This document shows, one piece after another, positions 1 to 38,466 of a stretch of DNA of 38,466 nt; position 1 is the stretch's first letter; every line of letters begins with the position of its first letter. The translations under genes were made by a program, and so were the position numbers. The DNA lies in IMG/VR virus record IMGVR_UViG_3300038415_000108, positions 1 through 38,466 of that record; one strand, 5' to 3'. The DNA is from a virus. The notes under the pieces were generated by a model. It searched no databases and was not told where the DNA came from. It worked only from the letters and a program-made list of their open reading frames with translations.

Positions 1-254
1 TGCTGGTGTCGCCCTCGGTCATGGTGCGCGCCAGGAGTCCGCAAGGCGACTGCGACGATTTCACAATGCTCGTGTGCTGCTTCCTCGAGTGCTTGGGCGT
101 GCCGTGGGAGATCGTCACGGTGGCGGCCGATCCGGGGGATGCGCAGCGCTGGTCGCACGTCTACGCGGTAGCCACGCTTGAGGACGGCCGGCGATTCGTT
201 ATGGACGCGATGCCGCCGGATGCGAAGTATCCGGGGTGGGAAGTCCCGGCAGAT
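1..254. repeat. Left copy of 254-bp terminal overlap (circular closure)
   Basis: These bases are the same as 38213-38466 except at two positions (128 C/T and 155 G/T). Both are third codon positions of the same reading frame and leave the protein unchanged. The simplest reading is a circular or circularly permuted molecule whose assembly ran past its own start, with the two copies drawn from slightly different individuals. True direct terminal repeats are the alternative. Confidence 0.93.
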
Positions 255-830
255 CACATCCTCCGCTACCAGGCATGGGACCAGGACGGGCAGCCGGTGG
301 AGCGTGAGCGCCCTATAAAGAGGATGGCGGGATACATCCGCGGCCGGGGATGGTCGGGCATGGGCGCTGTACCGCGGACACGGCTTATGCGCCGGCGGCG
401 TGGGATGCGCGGATTGGGGGATACCTACCAGTGCGATGAGGACGGGGCCAACTGCGTAACGATTCCAGACCCTACGGTAACGGCCGGAGGCGACAGTATC
501 GTTGAGTTCTCGGATGGCACGAGCTGCGTTCTGGGTTCCGCTCAATGCCCAGTTGCCGAATCATCGAGCGGGGGATTGTCGACCACCGGCGGATCCAGCT
601 TTCAGAACGAGCTGAACACACTACTGAACTCGTGGACGACGATTGCTAGCCGCGTCATCGCGCCCACTACCACGTATAAGACGGCGAGCGGGACGACGAT
701 TATCACGCCATCCAGCAGCACGGCGGCGAGTTCCCTGCTTTCGTCTTCTGGCATTGGCGGTTTGAGCACGGGCACAATCCTGGTGCTGGTGGCTGCCCTG
801 GGTGCTGTTTTGTTGATCGCAAAGAAATGA
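1..830 (+). CDS. Transglutaminase-like cysteine peptidase with membrane anchor, C-terminal part (start codon lies at 37918)
   Basis: This is the continuation of the gene that starts at 37918. After the catalytic domain (GDCDD, SHVYA and MDAMPP here) come an Arg-rich stretch and RGLG at full-length residues 235-238. A Cys-containing, Ser/Thr-rich domain of about 115 residues follows, then a C-terminal membrane helix (TILVLVAALGAVLLIA) ending in KK. The arrangement of enzyme, basic RGLG, outer domain and membrane anchor suggests that the enzyme is released from the anchored tail, perhaps by itself. The stop overlaps the next start (ATGATG at 827). The fold is well supported. The self-processing idea rests only on the shared motif. 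Confidence 0.82.
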   Translation, partial: LVSPSVMVRARSPQGDCDDFTMLVCCFLECLGVPWEIVTVAADPGDAQRWSHVYAVATLEDGRRFVMDAMPPDAKYPGWEVPADHILRYQAWDQDGQPVERERPIKRMAGYIRGRGWSGMGAVPRTRLMRRRRGMRGLGDTYQCDEDGANCVTIPDPTVTAGGDSIVEFSDGTSCVLGSAQCPVAESSSGGLSTTGGSSFQNELNTLLNSWTTIASRVIAPTTTYKTASGTTIITPSSSTAASSLLSSSGIGGLSTGTILVLVAALGAVLLIAKK

Positions 831-1570
831 TGTACATTCGGACCCATTCGCGCGCGTTCGTCTCGCCGGTGCAAGGCTTTGGCCGGGCTGTGCAATCGAG
901 ACACCGGAGTCGCGGGATGGGCACGGCGGCCACGGATGCACAGTACACCCAGGCCTTCGGATCGGCAGCGGCGCCGGCTGTAGCGGCCGCAACGGGGGCC
1001 ACGGCCGCTGGCATACTTGGAGTCTCTACGGCCGTCGCCATTCCGATTGTTGGCGCGGCGATTGTGGGGATTACGCTGCTGGCAGCAGATCTTATCAAAA
1101 ACTCCGGGTGTGGACAGACGTGCATCGAAACTTCCGGGTGGGCAAATCAGGCGGAACCGCTGCTTCGGCAGAACATCTCAACCTACTTCAGCGTGGCGGC
1201 TCCGCGGACTGAAAGCCAACAGAAAACGGCGTTGGCAAACTTCGATGCGATCTGGGCCACGCTGGTGAACATGTGCGGCAACCCATCCACGGGGAACGCC
1301 GGTAAGCGGTGCATCTCGGATCGGCAGTCTGGGGCGTGTACCTGGAAGGCTACGGCGGATTCTCCCTGGCCAGGCGGGCCGGCGGCGGGCCAGTGCTGGA
1401 ACTGGTTCAATGCTTATCGCGACCCCATAAGCCAGGACCCCAATGTGGTGCCAGATTCGGTGTCTTCACTTGTGACAGGGGCGGCAAATTCCGCATTGAG
1501 CGAGCTGTCGAGCCTTCCGTCTTGGGTTTTGCTGGCGGCGGCCTTGGCACTCGTGGCGGTGATGTCATGA
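827..1570 (+). CDS. Cys-rich membrane protein with RGMG motif, unknown function
   Basis: This encodes 247 residues and I recognise no named family. The N-terminus is basic and contains RGMG at residues 29-32. An Ala/Gly-rich hydrophobic stretch (about 45-90) can form one or two membrane helices. A domain with at least six Cys follows, including GCGQTC and CGNP with later CISD, CTW and QCW elements, so disulfides and an extracytoplasmic location are likely. The protein ends in a second hydrophobic helix (WVLLAAALALVAVM). It overlaps both neighbours by four bases. It is probably a virion membrane protein, given the matching design of the genes around it. Confidence 0.75.
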   Translation: MMYIRTHSRAFVSPVQGFGRAVQSRHRSRGMGTAATDAQYTQAFGSAAAPAVAAATGATAAGILGVSTAVAIPIVGAAIVGITLLAADLIKNSGCGQTCIETSGWANQAEPLLRQNISTYFSVAAPRTESQQKTALANFDAIWATLVNMCGNPSTGNAGKRCISDRQSGACTWKATADSPWPGGPAAGQCWNWFNAYRDPISQDPNVVPDSVSSLVTGAANSALSELSSLPSWVLLAAALALVAVMS

Positions 1571-2559
1571 TTATTCGACAGCGGCTTCCGATGGCGGTGC
1601 GAGTGAACGTCGTTCCGTCGAGGCGGCGTCGCGCCGGGCTGGGCGATACCTGCACGCCTACAAATTGCCCGAGTGGCCCGTATTCGGATTCCGTGTCGAA
1701 TTATGACTACTGGCTGCAACAAGGGATGCAATCAGGGGTCGTTCCGACTCCGGCTCAAGGCACGAACCCGTCTGTAGACACTGCTTCTGTTTCTGCGGCG
1801 ATGAACACGTCATGGGCATCCTACTCAGACTTGCAGACAGCGGTTGGGTGGGAGTTGTGTCCGGGGCCCGATGTTGCCGCACAATTCGCTTGCAGTCAGC
1901 GGAACACCAAACGGGCGCAACAAATTTCGGATATCCAGCAGCAGTACGGTGGCAGGGTACCTTCGAGCATTTTGGCGTCTATCGTTCCTGTGGTTCAGAC
2001 TGGGTCCAGTTCCATTGCGAATCCTTCTATTGTCGTAGCCGGTCCCATTACTCCAGTGCCGGGGCATGGGAGTCTGAGTTTTGTAACGAGTCGAGGCGGA
2101 AACGTCCTTTATCCGGGCGATACCTGGACGATCAGCATCAGCGGCGCCACGCCAAATGCGCCAATTGCTGTAGTGGGCGGGAAGAATGGCGCGATGAACA
2201 CCACCCCGACTGGCACCACGGACAACTGGGGCAACTTCTCTTTGTCGGGCACCATAGACAGTTCCGCGATTGGCTCTTGGTACGAGGGCTGGACGGTAAA
2301 CGGGATCGGAATAAGCTCGTTTAGCTTTACGGTTCAGGCCGCACCCGCAACTTCGGTTACTACGCCCGTTTCGACCACACCCGTTTCGACCACGCCCATT
2401 TCGACCACGACGGGTTCGACCACGACGCCGGCTACCACGACGGCTACGACGGCCAACTGGTTCACCAATGAAATGATTGCCGGTGTTCCGAACTGGGCGC
2501 TGGTTGCGGCGGCGTGTGCCATTTCGCTTTTTGCATTCTCCTCTGGAGGCAAACGATGA
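1567..2559 (+). CDS. Membrane-anchored surface protein with Thr/Pro stalk and AGLG motif
   Basis: This encodes 330 residues. ATG 1567 was chosen because it overlaps the preceding stop (ATGA); upstream codons in the same frame lie inside the preceding gene. Residues 1-22 are basic, with AGLG at 23-26 followed by a Cys pair (DTCTPTNC). The middle is beta-rich, and residues about 165-255 resemble an immunoglobulin-like domain (YPGDTWTISISG, WTVNGIGISSFSFTV). A Thr/Ser/Pro stalk of 5-residue repeats follows, then a C-terminal helix (WALVAAACAISLFAF) and GGKR. The form fits a stalked surface or spike protein anchored in a membrane. Its function and partner are unknown. Confidence 0.75.
   Translation: MIIRQRLPMAVRVNVVPSRRRRAGLGDTCTPTNCPSGPYSDSVSNYDYWLQQGMQSGVVPTPAQGTNPSVDTASVSAAMNTSWASYSDLQTAVGWELCPGPDVAAQFACSQRNTKRAQQISDIQQQYGGRVPSSILASIVPVVQTGSSSIANPSIVVAGPITPVPGHGSLSFVTSRGGNVLYPGDTWTISISGATPNAPIAVVGGKNGAMNTTPTGTTDNWGNFSLSGTIDSSAIGSWYEGWTVNGIGISSFSFTVQAAPATSVTTPVSTTPVSTTPISTTTGSTTTPATTTATTANWFTNEMIAGVPNWALVAAACAISLFAFSSGGKR
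2357..2459 (+). repeat. 15-bp tandem repeats encoding a Thr/Ser/Pro stalk
   Basis: Imperfect repeats of the type GTTTCGACCACGCCC encode VSTTP/ISTTT units near the C-terminus of the 1567-2559 protein, just before its membrane helix. Such stalks are usually extended and flexible. Confidence 0.8.
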
Positions 2560-2999
2560 AAGACATTATCAAGTGGCTGGCGATTGGGGTTGGGGCGTAC
2601 TGGGTGTACGAGACGTACTTTGCGACGCCGGCTGTGGCCACTACGACTCCCGCCACTACGACTCCCGCCACCACGACACCGGCCACCACGACGCCCACGA
2701 CTACGACGCCCGCCTTTAATTCGCTGGCGGCGATCTATAGCCGGATGGTCGCGGCGGCTCCGGCGAATGCTTTGTTGACGGCGGATGGCTGGAACGTGTA
2801 CCTCAAGTCGGTATCCTCGGTGACTCCTCCTGCCCCGGAATCGGTTTTCACATTTACCGATGCGAATCCGCGCACGGCTACCATGACGGCGGCTCAGTAT
2901 TGGTCTCTGATGGAGCCGTACCTGGTGACCCAAGGAATGAGCGGGCTGGGCCTCTACCGCGGCATGGGCAGATTCTATCAGCGCCGGAGGTTCGCGTGA
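2556..2999 (+). CDS. Small N-anchored protein with TTTPA stalk and C-terminal RGMG
   Basis: This encodes 147 residues starting at ATG 2556 (ATGA overlap). An N-terminal membrane helix (IIKWLAIGVGAYWVYETYF) is followed by four to five TTTPA units. A helical domain of about 80 residues comes next (WNVYLKSVSS, TAAQYWSLMEPYL). It ends with GMSGLGLYRGMGRFYQRRR. Here the RGMG motif is at the C-terminal end and the membrane segment at the N-terminal end, the reverse of its neighbours. No family is recognised. By context it is a virion or envelope-assembly protein. Confidence 0.7.
   Translation: MKDIIKWLAIGVGAYWVYETYFATPAVATTTPATTTPATTTPATTTPTTTTPAFNSLAAIYSRMVAAAPANALLTADGWNVYLKSVSSVTPPAPESVFTFTDANPRTATMTAAQYWSLMEPYLVTQGMSGLGLYRGMGRFYQRRRFA
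2638..2712 (+). repeat. Five 15-bp tandem repeats (TTTPA stalk)
   Basis: Five units of the type GCCACTACGACTCCC lie in tandem and encode ATTTP repeats. The first two units are identical and later ones differ mostly at third codon positions. The composition matches the stalk of the preceding gene, so both may derive from one repeat-rich ancestor. Confidence 0.85.
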
Positions 3000-3379
3000 G
3001 CTATCCGCCCTGTGCTCAAACCGGGCAGCCGCCTTGCATCAACGACGCGGGACTGATTGTTGACCCTTCGCGGGGCCCGTGGTGGGCACACCCGATGGTA
3101 ACGAGGTTTACGGCGGTACCGGTAACGCCGGCCTGGATACAACCTGTCCAACTGAGACCGAGGCCATTGAGAGGGATGGGCTTTGCGTCTTGTCCCGATG
3201 CTTTTGGAAACGATCCGTGTGCTGCAGTGAATTCGGCGAGCACGAGTTCAGGGAGCGATTACTGCATTGATTTGTCCAGCGGGAGCAGCTTCTGCTTTTC
3301 GTTGTGGACGGTCGCTATCGTGGCCGGTGTGGGCATTTTCGCGCTGGCAATGCTGAGCGGTGGGAGGCGGCGCCGGTGA
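2996..3379 (+). CDS. Cys-rich type-III membrane protein with RGMG motif
   Basis: This encodes 127 residues starting at GTG 2996, which overlaps the previous stop by four bases (GTGA). Residues 1-58 contain two Cys (YPPC, QPPC). RGMG at 59-62 is followed by a short domain with five Cys (FASC, NDPC, SDYC, SFC). One C-terminal helix (WTVAIVAGVGIFALAML) is followed by GGRRRR, which by the positive-inside rule puts the N-terminal domain outside. No family is recognised. The design matches the neighbouring anchored proteins. Confidence 0.7.
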   Translation: MSYPPCAQTGQPPCINDAGLIVDPSRGPWWAHPMVTRFTAVPVTPAWIQPVQLRPRPLRGMGFASCPDAFGNDPCAAVNSASTSSGSDYCIDLSSGSSFCFSLWTVAIVAGVGIFALAMLSGGRRRR

Positions 3380-3627
3380 GTGCTCAGCCTATGCCGATTA
3401 CTCGGATTCGCCTGACGATCCCGCAAGGGGTCCTTGCTCTCTGCGATCAGGCGGCGAAGCGAATCAAGGGCGGTGAGGCGGTGTGGAATGGGGGCCTGCG
3501 TGACGTGCTGGTGAAGGCTTTGGAAGATAGCGGCATTCCTGCGGAACTAACCGTAGTCGATGCGGCCCGGCATTTTGGGATTTTGCAGAAAACGAAGAGG
3601 AGAAAAAGGTCGTGTCGTGGAGTGTAA
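3376..3627 (+). CDS. Small basic protein of unknown function
   Basis: This encodes 83 residues starting at GTG 3376 (GTGA overlap). It has no membrane helix or signal peptide. The region ITRIRLTIPQGVLALC followed by two amphipathic helices resembles a small ribbon-helix or helix-turn fold, and the C-terminus is very basic (KTKRRKRSCR), so nucleic-acid binding is conceivable. It sits between membrane-protein genes and overlaps the next gene by 16 bases in another frame. The function is unknown. Confidence 0.55.
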   Translation: MSAQPMPITRIRLTIPQGVLALCDQAAKRIKGGEAVWNGGLRDVLVKALEDSGIPAELTVVDAARHFGILQKTKRRKRSCRGV

Positions 3628-3884
3628 CGGTAGTTGCGAAAAATAACGCCGACGCGAAGCTGAAACTTGCGAAGGCTTTCTCGATTCCTTTGGCCGATGC
3701 GCCCGCCGGGTTGGAGAATGACGGGGAACGCGAGACGGTGAAGCAGATTGCCGCCGTCATCGATCAGTGTCTGGGCACGTTCGATCCGCTGAAGGCGGTA
3801 GCGGTGTCCGCGAGCGGGCATCTAAGCCGCGATGCGAAGGGCGGGGCGTACCAGGAAGTGAACCTGTCCATTCAGCCGCAATAA
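3612..3884 (+). CDS. Small soluble phage-type protein, unknown function
   Basis: This encodes 90 residues starting at GTG 3612, giving MSWSVTVVAK. The order is beta strand, helix-rich middle (ETVKQIAAVIDQCLGTF) and a closing beta hairpin (AVAVSASGHLS to VNLSIQPQ). Small proteins with this outline are familiar to me from uncultured phage genomes but carry no known function. There is no membrane helix or cofactor motif. It probably closes the first block of the cassette. Confidence 0.6.
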   Translation: MSWSVTVVAKNNADAKLKLAKAFSIPLADAPAGLENDGERETVKQIAAVIDQCLGTFDPLKAVAVSASGHLSRDAKGGAYQEVNLSIQPQ

Positions 3885-3930
3885 GGGCGGGCGGGATGGC
3901 GGCAAGGGTAGTGCTGTTGAGGGCAGGGGC

Positions 3931-3990
3931 ATGGTGATGTTCCTGCTCTACCGGCTGGTTTTGCAGTTTGTTTGGAAACTCGAATGTTGA
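3931..3990 (+). CDS. Possible 19-residue hydrophobic peptide
   Basis: The reading frame runs from ATG 3931 to TGA 3988-3990. The peptide is strongly hydrophobic (MVMFLLYRLVLQFVWKLEC), and a purine-rich AGGGCAGGGG stretch precedes the start. Its stop overlaps the next likely start at 3984, which has no Shine-Dalgarno of its own, so coupling is possible. Chance cannot be excluded at this length. The rest of 3885-3983 shows nothing I recognise. Confidence 0.28.
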   Translation: MVMFLLYRLVLQFVWKLEC

Positions 3991-4286
3991 TGCGGCATAC
4001 ATCTCGGCGAGGGCTTGGTGCGGACTATCGCATCAATAGTTCGGGCACCATCGTTGATTGTGACGCGTGGTCCAGCATAGTGGACCTTGTATGCTGGGGC
4101 GCTCCTACCGGACAGTTGCCTGTTGGTACGAGTGCAGGGGATTCGGCTTCAAACTTACCCGTGGATACGGGTTGTTCGAGCACGATCATAACCTCTCCGA
4201 TTGCCGTGTGCGACTGGATTCTCTACACCTGTGGAGCGGTGGTTGCGGGCCTTCTTTTGATGGCCATGATGGGGGCGAGGAGATAG
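3984..4286 (+). CDS. Cys-rich membrane protein with RRGLG motif
   Basis: This encodes 100 residues. ATG 3984 is preferred over upstream TTG codons because the RGLG motif (residues 9-12) then sits near the N-terminus, as in its neighbours. After the motif comes a domain of about 65 residues with Cys in VDCDAW, DLVCW, TGCSS and VCDW. One helix follows (ILYTCGAVVAGLLLMAMM) and the tail is GARR. It is predicted to be N-outside with a basic tail inside. No family is recognised. The start assignment is the weakest part. Confidence 0.65.
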   Translation: MLMRHTSRRGLGADYRINSSGTIVDCDAWSSIVDLVCWGAPTGQLPVGTSAGDSASNLPVDTGCSSTIITSPIAVCDWILYTCGAVVAGLLLMAMMGARR

Positions 4287-4288
4287 CG

Positions 4289-4585
4289 ATGTTTATTCAG
4301 TCCGTCCCGTGTGGTCAGGTTCCGAGTTTCCCGCCGAATGGTCAAGCGGCCTGGGACAGACAGGTAGGGCTGGGCTGTCCTGGCATGTGCGGGTGCGGTG
4401 GGATGGGGCTCTTCGACTCTGGCCTCGACTTTTCGCAGTGGGGCATTGGGGAATGGGCCACGGTGGCTGGTGTGTTGTACATCGCGTTCTCGGTGTTCTT
4501 CACCACGAAGCGAGGCACACAGACCGTTGCCAAAGGCATTCGGCGCCGGCGGCGCAGTCGGAAGCTTCAAAAGGCCGTAATATGA
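4289..4585 (+). CDS. Small Gly/Cys-rich membrane protein with basic tail
   Basis: This encodes 98 residues starting at ATG 4289, with a GAGGAG Shine-Dalgarno upstream. The N-terminal half is Gly/Cys-rich (VGLGCPGMCGCGGMGLF) and contains variants of the GLG/GMG motif. One membrane helix (WATVAGVLYIAFSVFF) is followed by a very basic tail (RRRRRSRK). The tail could bind nucleic acid or lipid on the inner face. It overlaps the next gene by four bases (ATGA). Confidence 0.7.
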   Translation: MFIQSVPCGQVPSFPPNGQAAWDRQVGLGCPGMCGCGGMGLFDSGLDFSQWGIGEWATVAGVLYIAFSVFFTTKRGTQTVAKGIRRRRRSRKLQKAVI

Positions 4586-6114
4586 TGGCTCAGCGTGCCA
4601 ACCTAACCGATCGGGCGAAACGCTATCGCGCTCAGAACACGGTACGAGGTGAGCGCCGCTGCGTTCTGTGCGGCTCTCGTCGTCAGTTGGGGGTTATGCA
4701 TTTGGACGGGAACGAAGCAAACGGAGAGCTTCAGAACCTCGCCTATGGGTGCCGGTCCTGTAACGGGAAGCTGGCGGTGGCATTCAAGCGGATAGGCGCC
4801 GGAGTTCCGACGAATCAGTACAACCCGGCGAAAGGCGGGGTACCGACTTTTGCGCAGTACGCTTGGGCTGTCTCGCAACAGCAGCACTCAGGCGAGCACG
4901 GGGAAGCTGGCGCGATGATCCATGCCACCCCGAGGTCGAAACGAATCGAGTACGCGCGGCGGATTGCGGATTTGAAGTCTTCCCGCCGTAACCTCTGGCC
5001 TTTCTCCTCGAAAGCCACGTCTCCGCGTCAAACCATGCCCGCCAGCGCCCGCAGCGCGTCGCGGTATGCTCCCGCACATACTGCGGCGCGCGAGATCTCG
5101 CAGACCTATAAAGGATACCGGGTGTACGGGTCGGACGAGGCGGGCTGGCGTACATCCTTGGGTGGTGGTGATTCGCTGTTTGACTCGGAAAAGGACGTGA
5201 AAGGCTTCATCACATCGTGGAATCGCAAAAACAGGGGTCCGCATTCGAGGCTCGGAGCTGAGGTTGACTCCATCAACCGAGAGATTCTGGGAACTACGGA
5301 TGCTAAAAAGATGAAAAGGCTTTTGGAACGGCGCGACGAGCTTGTCCAGAAGACTTTGAACCCGGGTCAGAGTTCTTTCGCGCGGTGTGTTGCGGCTGTA
5401 TCAAGGCGCGGCGATGTGGACGATCCTAACGCAGTGTGCGCGGCCTCCAAAAGGCGTACCCCAGAAGGCGCGGCGGAATTGCAGCGAGCGGCCGCGAAAG
5501 GGCGGCGGAAGAACGTGGACCCTACCATGGCTGCCATACTGGGCCAGGAGTTCATGAAGCTGGGTGTGAAGCTCAAGAAGAAGGCGACACGGAACCCCGC
5601 AGACGCGGCGGCCTCGATGTACCAGAAGTTCCACGGTCGGCCGTCCGGTGAGCTGGTGGAAGTCGAAAAGCCAGTTCACTACCACGCGCACCTGGCCGCC
5701 CTGGGCGAGCTGGAGAAGCTGACTGTGCGCGCGAACGACGGGGGTCTGGTGGACTTGGAACGGTTCGGAGACGCGGTGCTGTGCTCGAATGAGCGCGGAA
5801 CGCAGCTCTACATCGAAGGCGGGGACCAGGCGGTGAAACTCTCAGCGTTTGGAATAGGGAAGCCGTATCACGACATTGAGGACCTGGGGGAAGTGGTGAA
5901 GCTCTGGTACTTCACGGCCAAAGACCACTTGGGAGACCAGGGCGGGGAAGCATCCTACCACCACAAGCTCTCCGAAGAGGGCAAGACGCGCATGTCCTAC
6001 GGCTTTGGTGAAAGGCGCGCGCCGAAACCTCGGCTACTGTACGACGTGATGAACCAAGCGCTGGCTTTTGCTGGCGGTGAGTACTCGGTCGAACCGGAAG
6101 GGATACGAAACTGA
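4582..6114 (+). CDS. Two-domain protein: HNH/zinc-ribbon-like N-terminus and conserved phage C-terminal domain
   Basis: This encodes 510 residues starting at ATG 4582 (ATGA overlap). Residues 27-62 look like an HNH or zinc-ribbon core: CVLC (27-30), VMHLDGNEAN with His40, then CRSC (57-60). The last HNH histidine is replaced by Asn, so nuclease activity is doubtful. The middle is basic and of low complexity. From about residue 335, a domain opens with RNPADAAASMYQKFHGRP and continues with LYIEGGDQ and YHDIEDLGEVVKLWY. I have seen similar domains in uncultured phage proteins, but know no function. It lies between membrane-protein and glycosyltransferase genes. Confidence 0.7.
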   Translation: MMAQRANLTDRAKRYRAQNTVRGERRCVLCGSRRQLGVMHLDGNEANGELQNLAYGCRSCNGKLAVAFKRIGAGVPTNQYNPAKGGVPTFAQYAWAVSQQQHSGEHGEAGAMIHATPRSKRIEYARRIADLKSSRRNLWPFSSKATSPRQTMPASARSASRYAPAHTAAREISQTYKGYRVYGSDEAGWRTSLGGGDSLFDSEKDVKGFITSWNRKNRGPHSRLGAEVDSINREILGTTDAKKMKRLLERRDELVQKTLNPGQSSFARCVAAVSRRGDVDDPNAVCAASKRRTPEGAAELQRAAAKGRRKNVDPTMAAILGQEFMKLGVKLKKKATRNPADAAASMYQKFHGRPSGELVEVEKPVHYHAHLAALGELEKLTVRANDGGLVDLERFGDAVLCSNERGTQLYIEGGDQAVKLSAFGIGKPYHDIEDLGEVVKLWYFTAKDHLGDQGGEASYHHKLSEEGKTRMSYGFGERRAPKPRLLYDVMNQALAFAGGEYSVEPEGIRN

Positions 6115-6506
6115 TGCAGCGGCAGTGCATAACGAAACTCCGATTTCCAGCGGTTCTGTTTGCGTTTGTGATGTGGCTTCCCTTCCTTGCTTGGTCTCAG
6201 TCCACAGACCACGGCGCGGTTGGCGGCTCTGTTCTGGAGTTTCGGGACTGGCTCATCGTCGTGCTTCAAGTCATCTCTCTGTTCACCGTCATATTTTCGG
6301 CGGTAAAGATCATCAACCGCAACGTTCGGGAGTGGGAAGTGCGGGAACTGCGGCTGATGGCGATCGAGAAAGAACTGGACCAGATGCGAACTGCGATCAG
6401 GGATTTCTCGGGGGTTCCAGTAAAGCTGAACGATATCTCTGGTGAAATCGAAAGGCTGCGCAACCGGCTGGACAGGTTCTTGGACGCGCAGGGGGCGAAG
6501 CCATGA
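6114..6506 (+). CDS. Exported or membrane protein with coiled coil
   Basis: This encodes 130 residues starting at ATG 6114, sharing one base with the previous stop. An N-terminal signal-like helix (FPAVLFAFVMWLPFLAW) ends near SQS. A second hydrophobic helix (LIVVLQVISLFTVIFSAV) lies at about 47-64. The remainder is a charged coiled coil (EVRELRLMAIEKELDQM; ISGEIERLRNRLDRFLDAQ). The order of signal, helix and coiled coil is common in small phage membrane proteins such as spanin-like parts, but no specific family is recognised. Confidence 0.65.
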   Translation: MQRQCITKLRFPAVLFAFVMWLPFLAWSQSTDHGAVGGSVLEFRDWLIVVLQVISLFTVIFSAVKIINRNVREWEVRELRLMAIEKELDQMRTAIRDFSGVPVKLNDISGEIERLRNRLDRFLDAQGAKP

Positions 6507-6898
6507 CGTACGGCACAAGTCATTTCGTGAGCAAGGCGGCGGCGATTCGATACTACCGCGATTACGAGGGGAGCGATGCCAAGCAAGTCGTTGAGCAGAA
6601 GATTCGAGAAGGCCAAATTCATATTGGCCGGCCGCATCTGAAGCCTGGCGAAACGCTCTCTGTTGTGGATGGTGGCAAACGCTATGCGATTTCGAATCCG
6701 CGCAAGGTCCGTGGTCGTTCCACCACCTTGCGAAACATGGCCTCAGTGACCATCCGAAAGCTTCCCAATGGGGTGGTGAAGATCACCGGGCGGAAGATGG
6801 CGGGCAAACGGAACTACTCGGCTGCCCAGCGGAAGAAGATCCTCAAGCGGCGCGCTGAGAAGCGGTTCTACAGCAAGCGGAAGATGGGAAAGCGCTAA
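6503..6898 (+). CDS. Basic virion-associated protein with NPRK module (paralogue of 11436-11747)
   Basis: This encodes 131 residues (ATGA overlap). Residues 1-63 form a small domain (YGTSHFVSKAAAIRYY, then LKPGETLSVVDGGKRYAI). Residues 65-103 are a basic module, NPRKVRGRSTTLRNMASV followed by GVVKITGRKM, that is 35/39 identical to the module at the same residue positions of the 11436-11747 protein. The last 28 residues are extremely basic. DNA or RNA binding inside the particle is a reasonable guess, and no catalytic motif is visible. The same 'NPxR' signature occurs several times in the 9114-9986 protein. Confidence 0.7.
   Translation: MTYGTSHFVSKAAAIRYYRDYEGSDAKQVVEQKIREGQIHIGRPHLKPGETLSVVDGGKRYAISNPRKVRGRSTTLRNMASVTIRKLPNGVVKITGRKMAGKRNYSAAQRKKILKRRAEKRFYSKRKMGKR
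6695..6811 (+). repeat. Duplicated NPRK module, copy 1
   Basis: These codons specify a 39-residue basic module that recurs at 11628-11744 with four amino-acid changes. The DNA is also clearly similar over the same length, so this is a true duplication rather than convergence. Confidence 0.9.
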
Positions 6899-8394
6899 TG
6901 GAGCTTACCTTGGGCAAGACGAACGGTAACGACGGCACGCCGGCGAGGCGGGTATCGATCGGCATCTGTATGCCGGGTGAGTCCTTCTCCTCGGCTTGGG
7001 TGACGAACTGGACCAACCTGTTCATGTCGCTGCTGTCGAGCGGGTACGACCCGGCTCCGCTGTTCGGGTACTCCTCTTCGGTCTTCGTGACGCGTTCCAG
7101 CATGGTGCTTGAGATGCTCCATTCTCCAACACCCATCGACTACGTTTTGTGGATCGATGACGACAATATCGTCTTGCCGGAGCATTTCGCGCGGCTGAAA
7201 AAGGATCTGGACGAGTTTCCGAAAGCGGACATGGTAGCGGGCTGGTGCTGGACTGAGCCGAACATGAGGCAGGGAATGCCCCCCATCGTCTCATGTGGCA
7301 GGTTGCGGCCGGATTACACCGTGCTGCCTTTCGATGCGTCGGAGATGAAGACGGCGGCCAGGGAGAATCGGCTCTTGGAGGTTGGCTACACCGGATTTCC
7401 GGTGGTGCTGATGCGCTACGGGATGCTGGCGAAAGCAGGGGCCAATCCATTCGTGCCATTTTGCGGGGAGAACCTGCGGTGGGGCATGACTGGAGAGGAT
7501 ATTGCGTTCTGCATCCACGCTCGGGAACGGGGCGGGGCGTTGATTCTGGTCGATCCGCAAGTCAAAGTTCCGCACTTGAAGACGGCGCCGATACCGGAGC
7601 CGGTTGATCAGTTTGAAACCGTGGATCTGGCCGCTGAGCCGATGGTTCGCGCGCCGCGTCCGCGGCGGAAGTTGTTCGGGTCTGGAATCCCGCTGTTCTC
7701 GCTGTGCCATGCCACATTGAGATTCCCCGATGGCTGGCGGAACGCCTGCCAGGAGTGGTACGACCTGGCTGACAACCCCGAAGACTGTGAGTACATTCTA
7801 TGCACGGAGCAGACGGTCGAGCTTCAACGATCAAGCGTGCCGTGGGAGCATTTCAAGAAGATCAGCAACCATGATCGGCACACGGCGGTGACGGCGTTCA
7901 ATGCGGCTGGCGCTGTCGCAACGGGTAAGGTTTTGATTACTGTAGCGGACGACTGGTTTCCGCCTCCCCACTGGGATACTGAGCTGCTCAAGGTTCTGCC
8001 GGATTTGAGCGCTGAGGCTGCGGTCTGGATTTCGACGGGTGGCAACAATTCGCTGATGACATTCAACATCGTCACGAGACCGTACTACGAACGCTATGGG
8101 CGGCTGTTCTATCCCGAGTACTGGGGCATGTTCGCGGACAACGATTTTACGGATGTCGCGCGGCGGGATGGCGTCATTGTAGACGCCAAGCATTTGATGT
8201 TCCCACACCGACATCCGCTCTACGGTAAAGGGACCTGGGACGGCACGTATGCCTACCAGAATGCGCCGGAAGCGTACCAGCACGGCGCTGAGGTCTATGA
8301 GTGGCGCCGGGCGCACAATTTTGCGGACAGGGTAGGGCCGGATCATATCGAGGTTCGTCACCCGGTCAACGAGGTGCTCGTGAGCGCACCGTGA
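6898..8394 (+). CDS. Double-domain family 2 (GT-A) glycosyltransferase
   Basis: This encodes 498 residues starting at ATG 6898 (TAATG junction). The N-terminal half (about 18-230) is GT-A-like, with WIDDDN at 86-90 giving the metal- and nucleotide-binding Asp cluster, and MTGEDIAFC as the acceptor-side acidic motif. The C-terminal half (about 265-480) is a second GT-2-like unit with SLCHATLRFPDGW, VADDWFPPPHWD (Asp350-351) and FPHRHPLYGKG. Such enzymes transfer sugars from nucleotide sugars. In phages they decorate virion proteins, DNA or host surface polymers. No donor can be named. It stands just before the virion cluster, which favours glycosylation of virion or surface proteins. Confidence 0.85.
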   Translation: MELTLGKTNGNDGTPARRVSIGICMPGESFSSAWVTNWTNLFMSLLSSGYDPAPLFGYSSSVFVTRSSMVLEMLHSPTPIDYVLWIDDDNIVLPEHFARLKKDLDEFPKADMVAGWCWTEPNMRQGMPPIVSCGRLRPDYTVLPFDASEMKTAARENRLLEVGYTGFPVVLMRYGMLAKAGANPFVPFCGENLRWGMTGEDIAFCIHARERGGALILVDPQVKVPHLKTAPIPEPVDQFETVDLAAEPMVRAPRPRRKLFGSGIPLFSLCHATLRFPDGWRNACQEWYDLADNPEDCEYILCTEQTVELQRSSVPWEHFKKISNHDRHTAVTAFNAAGAVATGKVLITVADDWFPPPHWDTELLKVLPDLSAEAAVWISTGGNNSLMTFNIVTRPYYERYGRLFYPEYWGMFADNDFTDVARRDGVIVDAKHLMFPHRHPLYGKGTWDGTYAYQNAPEAYQHGAEVYEWRRAHNFADRVGPDHIEVRHPVNEVLVSAP

Positions 8395-8411
8395 GTTTCT
8401 GAAGGTTCATT

Positions 8412-8537
8412 AGGCGAGACCGGCCGGAATCGCCTGGTGATGTAGTGAACCGCAGGGCAAGCCTTCTAGAAGGGGCTGCCGGCGTTTGGGAGTTGTCATA
8501 GGCTCCTGAACGCAGGTAGCCCCTTTTGCTTTGCGGT
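8412..8537 (+). ncRNA. Structured RNA element or terminator between glycosyltransferase and virion cluster
   Basis: Two successive foldable units fill the 199-base gap. The first is AGGCGA (8412-8417) with TCGCCT (8430-8435). The second is an extended hairpin: AAGGGGCTGCC (8470-8480) with GGTAGCCCCTT (8515-8525), GCGTT with AACGC inside it, then GGAG with CTCC, all nested, followed by TTTTGCTTT. An outer pair, ACCGCA (8449-8454) with TGCGGT (8532-8537), closes it. It may be a terminator or processing site, or a regulatory RNA ahead of 8594. Confidence 0.5.
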
Positions 8538-8593
8538 GGACGGTTTTTGAGAGAAGCAAGCCCGCACGCCGGGCAAAAAGGAGAAACGAGAGT

Positions 8594-9082
8594 ATGAGCA
8601 AACTTCACAAGCTGGGCGCGGCGGCGCTGCTTTTCCTGATGGCAGTAGCCGTCGTTTTCGCCTTCAACATTCACATTTCGACTCAATCGCTGGTGGCCTG
8701 CCTGTCCATGGGGATCGCGGGGATCACGGTTACGTACCTCGACCCAACCACAGGCGGTGCCGCTCCAACCCGGGCCCAAGCTGCCAATGTGCAGAGCGTT
8801 GCGGCACAGGTAGCTTGGACAGGCACGGAGAGTGGGGCGGCCACTATCACGCATAATTTCAACGTGTCGACGGCTGCGCTGGCAGTCTTGAGGCCCTGGG
8901 TCATCGCTTACATGAGCGCTGGGGGCACGGCGTATCCGGCGCTGACGTGGGCACTCGGTGCGAACGCGTTGACTGTGACGAAGCCGGCTGCGAACGCCAT
9001 CACCGGCTCCGATTGCACGTTCAACGTGATTATCCAGAGGCCGTGGACGCCGTTGGCTTCGAATATCCCGTCCATGCCGTAA
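8594..9082 (+). CDS. Small membrane-anchored beta-rich virion protein
   Basis: This encodes 162 residues. ATG 8594 is preceded by AAGGAG, and an upstream in-frame alternative at 8531 lies in the structured leader. An N-terminal hydrophobic region (AALLFLMAVAVVFAF, then LVACLSMGIAGITV) acts as signal or anchor. The rest is beta-rich (AATITHNFNVSTAALAVL, LTVTKPAAN, CTFNVIIQRPW), an outline I associate with small phage virion proteins of unknown function. As the first gene of the virion cluster it may be a minor capsid or membrane-associated protein. Confidence 0.65.
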   Translation: MSKLHKLGAAALLFLMAVAVVFAFNIHISTQSLVACLSMGIAGITVTYLDPTTGGAAPTRAQAANVQSVAAQVAWTGTESGAATITHNFNVSTAALAVLRPWVIAYMSAGGTAYPALTWALGANALTVTKPAANAITGSDCTFNVIIQRPWTPLASNIPSMP

Positions 9083-9113
9083 CCGGATGGCGACTTTGAT
9101 CTGAGGAGGTCAC

Positions 9114-9986
9114 ATGGCTATCGCACACAGACGAGTTTCAATCGCCAACCCGGCTCGGCGCAAGTTCAGCCTGAAGCAGATCCGCGCTGGCTTCGGCGGC
9201 AAGCGCCGACAGGCTGCTGTCAAGGCGAAGCGCAGCACTCATCGTGCGCGCGCGCAGAAACGTAACACGGCTCACCGGAGACGCACCTCTCCCCGTCCGG
9301 TGAGACGCAATCTGGGAGAGCAAGTGCTGTTAACGCTGGGGAATCCCAAGAGAAAACCGGCGTCAAGGAGACAGGCAATGGCCAAAACGCGAACACATCG
9401 CGCCCGGTCCAGGTCGAATGATCCTGGCCGCAAGCGCACGAACGATCCTGGCCGGCGTCATAAGAGACGCCGGTCGTACGCAAGGCACAACCCGGCGCGG
9501 CGCTATCAGCGCCGCCGTCACCACAACCCCATGGGCGGCTCCTGGGGAGGGCAAGTCGCCCAGGCGTTGTACATCATCGCCGGGGCTGTCGGCTCGAAAC
9601 TGGGCGCGCAGATGGTCCTCGGAACCAAGAACACCGGGTTTCTGGGCTACGGCGCCAATCTGGCGGCCGGCGGACTTTTGGCGTGGGCAGCCAAGGGCAT
9701 CATGAAGAATGACGCGGCGGCAAAGGGCATCTTTGCCGGCGCGGTGGTTCAAGTGGTGCTCCGGCTGATCACGGACTACACCCCCTTTGGCCAGTATGCC
9801 AGCCTCCAGGGTGTCGGGGACTACATGGCGTCGAACTGGGTGACTCCACAGCGGTACGTGGATGGCCTGCAGTCGGCGCAAATTGAAATCCCCGATGGCT
9901 GGGGGCCGACCCCGCTGGTCATGGCTTCGTCCGGGGTCAACGCTAACGCGGTGGCCGCCGGCAGCGATGGCATGGGGGCGTTCTAG
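9114..9986 (+). CDS. Arg-rich DNA-binding-like domain fused to hydrophobic membrane domain; probable core virion protein
   Basis: This encodes 290 residues starting at ATG 9114, with a very strong Shine-Dalgarno (GAGGAGGT), as for an abundant protein. Residues 1-140 are extremely rich in Arg/Lys/His and carry repeated Asn-Pro signatures (NPARRKF, NPKRKP, NPARRYQ, HNPMGG, twice NDPGR). Residues about 145-245 contain up to three Gly/Ala-rich hydrophobic helices. The last 40 residues end in GMGAF. A basic arm plus membrane segments would suit linking genome to membrane or shell. An internal in-frame ATG at 9378, preceded by AAGGAGA, could yield a shorter product. No named family is recognised. 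Confidence 0.75.
   Translation: MAIAHRRVSIANPARRKFSLKQIRAGFGGKRRQAAVKAKRSTHRARAQKRNTAHRRRTSPRPVRRNLGEQVLLTLGNPKRKPASRRQAMAKTRTHRARSRSNDPGRKRTNDPGRRHKRRRSYARHNPARRYQRRRHHNPMGGSWGGQVAQALYIIAGAVGSKLGAQMVLGTKNTGFLGYGANLAAGGLLAWAAKGIMKNDAAAKGIFAGAVVQVVLRLITDYTPFGQYASLQGVGDYMASNWVTPQRYVDGLQSAQIEIPDGWGPTPLVMASSGVNANAVAAGSDGMGAF
9378..9986 (+). promoter_or_regulatory. Possible internal translation start in the Arg-rich virion gene
   Basis: AAGGAGA lies 6-12 bases before in-frame ATG 9378 (residue 89, MAKTRTHRA). A second product of 202 residues would keep part of the basic arm and all hydrophobic helices. Internal starts of this kind occur in phage structural genes, but here only the site is visible. 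Confidence 0.3.
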
Positions 9987-10078
9987 CTTCGGGCCGATCC
10001 GGACAACCGAGGCGCACGGTGTGCGTCGGCAGTAAAGAATTTGGGGGCTTGCGAGAGCTTGCCCCGGAGTAAAAAGAA

Positions 10079-10795
10079 ATGGCCGGAACATCAGCGCCGC
10101 AAGGCACAGTAGCGTATGGCGGGGGTTACACTCCGAATGCCCAGTCCGCAAGGGGCATGGATATCAACAGCATCATGAAAGGGTGGGTGGACCGGGGAGC
10201 GTGGATCTATTACGACACGCTGACCCAGAACGCCGGCAGCTCGGCGCTGTCGGTCTATACCCCGTTCGCCCAAGGTTTGAACCAAAACGATCAGATCAAC
10301 ACGGCTCTGATCAAGACGAAGCTGCAAACGAACCTTCCGAACGGCGGGATGTTCCTTGCGCCGCGTTGCCTGATCCTGAACCAGCTTGGCTTCTATTTCA
10401 AGGGCCAGCCGGCCACGTCGACGGCTCCCACGGCCCAGAGCATCGATTCGCTGCTGGTGGATATCCAGCAGTTCTGCTACAGCTCGTATTTCGAGTTCCG
10501 AATCGACGACAAGGTGTTCTTCGAAGGTCTGCTCGAATTCCATCCGCCGGGCATTGGCCTGTACGGGTCCTCGGAACGGCAAGGCGATGTCCACTGGGGC
10601 CTCGGCCTGCCTTCTCCGCTCGGTGTCTGGACGTTCGGCAACTTTGCGAAGTACATTGCGCCGTTGCAGAACTTCAGCCTGCAGATCAAGTTCCCCGGCG
10701 CGACTCTCCCGGCGTGGCAGACGGCTGCGAACGGTGGCCAGGGTATCACCCTGGTGACGATGATGAAGGGCTGGACGGATCGCAGCGTTCAGTAG
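10079..10795 (+). CDS. Probable major capsid protein, jelly-roll-like
   Basis: This encodes 238 residues starting at ATG 10079, with GGAG about 12 bases upstream. It is soluble, without signal or membrane helix. Past residue 80 the pattern is alternating beta strands (MFLAPRCLILNQLGFYF, YFEFRIDDKVFFEGLLEF, FSLQIKFPG) with Gly/Pro loops, and the last strand ends in MMKGWTDRSVQ. A closing strand followed by a short polar tail is common in jelly-roll capsid proteins. Size, position after the basic protein, and a strong hairpin just downstream fit a highly expressed capsid gene. No sequence signature proves it, and a minor capsid role remains possible. Confidence 0.55.
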   Translation: MAGTSAPQGTVAYGGGYTPNAQSARGMDINSIMKGWVDRGAWIYYDTLTQNAGSSALSVYTPFAQGLNQNDQINTALIKTKLQTNLPNGGMFLAPRCLILNQLGFYFKGQPATSTAPTAQSIDSLLVDIQQFCYSSYFEFRIDDKVFFEGLLEFHPPGIGLYGSSERQGDVHWGLGLPSPLGVWTFGNFAKYIAPLQNFSLQIKFPGATLPAWQTAANGGQGITLVTMMKGWTDRSVQ

Positions 10796-10802
10796 CACAG
10801 AT

Positions 10803-10858
10803 CTCCTCGCGGAGACTTCCGGCAGCCGCGTTATGGGCTCCTTCGCGCGGCTGCCGGA
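10803..10858 (+). terminator. Strong hairpin after the probable capsid gene
   Basis: TCCGGCAGCCGCG (10818-10830) pairs perfectly with CGCGGCTGCCGGA (10846-10858) around a 15-base loop, giving 13 base pairs. A smaller CTCC/GGAG hairpin lies at 10803-10814. The following T run is weak (ATTTCG), so this may be a partial terminator or an mRNA-stabilising stem that raises capsid expression over downstream genes. Confidence 0.6.
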
Positions 10859-10891
10859 GATTTCGAGTGGAAGGGGCGAGAGGATCTTGGT

Positions 10892-11206
10892 ATGTACGTG
10901 CCAGCGAATCTGCCAGCTACGGGTACGACGCCGCTTGTGGCTCCGACTATGCCGAATGGCGAGACACCGATGTCGGACAGCCGAATTTTGGCGAGCCAGG
11001 CGTACCTCTTCCGGGTCAACACGGCGGCCGACAACGCTAAGGCGGCGGTGCTCGGCTCCTGCCAGGTGCCGGTGAGCTTGACGGACACGGGCACACCGCT
11101 GTCAACGAATGCGGTGCTGGCGTGGATTCAGGCGAATCCTGGGCTGGCCCTGGGTATCGGTGCGGGCGCGCTGGTGCTGATGTCCAGTCGGAAGGGGAAG
11201 CGGTGA
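10892..11206 (+). CDS. Small C-anchored membrane protein of the virion cluster
   Basis: This encodes 104 residues starting at ATG 10892. The N-terminal 75 residues are polar and Thr/Pro-rich with little predicted helix. A Cys occurs in LGSCQVPV. One C-terminal hydrophobic helix (LALGIGAGALVLM) is followed by SSRKGKR. It lies directly after the probable capsid gene, which suits a membrane-to-shell linking protein. It overlaps the next start by four bases. No family is recognised. Confidence 0.65.
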   Translation: MYVPANLPATGTTPLVAPTMPNGETPMSDSRILASQAYLFRVNTAADNAKAAVLGSCQVPVSLTDTGTPLSTNAVLAWIQANPGLALGIGAGALVLMSSRKGKR

Positions 11207-11442
11207 CGGGGCTAGAAGTCTATCTTCGATCCGTCCGTGAACACGGGGCCTGGAATGGCGGGTTTATCGGGTGTTTTTGCGTCATTCGGGCGATGTTTCG
11301 ATGGTTGTATCGCGCTGGCTTGCGCGTCCATCCGTCGGAAAAACTCCAGATTGCTTCGCCATTTCCCGTGGCGTCCTCCGCACCATCCATTCAGAGCCAT
11401 ATGCGAGAGTATACCATAGGAAGAGAGGCGCTCGGATGGTAG
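11203..11442 (+). CDS. Possible small protein, unknown
   Basis: This encodes 79 residues from GTG 11203, which overlaps the preceding stop (GTGA). It contains a moderately hydrophobic Cys segment (FIGCFCVIRAMFRWLY) and no known motif. Its end overlaps the next gene by seven bases. The junction style favours it, but composition does not strongly separate it from the other open frames here. Confidence 0.4.
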   Translation: MTGLEVYLRSVREHGAWNGGFIGCFCVIRAMFRWLYRAGLRVHPSEKLQIASPFPVASSAPSIQSHMREYTIGREALGW

Positions 11443-11747
11443 AGTTCTTTCGACAACAGGGCTCTGATGACGGTCGCAATGCAGTTCTTGGGCGGCGTAA
11501 AATTAGGCCATCAAAAGCGCGAATGACGGTGCGGTTTCATGCTTTGCTCGAACCAGATTTTGAATCGAAGAAGGCGTACTGGGAGCGCATTTACGCGGCT
11601 GCTTACAACAGAACGGTGGGTCGAACGAACCCCCGCAAGGTCAACGGCAAGTCCACCACCTTGCGGAATATGGCCTCGGTGACGATTACGAAGCTCCCCA
11701 ACGGCGTGGTGAAGATCACCGGGCGGAAGATGCGGGGGAAGCGGTGA
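11436..11747 (+). CDS. Basic protein with NPRK module (paralogue of 6503-6898)
   Basis: This encodes 103 residues. ATG 11436 has GAGAGG eight bases upstream, so it is preferred to earlier in-frame starts. Residues 1-64 do not match the paralogue. Residues 65-103 repeat its basic module (NPRKVNGKSTTLRNMASV, then GVVKITGRKM) with 35/39 identities, and here the protein ends at the module. The module probably binds nucleic acid or another virion component. Two copies with different N-terminal domains suggest two ligands for one scaffold. This is inference. Confidence 0.7.
   Translation: MVEFFRQQGSDDGRNAVLGRRKIRPSKARMTVRFHALLEPDFESKKAYWERIYAAAYNRTVGRTNPRKVNGKSTTLRNMASVTITKLPNGVVKITGRKMRGKR
11628..11744 (+). 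repeat. Duplicated NPRK module, copy 2
   Basis: This is the counterpart of 6695-6811, and both occupy residues 65-103 of their proteins. The DNA similarity includes the stretch encoding VVKITGRKM, which is nearly identical. Confidence 0.9.
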
Positions 11748-11791
11748 TTCATGCCGCCCGTTTTGGTGTTATTCTCAAACCGGAGGACGCG

Positions 11792-12073
11792 ATGAAACGA
11801 AAAGTCGATCCGGTAGAGGAAGGGTTACGAGCAGAACGCCAGAAAGCCGAGGCGTGGCTTAGAATCCTGTGCAAAGGTGTTGGGTCGTGTCTGATGGAAT
11901 GCAGCGGGGGTTATCCCGAGGAGCTTCAAGCTGTGCTCGATGTGGTGGACAACTATCTGCGCGCTGCAATCGCTGAAGAGGAAAGATGCCAAGAGGCGTA
12001 TAAGCCTTACTGGCGTCGGCGGCGTGTACGTTACATTTCGAAGGCGAAAGCGAAAAAGGCGAAAGCAGCGTGA
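11792..12073 (+). CDS. Small helical basic protein, unknown
   Basis: This encodes 93 residues. ATG 11792 follows CGGAGG at good spacing; an in-frame GTG at 11744 overlaps the previous stop and is the alternative. It is mostly helical (VEEGLRAERQKAEAWLRIL, YPEELQAVLDVVDNYLRA) with a Lys/Ala-rich tail (KAKAKKAKAA). There are two Cys, no membrane helix and no known family. The tail codons create GGCGAA repeats like those at the candidate origin, but here they are explained by codon choice for Ala-Lys. Confidence 0.6.
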   Translation: MKRKVDPVEEGLRAERQKAEAWLRILCKGVGSCLMECSGGYPEELQAVLDVVDNYLRAAIAEEERCQEAYKPYWRRRRVRYISKAKAKKAKAA

Positions 12074-12076
12074 TCC

Positions 12077-12253
12077 ATGCCGCCATTTGTGGTCCAGTAC
12101 CTTTGCCCGCGCCAGTCTCCGTACTGGCAAGGCGGCAAGGTGGTGCCGAACTTTTGGGCCGCGGTGGAATGGGCAAAGGCCCTACGGCCCAATGGACCGC
12201 TTGGAAGGGCGCGTGTTGTGGACGCCAGAGGTGTGGTAGTCTTTCAGGTGTGA
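12077..12253 (+). CDS. 58-residue protein of the virion cluster
   Basis: The frame runs from ATG 12077 to TGA 12251-12253. The peptide opens MPPFVVQYLCPRQ and continues WAAVEWAKALRPNG, closing with ARVVDARGVVVFQV, a balanced fold with a final beta hairpin. Its composition is protein-like, whereas a competing frame from GTG 12070 is low-complexity. It lies five bases before the next start and is probably translated with it. The function is unknown. Confidence 0.6.
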   Translation: MPPFVVQYLCPRQSPYWQGGKVVPNFWAAVEWAKALRPNGPLGRARVVDARGVVVFQV

Positions 12254-12257
12254 ACGC

Positions 12258-13199
12258 ATGAAAAAAGACTCGCAGCTCATCCTCGAAGCCGATTGGGTGC
12301 TCAGCAAGTGCGGGCGCCCGACACCTCCTCGAGGAATGTCTGCGGTCTATATCCCCCATTCGTTTTTGCTTCAGAGCTTGGATCTCACAAGCGGCCAGAC
12401 GACGATTGAGAAGACGATCACTGGCGACACAACCTGGATGCTGCGCGCGATCTCGGCTAACGGTGATGTGCCGTACTGGCAAGTGATTCTGCCGAATGGA
12501 CAGCCGTTCCTGAATCAGTCCCAGCTTGTGCAGGAGGTCGCGGGCTACGGCTCCGGCCGGCTGCTGATGGCGAAACAGGTTCCGTGTCCGCCTCAGTCCA
12601 AGATCCAGGTTCGGCTGACGGCGCTGAGCGCTGCCGTTCAGATGCTGTTCGAAGGGGCCTACTGCTACTACGTCAAGTCGCAAAAGCCTTCCGAAGCGGC
12701 CGGGCCCCTGCCGCCGCAGTATTTGGACAATCCAAACCAGAACATCCTGGCACCATGCTGGATGCATGGCACAGGCCCCGCGACACCACCTGGCTACGAG
12801 GATTCGCCGTTCACGTACTGCTCTGCGGTCCCAGTCATCGGCCAGGGTTTGCAGTTCACGAGTCCAGCGGACATCTTGCAGTTTGCAACCATTGAGATTC
12901 CCATCGAAAGCGCCTCGGATTTCGTGGTGCGGCGTTTCCATTTCAACGTAACCCAGGATGCCACTGTGACGGGCGGAGAGATCCTGGCCAGGATCCGCGC
13001 GGCTTCAGGGCATGTGTTTTCGGATGACTACATCGACGTGGCTCGCTACATCGGCGGGGCACCGTACGCGCATGACTGGTGGCTGAAAGCCCAAGACACG
13101 CTCATCTTTGACCTTCAGTTGGTGGACTTCGCCGGCGTAGGGCAAATGTACCTGCAAGTCTACGTGGAAGGCGTCAAACGGCGAAAGGTGGGAGCATGA
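12258..13199 (+). CDS. Putative two-domain jelly-roll virion protein
   Basis: This encodes 313 residues starting at ATG 12258. Two beta-rich halves are visible. In residues about 30-140, TTWMLRAISA leads to IQVRLTALSAAVQMLFEGAY. In about 165-313, DFVVRRFHFNVTQ and GEILARIRAAS lead to DTLIFDLQLVDFA and MYLQVYVEGVKRRK. Each half ends in a strand followed by Gly and basic residues, a pattern repeated in the next genes. Tandem jelly-roll domains are expected in capsid and vertex proteins of tailless viruses. There is no membrane helix. It is translationally coupled to 13196 (ATGA). Confidence 0.55.
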   Translation: MKKDSQLILEADWVLSKCGRPTPPRGMSAVYIPHSFLLQSLDLTSGQTTIEKTITGDTTWMLRAISANGDVPYWQVILPNGQPFLNQSQLVQEVAGYGSGRLLMAKQVPCPPQSKIQVRLTALSAAVQMLFEGAYCYYVKSQKPSEAAGPLPPQYLDNPNQNILAPCWMHGTGPATPPGYEDSPFTYCSAVPVIGQGLQFTSPADILQFATIEIPIESASDFVVRRFHFNVTQDATVTGGEILARIRAASGHVFSDDYIDVARYIGGAPYAHDWWLKAQDTLIFDLQLVDFAGVGQMYLQVYVEGVKRRKVGA

Positions 13200-13693
13200 G
13201 TCCTTCTCTCATCGGCGTTCCGGTGCTCGGGTGCGTGGATTATCGGCCCCAGTGGTTTTATCCATCTCCACGAGGCTGCCGGGAGCAGGCGTTCAGCTAC
13301 TTCTACGATCTGTTCAATGCTGCTTACTCACCGCTCGCTGTTCTTTCAACTCAGGAAAACATTCCCCTGGCGATTGAGACCGGCTCGAAGTTCCTCTGGC
13401 GGGGCGTCCGGTTGAATCTGGGCGTTGGTATTGGCGGCATCCCCGTGACCTTGTTGGTGCGCTTCTTCGATCCGTTTGGAAACGCGCTCAGCTCGGACTA
13501 CGTGCCCGTCATTCAGTATGTCAACCCGTCCGGGAGCGCCGCTGGTGGTCTTCCGGTGCCCATAGAGCCGGAGATTGAATGCCCCCCTGGGTCAGGCATC
13601 TTGGTCTCCTTCAAAAACATCGACCCGAACAACACGGCTCAGTTGCCTGAGATCACGCTGTACGGCCTGAAGCGTTACGAGGGGGCTTTATGA
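13196..13693 (+). CDS. Putative single jelly-roll virion protein
   Basis: This encodes 165 residues (ATGA overlap on both sides). After an N-terminal arm of about 45 residues come strands ENIPLAIETGSKFLWRGVRL, VTLLVRFFDPFG, SDYVPVIQYV, GILVSFKNID and EITLYGLKRYEG. The order 'W-R-G-V/I' strand, 'R-F-x-D-P-x-G' turn, and closing 'Y-G-L/V-K' strand matches the halves of its two neighbours. I read the trio as paralogues sharing one fold. Capsid, penton or spike roles cannot be told apart from sequence alone. Confidence 0.55.
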   Translation: MSPSLIGVPVLGCVDYRPQWFYPSPRGCREQAFSYFYDLFNAAYSPLAVLSTQENIPLAIETGSKFLWRGVRLNLGVGIGGIPVTLLVRFFDPFGNALSSDYVPVIQYVNPSGSAAGGLPVPIEPEIECPPGSGILVSFKNIDPNNTAQLPEITLYGLKRYEGAL

Positions 13694-14652
13694 ACCCTCG
13701 TTTTCAGGAACGTCATCAGGACTACGTGTTGAGGATTGCGAGCCTCGCGCCTGGTGAGATCAGAACTGCGGTGCCGTTGGTGCTCGATCTTGACGCTCCA
13801 TTTGTTCTGCGGTCGCGGGCTTTCAGAGTGCAGCCACAGCAGAGCATTCAAGAAGGCATTCGCAACCTGCAGGCGGGCTTGCAGTTTCTGAAAACCAGTT
13901 TCACGGGGCCGGATGAGAACTACGTCAGCCAGCAAAGGGTTCCAGCAACCTTGCATTCGTACTGTTTTGGTCAACAGGGGAGTCCCACCCCGGTATTCCC
14001 GCAGAGTATCTACCCGGCTGGTGGCATCATCTACGTGGACGTGGAAAACGCAGGGCTGGGCACCCTCACGAATGTTCGGCTGTATTTCCGGGGCGTCAAA
14101 CTCTACGTATGGGGAAGTCGCCAAGGGGTTACGTACGCGGCCCAGCACGGCCCCATCCGGCCATACTGCTATCCCGTGATCGCCTTGCAGTTGCCTGTGA
14201 CCACGACGGCTCCGATGGTCGTTCCCTTCATCGTGCAGCCCGATGCGGATTTTGTTCTCAGGGGTGGGCGGGCTGGCACGGACAACAATCAGCAAGGCAA
14301 CAACGCCGATTATTTCGAGGTCGAAATCACCCTGCGTGATTCGGATGGTAAGCCATACTCGAATCTGCCGGTGCATGCGAGTATTCTGTTTGGACGTCCG
14401 GGTCAGGGGACTCTTGGGCAACCTGCTTACGGTTTTGGAGTTCAGGGAGAATCGTACCCGTGTGGCAGCCTCACAAACGGTCTGCTGGCCGAGTTCTGCG
14501 GGCCGTCGAATCCCGGGCTCTTCTACCCGGAGATTTACATCCAGCGAAGCCAGTTCATGTACCTGGATTTCACGCGTGCCGATGGCGCGTATGCGAACCA
14601 GTCCCCGCTTGACTTCCCGGTGTTGCTTACTGGGGTAAAGGTGCTGCCATGA
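13690..14652 (+). CDS. Putative two-domain jelly-roll virion protein
   Basis: This encodes 320 residues (ATGA overlap). The first half runs from VPLVLDLDAPFVLRSRAFRV to VRLYFRGVKLYVWG. The second runs from VVPFIVQPDADFVLRGGRAG, through FEVEITLRDSDGKPY, to LDFPVLLTGVKVLP. The phrase D-A-P/D-F-V-L-R near the start and G-V-K near the end occurs in both halves, which points to internal duplication. Its design equals that of the 12258-13199 protein. No signal or membrane segment is seen. Confidence 0.55.
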   Translation: MNPRFQERHQDYVLRIASLAPGEIRTAVPLVLDLDAPFVLRSRAFRVQPQQSIQEGIRNLQAGLQFLKTSFTGPDENYVSQQRVPATLHSYCFGQQGSPTPVFPQSIYPAGGIIYVDVENAGLGTLTNVRLYFRGVKLYVWGSRQGVTYAAQHGPIRPYCYPVIALQLPVTTTAPMVVPFIVQPDADFVLRGGRAGTDNNQQGNNADYFEVEITLRDSDGKPYSNLPVHASILFGRPGQGTLGQPAYGFGVQGESYPCGSLTNGLLAEFCGPSNPGLFYPEIYIQRSQFMYLDFTRADGAYANQSPLDFPVLLTGVKVLP

Positions 14653-15248
14653 ATCTGCCCATCAGCCCGCTGAGTCTGGACGCCTTGACGCGCGACACCT
14701 GGGGATCGTTCGATGCGGCCGCGATCCGGCAACTGGCGCCGTTGGCAGACGAGTTGTGCTACCGGCCGAGGCTGTACAAGTCGCCGGATTCGCCAAGTGA
14801 AGTCATGCCGGCCAATGGCTATGTATCGCACGGTCTGAAGATCACGCCGGGCTCGCTGATTTACGGATTCTATTTGCCGGCGGAGTTGGTTGGGTCAGTT
14901 GGTGGCGAGCTACCTCCGGGCCTTACGGCGATCACCCCGCCTCAGTTCAACGTGCAGATCACGGACACCTCGTTGGGTCACAAGCTGTTCGATGAGCCGG
15001 TGCCGTCGCTTTTCCTTGCGAATTTCAAGCCGACGTACTACAGCGCCGTCTTCGTGATCGCGGGGTCATTTCCAAACCTGCTCTGCGCGCCCTATCCGGT
15101 CGTCGGCTCGGGGCTGTTCATGGTTGAACTCTGGAACACGGCAGGGTACCTAAATGCTGGCGGCGCATTCGTGGGAGTTCAGCAGCGCGTTGAGCTGGTC
15201 ATCGGCACGCTGGAGCCATTGCCGGCTGGTGAGGAGGGCTGCCAATGA
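14649..15248 (+). CDS. Putative beta-rich virion protein
   Basis: This encodes 199 residues (ATGA overlap). Strands and loops include VSHGLKITPGSLIYGFYLP, FNVQITDTSLGHKLFDEP, YYSAVFVIAGS, LFMVELWNTAG and VGVQQRVELVIGTLEPLP. It lacks the 'DFVLR' phrase of its neighbours but closes with a strand-Gly-x-Leu-x-Pro end. Its place inside an unbroken overlapping row of structural genes supports a particle role. The family is not recognised. Confidence 0.5.
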   Translation: MNLPISPLSLDALTRDTWGSFDAAAIRQLAPLADELCYRPRLYKSPDSPSEVMPANGYVSHGLKITPGSLIYGFYLPAELVGSVGGELPPGLTAITPPQFNVQITDTSLGHKLFDEPVPSLFLANFKPTYYSAVFVIAGSFPNLLCAPYPVVGSGLFMVELWNTAGYLNAGGAFVGVQQRVELVIGTLEPLPAGEEGCQ

Positions 15249-15787
15249 GTCCGATGCGTAGAGGAAGGCCACTTTACGGTGTGCCAGAGGTGAGCACCGT
15301 TGCTACCATGTTGCCGCGCGATCCAAGGTTGCGCGATCCGGTCTGCGGGCCGTCGCTGTCGCCGTCGCAAAACGCGATTGACATTTACGTGTCGAACTCC
15401 CTGGCGGCGCCCGCTCCGACAGTCTTGACCGTGCTGCTGTCCTACCAGGTACCCAGTGGCCACCAGTTCGCGCTCACGGGCGTGATGTGGAACTTTGATC
15501 CAGTGGGAGGCTTCATACCTGGCTCCGGTGACATCATCTGGACGCTGGATGTGAACAACCCCTTGACGCCTTCGGCTCTGGCGATCGCGGGGCGCTATGT
15601 CCAGGGTTTCGGTGCGGAGTTGGCGCCGATCGGATCCTACGAGATTCCGTGGCGGTTCTCGCGGCCGCGGATCTTCGCACCGTCCGATCTGATCCAGTTG
15701 AAGGTTCTGACGACCATAGCGATCGTGCAGAACTCAGGGAACTTCAACAGCCGGTTTATCGGGTATCTCTGGCCGGCCGGGGAGTGA
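15245..15787 (+). CDS. Putative jelly-roll virion protein
   Basis: This encodes 180 residues (ATGA overlap). Beta strands TVLTVLLSYQVPSGHQFALTG, DIIWTLDVNN, SYEIPWRFSRPRIF, DLIQLKVLTTIAIV and NSRFIGYLWPAGE form the usual eight-strand outline, with a final strand-Gly-Tyr-Leu-x-Pro. A spike or minor shell protein is likely from context. It ends the jelly-roll row. A lytic enzyme follows four bases after the stop. Confidence 0.5.
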   Translation: MSPMRRGRPLYGVPEVSTVATMLPRDPRLRDPVCGPSLSPSQNAIDIYVSNSLAAPAPTVLTVLLSYQVPSGHQFALTGVMWNFDPVGGFIPGSGDIIWTLDVNNPLTPSALAIAGRYVQGFGAELAPIGSYEIPWRFSRPRIFAPSDLIQLKVLTTIAIVQNSGNFNSRFIGYLWPAGE

Positions 15788-15791
15788 CGTC

Positions 15792-16313
15792 ATGTACTGG
15801 CGCACAGTGCGGCGGGGACTCGGGGCGACTTCCACAAGCATTCAGAGCCTCATAACCTCAGTAGCGGATCAGCTCGGCGTACCGCCTTCAATCGCTGTTG
15901 CCGTAGCGCAAAAGGAGTCGAGCTTCAACCAGAACGCGGTGGGCTCAGCCGGGGAGATTGGCGTCTTCCAGCTCATGCCGGCGACGGCAACCGCGCTGAA
16001 CGTCAACGCCTCGGATCTCACCCAGAACGTTGAGGGCGGCGTTTCGTTGCTGGCTTCGCTGTACCAGCAGTTCGGGAACTGGAGCGATGCGCTGGCGGCC
16101 TACAATGCCGGGCCTACACATCTGGCGGCGGGGCAGTCCTACGCGTCCAGCATCCTCGGAAGCATCAACGTGGATTCGACACCCTCGGATAGAATCATGG
16201 CGGATCTCACGGACGGGCTGCCAGATCTCTCGAGCGATTCGGGCACAAGCCCCTGGGTATGGGTTGGCTTGGCCGTGGCGGGGCTGGGGCTACTCTGGTG
16301 GGCCACGGCTTAG
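15792..16313 (+). CDS. Membrane-anchored lytic transglycosylase (SLT family)
   Basis: This encodes 173 residues. The SLT domain spans about 17-125. AVAQKESSFN places catalytic Glu42, and GEIGVFQLMPATA and AAYNAGP are the standard family motifs. These enzymes cut the glycan strand of peptidoglycan and leave an anhydro end. The N-terminus, MYWRTVRRGLGATS, carries the same RGLG as the membrane-protein cassette (residues 8-11). A C-terminal helix (WVWVGLAVAGLGLLWWA) anchors the protein. Sharing that signature suggests it is a virion component that opens the wall at entry or exit. Confidence 0.9.
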   Translation: MYWRTVRRGLGATSTSIQSLITSVADQLGVPPSIAVAVAQKESSFNQNAVGSAGEIGVFQLMPATATALNVNASDLTQNVEGGVSLLASLYQQFGNWSDALAAYNAGPTHLAAGQSYASSILGSINVDSTPSDRIMADLTDGLPDLSSDSGTSPWVWVGLAVAGLGLLWWATA

Positions 16314-16343
16314 CGTATACTGGGGTTGAAAGGCGGTAACAAG

Positions 16344-16523
16344 GTGCTCTCTCTGATTCTTCTGGTCTTTGCGTTTGTGCTGGCGGTGATCGCCGTATTT
16401 CGTCCGCCGAATAATCCCCCCTTTGACGTGCTGGGGTCGCGGCTGCTGTGCTTCTTGGTCGCGTGCTTGCTGCTGGCCGATATCCTGGTAACGGCTACCG
16501 GCTTGAAGCTGATCGGCGGCTGA
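16344..16523 (+). CDS. Small two-helix membrane protein, holin-like
   Basis: This encodes 59 residues. GTG 16344 follows AAAGGCGG at suitable spacing; TTG 16326 in the same frame is the alternative. Two hydrophobic helices (LILLVFAFVLAVIAVF and CFLVACLLLADILVTA) are joined by a short Pro/Asn loop (PPNNPPFD). Size, topology and place after a lytic enzyme fit a holin or similar pore-forming protein, though any small membrane protein would look alike. A TATACT at 16316-16321 could supply a promoter with a leader of about 16 bases. Confidence 0.5.
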   Translation: MLSLILLVFAFVLAVIAVFRPPNNPPFDVLGSRLLCFLVACLLLADILVTATGLKLIGG

Positions 16524-16533
16524 AATTCGGGGC

Positions 16534-16562
16534 TTGACAGCGTAGACTTTTCGGTTTAAGCT
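16534..16562 (+). promoter_or_regulatory. Sigma-70-like promoter ahead of a non-coding region
   Basis: A perfect TTGACA (16534-16539), a 17-base spacer and TAAGCT (16557-16562) predict a start near 16569. No credible gene begins for about 650 bases downstream, so the promoter probably drives a non-coding RNA or a long leader. Confidence 0.6.
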
Positions 16563-16568
16563 GTGGTT

Positions 16569-16830
16569 TCGCGTCTCCTGAAGGGTTCGAGACGCGGATG
16601 TCTTTGACGGGATTATCAACTAGTCCGGACCAGTGGTTTTCGCCCCACGATAATGCTTGCTCGCATGGTGGACCCTGCCAAGGTGAGCGTTGTAACGCGA
16701 CGCACCCGCCGCGAAGCTAAACGGGAACAGCGAAAGCTTTTTAGTCGGGAAGGCCGCTAAAAACGCAGGGCGGAGGGCAGCCAAGGCCGAAGGGATGAAA
16801 ACCTTGGTGAGGGCTGGTGCTCAGCCGTCC
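16569..16830 (+). ncRNA. Candidate structured non-coding RNA
   Basis: The transcript predicted from the 16534 promoter would begin with CGCGTCTC/GAGACGCG (16570-16577 with 16589-16596). Further hairpins are AAGCT/AGCTT followed by TTT (16714-16739), CCAAGG/CCTTGG (16781-16786 with 16802-16807) and GGCTG/CAGCC (16812-16826). No frame here is protein-like. The 3' end is uncertain: the T-rich stretch at 16738-16742 may stop a short form of about 170 bases. I do not recognise a known RNA class. Confidence 0.4.
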
Positions 16831-16897
16831 GATAACCACTTATATCCCACCTGAACTTGTGGTAAGCTCCTCCCTTCCTGTAACGGCTATTATGTAA

Positions 16898-17050
16898 ACT
16901 TTCCGAGACGATTCTAAAGGACTTGCGAACTTTTTCACCGAGTGGCTGCAAAACCACAACCCGTGGTGGTTGAAGCCTGTGGAAAATGCGGTTTCGGACG
17001 CGCTGAAAAATTGGGCAGCACTGAACGAAAGTGCGCTTGCGGTACAATAG
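16898..17050 (+). pseudogene. Protein-like open stretch without a start codon
   Basis: Fifty codons read TFRDDSKGLANFFTEWLQNH, then a Trp-rich turn and an amphipathic helix ending ESALAVQ, with TAG at 17048-17050. The composition is strikingly protein-like, yet an in-frame TAA (16895-16897) precedes it and no ATG, GTG or TTG lies in its first part. It may be a decayed gene, use an unusual start, or reflect a sequence error. The rest of 16831-17221 shows nothing else that I recognise. Confidence 0.28.
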
Positions 17051-17186
17051 ATTTGTGGCTTGAGGCTTTGGCCTCGCCACCTCCCCGCCGCCTCGGTTCC
17101 CTCGATGGGCCTCCTGAAGCGGCGGGGCTAAACCCCTCGGAACGTGTCGGAAGGGCGTGTACGGGCTTCCCTTAATCCCTGTTGGC

Positions 17187-17215
17187 TTGCTGTTGAGGAC
17201 TCCTGGGTGTATGCT
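17187..17215 (+). promoter_or_regulatory. Candidate promoter for a leaderless message
   Basis: TTGCTG (17187-17192), a 17-base spacer and TATGCT (17210-17215) end six bases before ATG 17222. Transcription should start at or next to the A of the start codon, and no Shine-Dalgarno is needed or seen. Confidence 0.5.
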
Positions 17216-17221
17216 TGGGCC

Positions 17222-17572
17222 ATGAGTCTCATTCTTACGTTGGAACACACATATGCAGTCGCCATTGGCGATTTGAAGAAAGTCCGGCGGTCCATTGAAA
17301 ACGATGTTCTGCCGATCCTGGAAAAAGCGGATAAGGCCGCGCCCACCATTGAGGCGATCACCGGCCTAATCTGTCCACAACTGGTGAACATTGAGCGCAC
17401 GGCGGAGGCAGTGCTCGCTAAAGCTATCGTCGCCATCGAGGACGCGGAAAAAGCTGCTGCCGGAGGATTCGTCAACGTGGCGCTGGACGCGCAGTTGGTC
17501 GCGGACATCAAGGCCGTCGCGCCGGCAGTGAAAGCAGCGGCGCCTACTGTGCCGCCGGCGCCCACCACATAA
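17222..17572 (+). CDS. Helical protein with Ala/Pro tail, unknown
   Basis: This encodes 116 residues starting at ATG 17222, placed directly after a promoter -10. The first hundred residues form long amphipathic helices (AIGDLKKVRRSIENDVLPIL, VNIERTAEAVLAKAIVAIED) likely to make a coiled coil. An Ala/Pro/Thr tail follows. There is no signal or membrane helix, and one Cys. The neighbour at 17579 has a similar overall outline and tail, so the two may interact. The family is not recognised. Confidence 0.65.
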   Translation: MSLILTLEHTYAVAIGDLKKVRRSIENDVLPILEKADKAAPTIEAITGLICPQLVNIERTAEAVLAKAIVAIEDAEKAAAGGFVNVALDAQLVADIKAVAPAVKAAAPTVPPAPTT

Positions 17573-17578
17573 GCCAGT

Positions 17579-17944
17579 ATGTTCGACTGGCTGCGAAGAA
17601 TAGACGGGGACTGCCAAGCGGTCCTCGAAAACGTCAACAACGCTTTGCGGGAGATCAAGAAGCTTCTTGCATTGAGCATAACCCTGGAGAACAACATCAT
17701 GTCGAAGATCACCGATTGGGCCGCACAAGAGGAAGTGGCTCTAACCACCATCAGCGCAACCCTGGATTCCGTCGTGGCGGGAATCGCCGCATTGGATACC
17801 CTCATCAGCAATTTTCAGAACTCGCCGGGCACCCTGTCTTCGGCGGATCAAGCTGCTTTGGATGGCATTCAGGCCGCTTCTGCGGCGCTGGTTACCAAGG
17901 CCGCCGCGATCTCGGTCACGCCGCCCGCGCCCCCGACTCCGTAG
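17579..17944 (+). CDS. Helical phage-type protein with Pro tail, unknown
   Basis: This encodes 121 residues starting at ATG 17579; an internal ATG at 17699 (MSKITDWAAQEE) is an alternative start. From there the sequence is a helical bundle (ISATLDSVVAGIAALDTLIS, SADQAALDGIQAASAALVT) with a Pro-rich end. I have seen short proteins with the pattern 'DWAAQEE...ISxTLDxVVxGIAALDxLI' in uncultured phages, with no assigned role. It lies in the lysis region and may be a structural or chaperone-like protein. Confidence 0.65.
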   Translation: MFDWLRRIDGDCQAVLENVNNALREIKKLLALSITLENNIMSKITDWAAQEEVALTTISATLDSVVAGIAALDTLISNFQNSPGTLSSADQAALDGIQAASAALVTKAAAISVTPPAPPTP

Positions 17945-17947
17945 CCG

Positions 17948-18136
17948 ATGCGCCGGGCGGTCGCTATCGCGTTATTGCTCTGCTCTCCGCTGTTGGCGGT
18001 TAAGTTCGTCAGGGACGTGCTGCCAGCAGCGGGGGCGATCACTACAATCGTGGTGAACGCCAATACTTTAGCGCAGGCGATCAAGCACCCGAAGGCTACA
18101 GTTAAAAAGGTGGTCAAGAAAGTCGTGCGGAAATGA
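17948..18136 (+). CDS. Small membrane protein with basic tail
   Basis: This encodes 62 residues starting at ATG 17948. An N-terminal signal-like helix (AVAIALLLCSPLLAV) is followed by a second mildly hydrophobic stretch (AAGAITTIVVNANTLA) and a strongly basic end (KKVVKKVVRK). It is probably a lysis-region membrane peptide. Its stop overlaps the next start (ATGA). Confidence 0.5.
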   Translation: MRRAVAIALLLCSPLLAVKFVRDVLPAAGAITTIVVNANTLAQAIKHPKATVKKVVKKVVRK

Positions 18137-18216
18137 GCACTTTTGAGCGGCTTCGCTGGATGCTGGTTCTGCTCATGGCGTTTCTGTACACGCCATTTGC
18201 GAGGTTCCATAGATGA
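18133..18216 (+). CDS. 27-residue membrane peptide
   Basis: The frame from ATG 18133 to TGA 18214-18216 overlaps both the preceding stop and the next start by four bases, the junction style of this genome. The peptide has one hydrophobic helix (WMLVLLMAFLYTPF) with Arg on both sides. Its exact fit between two genes is the main evidence. Confidence 0.5.
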   Translation: MSTFERLRWMLVLLMAFLYTPFARFHR

Positions 18217-18530
18217 GCCTGACTGGTATTCCGTCGAAGGACGATCTCACGGCGCTGATTAAACAGGCCGCCACTGAAGCACAGGCGAGTGGGTTTGCCT
18301 TGGAGGATCACCTGGTGCCCCTACTCCATGGGGCGCTCCTCGAGGCTGCCGCCGACGTTTCCGGGGTCCTCAAAGCCGTGCTCGACGCCCTGGCGCCGGC
18401 TGTGAGCGTTCTGGCCGATCTAAACACGACCCTCCAACTGTTCTCGAGCGAGTCCCTGGAATGGCGCAACACCGTTGGGCGGTTGTTTAATCTTTCACCA
18501 CCGGAGACAACATCATGCCATCCAAAATGA
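18213..18530 (+). CDS. Small helical protein of the lysis region, unknown
   Basis: This encodes 105 residues (ATGA overlap). It is helical and acidic (DDLTALIKQAATEAQ, LEDHLVPLLHGALLEAAADV, LKAVLDALAPAVSVLADL) with no membrane helix or signal. The last residues (ETTSCHPK) overlap the next gene by 16 bases. It could be a holin partner or a minor virion protein; nothing in the sequence decides. Confidence 0.55.
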   Translation: MSLTGIPSKDDLTALIKQAATEAQASGFALEDHLVPLLHGALLEAAADVSGVLKAVLDALAPAVSVLADLNTTLQLFSSESLEWRNTVGRLFNLSPPETTSCHPK

Positions 18531-18790
18531 ACTCAAACCAGTGGATCGCTTTAGAGTGTCTAGGCGTCTTGGCGATCATCGGTCTGGCGTCATTCTTTTG
18601 GGAACCGAAATATGGCGTTGGCTTGGGGATGATAATCGGGGCCATCATCGCAGCGCTGAACAATGCACTGGGCGTGCAGTCTGGCTCTCATTTGCCGGAG
18701 CAGGCGGGGGATGCCAAGCCCGGGCAGTCTTCACAGACTGAAACCACGAGCAAAACTACTACGCAGGCTCCGCCTGAGGCGACGAAGTAA
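18515..18790 (+). CDS. Two-helix membrane protein, holin candidate
   Basis: This encodes 91 residues starting at ATG 18515 (ATG 18527 is possible). Two hydrophobic helices (WIALECLGVLAIIGLASFFW and GLGMIIGAIIAALNNAL) are joined by a short loop, and a polar Gln/Thr/Ser tail follows (TETTSKTTTQAPP). It lies immediately before the SleB-type hydrolase (ATG overlap at 18790), the usual holin-endolysin order. No holin family signature is visible. Confidence 0.55.
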   Translation: MPSKMNSNQWIALECLGVLAIIGLASFFWEPKYGVGLGMIIGAIIAALNNALGVQSGSHLPEQAGDAKPGQSSQTETTSKTTTQAPPEATK

Positions 18791-19191
18791 TGGGCGCCGC
18801 GGACTCCTACCAGCCCTTCCTTGCTGCTCTTTGTCTTTGGCGAGAGGCACGGGGCCAATCGGACGATGCGAAGCGGGCCGTACTCCACGTGATTCTGAAT
18901 CGCGCGGCCACTGGTTTTCGTGGAAGCGATCCGGCCTCGGTGATACTGTGGCCGTATCAGTTCTCGAGTTTCAACCCGAAAGATCCGAACGCGGCCCGGC
19001 TACCAGATCGGCGCAATGTTGGAGATTGGCGTGCCTGGTTGGCCTGTTGTGCGGTGGTGGATGTTCCTGGGGATGACCCTACTGGGGGTGCTTTGATGTA
19101 CGAGAGCGCTTCGTTTGCCATGCGGCCAGACTGGGCCACTGCTGAAAAGCAAACGGCTGAAATCGGGCCTTTCAGGTTCTATCGAGCCTGA
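18790..19191 (+). CDS. Cell-wall hydrolase of the SleB type (endolysin candidate)
   Basis: This encodes 133 residues. CLWREARGQ (Glu19) with AVLHVILNRA is the signature of the SleB/CwlJ hydrolase family, which cuts peptidoglycan glycan strands. FRGSDPASVILWPYQFSSFN matches the substrate-groove segment, and GGALMYES the later conserved strand. There is no signal peptide, so export would need the neighbouring holin-like protein. Together with the membrane-bound transglycosylase this gives two wall-cutting enzymes. It ends six bases before the convergent secreted-protein operon. Confidence 0.85.
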   Translation: MGAADSYQPFLAALCLWREARGQSDDAKRAVLHVILNRAATGFRGSDPASVILWPYQFSSFNPKDPNAARLPDRRNVGDWRAWLACCAVVDVPGDDPTGGALMYESASFAMRPDWATAEKQTAEIGPFRFYRA

Positions 19192-19197
19192 GGTTCT

Positions 19198-19734
19198 TCA
19201 GTCTGCCCCTACACATGGCTCCTGGCTCACCTGGGCAAGTGGAAGGCCGCATAGGTCCGCGCGCGCGCAACAGGGGATGAATAGAGAGAGGTAGCTCTCA
19301 TCGCTTACCGGACCAACGATCTCGACTGCCTCGCCCATGAAGATTGTTGGAGCATTCGCGGACACTGAATACGTGACCGTGAACGTGCCTGTAGTTGCAG
19401 CGGAAGGGATTGTCAGTACGCCGCCTGTTGGGCCACCTGTAAGCGGCGATGGAATCGTGACCTGGATTTGGAGTCCGGCGGCCGGGGCTGCTTGGTTGAT
19501 CGTCACGGTACAGGTCGAAGAATCCCCTGGCAGCAGCATCGTGCTTCCCGGCGCCGGCGCCGGCGCGTCTGGCGGCTGCGTACACTCCAGATCGGTGATG
19601 GTGTATGGCGCCCCGAAGACGAAGTTCCAGATTTTTTGAACGGTTCCATATTTCACAGTAACCGTCACCGAAGCGGGAGGCGTCTGTGCCAGGGCCATTC
19701 CGCAAAGCATCAATCCGATCAATAAGCGTTTCAT
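19198..19734 (-). CDS. Secreted beta-rich protein
   Basis: This encodes 178 residues starting at ATG 19734. A Sec signal peptide (MKRLLIGLMLCGMALA) is followed by QTPP. The mature part is beta-rich and immunoglobulin-like (PASVTVTVKYGTVQK, CTVTINQAAP, GTFTVTYSVSANA) with several Cys likely to form disulfides. It is the last gene of a leftward row whose six members all begin with signal peptides. It may be a surface or fibre-associated protein. Confidence 0.65.
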   Translation of the reverse strand: MKRLLIGLMLCGMALAQTPPASVTVTVKYGTVQKIWNFVFGAPYTITDLECTQPPDAPAPAPGSTMLLPGDSSTCTVTINQAAPAAGLQIQVTIPSPLTGGPTGGVLTIPSAATTGTFTVTYSVSANAPTIFMGEAVEIVGPVSDESYLSLFIPCCARADLCGLPLAQVSQEPCVGAD

Positions 19735-19741
19735 GTTCGCC

Positions 19742-21097
19742 TCAGTTCTCAGTGTAGTACCATGCTTGCGCGAACAGCAGACAGGTGCCAGAGAAGCTCA
19801 CGCGCGCAGTAACGCCGCATGTCCAAGTCATTTTAATCCCCGTATTAAAAACAATTGGATCTTGTATGAAAAAGCGCTGTGCACCGAAGGTGGGTGGCGC
19901 ATCAAACGTCAGTGCGATATCTTCCGACGAAGGGGCAAGGGTGGTATTGTATCCCGAGCCAAAGTTATTAAGATGCTGGAAGTACCAGGGCATTCCAAAG
20001 AAATCTTCGCTCCCTGAAGTTCTGTAAGCTGCGGTTCCAGATCCATCAATATAGATCTTGAATGGGCCTTCTAGAGGTCCTGTCGATGGGCTAGCGCCGC
20101 CGGGAGCCCCATCGTAAATCCAGCCGACTCCCACCAACCGGCCACGCTTGTTGGGGGTCACATCCAGAATAGTCCCCTCTGTGTCCTCGGCCATTCCTGC
20201 AACGTAAGCTTCGGAGTTGTAAAGTCTTTGCGTATATATCCAGTTGTCGGTGATCCCGGTGTGATACACCACATAGCTTGCGATGCCAACAGTGTTGGCG
20301 GAATTATTCTTGGCCTGGATGAGAATCGACGAAGAGAATGGGATTGGGATGCGGAACAGCCCGCCGCAGTTGTTGGCTCCGTTATTTCCGCCACGTATCC
20401 ACTTTCCTCCCCAAGATGGGCTTATGTCACACAGCCCATCTCCTAAGAACGTCTGAACGCTATATGCGGAAATTGACGGAGTGGCTTCTCCATCCACTGT
20501 GACGGTGATTGCGATGGGGCTTTGGTTCACCGCGACAAATATCTCGCTCACATATCCAGATCCGGTTACAGTAGCGAGTAGAGTTCCCGTCGCGCCTGCG
20601 CCTAGAGTCTGACTGCCGTAATACGTACCCATGACACCTGCGGGTTTGCTCGATGAGAAGATGTCTGTGATCTGCTGTTGCGCCACGGCCCCAGTAAGGC
20701 CATTGATGCTAGTAACTCCGCCACTCGCCGCGTTTCCGGTTTGTCCCTGCATCTGCCAATGCGAAGCGGCATCCATGCAGACCAGAACTCGACCGTTGGC
20801 TAACAGATCGTTGGCCACAAGCGCCGCGCCGTTCTGCTGCTTCGTGATTCCGAGAGCCGCAGCGCCGTTGACTGCCAGGGTGGGCGATGCGCCACTGGCG
20901 ACATCCGCCACCAGCAGAACGCAGTCGTTTGCGGCTGGGGTGAAGGTCGGAGAAGTGGCACAGGTGTAAGTGGTACCTGAACTGGAAGCTGCTGGACACG
21001 CCAGATGTGCCCCGATGTTGCTCCGAACTACGGGATTCTGAGCACATAACCATCCTGCGGCCACTGCGAGATAAACCAGGGGGAGAACGCGTTTCAT
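19742..21097 (-). CDS. Secreted DUF2961/GH172-like protein, fibre or spike candidate
   Basis: This encodes 451 residues starting at ATG 21097, chosen because it begins a clean signal peptide (MKRVLPLVYLAVAAGWLCAQ) and overlaps the upstream stop. The N-terminal third is a low-complexity fibre-like lead (VTSINGLTGAVAQQQI). From about 180 the DUF2961/GH172 pattern appears: VTVDGEATPSISA, LFRIPIPFSSSILI, FKIYIDGSGTAAYRTSGSED, then AQRFFIQDPIVF. GH172 enzymes act on fructofuranosyl sugars, and their double jelly-roll fold is a published cellular relative of double jelly-roll capsid proteins. Whether catalytic Glu residues are kept cannot be settled here. A glycan-binding spike is my preferred role. 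Confidence 0.72.
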   Translation of the reverse strand: MKRVLPLVYLAVAAGWLCAQNPVVRSNIGAHLACPAASSSGTTYTCATSPTFTPAANDCVLLVADVASGASPTLAVNGAAALGITKQQNGAALVANDLLANGRVLVCMDAASHWQMQGQTGNAASGGVTSINGLTGAVAQQQITDIFSSSKPAGVMGTYYGSQTLGAGATGTLLATVTGSGYVSEIFVAVNQSPIAITVTVDGEATPSISAYSVQTFLGDGLCDISPSWGGKWIRGGNNGANNCGGLFRIPIPFSSSILIQAKNNSANTVGIASYVVYHTGITDNWIYTQRLYNSEAYVAGMAEDTEGTILDVTPNKRGRLVGVGWIYDGAPGGASPSTGPLEGPFKIYIDGSGTAAYRTSGSEDFFGMPWYFQHLNNFGSGYNTTLAPSSEDIALTFDAPPTFGAQRFFIQDPIVFNTGIKMTWTCGVTARVSFSGTCLLFAQAWYYTEN

Positions 21098-21336
21098 TAT
21101 TTTCTTTCTGCGGCACGCTGTTCCGCTTCTGCCAGACTTTGGAAGCACGCGCCAAACATCTTTTGGCTCGCTACGATATTGGCCTGCATCGCCGCTATCT
21201 GCTGGTTCTTCTGCGAGATCTGCGCTTGGAGTTGCGTCACCTGAGTCTGCAATTCCTCAACTGTTGGAGGCTTCGGTTTCGGCTCTACTGCGAAGAGCAT
21301 TAGTCCGACGAACACGAGAATTGGTGTTTTGCCCAT
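21097..21336 (-). CDS. Small exported coiled-coil protein
   Basis: This encodes 79 residues starting at ATG 21336. A signal-like helix (TPILVFVGLMLFAV) is followed by a Pro/Lys linker (EPKPKPPTVEE) and a long Gln-rich coiled coil (LQTQVTQLQAQISQKNQQIA). This resembles small spanin-like or outer-membrane Lpp-like peptides. It contains one Cys, but not at a lipobox. It overlaps the DUF2961 gene start by one base (TAATG). Confidence 0.6.
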   Translation of the reverse strand: MGKTPILVFVGLMLFAVEPKPKPPTVEELQTQVTQLQAQISQKNQQIAAMQANIVASQKMFGACFQSLAEAEQRAAERK

Positions 21337-21345
21337 TAAAATCTC

Positions 21346-22446
21346 CTAGATACAAGAAATTGCCGTGCCTACGATGGTGCATGTTTTACCGTTCAAGGTG
21401 AAAGAGGCTCCAGTCAAGGCGATGCTCGACGAATGAAGCGTGGCCGCCGGCGTGGCGCTCCCGAAATACACGTCCGTAACCGATCCATTGCCAATTACGG
21501 CGGTGTTTGATCCTGCCCCGGTTGCGTTGTATCCCAGCACAAGCTCATTCGTGTCCCCGTCTGTTTTAGCCATGGTGTTTATGCCTAAATACAGAGAGTA
21601 CGAACTGGTTTGGTTTGCGACAGAACCTCCCGTGACGTATCGACCAGCCTGATAGCCCAGAGCACTGTTGAAGCTTCCCGTGGTGAGACCGGCCATCCCT
21701 TGATAGCCGCTGTTCGTGTTGAGGATTCCCGTGGTGAGGCTCAACATCCCTTGAAGGCCACTATTTGTGTTAGCGTTACCCGTGGTGAGACTGGCCATCC
21801 CTTGAAAGCCGCTGTTCGTGTTAGCGCTGCCCGTGGTGATACTGAACAGTCCCTGAGCGCCGCTGTTCGAGTTGTAGCTGCAAGTCGTACAGTAAGCCCC
21901 GCTGTCGTCTCCGAAGTCGTTCACCAACGATGCAAGTGTCTGCCGGAGAAACTGGGTAGAGACAGCGTTCGTCGAATCCCGTCCGACGTAAGAAAAGGTT
22001 GAAATCGGCGTTATTAGCTTTGCACTTATTCCAATCGTCCCCGTGTAGGTAGAATCTGGCGTGTACGTCAATGCCGTGCCATTGGCCTTCAGGCCCGCCG
22101 TGACGATTCCACTTGTTTCGTAAACGGTTTGGGCAGTTCCGATTGCGACGGTAACGCCCCCAGAGCCACCGGCCCCAATGGAAGTCACCGTCTGGTAAAA
22201 CTGGCCACTCGCAAAGCCGGTGCAAGTCAACGCGGCGGAGGTGCCTGGCGCAATGTAATTCGGGTAAGTCCCTGTCCAGCCTGTTCCGTTGCAACTCCCG
22301 CTAGTGGTCAGTTCTGGCCCGAGAGAGGCGGTATCGGTTGCGATGCTTGGGCTGGGCTGCCGGAGAACGGGGTCCTGAGCGCACAACCAGTCTGCCGTCA
22401 TTGCGAGAGAAACCGCTAGGAGAGCCCCGCTGATGACTGTTTTCAT
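21346..22446 (-). CDS. Secreted fibre-like protein with 17-residue repeats
   Basis: This encodes 366 residues. ATG 22446 starts a signal peptide (TVISGALLAVSLAMTADWLCAQ); an upstream in-frame start would bury it. Residues 192-276 are five tandem repeats of the type NTNSGFQGMASLTTGNA, similar to trimeric fibre and adhesin-head repeats (GYxA...TTGxxN). The C-terminus (NELVLGYNATGAGSNTAVIG, then VYFG and TLNGKTCTIVG) resembles phage tail-fibre ends. A trimeric, receptor-binding or surface fibre is likely. The signal peptide is unusual for a phage fibre and implies folding outside the cytoplasm. Confidence 0.72.
   Translation of the reverse strand: MKTVISGALLAVSLAMTADWLCAQDPVLRQPSPSIATDTASLGPELTTSGSCNGTGWTGTYPNYIAPGTSAALTCTGFASGQFYQTVTSIGAGGSGGVTVAIGTAQTVYETSGIVTAGLKANGTALTYTPDSTYTGTIGISAKLITPISTFSYVGRDSTNAVSTQFLRQTLASLVNDFGDDSGAYCTTCSYNSNSGAQGLFSITTGSANTNSGFQGMASLTTGNANTNSGLQGMLSLTTGILNTNSGYQGMAGLTTGSFNSALGYQAGRYVTGGSVANQTSSYSLYLGINTMAKTDGDTNELVLGYNATGAGSNTAVIGNGSVTDVYFGSATPAATLHSSSIALTGASFTLNGKTCTIVGTAISCI
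21619..21873 (-). repeat. Five 51-bp tandem repeats in the fibre gene
   Basis: Units of 17 codons, NSNSGAQGLFSITTGSA through NSALGYQAGRYVTGGSV, lie in tandem. The two middle units are most alike and the outer ones have diverged. Repeat number in such fibres often varies between close relatives. Confidence 0.88.
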
Positions 22447-22474
22447 GAGTGTTTCCTGTCGTGGGATGCGCGGC

Positions 22475-23377
22475 TTAATGCACAATAGTTGCCGTGTATG
22501 TGCCACTGGCTGGCGTAAGCGTACCTCCGCTCAGGTTGCACAGCCGAACTGTAATCGTGTTGGTGGCGGTCGTCACTCCTAGGGCGTATAACCCCGCCGC
22601 AAGCGTAGACGGAGCGCCTATCACGGCCGGATCTCCGGCGACGGCACCGGTGAGCGCAACCGTGGGGGATTGATCCGCGCAGGCACCGTCCACCAGCGAT
22701 CCGGGTGTAATAGTAGCTGTTCCGATCAGCCGGAACCCTATTGTTCCGGATCCAGAAATGGTGATCTGCTGATTCCCGGATGGTGTTCCGATGAACTCGA
22801 AAGAATCGGATCCCTGCGTTCCAGCCCCGTAAAAATAGAGATACTGAGGGGGTGCCGTCGTATCGCCCACGCTTTTGGTGGCGGCAAATTCCAATGTCTG
22901 GCTAACCACCGGGCTGACGAGATTGCTCAATGCGACATTGGCTCCGGCGAGCGCCTGCTGAGGAAATAGAACCGCGGCATACGTGCCAGTCCCGGCATTC
23001 GTCGTGAGCACGATTCCTCCCACCCAACCACCTGTCGGATAGGTACTGGATCCGGTATCGTGAGCGTTGCCCGCGACGGTTCCCGAACAGGTGAAATAAT
23101 CTCCGGCTACGGTGTTCCCGTCGAAAACGATGGAGGCATTCCCATTGGTGGCGATAATCGCGCTGCCGGTGATGCCGGCCCCTCCCACGGTGACGCCGAC
23201 GATGCCGGCGCAGCCGACGGTGGTCTTGATGGCCTTGGAAGGAGCCCCAGTCAGGGATGTGATTGTGGCAACGGTTGTTCCGGTCGCTCCCTCGTTGAGA
23301 ATAGAGGTATAGCGTTGCACGGGAGCTTGAGCGAACAGCGTGAGACTGCAAACTGCGAATAGAACCAAGCGTTTCAT
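22475..23377 (-). CDS. Secreted fibre-like protein with C-terminal CNLSGG domain
   Basis: This encodes 300 residues starting at ATG 23377. A signal peptide (MKRLVLFAVCSLTLFAQ) is followed by APVQRYTS. The protein is Gly/Thr/Ser-rich and beta-helical in style. Residues about 220-300 form a domain (SLVDGACADQSPTVAL, VTVRLCNLSGG-type strand, PASGTYTATIV) that I associate with phage fibre ends and that recurs in the next protein. Paired Cys fit an oxidising compartment. It is probably a surface or virion fibre. Confidence 0.68.
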   Translation of the reverse strand: MKRLVLFAVCSLTLFAQAPVQRYTSILNEGATGTTVATITSLTGAPSKAIKTTVGCAGIVGVTVGGAGITGSAIIATNGNASIVFDGNTVAGDYFTCSGTVAGNAHDTGSSTYPTGGWVGGIVLTTNAGTGTYAAVLFPQQALAGANVALSNLVSPVVSQTLEFAATKSVGDTTAPPQYLYFYGAGTQGSDSFEFIGTPSGNQQITISGSGTIGFRLIGTATITPGSLVDGACADQSPTVALTGAVAGDPAVIGAPSTLAAGLYALGVTTATNTITVRLCNLSGGTLTPASGTYTATIVH

Positions 23378-23389
23378 TTTAAAATTCTC

Positions 23390-24274
23390 CTATTTTGCCA
23401 TAGCGACCGTGAAGGTCGCGTTTGAAACCGTGTAAATTCCGCCGCTGAGATTGCAAACATCAACAGCGACAACATTGTTAGAAACCACCTTGGCGGCCAC
23501 CGTCACGCTGGCGGGCATTCCTGTCGAGGTGGTCCCGGCAAAAACCGTGTCGCCGGCCAAAATGCCGGCAAAATTGAAGACGGGCGTCTCGGCGCAGCCT
23601 CCGTCAACGATTGGCCCTAAGGTAACCGTTGTAGAGGCTTTGCTGACGGTGGCTGAGCCGGTGACCCAGTCAACAGCCACCGTGCAATTCGCAGGGTTGT
23701 TGCACGCATAGATTGCTCCAGCAGTGGTCTGGCACTGCTGAAGGTAAGCACCTGCGGTCGCGCCAGGAGTGCCGATACAGGGGATTACTGGTACGCCACC
23801 GCCTCCCCCTATTACGCTGGCTGAGGACGTGCCTTTGTACCCGTACATGCGGGCGGTGATCTCGCCGGAGCCGGGAGACGTGAAAACTGTAACGTGTAAA
23901 GCGATCCATGCGTAGTATCCGCGGAACGCTTCAGTATTGTGGTTGATATCCGTCAATGGGTTCGCGCCGTCAAGCATACATGGTGGCTGCACGGTGCTCG
24001 AGCATGCGGTGGTGGGCACGGCTGAGAACGTTCCAGGAGAGCCGGCAGAGTCTGGTGCGCCTTCGATCTGGATTGAAAGGGCCGTCATGTTGTCGGCGTA
24101 GTAGGAGAGCCGCCAGGTGACGCATTGCGTTCCGAGGTTTGCCACGGCCTGGTTGGACGCGGTGACGCCGTAGCCGGTCGCGGTGAAGGTTTGGGTGAAT
24201 TGGCAGTCGGGAGCTTGGCCGTAGGCTGCAAGGCTGCCAAGGGAGAGGAGCAAGGCCAAGAGTTTAGGTCTCAT
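23390..24274 (-). CDS. Secreted fibre-like protein, paralogue of the preceding one at its C-terminus
   Basis: This encodes 294 residues. ATG 24274 begins a signal peptide (MRPKLLALLLSLGSLAAYGQ) and lies seven bases after a TATACT -10; longer in-frame extensions are rejected for that reason. The N-terminal domain has paired Cys (PDCQF, TQCVTW) and a beta sandwich look (WRLSYYADNMTALSIQIEGA). The C-terminal 80 residues (GPIVDGGCAETPVFNF, VAVDVCNLSGGIYTV) match the end of the 22475-23377 protein. It is the promoter-proximal gene of the secreted-protein operon. Confidence 0.7.
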   Translation of the reverse strand: MRPKLLALLLSLGSLAAYGQAPDCQFTQTFTATGYGVTASNQAVANLGTQCVTWRLSYYADNMTALSIQIEGAPDSAGSPGTFSAVPTTACSSTVQPPCMLDGANPLTDINHNTEAFRGYYAWIALHVTVFTSPGSGEITARMYGYKGTSSASVIGGGGGVPVIPCIGTPGATAGAYLQQCQTTAGAIYACNNPANCTVAVDWVTGSATVSKASTTVTLGPIVDGGCAETPVFNFAGILAGDTVFAGTTSTGMPASVTVAAKVVSNNVVAVDVCNLSGGIYTVSNATFTVAMAK

Positions 24275-24281
24275 GGCTATA

Positions 24282-24287
24282 AGTATA
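24282..24287 (-). promoter_or_regulatory. Candidate -10 box of the secreted-protein operon (leaderless start)
   Basis: Read leftward, TATACT lies seven bases before ATG 24274. The -35 region is weak (GCTGAT at 17 bases), so an activator may be needed. The spacing predicts transcription beginning at the start codon. Confidence 0.4.
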
Positions 24288-24305
24288 CGCCTGAAAGGGG
24301 CTTCA

Positions 24306-24566
24306 TCAGCGGAATTCCTGCTCGAGCAGTTCTTCCTTGCCGTTTTGGATGAGATATTCGGCCCGCCTGGCCAATTGCCGGCCGGTTCTGGTGGCTCTGT
24401 CCAGCCGCGCGAAGATCTGCTCATCTCGCCAAGAGCATTCCCGGCAGGCCCGGGCAAGGGGAGGCTTTGGCTGGCCACAGGAGCATAGCGAGTCGCTGTG
24501 CACGATTGGTGGTGAGAGCCTGGGCCGGCCGGCCTTACGCTTCTCGAACTGTAGCAGATCGCCCAT
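24306..24566 (-). CDS. Small zinc-finger-like protein
   Basis: This encodes 86 residues. A basic N-terminus (EKRKAGRPRLSPP), similar to an AT-hook-like GRPR motif, precedes a four-Cys knuckle (CSCGQP and ACREC) and a charged helix (EQIFARLDRATRTGRQLARR). DNA binding is plausible, and it may act as a regulator at the end of the leftward early operon. No named family is recognised. Confidence 0.6.
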   Translation of the reverse strand: MGDLLQFEKRKAGRPRLSPPIVHSDSLCSCGQPKPPLARACRECSWRDEQIFARLDRATRTGRQLARRAEYLIQNGKEELLEQEFR

Positions 24567-24586
24567 GACTGGCCTCCCTGTGCGCT

Positions 24587-25480
24587 TTAGCTCGGCTTCT
24601 GGGGGCTGGTGGGGGATTCTTTCGCATCATCTCCGTACCGCCAGCGGCGAAGCATGAGGGCGATTCTGACTGTTTTTTCGGCTTCGTCTTCTGGTGACAC
24701 AACCTCGATTTCTGCAACGATCTTGCGGGCCATTTCGTTCGCCTCGGCCGCTCGTGCGCTTGTGCAGGCTTCGGCAGCGCGTCTGCGGGAGCGTTTGACA
24801 TAGATTCGCATTGGCTGCGGTGCGGTTGCGGCAACGCTCTTGTCCATTAGGTAATCCATAGCCGTGCGCTGCATCTCGGCGAGCTGCTCCAGCGTCTTGG
24901 CCCCATTGTCTATCGGTATGCCAATCTGTTCCAGTGCGGTGTCGATGTCTTCGAGCTGGTACGAGATTTGCGGCAAAGTCTTGGCAATGTGCAGCAGTGC
25001 CATGGTAGATGCCTTCTGCGCCAAGCTGAGCCCTTCTACTTGGGGATCACTGGATACGCCGGCCAGGAGTTCCAGCAGCTCGTCTGGGGTGTCGATGTGG
25101 CGGGCGGCCGGTCCGCTGGCTGCGCTGGCGTCAGAGCCAGGTTCGTAGGCGGCTTCCTGCTCCTTTCGCCATGCTGCGAACGGCTTGGGCACGGTGGGAA
25201 GCGCGGGTTCAGCGGGCTGCTGTGGGGCTTCTGGGCCTCGGCCACACCGGTCGTGGCAGGAGCAGTGGCATTCATGCTCTGTTTGACATTTGCAGTGGTG
25301 TCTTTCGGCGCATTGATCGCTGACAAACGGGGCCGGCGGGAAGGCTATTGGCCAGGATTCGACCACCTGGATTAGACTCTTGGCGCGGCGGGCGACTTCT
25401 GGAATGCCGTAGTCTGAACCTACGGTGTCCGTGATGGCGACGATCTGCTGTAGTTCGTTCAAAATCTCTCTGCGGTCCAT
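24587..25480 (-). CDS. Cys/His-cluster protein, unknown
   Basis: This encodes 297 residues starting at ATG 25480, overlapping the upstream stop (TAATG). Residues about 57-82 hold a dense metal-binding-like cluster, CAERHHCKCQTEHECHCSCH. A Pro/Ala linker leads to a helical region (LLELLAGVSSDPQV, LEDIDTALEQIG) and a basic-acidic end (YVKRSRRRAAEAC; EDEAEKTVRIALMLRRWRYG). There are no catalytic motifs. It is part of the leftward operon of small early genes, so a host-takeover role is possible but unsupported. Confidence 0.6.
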   Translation of the reverse strand: MDRREILNELQQIVAITDTVGSDYGIPEVARRAKSLIQVVESWPIAFPPAPFVSDQCAERHHCKCQTEHECHCSCHDRCGRGPEAPQQPAEPALPTVPKPFAAWRKEQEAAYEPGSDASAASGPAARHIDTPDELLELLAGVSSDPQVEGLSLAQKASTMALLHIAKTLPQISYQLEDIDTALEQIGIPIDNGAKTLEQLAEMQRTAMDYLMDKSVAATAPQPMRIYVKRSRRRAAEACTSARAAEANEMARKIVAEIEVVSPEDEAEKTVRIALMLRRWRYGDDAKESPTSPQKPS

Positions 25481-25848
25481 TATTTTGGCTCCTTGAAGTA
25501 GACTTGTCCATTCTCTCGGATCTCAACCTCTTCGGGCTGTAAAAGACGGGCTGAGTCCATTTTTGTGCCGGGGTTGCCCCACATTTCCCAGGGCGTCAGT
25601 TGCGTTTCGAAGGCTTCGGCGACGTTCAGGCGCATCTGCTCGGCTGTGGCGCCGTGTTGGAGTGGCCACGGCTCGTTTTTGGGCGTGTCGGGCTTATCCA
25701 AAGGTGTGCGGGCCGACCAGCGTTCTTTGGTGGCCTGGTAGACTTCGGCGTACCACGCGATGAGCATGCGGCAGCCCATCAGATTTAGCGGACCCTGTTT
25801 GGGCTGCTGGAAGGTGGCGCGGTAGGTCACCCTTAAAAGACGGCTCAT
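25480..25848 (-). CDS. Small protein, unknown
   Basis: This encodes 122 residues starting at ATG 25848 (ATGA overlap). It is soluble with no recognised motif (YRATFQQPKQGPLNLMGC; MLIAWYAEVYQATKERW). The last residues (FKEPK) are encoded by AAGGAG, which serves as Shine-Dalgarno for the next gene, so the C-terminal sequence partly reflects that signal. Confidence 0.6.
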   Translation of the reverse strand: MSRLLRVTYRATFQQPKQGPLNLMGCRMLIAWYAEVYQATKERWSARTPLDKPDTPKNEPWPLQHGATAEQMRLNVAEAFETQLTPWEMWGNPGTKMDSARLLQPEEVEIRENGQVYFKEPK

Positions 25849-26033
25849 GGAATCACCGTTATGGTCTTGCCGTGGCTACCACCGTATTTGATGGCTTTCC
25901 CGAGTAGCAACATCTCTTCGTCGCTGATCCCGAAGGTGTCTTGGTGCATCAGGATGGTCGGCGGAGCGTCTTGGTTACACAATCGAGTGAAACTCGGTAG
26001 TTTCGCTCGAATTTCATCTCTGAGAATTTCCAT
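25845..26033 (-). CDS. 62-residue protein, unknown
   Basis: ATG 26033 (MEILRDEIRAKLPSF) is preferred to longer in-frame extensions, which would overlap the upstream zinc-ribbon gene throughout. It contains an acidic helix followed by FGISDEEMLLLGKAIKYGG. It overlaps the upstream gene by 20 bases and the downstream one by four. No family is recognised. Confidence 0.5.
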   Translation of the reverse strand: MEILRDEIRAKLPSFTRLCNQDAPPTILMHQDTFGISDEEMLLLGKAIKYGGSHGKTITVIP

Positions 26034-26235
26034 TAGCAGCGTTTTCTCTGGTTTCAAAGTTTGCTCCTTGTCGGAAGTCTTCAACGTACCCGCACTCTTG
26101 GCAACGTCTCGCAGTGGCCTTGCTCTCGGGGCGTATTGCGGGCATGGCGCGCTTGCCGCAGTGCGGGCACTTGTCGGGCTCATACATGAGGGCGCACCTT
26201 GATTTCAGCGCACAGGAGGCGCATTTCGGCGGCAT
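26014..26235 (-). CDS. Small double zinc-ribbon protein
   Basis: This encodes 73 residues. It carries CASC with a later Cys (LKSRC), then a second pair-of-pairs CPHC and CQEC typical of a zinc ribbon. Proteins of this size and pattern in phages are usually transcription- or replication-associated, but nothing more specific can be said. It lies in the middle of the coupled leftward operon. Confidence 0.6.
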   Translation of the reverse strand: MPPKCASCALKSRCALMYEPDKCPHCGKRAMPAIRPESKATARRCQECGYVEDFRQGANFETRENAANGNSQR

Positions 26236-26401
26236 AGTCCTCCATCGCCAACAGCGTTCCTGGAAGGTCGTAGGGGCCTCCGTACAGCCGGTGTCCCATG
26301 ATCCACCATCGGCACTTTAACCAGGTGGCGGCCAGCCGGATCAGAAACTCGTTTTCAAATGCTTCCGCGGCTTTGGCTATGGCGTACTGAAAACTGTTCA
26401 T
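26180..26401 (-). CDS. Small protein starting MNSFQYAIAKAA, unknown
   Basis: This encodes 73 residues starting at ATG 26401 (ATGA overlap). The first 12 residues, MNSFQYAIAKAA, and the DNA behind them equal the start of the neighbouring gene 26398-26577, and then the sequences part. A Trp-rich middle (LKCRWWIMGHRLY) and a helical end follow. It is a product of partial duplication. The function is unknown. Confidence 0.6.
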   Translation of the reverse strand: MNSFQYAIAKAAEAFENEFLIRLAATWLKCRWWIMGHRLYGGPYDLPGTLLAMEDYAAEMRLLCAEIKVRPHV

Positions 26402-26577
26402 TGGGACCTTCCAGCGGCGTATTCGGCAGCTTTTTCAAGCGCTGCGATGGCAGCCGCAAGCCATGCGCGTTGTCTTTTCGGGCTGAGATCGTCAAAGCCT
26501 GCGAACTCGTCCTCGTGGTTGGCTTCGTAGGAGGCTTCCCAAGCGGCTTTGGCTATGGCGTACTGAAAGCTGTTCAT
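26398..26577 (-). CDS. 59-residue protein sharing MNSFQYAIAKAA start
   Basis: The frame runs from ATG 26577 to TGA 26398-26400. It begins MNSFQYAIAKAAWEAS and continues with an acidic segment (HEDEFAGFDD) and a long helix (RAWLAAAIAALEKAAEYAA). Its N-terminal codons are duplicated in the next gene. Overlaps of four bases on both sides support translation. Confidence 0.6.
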   Translation of the reverse strand: MNSFQYAIAKAAWEASYEANHEDEFAGFDDLSPKRQRAWLAAAIAALEKAAEYAAGRSQ

Positions 26578-26798
26578 TCTGGCTCTCCGTAGACGAATTC
26601 CACGAGGTCGCCAGTCGGCGGGTCTTCGCCCGTCATGAACCTGTAGGCCTTGGTGATCGCCCGGTCAGTTTGGCGCTCCGCCTTGTTGAGTTCAGCCGGA
26701 TTGCCGGTGCTTGATGCGGCTGCGCTGGCGTCTCCGGCTTCCAGCAATGCCTTGATGATCTTTCGGACCTCTTCGCTTCGCGTCTTGGTCTGTGCCAT
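26574..26798 (-). CDS. Small acidic helical protein, unknown
   Basis: This encodes 74 residues. ATG 26798 is preceded by GGGAG; an in-frame ATG at 26813 is less likely. It is helical (SEEVRKIIKALLEAGDASAA; KAERQTDRAITKAYRFM) and acidic at the end. There is no motif. Its upstream flank contains one copy of the 39-base repeat that also ends the GIY-YIG gene. Confidence 0.55.
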   Translation of the reverse strand: MAQTKTRSEEVRKIIKALLEAGDASAAASSTGNPAELNKAERQTDRAITKAYRFMTGEDPPTGDLVEFVYGEPE

Positions 26799-26800
26799 GT

Positions 26801-26839
26801 TCAGCGCTCCCACAGGCTCAGCAACCCTGAGTTGCTGGC
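26801..26839. repeat. 39-bp direct repeat, copy 1
   Basis: This matches 27082-27120 at 36 of 39 bases, including 27 identical bases in a row. On the minus strand it encodes the C-terminal residues GLLSLWER plus stop of the 26801-27082 gene. Confidence 0.9.
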
Positions 26840-27082
26840 GGAAATTAAAACATCTTCTATTTCACGTCTTGCCGCTGGTGTCTCCCACACTAGGCGGTCC
26901 ACAATTTCCCGTACCCGCACTCCCAGTGCGCAATTGTGTGCCATGCCGGGTACGAGATTGGCGTTACAGGTGGGTGTGCAGGTTGCTGCTCGTCGGGATA
27001 ACTGCGCTGCGATGACCCGTTTGGCAACTCCAAGAACTCTTTGGATATCGTCAAGAGCCATTTCTGCTTCGGTGGAGTTCAT
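26801..27082 (-). CDS. Small helical protein ending GLLSLWER, unknown
   Basis: This encodes 93 residues; ATG 27082 (MNSTEAEMALDDIQRVLGV) overlaps the upstream stop. It is helical with three Cys (ATCTPTC, HNCALG). The final SGLLSLWER repeats the end of the neighbouring GIY-YIG protein, and the DNA is almost identical there. The shared end most likely arose when one gene end was copied during insertion or recombination. The function is unknown. Confidence 0.6.
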   Translation of the reverse strand: MNSTEAEMALDDIQRVLGVAKRVIAAQLSRRAATCTPTCNANLVPGMAHNCALGVRVREIVDRLVWETPAARREIEDVLISASNSGLLSLWER

Positions 27083-27120
27083 CAGCGCTCCCACAGGCTC
27101 AGCAACCCGTTGTTGCTGGC
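27082..27120. repeat. 39-bp direct repeat, copy 2
   Basis: This is the counterpart of 26801-26839. It encodes the last residues and stop of the GIY-YIG endonuclease. The two copies flank the 26801-27082 gene. Confidence 0.9.
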
Positions 27121-28140
27121 TGAACTCTTCCGCTTGGCAGATTCGCTCATTCTGATGAGCGTTTCTGGAGAAGCTTTACGGCCCCGATGCCATGCGGCGA
27201 GTTTTTCCCGTGTTTCGGCTGAATGTTTTCGGCCTTTGCACTTCTCGCTGATTCGCCTACCAACTTCGGCCCGATATTCGGGGGGCCAGCTAGCACGGGT
27301 TGCCGCATTTTTAGCTGCTGTTTCGGGTGGGTGTTTGGAGCCGGTGTTTGCCGCGATCATGGCGGCTATCGCTTTGGGATTTATGCGGCCCCGCATCTTT
27401 TCGATTCGGCTCCTACGTCCTTCTGGAGTTCCGCATGTGCGACCTTTCAGTTTTGCAGATAAGAGAGCGCGAGTTTCAGCACTCATGGGCGGTTTGTGTT
27501 TGGCCGATTCACTCATTCTCGCCCGAGTTTCCAAAGATAGAGGCTTTCCCCTTCGACAATCGGAGAGTTTTTGGCGGGTTTCTTTTGATACGATCCGGCC
27601 TTTTGAGGCTTTGCGGCAGTTTTCCCACACTTCAGGAGGTCTTGGAACTCCACGTAGCTGGCTCGCAATTTTTTCTGTGATTTCCGGCGAACGGTGCCTC
27701 CCAGTGTTTGCCAGCCGAGCCGCTGCTGCCATTTTGGCTATATGCTCAGGCGAACGTTTGCAGCCCTTGTTTGCGCGTGAGATCTTCTCTCGAACCTCTG
27801 GCGGTGGACTGTAGCCCAAATTGCCTTCTCCTCCGTCTGATCCATTTGTGAGAGCCGCCCCGTTACCACGAAAGAATGCTATCCACCGTTGTTCTGCTGA
27901 TGCCCAGGAATCGCCTATGCCTGTTTCCAGAACTTCCATGACAGGTCGAACCCCTGTGGTTAGCAGGAGGCGAATCCATCTGGATTTGAATGTATGTGCT
28001 TGTCGCGACTCGTGAAGTGCTTCTGAAAGATGGCATGTCATACGCCTTGTGGGTGTTTGTGAAGTCCAGCCGACATAACGAACTGTGCCGGTGCGTGGAT
28101 CTTTGAGACAATAAATGGCCCAGTTTTGCGGGGATTTCAT
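27082..28140 (-). CDS. GIY-YIG homing endonuclease with NUMOD3 repeats
   Basis: This encodes 352 residues starting at ATG 28140. The GIY-YIG domain spans about 5-95: AIYCLKDP (8-15) and RYVGWTS (21-27) are the name-giving strands, and Glu82 in SAEQRWI is a candidate metal-binding acid. From about 110 there are repeated helix-turn motifs of the NUMOD3 type (SPEHIAKMAAA, SPEITEKIASQ, SAETREKLAAWH) that bind DNA in homing enzymes. Free-standing phage homing endonucleases of this kind cut relatives that lack them and spread their own gene. Its C-terminal codons are shared with the next gene as a direct repeat. Confidence 0.9.
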   Translation of the reverse strand: MKSPQNWAIYCLKDPRTGTVRYVGWTSQTPTRRMTCHLSEALHESRQAHTFKSRWIRLLLTTGVRPVMEVLETGIGDSWASAEQRWIAFFRGNGAALTNGSDGGEGNLGYSPPPEVREKISRANKGCKRSPEHIAKMAAAARLANTGRHRSPEITEKIASQLRGVPRPPEVWENCRKASKGRIVSKETRQKLSDCRRGKPLSLETRARMSESAKHKPPMSAETRALLSAKLKGRTCGTPEGRRSRIEKMRGRINPKAIAAMIAANTGSKHPPETAAKNAATRASWPPEYRAEVGRRISEKCKGRKHSAETREKLAAWHRGRKASPETLIRMSESAKRKSSASNNGLLSLWER

Positions 28141-28544
28141 AGCATTACCAGTTCCAAAAGGTCTCGGTCGAATATCAAGGTTTGCTGCTCTGGTCCTTTT
28201 TTGCGGATGCTACGGACCTTCCCCGGTCGCTTCACGTCGGCCAGCGTCATGGGCGGCTGTGTCTCCTGCTTGGTCCTGGCCTTCTCGGTCTCCGGGGTTA
28301 ACCAGACCGTCCAGACTGGCGTGTCGCGCCTGCGCTGCTCATTGAAGACCATCTGCTTGCAGATCCCAAAGGTTTCGCCGGGCTGCAAGTCCAACTCGTT
28401 GATTTTCGCGGCGACGGCCTTGGAGACTTTCAGTAGCCGGCCGTCGGTGAGCGTGTATGTGATCTCGTAGTCTCCGAACTGCTCGGCTCTTGGTTCCTGA
28501 AGGGCCAAAGTCTGGGGTACGTTGGGTTCGAAGTGGACGTTCAT
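28137..28544 (-). CDS. Small beta-rich protein, unknown
   Basis: This encodes 135 residues starting at ATG 28544 (ATGA overlap). It combines beta strands (YEITYTLTDGRLLKVSKAVA, TPVWTVWLTPE) with a basic C-terminal half (KRPGKVRSIRKKGPEQ). A nucleic-acid-binding role is possible. It is immediately upstream of the homing endonuclease, overlapping its start. Confidence 0.6.
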   Translation of the reverse strand: MNVHFEPNVPQTLALQEPRAEQFGDYEITYTLTDGRLLKVSKAVAAKINELDLQPGETFGICKQMVFNEQRRRDTPVWTVWLTPETEKARTKQETQPPMTLADVKRPGKVRSIRKKGPEQQTLIFDRDLLELVML

Positions 28545-28876
28545 TTAGGCTCCTTGATCTTCTCCCAGTACTTCGCGTCTTCCCGGGCCTCTTGCACCTG
28601 GCGGTCAAAATCGGCGTTGTTTGCGAAGCGCTGGCACTCGTGGTATGAGGCGCGGAAGTCTCCGCACTCGACGTGGAAGCGCGGGCCGGCGTACGCTACT
28701 GTTCTGGCGGCGCATACAAGCGTTGCGAACCGGCGCTGCGGTATGTTCTCAGGTCCCACCACGCGGTACGGATGCGCCTCTTCAAAACGTACATGGTTGA
28801 TGTGTTGGCCGGGGCGTAGCGGCTCTGGACGGCGCGCGGCGGATTCTGTGGGCGACAATGGGCCGTAAAGGGGCAT
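28541..28876 (-). CDS. Small protein, unknown
   Basis: This encodes 111 residues; ATG 28876 overlaps the preceding stop (TGATG) and is preferred over ATG 28906. Features are HINHVRFEEAHPYRVVGPE, a Cys pair (VCAAR, VECGDF) and a helical end (FDRQVQEAREDAKYWEKI). It ends KEPK, whose AAGGAG codons supply the Shine-Dalgarno for the next gene. No family is recognised. Confidence 0.58.
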   Translation of the reverse strand: MPLYGPLSPTESAARRPEPLRPGQHINHVRFEEAHPYRVVGPENIPQRRFATLVCAARTVAYAGPRFHVECGDFRASYHECQRFANNADFDRQVQEAREDAKYWEKIKEPK

Positions 28877-29037
28877 CAGCAAGGCCTCCTGGACCAGATG
28901 AGCCATATGATGAAGGCCCACTGCAAAACGATCAAAATACGAAATCGGGTCAGTTTGCGGCGGGCCGCGATTGCCTCCTGTCGGCTTTGGCTCAACCTGT
29001 AAGCGGATTCGGCTGTCACATCGTCGCTGGTACGCAT
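28876..29037 (-). CDS. 53-residue C-anchored membrane protein
   Basis: ATG 29037 overlaps the upstream stop (TGATG). A polar helix (YRLSQSRQEAIAARRKL) precedes a single hydrophobic segment (FRILIVLQWAFIIWLIW) and RRPC. It could be a tail-anchored inner-membrane peptide expressed early. The function is unknown. Confidence 0.55.
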   Translation of the reverse strand: MRTSDDVTAESAYRLSQSRQEAIAARRKLTRFRILIVLQWAFIIWLIWSRRPC

Positions 29038-29369
29038 CAAGCGGCCTTCTCCCATGTGGTGCGGCCTGGCTCGCGGCCGGCTTCCTTGTGCGTGCGCTGG
29101 CAGATGGGGCATGTAAGCCGGTGGAGTTTCACCTGGTAGTTCAGTTGTGCGACGGCTTGGGCTTGCAGAATCAGCGCGTATTCAATCGGGCACCGAGGCT
29201 CTACAGGCGTTTCGGGATCGTCTTCGCACGGGCACTCCGTACCGTCGAGCGGGCGCCCGCACCGCTGGCAAGGCTCTGCGATGGCAAAGAAGGGCTTCGG
29301 CTCGGCTTGCCGGCTCAGCCGGAAGTTCTGCGCCGGGCCGAAAACGGATTCCTCGGTGAAACGGTCCAT
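29037..29369 (-). CDS. Zinc-binding-like protein, unknown
   Basis: This encodes 110 residues; ATG 29369 overlaps the upstream stop (TGATG). There are three Cys pairs (PCQRCGRPLDG, TECPCEDD, LTCPICQRTH), the last pair with His as in C2H2- or HNH-like knuckles. The middle helix is Ala/Gln-rich (ALILQAQAVAQLNYQ). Zinc binding is likely. The rest is open. Confidence 0.6.
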   Translation of the reverse strand: MDRFTEESVFGPAQNFRLSRQAEPKPFFAIAEPCQRCGRPLDGTECPCEDDPETPVEPRCPIEYALILQAQAVAQLNYQVKLHRLTCPICQRTHKEAGREPGRTTWEKAA

Positions 29370-29554
29370 CAGCATACCTGCCTTTCCAGTTGGGCTTCGA
29401 CGGCCTGGAATTTCTGCCGGCTGTCTCGGTCGGCCGGTCTGCGCTCGAGGACGGCGCCGTACATTCGGTAGGCTCCGATCAACTGCTCTACCTGGTGAAT
29501 GCGCCCGCCGCCGGCTGAGGCTCGGACACGTTGGATAAGGGCTTCGTTTGCCAT
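29369..29554 (-). CDS. 61-residue helical protein, unknown
   Basis: ATG 29554 follows GGAGG at good spacing. It is helical with a Gly turn (NEALIQRVRASAGGGRIHQV; QKFQAVEAQLERQV). It is translationally coupled downstream (TGATG). No motif is recognised. Confidence 0.5.
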   Translation of the reverse strand: MANEALIQRVRASAGGGRIHQVEQLIGAYRMYGAVLERRPADRDSRQKFQAVEAQLERQVC

Positions 29555-29556
29555 GG

Positions 29557-29745
29557 CTATTTGCACCTCCGGCAGGTCCGCGCGGTGGCAAGCGTAGCAA
29601 TCACCAGGACGGTCCAGCAGATGACTCCCTGGGAAGTCCACTGGCGCATGGTGGTGAGCCAGTAGGGCACCGGACCACGGATCACAGCCTCGAGGTGGGA
29701 CCACTGGCCCCGTAGAATCGCTTCAAAAGAATTAAGTGTCATCAT
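29557..29745 (-). CDS. 62-residue membrane protein
   Basis: ATG 29745 overlaps the HNH stop (ATGA). An amphipathic start (FEAILRGQWSHLEAVI) is followed by one hydrophobic helix (VICWTVLVIATLATA) and a basic Cys end (RTCRRCK). It lies second in the leftward early operon. The function is unknown. Confidence 0.52.
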   Translation of the reverse strand: MMTLNSFEAILRGQWSHLEAVIRGPVPYWLTTMRQWTSQGVICWTVLVIATLATARTCRRCK

Positions 29746-30068
29746 GCCACCTTCCGCCTTTGGGTTTCGCTGTACTCCTGGTTTAGCCGTTGAATCAGTG
29801 CCGAAACCTCGATCCGATGTTGCTCTGCGAAGTCTTGGGGCGCGGCGTCAAAGGCGTCGTGGCATCGCCGGCAGAGCGGGATGCACGTCAGGTCTGAAGC
29901 CTTCTGGGACATCCCGTGCGGGCCGGTGTGCGCCGGATCAATACCCCAGGATCGCCCGCACGCGGCGCATGGCAGTCTCTTCACCCATCGGCGGTACTCA
30001 GGGTCTCGAATCGGCTTCGCGGGGCGGTAGCGGATCTCGGAACGGATGCCAAAGGGTGTCTCAATCAC
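29742..30068 (-). CDS. HNH nuclease-like protein (Ref/DUF968-like)
   Basis: This encodes 108 residues. GTG 30068 is chosen because it sits seven bases after a strong promoter -10, so longer frames would start upstream of transcription. CAAC at 34-37, DPAHTGPHG with His47, and CRRCHD at 66-71 form an HNH/zinc core, as in the RecA-dependent nuclease Ref and DUF968 proteins. Such nucleases cut DNA in recombination or in host takeover. It leads the leftward operon. Confidence 0.75.
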   Translation of the reverse strand: MIETPFGIRSEIRYRPAKPIRDPEYRRWVKRLPCAACGRSWGIDPAHTGPHGMSQKASDLTCIPLCRRCHDAFDAAPQDFAEQHRIEVSALIQRLNQEYSETQRRKVA

Positions 30069-30075
30069 GATTCCA

Positions 30076-30104
30076 AGTTTACTGCGTAGCTTTACGCATG
30101 TCAA
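30076..30104 (-). promoter_or_regulatory. Consensus leftward promoter with operator in its spacer
   Basis: Read leftward, TTGACA (30104-30099) and TAAACT (30081-30076) are 17 bases apart, the best promoter in the window. The spacer contains a perfect dyad, TGCGTA-GCTT-TACGCA on the plus strand (30083-30098), ideally placed for a repressor. The GTG start at 30068 follows by seven bases, so the message should be leaderless. Confidence 0.75.
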
Positions 30105-30122
30105 GAGAATTCTGCACGAATA

Positions 30123-30152
30123 TTGCAATGCGTGACTCTTCGCAGGTACTAT
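30123..30152 (+). promoter_or_regulatory. Rightward promoter, divergent from 30076-30104
   Basis: TTGCAA (30123-30128), 18 bases and TACTAT (30147-30152) end six bases before ATG 30159. With the leftward promoter it forms a compact divergent switch reminiscent of phage early control regions. Confidence 0.5.
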
Positions 30153-30158
30153 GGGGTC

Positions 30159-30302
30159 ATGGATTCTCATCAGATGGGCCACTTGGGCGGCCTTGCACGC
30201 GCAAAGAAGCTCAGTAAAAAACAGTTAAGTGTTTCCGCGAAGAAGGCGGCTTTGGCCCGTTGGTCCAAGGCTCGAAAGAGGAAACGCCGTGACATAAAGT
30301 AA
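30159..30302 (+). CDS. 47-residue basic GGxARA-type protein
   Basis: The frame from ATG 30159 to TAA 30300-30302 encodes MDSHQMGHLGGLARAKKL and continues KQLSVSAKKAALARW with a Lys/Arg end. The pattern G-G-x-A-R-A-x-x-L, then A-A-x-A-R-W, is shared with the next two small genes. Short proteins and tails with it are common in phages and soil bacteria, without a proven role. Its strong positive charge suggests nucleic-acid binding. It lies directly behind the divergent promoter, the usual place of a regulator. Confidence 0.62.
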   Translation: MDSHQMGHLGGLARAKKLSKKQLSVSAKKAALARWSKARKRKRRDIK

Positions 30303-30318
30303 TGTTGCGTATTGTTTG

Positions 30319-30441
30319 ATGCTCCTTCGAAAGCGCGCTACTGATTTAGACTTCGAGATATTGTGGTTGGAGGCCTACCAGCGTCGGGAAGAGATTGCGC
30401 GCGGGGCTGCTTTGGCTCGGTGGCACAAGCTGAAAGGCTAG
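30319..30441 (+). CDS. 40-residue protein ending in AALARW motif
   Basis: The frame from ATG 30319 to TAG 30439-30441 encodes a helix (DLDFEILWLEAYQRREEIA) followed by RGAALARWHKLKG. It keeps only the second half of the GGxARA/AARW pattern of its neighbours. No Shine-Dalgarno is obvious. A partial paralogue is the most likely explanation. Confidence 0.48.
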   Translation: MLLRKRATDLDFEILWLEAYQRREEIARGAALARWHKLKG

Positions 30442-30464
30442 GGTAAGAGAGGACCACTGGCACG

Positions 30465-30677
30465 ATGACGGATGATCATCTGTATAGATGTATCGCGGCA
30501 TTGAAGGCGCGATACGCACAGATTCAGGACCTCATTCGCTCACTGGAACTTCTTCAATCGCCCACGACTGAATGGGATTCGTTCACGATGGGCAGGAAGG
30601 GCGGTTTGGCACGCGCCAGCAAGTTGACGCCGAAACAGCGGAGCGAGGCTGCGCGCCGGGCCGTCTTGGTCCGTTAG
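30465..30677 (+). CDS. 70-residue protein with GGxARA motif
   Basis: ATG 30465 follows AGAGAGGA. An N-terminal helix (IAALKARYAQIQDLIRSLEL) is joined to MGRKGGLARASKL and RSEAARRAVLVR, the same motif as in the 30159 gene. The three adjacent genes thus form a small family with different N-terminal parts. The operon ends with a terminator at 30694-30752. Confidence 0.6.
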   Translation: MTDDHLYRCIAALKARYAQIQDLIRSLELLQSPTTEWDSFTMGRKGGLARASKLTPKQRSEAARRAVLVR

Positions 30678-30693
30678 CAGAAAACGAAGAAAC

Positions 30694-30765
30694 GGCGGGC
30701 GGGCCGGCCCGTCTCGAAGTAGGGTACTCTCGACCGAAGAAACCCGCCCGCCTTCCTTCTTGGTT
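30694..30765 (+). terminator. Terminator with 10-bp stem and T-rich tail
   Basis: GGCGGGCGGG (30694-30703) pairs perfectly with CCCGCCCGCC (30743-30752), followed by TTCCTTCTTGGTTTT. The loop of about 39 bases is long for an intrinsic terminator but the stem is very stable. It separates the small-gene operon from the replication genes. Confidence 0.6.
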
Positions 30766-30888
30766 TTCAGTTTTAAGTACCTTATATATTCCCCCCCCGG
30801 TTCGGACGTGCGTGTCCTGACATGGCATGAAATAGAGACATTCGCGTCTTGTTTTCGCCTTTTCTTCCCTGTTTCAGAAAAAAACTTC

Positions 30889-30917
30889 TTGAAATCACCT
30901 GTTTTTGGGTGTATACT
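30889..30917 (+). promoter_or_regulatory. Promoter of the replication genes
   Basis: TTGAAA (30889-30894), exactly 17 bases and TATACT (30912-30917) predict a start near 30924. This leaves a leader of about 177 bases before ATG 31101. An AT-rich stretch with a run of eight C lies 100 bases upstream; I see no gene in 30753-30888. Confidence 0.7.
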
Positions 30918-30926
30918 CCGAATTGC

Positions 30927-30977
30927 CTTGAGTTCAAGACCCATCGCCGGATTCCCCTTGCAATATGTTTCAAGGGG
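30927..30977 (+). promoter_or_regulatory. Operator-like dyad and leader hairpin behind the replication promoter
   Basis: CTTGA-GT-TCAAG (30927-30938) is a perfect 12-base dyad just after the predicted start site, a usual place for a repressor. It is followed by CCCCTTG (30954-30960) pairing with CAAGGGG (30971-30977), a leader hairpin. No classical repressor gene is recognised; the 31101-31496 winged-helix-like protein is one candidate. Confidence 0.5.
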
Positions 30978-31100
30978 TGCTATGATTGTTGCGTCCGGAT
31001 CGGCTCGCTGCCGATTCAGTGCCAGGGGCGGTCACCACCATCAAGGCAGTGCTGATCGCCCCGTTAGAAACTCCCCTTCCAAAAATCCAGGAGATCTCCA

Positions 31101-31496
31101 ATGATACTGCATGGCGTCAAGTCAGACTGTAATCCAAATACTCTTTTTGCGGCAATCCGAAAGCACCGGCGAAAAATCCCGTATCTCTATCCGTGGTTAG
31201 CTGATCTTCCCAGGCTATGCCACGGTGCCGCCACCTGGGCTCTGATCTTTGCCGTATTAGCCAGAACCCAGACGGATGGATGGACACCACACCTTGACAA
31301 AGAGTGGCTTGCTACGGTCTGTCGGGTTAATCGCCGGTCGCTGGACAGAGAAATCGGCTACTTGGAGCCCTCACGGATGGCCGACGTGAAGCATCGCTGG
31401 GGAGCAGTTTCCATTCGCTTGTGTTTCAAACGCTGGCCGAAGTTGCCAGGTCGGGTTCCCGTTCCACGCGTAATTAAAATTTCCAAGTCAGCATAA
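31101..31496 (+). CDS. Winged-helix-like protein, short paralogue of the replication protein
   Basis: This encodes 131 residues; ATG 31101 follows CAGGAG. Residues about 30-125 align with residues 35-140 of the next gene: LADLPRLC with AELPRLC, HLDKEWLATVCRVNRRSLDR with DLDKPALALECCTDKRTVDR, and VSIRLCFKRW with VSVRLMYRDW. The helix-turn-helix followed by a beta wing fits a winged-helix DNA-binding domain. Having only this domain, it may be an autoregulator or an initiation partner that binds the same sites. Function is inferred. Confidence 0.62.
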   Translation: MILHGVKSDCNPNTLFAAIRKHRRKIPYLYPWLADLPRLCHGAATWALIFAVLARTQTDGWTPHLDKEWLATVCRVNRRSLDREIGYLEPSRMADVKHRWGAVSIRLCFKRWPKLPGRVPVPRVIKISKSA

Positions 31497-31507
31497 GGAG
31501 TCTATAA

Positions 31508-32659
31508 ATGCCTGCAACTCAACGGCGCCCGCGCCAAACGCTCAACAGCGTAGAGGATCTCCGGCAGAGACTTCGACAACAGAGCGAGTTTGAAGCGCAG
31601 ACCGGATGGTGCCAGTTTTACCATGCCTGGCGGGCTGAACTACCTCGTCTGTGTCCTGGGTTAAGCTGCCGAAGTCTGATTGACGCGATTTCAAGCGAAG
31701 TCAACATCCAAGCTGCCAAAGCCAAGAAATCCGGCAAACAGCCGTCGGAGTGGAGCCCCGATCTCGACAAGCCCGCATTGGCGCTCGAATGCTGTACCGA
31801 CAAGCGCACGGTGGATCGAGACATCAAGTACCTGGAGGTCTCAGGTATGGCCCAGGTGCGCCATAGCATCCGCGGCACCGTCTCCGTTCGGCTGATGTAC
31901 CGGGACTGGCAGAACCTGCCCGACTACAAGCCAGAGGACCGAAAAGAGCCTCAGCCATCTGCGGAGCCTGCGGAGCCGAAAGAAACCGTCGAGCTTGTCA
32001 AGGCGCCCCGCCAGGTGAAGGCCGGCGAGTTTTCTGAGCGGATCAAAATCGAATGTCCGGTTTCTTCCTTTTGCTTCAAGGCCGGTGGCGCGGTTGACAT
32101 GGCCTTCACGGCCGTGGTAAAAGGGGGCGAGCTCCTGGTATGTTCGGAAGCATTACAAGAGTTTTCCACAGACCGAAGCCAGAAAAACCATGTTTCTAAT
32201 GTTTCCAACAAGTTACATGGCGAACAAAAGGCGAATGCGAGACACGCACGTCTTCATGAACAGCAGAAATCCACAGGTTATCCACAGCAGGGCGAAAATA
32301 AGGCGAAGGGCGAAGTAAAGGCGAAACACCCAAGGGCTGATGAGTTGGCCCGGCTTTTCGATCCGATTCTCTTGAAATCCTGCCAGCGGTCGCTATCGGC
32401 CGATCAAGTAGCCTTCGATCAAGCTCTCAACGCCCTGGGCGATCTGTCCCATGACTTCCTGGTTAAATTCGTGATTCAACGGGCCGAACGGCCCATATCT
32501 TCACCCAAAGTTTGCGCGTCCATCGTGAAAGATGCGCTGGTCAACTGGAGGGCTTCCAAGGATCTGCCGCCGGGCATGCCAGTGCAACGCAGCGGGCGCA
32601 TGACTCCTACGGAGCAGGCGATTGAGCTTGCAAAGCGGCGCCGCCAGGAGCGGGCATGA
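31508..32659 (+). CDS. Putative replication initiator (winged-helix-like, O-type layout)
   Basis: This encodes 383 residues starting at ATG 31508, with AAGGAG upstream. Residues about 35-140 are the winged-helix-like DNA-binding domain shared with the 31101 gene. A Pro/Glu linker and a beta segment follow. A Lys/Gln-rich low-complexity region (about 225-280) is where the DNA carries a DnaA box and GGCGAA repeats. The C-terminal domain is helical (LARLFDPILLKSCQRSL; ASIVKDALVNWRASKDL). DNA-binding N-terminus, origin inside the gene and helical C-terminus is the layout of lambda O. No sequence match to O is claimed. Confidence 0.58.
   Translation: MPATQRRPRQTLNSVEDLRQRLRQQSEFEAQTGWCQFYHAWRAELPRLCPGLSCRSLIDAISSEVNIQAAKAKKSGKQPSEWSPDLDKPALALECCTDKRTVDRDIKYLEVSGMAQVRHSIRGTVSVRLMYRDWQNLPDYKPEDRKEPQPSAEPAEPKETVELVKAPRQVKAGEFSERIKIECPVSSFCFKAGGAVDMAFTAVVKGGELLVCSEALQEFSTDRSQKNHVSNVSNKLHGEQKANARHARLHEQQKSTGYPQQGENKAKGEVKAKHPRADELARLFDPILLKSCQRSLSADQVAFDQALNALGDLSHDFLVKFVIQRAERPISSPKVCASIVKDALVNWRASKDLPPGMPVQRSGRMTPTEQAIELAKRRRQERA
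32162..32325 (+). other. Candidate replication origin inside the initiator gene
   Basis: A perfect DnaA box, TTATCCACA, lies at 32278-32286, with a one-mismatch box TTTTCCACA at 32162-32170. Six GGCGAA repeats flank it at 32219, 32230, 32291, 32302, 32309 and 32320. They fall in two different reading frames, coding for Gly-Glu and for Lys-Ala, so they are not merely a peptide repeat. The segment is also richer in A/T than its surroundings. Iterons plus DnaA boxes within an initiator gene are typical of phage and plasmid origins. Confidence 0.5.
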
Positions 32660-33213
32660 CCGAAACTGAGGAGCCGATCGCTGAAACTCTGGCGGCGTGC
32701 TTTGAACGCTGCCAGAATTATCCGCGAGATTTGGCAGGAGTACAGGCTTTAGCCAAAGGCCTTGAAGAAGCCGCGGATAAGCAGGGTGTTCCCATGATGG
32801 CCATTGTTGACCGCTGGCGGCTCAGCAGTCCGTTCTGCCCTACGGATTTTGATCTAATGGGAGCGGCCTGCCTAATCCGCGACGAATCAGAGCGCGCCAC
32901 GGCAGAACGGCAGACCGATAAAGAGCGATTCGAGGCCAGTGATCAGCGCGTGGCTGATTTGGTTACGCGCGGCCTGTTGGCTCCAGCGTGTCCGCTGTGC
33001 GAGCCCGGCTCTCCGTATTGCGAGTACGGCGGTCACAAAAAACACTTATGGGAAAAGGCTCAGTGGGACAGATGGGAGGCGCAGCAGGAAGAAGAGATGG
33101 CCCGCCGTCAATTAGCTCCGCCTCCGGTATCAGGCCGGGACACCTTGAAGCCAGTCACCCCGAGCGACGTGCAGCGGGCGGTTGAAGAGTTGCACGCAAA
33201 AAAGACTTCGTGA
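32656..33213 (+). CDS. Replication-linked protein, unknown
   Basis: This encodes 185 residues (ATGA overlap with the initiator). It is acidic and helical at the N-terminus (IAETLAACFERC; VQALAKGLEEAADKQGV). A Cys group (CPLCEPGSPYC) follows, and then a charged coiled coil (EKAQWDRWEAQQEEEMARR). Its place right after an O-type initiator is where a helicase-loading partner would be, but there is no ATPase motif and no detectable family. The role is open. Confidence 0.58.
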   Translation: MTETEEPIAETLAACFERCQNYPRDLAGVQALAKGLEEAADKQGVPMMAIVDRWRLSSPFCPTDFDLMGAACLIRDESERATAERQTDKERFEASDQRVADLVTRGLLAPACPLCEPGSPYCEYGGHKKHLWEKAQWDRWEAQQEEEMARRQLAPPPVSGRDTLKPVTPSDVQRAVEELHAKKTS

Positions 33214-33220
33214 AAGGAGG

Positions 33221-33328
33221 GTAGCGGATATCGTTCAGTGACCAGAGCGGGGGGGCCGGTGAGTTCCCAACAGGGGGAAACGCAACGGCGGGTCATGATG
33301 CTTACCGGCCCCTCACAGATTCCGCTAC
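33221..33328. terminator. Large nested hairpin structure between convergent genes
   Basis: GTAGCGGA (33221-33228) pairs with TCCGCTAC (33321-33328). Inside it GGGGCCGGT (33252-33260) pairs with ACCGGCCCC (33304-33312), and TTCCC (33264-33268) with GGGAA (33275-33279). It fills the gap between a rightward gene ending at 33213 and a leftward gene ending at 33325. A bidirectional terminator is the simple reading; a structured RNA is possible. Confidence 0.5.
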
Positions 33329-33750
33329 TTCTGGAGTCCCTTCACGACGTGCCCGCTGGTCACAAGTGCCAGCACGTCGCGGCCAAAAGGCGTTAGCACC
33401 CTTCCGTTGATGCACGTCTCGCACACCACTTGAACAGTGTCGCGGCTTCGCTTCTCGGTGAACTTGCGGACATCCTCATTAAAAAGTCTTGTGCCTTTGC
33501 CTTTGCAGTCTGGGCAGACTGTTTCGAGCTGGATCTGCTTGCGGACCTCTGGGGCGATCCGCTCCTTGAGTTGCAAGATGGCGCTGCCGTTGCGCAAGCA
33601 TTGAAAGCGGCACTGGTCTTTGCAGAACCGCTGTTTCGGGTGCTTCGGCTTGTACGATTTTCCGCAATTGTCGCACTTGCGGCGGGGCAGATTTAGCCAT
33701 TCTTCCTTGATCCCTCGGTGCTGTTCTGTGGGGTCCGTCGTTTTTGCCAT
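33325..33750 (-). CDS. Double zinc-finger protein
   Basis: This encodes 141 residues; ATG 33750 follows GAGGAG. The first knuckle, CDNCGKSYKPKHPKQRFC with a further Cys (KDQCR), resembles a treble-clef finger. The second, CPDCKGKG with CETC, resembles a DnaJ-type zinc ribbon. The C-terminus, LTPFGRDVLALV, recurs in the 34952-35284 protein as LTPFGRDLLIRM. DNA or protein binding through zinc is likely; the exact role is unknown. Confidence 0.68.
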   Translation of the reverse strand: MAKTTDPTEQHRGIKEEWLNLPRRKCDNCGKSYKPKHPKQRFCKDQCRFQCLRNGSAILQLKERIAPEVRKQIQLETVCPDCKGKGTRLFNEDVRKFTEKRSRDTVQVVCETCINGRVLTPFGRDVLALVTSGHVVKGLQK

Positions 33751-33784
33751 AGTCAACACTCCTCGAAAGTTTAAGATGTGCGCG

Positions 33785-33806
33785 TACGCGGGTGGTATCC
33801 CGCGTA
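33785..33806. promoter_or_regulatory. Perfect 8-bp-arm dyad upstream of the zinc-finger gene
   Basis: TACGCGGG (33785-33792), six bases, then CCCGCGTA (33799-33806). It lies 35-56 bases before ATG 33750, near where a -35 box would be, and 30 bases after the FkbM stop. There is no T-run, so an operator or mRNA hairpin is more likely than a terminator. Confidence 0.5.
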
Positions 33807-33836
33807 GCACCCAGTTCTAATTGTGCTCCTGAAGGG

Positions 33837-34466
33837 CTATTTTGACAACATCTGGACGGTGCTGGTGGGGCCGATGGTGGTCAGTATCAGATTTTCCGCG
33901 TTCCATGCCACTTCCCGGTATCCGTGGGGTGCGGCTGCCTCGATACAGTTCTGGAGCCATCCGTCATGCTCTACGCAGATCACCCGTGGTTTCTCATACG
34001 ACGCCAAAAGGATCTGGAACAGTTGAGAGCTGGTGCCTTCGGTGTCGATGCTGACGAAATCGAACGGCTGCTGACGCCAGTTTTCGAGCAGTTCTGTGAA
34101 CGGGAATACTGGGATTAGAAAACGCTGCCATACTCCGACCAATCCTGTCCAGCGTTCACGGTTCAATGGTTCGGTCGTACCGTAGCCGGGCGCCGTTTCC
34201 CATGAGTCCCAGAATTGCGCGAGGTGCGAATGCGTGCCGATGGCGGCATTCACGAGTTGCAGTTTGGGATTCTTACCGTGCCTTTTGTAGAGTGCCTGGA
34301 ACGCTCCGGGACTCGGTTCGACCAGCACGCCTGACCATCCGCGTTCTACGAGGGTCAGAGTGTTGCTGTTCAGCTTCCCGTCACAGGCGCCGATGTCCAG
34401 GAATGTTCCAACCTCATCTTTGAAGAGGTCGCGGATAATTTCCTCTTCGTTGTTTTGGCTGTACAT
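33837..34466 (-). CDS. FkbM-family methyltransferase
   Basis: This encodes 209 residues starting at ATG 34466. The sequence begins YSQNNEEEIIRDLF, the usual lead of FkbM-type enzymes. TFLDIGACDG (21-30) is the S-adenosylmethionine loop, VLVEPSP the acidic second strand, and FDFVSIDTEG the motif after the fourth strand. These enzymes O-methylate sugars or small molecules. With the glycosyltransferase at 6898 it may modify glycans on virions or on the host surface. It lies in a leftward row of small unknown genes, which is unusual for such an enzyme. Confidence 0.87.
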   Translation of the reverse strand: MYSQNNEEEIIRDLFKDEVGTFLDIGACDGKLNSNTLTLVERGWSGVLVEPSPGAFQALYKRHGKNPKLQLVNAAIGTHSHLAQFWDSWETAPGYGTTEPLNRERWTGLVGVWQRFLIPVFPFTELLENWRQQPFDFVSIDTEGTSSQLFQILLASYEKPRVICVEHDGWLQNCIEAAAPHGYREVAWNAENLILTTIGPTSTVQMLSK

Positions 34467-34472
34467 AACTGC

Positions 34473-34955
34473 TCACGGCAGTACCAGCGTCGGGCCAGCG
34501 GGTGGCTTGCCGTTCGATGCGCTGGCGGGGTCCGGTGGTGCAAAGGCTCCGCGCTCCTCGATCACATCTCGCATCTGCTTTATGAGTGTGACCACGCGCA
34601 AGGCGGTGTATTCGTTGAGGCCCAGGGCTGCGACTTGCTCCTCAATCTTGTTGTCGGGGCACGTCGCGGCGCGCGTCATTTCGTGGATCACGTGGCGGTT
34701 CCATTCCCGCATAGCAAGGGCTACCGGGTCGTCGGAGTGGAAATTCATCAGGCGTAGCAGGCCTCCGAGCATCGCGGCGCTCAGGTCGGCTCGCTGAGCT
34801 TGCTCCGGGTGGCGCTTTTGCAGATGTCCGATCAGCGCTTGGAAGACGTTCCCGATTTTGAGCCGGCCTGATTCGGTTCCGAGCAGATCTCCGAAACCAG
34901 GCGTCGTGAACTTCTGCGGGCAGTGCGCGCAGGTGGTGATGAAGGCTAGGCTCAT
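34473..34955 (-). CDS. Helical protein with single Cys pair, unknown
   Basis: This encodes 160 residues; ATG 34955 overlaps the upstream stop (ATGA). CAHCPQKF starts a possible zinc finger completed by HLQKRH, a C2H2-like arrangement. The rest is helical (LSAAMLGGLLRLMNFHSDD; ALRVVTLIKQMRDVIEERG) with a Pro-rich end. No family is recognised. Confidence 0.6.
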   Translation of the reverse strand: MSLAFITTCAHCPQKFTTPGFGDLLGTESGRLKIGNVFQALIGHLQKRHPEQAQRADLSAAMLGGLLRLMNFHSDDPVALAMREWNRHVIHEMTRAATCPDNKIEEQVAALGLNEYTALRVVTLIKQMRDVIEERGAFAPPDPASASNGKPPAGPTLVLP

Positions 34956-35284
34956 TGAACTTTCTCCGGCGGTTGGCATTTGGGGTCGCAACGGTGGCAG
35001 CCATCGAAGTGGTCACCATAGTGCTTACAGTCGGGCGGACATGGTTGGCCGGCGGCGGGTGCTCCGAAAGTATGGCAAGGGCATTCGCCTTTGCAGGCAC
35101 AATCGGCGTGTTTTGTGGTGCTGGAATTCAGGGCGCCGCGCGTCAAATGCGTGAGACCGATTATCATGTCCAGTTCTGGCGGTTCAGCCCCGATCAGCAT
35201 CCTGATTAGGAGATCCCGTCCAAAAGGGGTTAAATTGGCAGCGGGATTTTTGCGGAGGTGGCGGCGCCGTTTGAGTTTGCTCAT
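34952..35284 (-). CDS. Cys/His-rich protein with LTPFGRD motif
   Basis: This encodes 110 residues (ATGA overlaps). A basic N-terminus (KLKRRRHLRKNPAAN) is followed by LTPFGRDLL, shared with the 33325-33750 protein. About ten Cys and several His then follow in a short span (CACKGECPCH, CPPDCKHYGDH, CHRCDPKC). Multiple zinc binding is likely. Compare the Cys/His cluster of the 24587-25480 protein. The function is unknown. Confidence 0.6.
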   Translation of the reverse strand: MSKLKRRRHLRKNPAANLTPFGRDLLIRMLIGAEPPELDMIIGLTHLTRGALNSSTTKHADCACKGECPCHTFGAPAAGQPCPPDCKHYGDHFDGCHRCDPKCQPPEKVQ

Positions 35285-35478
35285 TGTGCGAGTTCTCCTA
35301 TGAGGTTCGCCACTTCAACCTGGGCGAGGTGGCGGCAACGGGCGGCGACACGTCGAGCAAGAAAGACTTCGCAGTCGCGCGCGATGTGGGAGCCTTCGGA
35401 TTCCGCTTTTGAAAACTCTTCCATCACGATTCGTTCTAGTTCATCGTCCGTGAGGCAAGCGAAAGCTCTGCTGTTCAT
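35281..35478 (-). CDS. 65-residue helical protein ending VANLIGELAQ
   Basis: Start ATG 35478. It is helical (LTDDELERIVMEEFSKAESE; FLARRVAARCRHLAQ). The end VANLIGELAQ is a divergent form of the VVDLTGE end of the three upstream genes, encoded by a related 21-base DNA element that also carries the next gene's Shine-Dalgarno. The function is unknown. Confidence 0.58.
   Translation of the reverse strand: MNSRAFACLTDDELERIVMEEFSKAESEGSHIARDCEVFLARRVAARCRHLAQVEVANLIGELAQ
35293..35313 (-). repeat. 21-bp intercistronic element, copy 1
   Basis: Read leftward it is GTGGCGAACCTCATAGGAGAA. It is the most divergent of four copies (others at 35484, 35759 and 36226) that each end a gene and contain the GGAGAA Shine-Dalgarno of the next. 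Confidence 0.75.
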
Positions 35479-35753
35479 GCCGATTCTCCTGTGAGGTCCA
35501 CCACTTTATCATTCGTGGCGGCCCGTTCTGCCTGTTCCTGCCTTTGTGCTTCGATTACGGCGCATCGCAGCCGTTCGTATTCGAGGTCTACCTTATCACA
35601 GTCGCGCAAAGTTAGGCTGAGTAGTCCGTACGTTGCCGATTGTAATTTGCGGGCTTGCTCAAGCTGTGCCTTCAGAAGCGCAATAGCGGGCTGATTCAGG
35701 CGTTCCGTCGCAGCTTGGCGAAGCTCCGATGCCTCTGTAACGGAAATGCTCAT
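35475..35753 (-). CDS. 92-residue coiled-coil protein ending VVDLTGE
   Basis: Start ATG 35753 (ATGA overlap). It is almost wholly helical (ASELRQAATERLNQPAIALL; YERLRCAVIEAQRQEQAERA) and closes NDKVVDLTGESA. The C-terminal phrase is shared with the two upstream proteins, which suggests a common docking peptide or shared ancestry of gene ends. The function is unknown. Confidence 0.6.
   Translation of the reverse strand: MSISVTEASELRQAATERLNQPAIALLKAQLEQARKLQSATYGLLSLTLRDCDKVDLEYERLRCAVIEAQRQEQAERAATNDKVVDLTGESA
35484..35504 (-). repeat. 21-bp intercistronic element, copy 2
   Basis: Read leftward it is GTGGTGGACCTCACAGGAGAA, encoding VVDLTGE at the end of the 35475-35753 gene and providing the Shine-Dalgarno for ATG 35478. 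Confidence 0.85.
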
Positions 35754-36217
35754 ACTGGTTCTCCTGTAAGGTCCACCACTTTATCATCCCTGCTCGGCGG
35801 TTCTGTTTGTTGTTCAAGACCACGTTGCAGGTGGTCTCGGTATGCTGTTGCCTGCTCTAATTCCGTTTGAATGGTTGGAATCATGACGGTTTTGAGCAGT
35901 ACGGCCATTTCCGGAATGGGCGACCTGTCAATCGCCTCTTGCAACTCCTCTATTCGGGATTGGATCACTTCGCAGCGCTGCTGTGCTTCGATCAGATCTT
36001 CGGGTTTCACGGTTGCGCGCGTTGGCGGGCCAACTACCTGAGCGTGTTCAAAGCCTTCTAAAGCCGCGTCGATTTCGAGTGTCAAGTATTCACATGCCGC
36101 TGTGCAGAGCTTTTGAATCGCCGTTTTCTTACGCTCTAGAACGGCGCGAAATTCTTCTGCGGTGGCCCAAATTGGCGAACGCCCCGCGACTGGGGCCATT
36201 TGGTATACAGGTGTCAT
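35750..36217 (-). CDS. 155-residue coiled-coil protein ending VVDLTGE
   Basis: Start ATG 36217 (ATGA overlap). Long helices (EEFRAVLERKKTAIQKLC; EDLIEAQQRCEVIQSRIEEL; IQTELEQATAYRDHLQRGLE) predict an extended coiled coil. It ends DDKVVDLTGEPV. It probably interacts with the adjacent 521-residue protein or a shared partner. The family is not recognised. Confidence 0.62.
   Translation of the reverse strand: MTPVYQMAPVAGRSPIWATAEEFRAVLERKKTAIQKLCTAACEYLTLEIDAALEGFEHAQVVGPPTRATVKPEDLIEAQQRCEVIQSRIEELQEAIDRSPIPEMAVLLKTVMIPTIQTELEQATAYRDHLQRGLEQQTEPPSRDDKVVDLTGEPV
35759..35779 (-). repeat. 21-bp intercistronic element, copy 3
   Basis: Read leftward it is GTGGTGGACCTTACAGGAGAA, ending the 35750-36217 gene and serving ATG 35753. 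It differs from copy 2 by one base. Confidence 0.85.
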
Positions 36218-37779
36218 TGTGTGGCTTCTCCCGTGAGGTCCACCACCTCACCGGCGGCGGGCGGTTCTGCGCCTTCCGCCATCTCTTCCTGTGGCTCCTG
36301 GCCCCATTCGATGAACTCATGAACGAAGGCTGGCACCTTGGATTGCAGCGGTCCAAGTTGGTTCCAGACGGGCCGTTGCTGAATCAACGTAAGCAAGCCC
36401 TGCTCTCCGAGTGAAGCGGCCTGGCGGTACATCAGTTGTCCTTGCTGGCCGAAGAGCATGACGAGCGAGTCCGCGAATTCTCCGCCGTCGCGGTCACTGG
36501 TCAGAGCGTTCAAAAGCATTTCGTCGAGGTTTGGAGCGTGCTGCGCTTGCGGCGGGGACTGGGGGCTGGGTTGGGGCATGGCTGGGTTGGGCAGACGGGC
36601 TTGCGGTGGCATTCCTGGCGGTCTTGCTGGTCCGTTGCCTCCCATCAAACCGGCTGCCATCGCAGGCATGATCGGAGCGAGCGCGTCAACGAGTCTGGGA
36701 AGCACCGGGGCGAAGAATTCCTGCCACGGTCCCATCTTCGATTTGACCACGCGCTCTGCGATATCCTCGGGCGCATTCGGCCAAAGATCCCGGACGGTGG
36801 GCAGGAAGTCTTTGATGCCCTGCATGATTTCCTTGACGGCGCTTAGGCCGTTCTGCTGCTGGGGCTGCGGGGCTCGGGCCATATCCAACAGCTTGTCCAT
36901 GAGCGTATCACTGCGCCGCCGCGCGTCCGCAAGCTCGGTGCGCATCGCGGTCATTTGCTCGGATATGAAAGCTGGGATGGGATTTTCTGGGGTGGCTTTG
37001 AGCGCGCCGGCGATGTCCTTTGCTGCGGTTACCACGGTGGCAAGCTGCTGAGCAGGGTCCCAAGTTTGGGGCCGTCCGCTGTCGATTCGTTCGCGCGCGC
37101 GTTCCTCGGCGCGGTCCTGGAGTTCGCCGAGGACCTGGACGGCTTCGAGCATGTTTCCAGAGCTGCTGGCCGCCGCGCGTTCGTTTTTATTTGCGACTTT
37201 GGCGGCTGCCTCCGCTTCGCGTGCTTCGAGCAGGGGCCTCGCCCACCTCCACTCTCTGTTTGCCTCATCGTTCAGCCAATCACCTACTGGTAGGTTAGGC
37301 GGGAACGCCGGATCGAGAATATCGATCTCGACGGAGGCGAGTTCTTTTTCGTGGTCGGCTCCGTCTGTTTTGAAGTTGAGGTAGAGCCGGTAGCGGCCGC
37401 TGCCGCAGTCGTGCTTGATCTGCTCCTCGGTTGGTGCGCCAAGCTCGTAGATGCGAATGTACTTGCGTTTCGAGCCGATCAGCATATCGTAGATCGGCTT
37501 TAAGCGGTAGACTTTGACCTTGGCGCGTGCTTGCCAGTCCTGTTGGCGGATACCAGAGCATCGTTCAAAAAATTCCTGGATCTTTGGCAGCGGGTCTGGG
37601 CCGAAGTCCCGTTCTTTTTGCTTGGACTGGCCGGACTTCTGCGCAGCTTTCGGCGGTGGCTGCGGTTCGGGCAGTTCTTCGGCTGCGACGGCGGTGTCTG
37701 CGGCTCCAGGGTCACTCGAAGGCGCCGGGAATTCAGCTACTCGGCTGGTTTTGGGTCTTTGCGGCTTGGTTTTTGCCAT
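36214..37779 (-). CDS. Large scaffold-like protein ending VVDLTGE, unknown
   Basis: This encodes 521 residues starting at ATG 37779. After a Pro/Ala/Lys-rich lead, residues about 60-160 form a compact domain (FFERCSGIRQQDWQARAKVK, RKYIRIYELGAPTEEQIKHD, YRLYLNFKTDG). The centre is helical (EELRKRD-like Arg/Glu repeats; LATVVTAAKDIAGALKA) and a Pro/Gln-rich linker follows (PQARLPNPAMPQPSPQ). The C-terminal part is helical and ends GEVVDLTGEATQ. It is the first gene of its leftward operon. Length and composition suit a scaffold or assembly factor. There is no Walker or nuclease motif. Confidence 0.65.
   Translation of the reverse strand: MAKTKPQRPKTSRVAEFPAPSSDPGAADTAVAAEELPEPQPPPKAAQKSGQSKQKERDFGPDPLPKIQEFFERCSGIRQQDWQARAKVKVYRLKPIYDMLIGSKRKYIRIYELGAPTEEQIKHDCGSGRYRLYLNFKTDGADHEKELASVEIDILDPAFPPNLPVGDWLNDEANREWRWARPLLEAREAEAAAKVANKNERAAASSSGNMLEAVQVLGELQDRAEERARERIDSGRPQTWDPAQQLATVVTAAKDIAGALKATPENPIPAFISEQMTAMRTELADARRRSDTLMDKLLDMARAPQPQQQNGLSAVKEIMQGIKDFLPTVRDLWPNAPEDIAERVVKSKMGPWQEFFAPVLPRLVDALAPIMPAMAAGLMGGNGPARPPGMPPQARLPNPAMPQPSPQSPPQAQHAPNLDEMLLNALTSDRDGGEFADSLVMLFGQQGQLMYRQAASLGEQGLLTLIQQRPVWNQLGPLQSKVPAFVHEFIEWGQEPQEEMAEGAEPPAAGEVVDLTGEATQ
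36226..36246 (-). repeat. 21-bp intercistronic element, copy 4
   Basis: Read leftward it is GTGGTGGACCTCACGGGAGAA, ending the 521-residue gene and serving ATG 36217. It differs from copy 2 by one base. Confidence 0.85.
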
Positions 37780-37878
37780 AGTTTCAGCCTCATTTTAGCA
37801 CTTTTTCTGGCACTGGAGGGCATCAATACGGCACCTGTGCGGCACCGCCCTTAGTGTAAACTACTTTAAGGCGAATGG

Positions 37879-37908
37879 TTTACAAGGCTTTGGGATTGGT
37901 GGTACTCT
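37879..37908 (+). promoter_or_regulatory. Candidate promoter of the late/virion cassette
   Basis: TTTACA (37879-37884) and TACTCT (37903-37908) are separated by 18 bases and lie just upstream of ATG 37918. A normal start point would fall 2-3 bases before the ATG, so the message would be nearly leaderless. The 138-base gap 37780-37917 separates two divergent genes and holds nothing else that I recognise. Confidence 0.5.
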
Positions 37909-37917
37909 CTTGGCTGA

Positions 37918-38466
37918 ATGGCCACCTCTACCCTTCCGATCATGGTCGAGCGCTACCAGGCGGACCTAAACAATCAGGACCACTCGACCGCGCAAACAGT
38001 TGCGCTCATGGCACAGCAGATCCGCCAGTGTGCGCAAGACCCTGTGGTGCAAGCGGCCGCGCGCAATGCGCTCCTGAAGTATTCGCAAGGGCGGGCCGGG
38101 GCCTACGCTGCGTGCTGGGCCATCTGGTGGTCGATCCGCCATACCCTGAAGTTTGTTTCCGACGATTCACTGCTACAGCACATCCCCACGCCCAACCCGC
38201 CGGAGCTTGAACTGCTGGTGTCGCCCTCGGTCATGGTGCGCGCCAGGAGTCCGCAAGGCGACTGCGACGATTTCACAATGCTCGTGTGCTGCTTCCTCGA
38301 GTGCTTGGGCGTGCCGTGGGAGATCGTCACGGTGGCGGCTGATCCGGGGGATGCGCAGCGCTGGTCTCACGTCTACGCGGTAGCCACGCTTGAGGACGGC
38401 CGGCGATTCGTTATGGACGCGATGCCGCCGGATGCGAAGTATCCGGGGTGGGAAGTCCCGGCAGAT
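37918..38466 (+). CDS. Transglutaminase-like cysteine peptidase, N-terminal part (runs off the window, continues at position 1)
   Basis: The gene starts at ATG 37918, ten bases after a promoter-like -10, and continues through the junction to 830, giving 374 residues in all. Residues 1-100 are a helical lead with no recognised domain. The transglutaminase-like fold begins near residue 110 with GDCDDF, where Cys116 is the expected nucleophile. SHVYAVA follows with His151, then FVMDAMPP with Asp167. Cys-His-Asp in this order and spacing is the family pattern. Such enzymes cut or cross-link peptide bonds. This is the only protease candidate seen in the genome and it opens the membrane-protein cassette, so a role in virion protein maturation is possible. 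That role is inference. Confidence 0.8.
   Translation, partial: MATSTLPIMVERYQADLNNQDHSTAQTVALMAQQIRQCAQDPVVQAAARNALLKYSQGRAGAYAACWAIWWSIRHTLKFVSDDSLLQHIPTPNPPELELLVSPSVMVRARSPQGDCDDFTMLVCCFLECLGVPWEIVTVAADPGDAQRWSHVYAVATLEDGRRFVMDAMPPDAKYPGWEVPAD
38213..38466. repeat. Right copy of 254-bp terminal overlap
   Basis: This repeats window positions 1-254 with two synonymous substitutions. Joining the copies gives a unit of 38,212 bp and restores one uninterrupted gene across the junction. The reading frame that starts at 37918 is in phase with the frame at position 6, because 38218 (the equivalent of 6) lies 300 bases downstream of 37918. Confidence 0.93.

Follow-up and report, generated by a model that had tools for sequence, protein, structure and literature searches.

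We consider it likely that the DNA analyzed here (IMG/VR record IMGVR_UViG_3300038415_000108, 38,466 nucleotides in full, hereafter the window) amounts to an entire circular genome, that of a tailless virus whose hosts are bacteria with a peptidoglycan wall, and that it belongs to an undescribed lineage of at least 13 syntenic genomes. In this reading, the gene at 10079 (genes are named by start position) would encode the major capsid protein (MCP), a family of proteins that we call JR would form vertices or spikes, the virion would hold an internal membrane, and the genome, presumably dsDNA, would be packaged without a motor by way of the basic protein 9114. The original prediction, a tailless jelly-roll lineage with no visible ATPase, is thus supported in outline, and two of its particulars are revised below.

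The circular 38-kb genome that had been proposed is borne out by a 254-bp repeat at the ends of the window, which leaves 38,212 bp (38.2 kb) of unique sequence, as well as by an ORF of 374 aa spanning the circle junction. Using the transglutaminase-like gene contained in this ORF as the starting query, we found at least 12 additional genomes that carry the window's syntenic virion block. End repeats of 40–254 bp are present in 12 of the 13 genomes, and these 12 measure 33–56 kb. The one contig that has no end repeat, G012, is about twice the usual size, carries tail genes only past 53 kb and is likely a chimera; for these reasons its tail genes were not taken as a sign of a tailed phage. The conserved relative order is 34473 and 36214 on the minus strand, then the transglutaminase-like gene, 827, 4309, a glycosyltransferase gene where present, 8531, 9114, the capsid gene, three JR genes, 14649 and 15245, and seven families are found in all 13 genomes. 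All six ORFs of the predicted virion-gene row (10079, 12258, 13196, 13690, 14649 and 15245) are present, each belonging to a family found in 12 or 13 of the 13 genomes with order kept. Between the window and its relative G001, 10079 differs by 17 synonymous and 1 nonsynonymous codon changes, 12258 by 48 and 11, and 15245 by 35 and 8, and judging from such comparisons the six ORFs are under purifying selection. Direct searches of phage records with 10079, 12258, 13690, 9114 and 31508, and of plasmid records and GTDB genomes with 10079, returned no match.

The most conserved capsid candidate is 10079 (10079–10795, plus strand; 238 aa), a putative MCP with a predicted single jelly-roll whose family, 205–238 aa long, occurs in 13 of 13 genomes. 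An AlphaFold (AF2) model of L025, a relative 43% identical to 10079, reached pLDDT 72 and pTM 0.70 from a 17-sequence alignment, while the window's own protein, modeled from two near-identical sequences, reached pLDDT 36. Foldseek neighbors of the L025 model are single jelly-roll proteins, among them VP4 of the portoglobovirus SPV1, and none is an HK97 protein, the fold that would have marked a tailed phage. In the PDB, the best match is a luteovirus coat protein (E = 3.9e-3), followed by SPV1 VP4 (6oj0; 6.5e-3, probability 0.97), with C1q/TNF proteins and picorna- and bromovirus coats further down; these E-values lie at 0.004–0.05, none below 1e-3, and the TM-scores are ~0.2–0.4. The best BFVD match is I1ZBH9 (E = 2.3e-4, probability 1.00). 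A model of moderate quality thus predicts a jelly-roll fold for 10079, and of the six proteins that had been called beta-rich, it is the 10079 family that structure modeling backs. Because 205–238 aa is too short for two barrels and the fold neighbors are single jelly-rolls, these viruses would have no fused double jelly-roll MCP, the feature of Bamfordvirae. Most genomes encode a single member of the capsid family, a second, divergent capsid-like gene being clear only in G002 and G003; 10079 alone is most likely the MCP and would probably assemble into homohexamers. Pfam, PHROGs, NCBIfam and PDB profiles gave no significant match to the capsid or JR families. The capsid profile also matched VDAC, at an E-value no better than 0.18, which we put down to chance, and conserved ORFs that run antisense to the capsid gene (10091–10798, minus strand) were taken as shadows. 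Adjoining the capsid gene is a small protein with a C-terminal hydrophobic segment (10892–11206, plus strand; 73% identity in G001).

The original prediction had treated all six genes as capsid-like paralogues that share short phrases. This holds for three of them: judged by profile, 12258 (12258–13199), 13196 (13196–13693) and 13690 (13690–14652), all on the plus strand, are true paralogues of the JR family, which is found in 13 of 13 genomes, mostly in three copies. Two of the genes are indeed internally duplicated, as had been proposed: 13196 has one domain, and a one-domain JR profile built from 13196-like proteins matches twice in 12258 (residues 10–134, 5e-10; 164–309, 6e-11) and twice in 13690 (12–139, 1e-8; 158–317, 7e-4). 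The JR proteins would most likely occupy vertices or spikes, the two-domain 12258 being a vertex/spike or minor capsid candidate. The 15245 protein (15245–15787, plus strand; 13 of 13 genomes) resembles JR only marginally (19% probability and E = 0.0012 in hhalign), and profile comparison detected no sequence relation of 10079 or 14649 (14649–15248, plus strand; 12 of 13 genomes) to the JR family, nor of 14649 to the capsid family. The idea that capsid and JR proteins form one sequence family was dropped accordingly, and 14649 and 15245, both conserved proteins of the virion block, are not demonstrably of the same family as the JR paralogues.

The ORF across the junction (37918–38466, then 1–830, plus strand) encodes a transglutaminase-like protein with conserved Cys, His and Asp residues, an RGMRGLG motif and a C-terminal hydrophobic anchor. 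By sequence it is homologous to gp34 of Salisaeta icosahedral phage 1 (SSIP-1), annotated as a structural (virion) protein: the family matches gp34 at 4.6e-13 (hmmsearch) and with 96% probability, E = 1e-9 (hhalign), the Cys, His and Asp are invariant in 14 of 14 sequences, and Pfam Transglut_core matches the G002 homologue (2.6e-9) and gp34 (8.9e-7). Tail-anchored membrane proteins with related motifs are encoded on the plus strand at 827–1570 (RGMG; 13 of 13 genomes), 1567–2559 (AGLGD; ATGA overlap with the upstream gene), 2900–3379 (LRGMG) and 3972–4286 (RRGLG), and an SLT lytic transglycosylase (15792–16313, plus strand; Pfam SLT 4.7e-23) combines an N-terminal RRGLG with a C-terminal anchor. 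The motif RG[LMFIV]G occurs in 34 of 80 C-tail-anchored proteins, versus 2.0 expected by shuffling. So many tail-anchored proteins suggest a virion membrane, most likely an internal one carrying the small R-G-[LM]-G proteins together with the membrane-anchored transglutaminase-like cysteine enzyme, which may be a maturation protease cutting at this motif.

The predicted lack of terminase, portal and Walker-A ATPase genes agrees with both profile searches and ORF scans. The window showed no match to profiles of terminase, portal, HK97 capsid, FtsK or HerA, and terminase, FtsK, DUF87, portal and HK97 profiles matched none of the 12 circular genomes. The terminase model used was PF03237, other terminase families being covered by a P-loop check of conserved families; it recovered the tailed-phage half of G012, which serves as a control, with its sole match at 84 kb, ~66 kb from the capsid gene of that chimeric-looking contig. 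Portal PF04860 and HK97 capsid PF05065 gave no match, and as both models also miss the tailed half of G012, the fold search weighs more here. We found no credible Walker A in any window ORF, no P-loop in any conserved (core) family of the 13 genomes and no window ORF of the length that a tape measure would need. Together with the jelly-roll-like model, these results make it extremely unlikely that the window is a tailed phage whose terminase, portal and HK97 capsid have diverged strongly, even though tailed phages typically have genomes of this size and G012 also has tailed-phage genes.

Motor-free packaging, which we propose on the model of SPV1, a virus with a nucleoprotein core, would involve 9114 (9114–9986, plus strand; 13 of 13 genomes), a proposed DNA-to-membrane tether in which a basic N-terminal part is followed by a hydrophobic domain. 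Its first ~150 aa contain 48 K/R and 3 D/E, and K and R make up 28–39% of the N-terminal part in every homologue that immediately precedes the capsid gene; we used only these long homologues, as the single-linkage cluster that joins 9114 to other basic ORFs is partly low-complexity. Such a membrane-attached protein would condense the genome onto the membrane as the shell closes around it. Since SSIP-1 has its own predicted packaging ATPase, gp40, a motor could also exist here in unrecognizable form.

Elsewhere, the window encodes a protein with an HNH-like N-terminal part and a conserved C-terminal domain (4309–6114, plus; 13 of 13 genomes), a GT2 glycosyltransferase (6898–8394, plus; Glycos_transf_2 2.9e-7; 8 of 13), a small conserved protein preceding 9114 (8531–9082, plus; 12 of 13), a SleB-like cell-wall hydrolase (18790–19191, plus; Hydrolase_2 5.4e-10), a possible O-like replication initiator (31508–32659, plus; phrog_391, a weak E of 0.011), a conserved small protein (34473–34991, minus; 12 of 13) and a conserved 521-aa divergent neighbor of the transglutaminase gene (36214–37779, minus; 12 of 13). 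The peptidoglycan hydrolases point to bacteria as the probable hosts. No polymerase or integrase was recognized in the window; this, the missing packaging motor and the fact that particles are unproven would fit either a large circular element that is not a virus or a satellite in another virus's particle, which we regard as very unlikely given the lysis enzymes, the jelly-roll capsid candidate within a large conserved structural block and the homologue of a cultured-phage virion protein. It is hardly credible that the virus is instead a double jelly-roll virus with the DUF2961-like protein (19742–21097; Pfam 1.3e-22) as MCP: DUF2961 proteins are cellular relatives of double jelly-roll capsid proteins (PMC8812541), but this one is present in 1 of 13 genomes, lies outside the conserved block and has a signal-peptide-like start, and was dropped as a capsid protein on account of its distribution. 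A GTDB search with it gave no match.

The nearest cultured cousin is SSIP-1, a poorly classified membrane-containing phage that resembles the window in being circular (43.8 kb versus 38.2 kb) and tailless, as far as the window's genes tell. Its gp34 shares the enzyme domain, RGMG motif and C-terminal anchor of the transglutaminase-like protein, the one protein with convincing sequence homology; gp54, with a weak SLT match and a hydrophobic end segment, recalls 15792, and gp44–gp48 form a row of structural proteins like the virion-gene row here. I1ZBH9 has 211 residues, a length shared by SSIP-1 gp46 and gp35, and may itself be gp46. What sets SSIP-1 apart from the window is gp40, genes for a primase and an integrase, and a pair of paralogous capsid candidates, gp45 and gp46. 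SSIP-1 has been placed with vertical single beta-barrel viruses that have two MCPs (PMC6356626, PMC4958249), so that the gp34 homology, together with SSIP-1's circular 43.8-kb genome and lack of a tail, could make the window a divergent SSIP-1/Helvetiavirae (Singelaviria) member with two jelly-roll capsid proteins and an ATPase diverged past recognition. We find this unlikely: no FtsK/HerA profile match, core-family P-loop or gp40-like protein was found in the group, most genomes have one MCP family member, and gp45 and gp46 show no sequence match to the capsid family. Helvetiavirae/Singelaviria (Sphaerolipoviridae, Matsushitaviridae, Simuloviridae) are likewise tailless with single jelly-roll capsid proteins, but have two MCPs, an FtsK/HerA-type ATPase and genomes of ~16–30 kb; here there is one capsid family, and the JR proteins could be a second MCP but diverge far more. 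The internal membrane of that group may have a counterpart here, as the many tail-anchored proteins suggest.

Our preferred reading, a motor-free virus with one MCP gene, has a parallel in Portogloboviridae. SPV1 is circular, with one jelly-roll MCP gene for its hexamers, no packaging ATPase or polymerase, and glycosyltransferase and methyltransferase genes (PMC8459092, PMC8812541), a set that the window would share, but has a 20-kb genome and an archaeal host. The capsid profile found no SPV1 chain in the PDB, tblastn of phage records was negative, and we know of no transglutaminase-like protein in Portogloboviridae. FLiP (Finnlakeviridae) is a tailless bacterial virus with no packaging ATPase, but has a double jelly-roll MCP and a 9-kb ssDNA genome.

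The lineage is new, as had been proposed, though not without kin: it is distantly linked to SSIP-1, which shares its size range, topology and one virion homologue, and would resemble SPV1 in having one jelly-roll MCP gene and no packaging ATPase. We tentatively suggest that it may be a lineage of family or order rank among bacterial viruses, with a single-gene jelly-roll capsid and no packaging motor at 33–56 kb. If true, these genomes would lie far above the ~20 kb known for such viruses, which raises the question of how a 33–56-kb genome enters a capsid with no recognizable motor. Annotation that relies on terminase, portal and HerA as markers overlooks this lineage, found in several metagenomes, and the orphan phage SSIP-1 would gain its first relatives. 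A motor-free, single-gene jelly-roll state is the precursor of Helvetiavirae proposed by Krupovic, Makarova and Koonin (PMC8812541), and single jelly-roll dsDNA viruses without a packaging ATPase, known from one archaeal family, have been argued to be ancestral to the realm Singelaviria (PMC8812541, PMC12714852). The present viruses would, if so, represent a precursor-like state in bacteria in which a histone-like membrane protein replaces the motor, and 13 syntenic bacterial-virus genomes would give the ancestral-state argument a second, independent group.

Used as the sole query, the putative major capsid protein encoded by gene 10079 (window genes are named by a coordinate) retrieved one relative (95%) and had no match among phage or plasmid records or in GTDB genomes. 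An alignment of the transglutaminase-like gene led to two genomes, G002 and G003, the former with a 43% homologue of 10079, and successive capsid alignments recovered further genomes. When run against IMG/VR contigs, a degenerate DNA pattern of the transglutaminase-like active-site motif matched only 12, ten previously known and two new, both of which also contain the capsid gene; a second DNA pattern, of a capsid motif, again matched hardly any contigs but group members. All 13 genomes compared share the gene order 34473(-), 36214(-), divergent transglutaminase, 827, 4309, (GT), 8531, 9114, 10079, JR genes (the paralogues 12258, 13196 and 13690), 14649 and 15245, with 34473, 36214 and 14649 not detectable in G003; seven families are conserved in all 13 genomes and a further four in 12. 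End repeats of 40-254 bp are found in 12 of the 13, and these 12 span 33.0-56.2 kb. The other, G012 (IMGVR_UViG_3300037116_000081; 85.9 kb), lacks an end repeat, and beyond 53 kb it contains an ORF of tape-measure size together with a terminase match; this public contig appears to be a chimera of a window-type virus (~5-38 kb) and a tailed phage (53-85 kb, with the 1330-aa tape-measure-sized ORF). Second, divergent capsid-like genes occur at G002:32258-32749 (-) (E 3e-12) and G003:50548-51585 (+) (E 1e-9), the latter apparently preceded by a TAT-like signal.

The original prediction that no recognisable terminase or Walker-A ATPase is present was borne out. No credible P-loop surrounds any GKS/GKT sequence in the window, and FtsK and DUF87/HerA profiles, which match 14/14 control genomes, match 0/13 of the group; the terminase profile matches only the tailed-phage half of G012. 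The sole recurrent P-loop protein is an SNF2-helicase/DNA-methylase in four genomes (L009:3374-6232 (-), also G002, G003 and G008); its SNF2-like helicase is either fused to an N6/N4 DNA methylase or adjacent to one, and the window lacks it. Sulfolobus polyhedral virus 1 (SPV1) and FLiP are known to have no packaging ATPase; the ancestor proposed for Helvetiavirae was portoglobovirus-like, with one jelly-roll major capsid protein (MCP) and likewise no ATPase (PMC8812541).

A capsid model built from two near-identical sequences reached a pLDDT of only 36; that of the L025 relative (43% identical to 10079), from 17 sequences, gave a beta-rich fold with pLDDT 72 and pTM 0.70. Single jelly-roll proteins head its PDB neighbours, namely a luteovirus coat (3.9e-3), the capsid protein VP4 of SPV1 (6.5e-3, probability 0.97), C1q/TNF domains and picorna-, bromo- and sobemovirus coats, with no HK97 protein among the top 50. 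Since no PDB match passes 1e-3 and TM-scores are low, the model supports membership of the jelly-roll class rather than one specific kinship. Internal duplication of two genes and shared phrases, first noted within a row of six genes, held for the three JR genes, as a profile of one-domain JR proteins hits 13196 once and 12258 and 13690 twice each, and the remaining genomes show a comparable pattern; neither the capsid family nor 14649 has a sequence relation to JR proteins, and 15245 is marginally similar. Homologues of 10079 keep ~40% between genomes, whereas JR proteins are mostly 15-32% identical to the window copy. Alphasphaerolipovirus MCPs count among the best-conserved genes, whereas the vertex proteins are conserved least (PMC5332951); by this analogy, 10079 would be the MCP and the JR proteins vertex or spike proteins.

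The best BFVD match of the L025 model, I1ZBH9 (211 aa, 2.3e-4, probability 1.00, TM 0.43), has the same length as gp46 and gp35 of Salisaeta icosahedral phage 1 (SSIP-1), a cultured tailless phage, and this brought SSIP-1 into the comparison. The transglutaminase profile matches SSIP-1 gp34, annotated as a structural protein, at 4.6e-13 (hhalign probability 96%), and gp34 as a single query matches individual group members with E down to 2e-5. Both proteins have the same layout of enzyme domain, RGMG motif and C-terminal hydrophobic segment, and the Cys, His and Asp of the enzyme domain are invariant, gp34 included. Other SSIP-1 proteins have no convincing match in the group, and nothing like gp40, its predicted packaging ATPase, is found in the 13 genomes.

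The motif RG[LMFIV]G occurs in 34/80 C-tail-anchored proteins, against 2.0 expected from shuffled sequences. It is found in small proteins of this type across window 827-16313, in all relatives and in gp34, and is a candidate processing or sorting signal; because the transglutaminase-like enzyme itself carries the motif, it may be that enzyme's processing site. Gene 9114 lies directly upstream of the capsid gene in 13/13 genomes, and its first 100-200 residues (28-39% Lys+Arg, 1-3 acidic residues) precede a hydrophobic domain; its product could condense DNA and tie it to an internal membrane during shell assembly.

The window, an IMG/VR virus record of 38,466 bases, has a 254-base direct end repeat (99%), and a 374-residue ORF starting at 37918 continues across the joined ends into 1-830; the molecule therefore maps as a 38,212-bp circle. 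It has no tRNA gene and encodes an SLT transglycosylase with a hydrophobic C-terminus, a SleB-type cell-wall hydrolase, a GT2 glycosyltransferase, an FkbM-type methyltransferase and a DUF968 protein. The peptidoglycan hydrolases, the sole pointer to the host, make a bacterial host likely. Alone among the 13, the window encodes a DUF2961 (double jelly-roll (DJR), GH172-like) protein with a signal-peptide-like start (19742-21097 (-)), which may serve as an accessory in receptor binding or glycan degradation; the DUF2961 family is the cellular sister of DJR capsid proteins. Consecutive genes 35475, 35750 and 36214 (35475-37779 (-)) end almost identically in KVVDLTGE or EVVDLTGE, a tag also on the G001 homologue of 36214. 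A 119-base direct repeat (80%; 6693-6811 and 11626-11744), single-copy in G001, underlies a basic C-terminal domain common to genes 6503 and 11271 (STTLRNMASVT.RKLPNGVVKITGRKM). Genes 26801 and 27082 (26801-28140 (-)) share the tail GLLSLWER from a 43-base repeat; 27082 encodes a NUMOD3-containing, GIY-YIG-like endonuclease, and the pair looks like a homing-endonuclease insertion with a copy of the host gene's end.

These genomes represent a real, coherent and apparently undescribed group of tailless viruses, for which we found no published description in the open-access literature. By defining features, the group is not placed in Helvetiavirae, because no ATPase is recognisable, or in Portogloboviridae, because homology is lacking and the host type is wrong. 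Its tie to SSIP-1 is distant, its likeness to SPV1 is one of capsid economy, and it is classed with the single jelly-roll tailless viruses.
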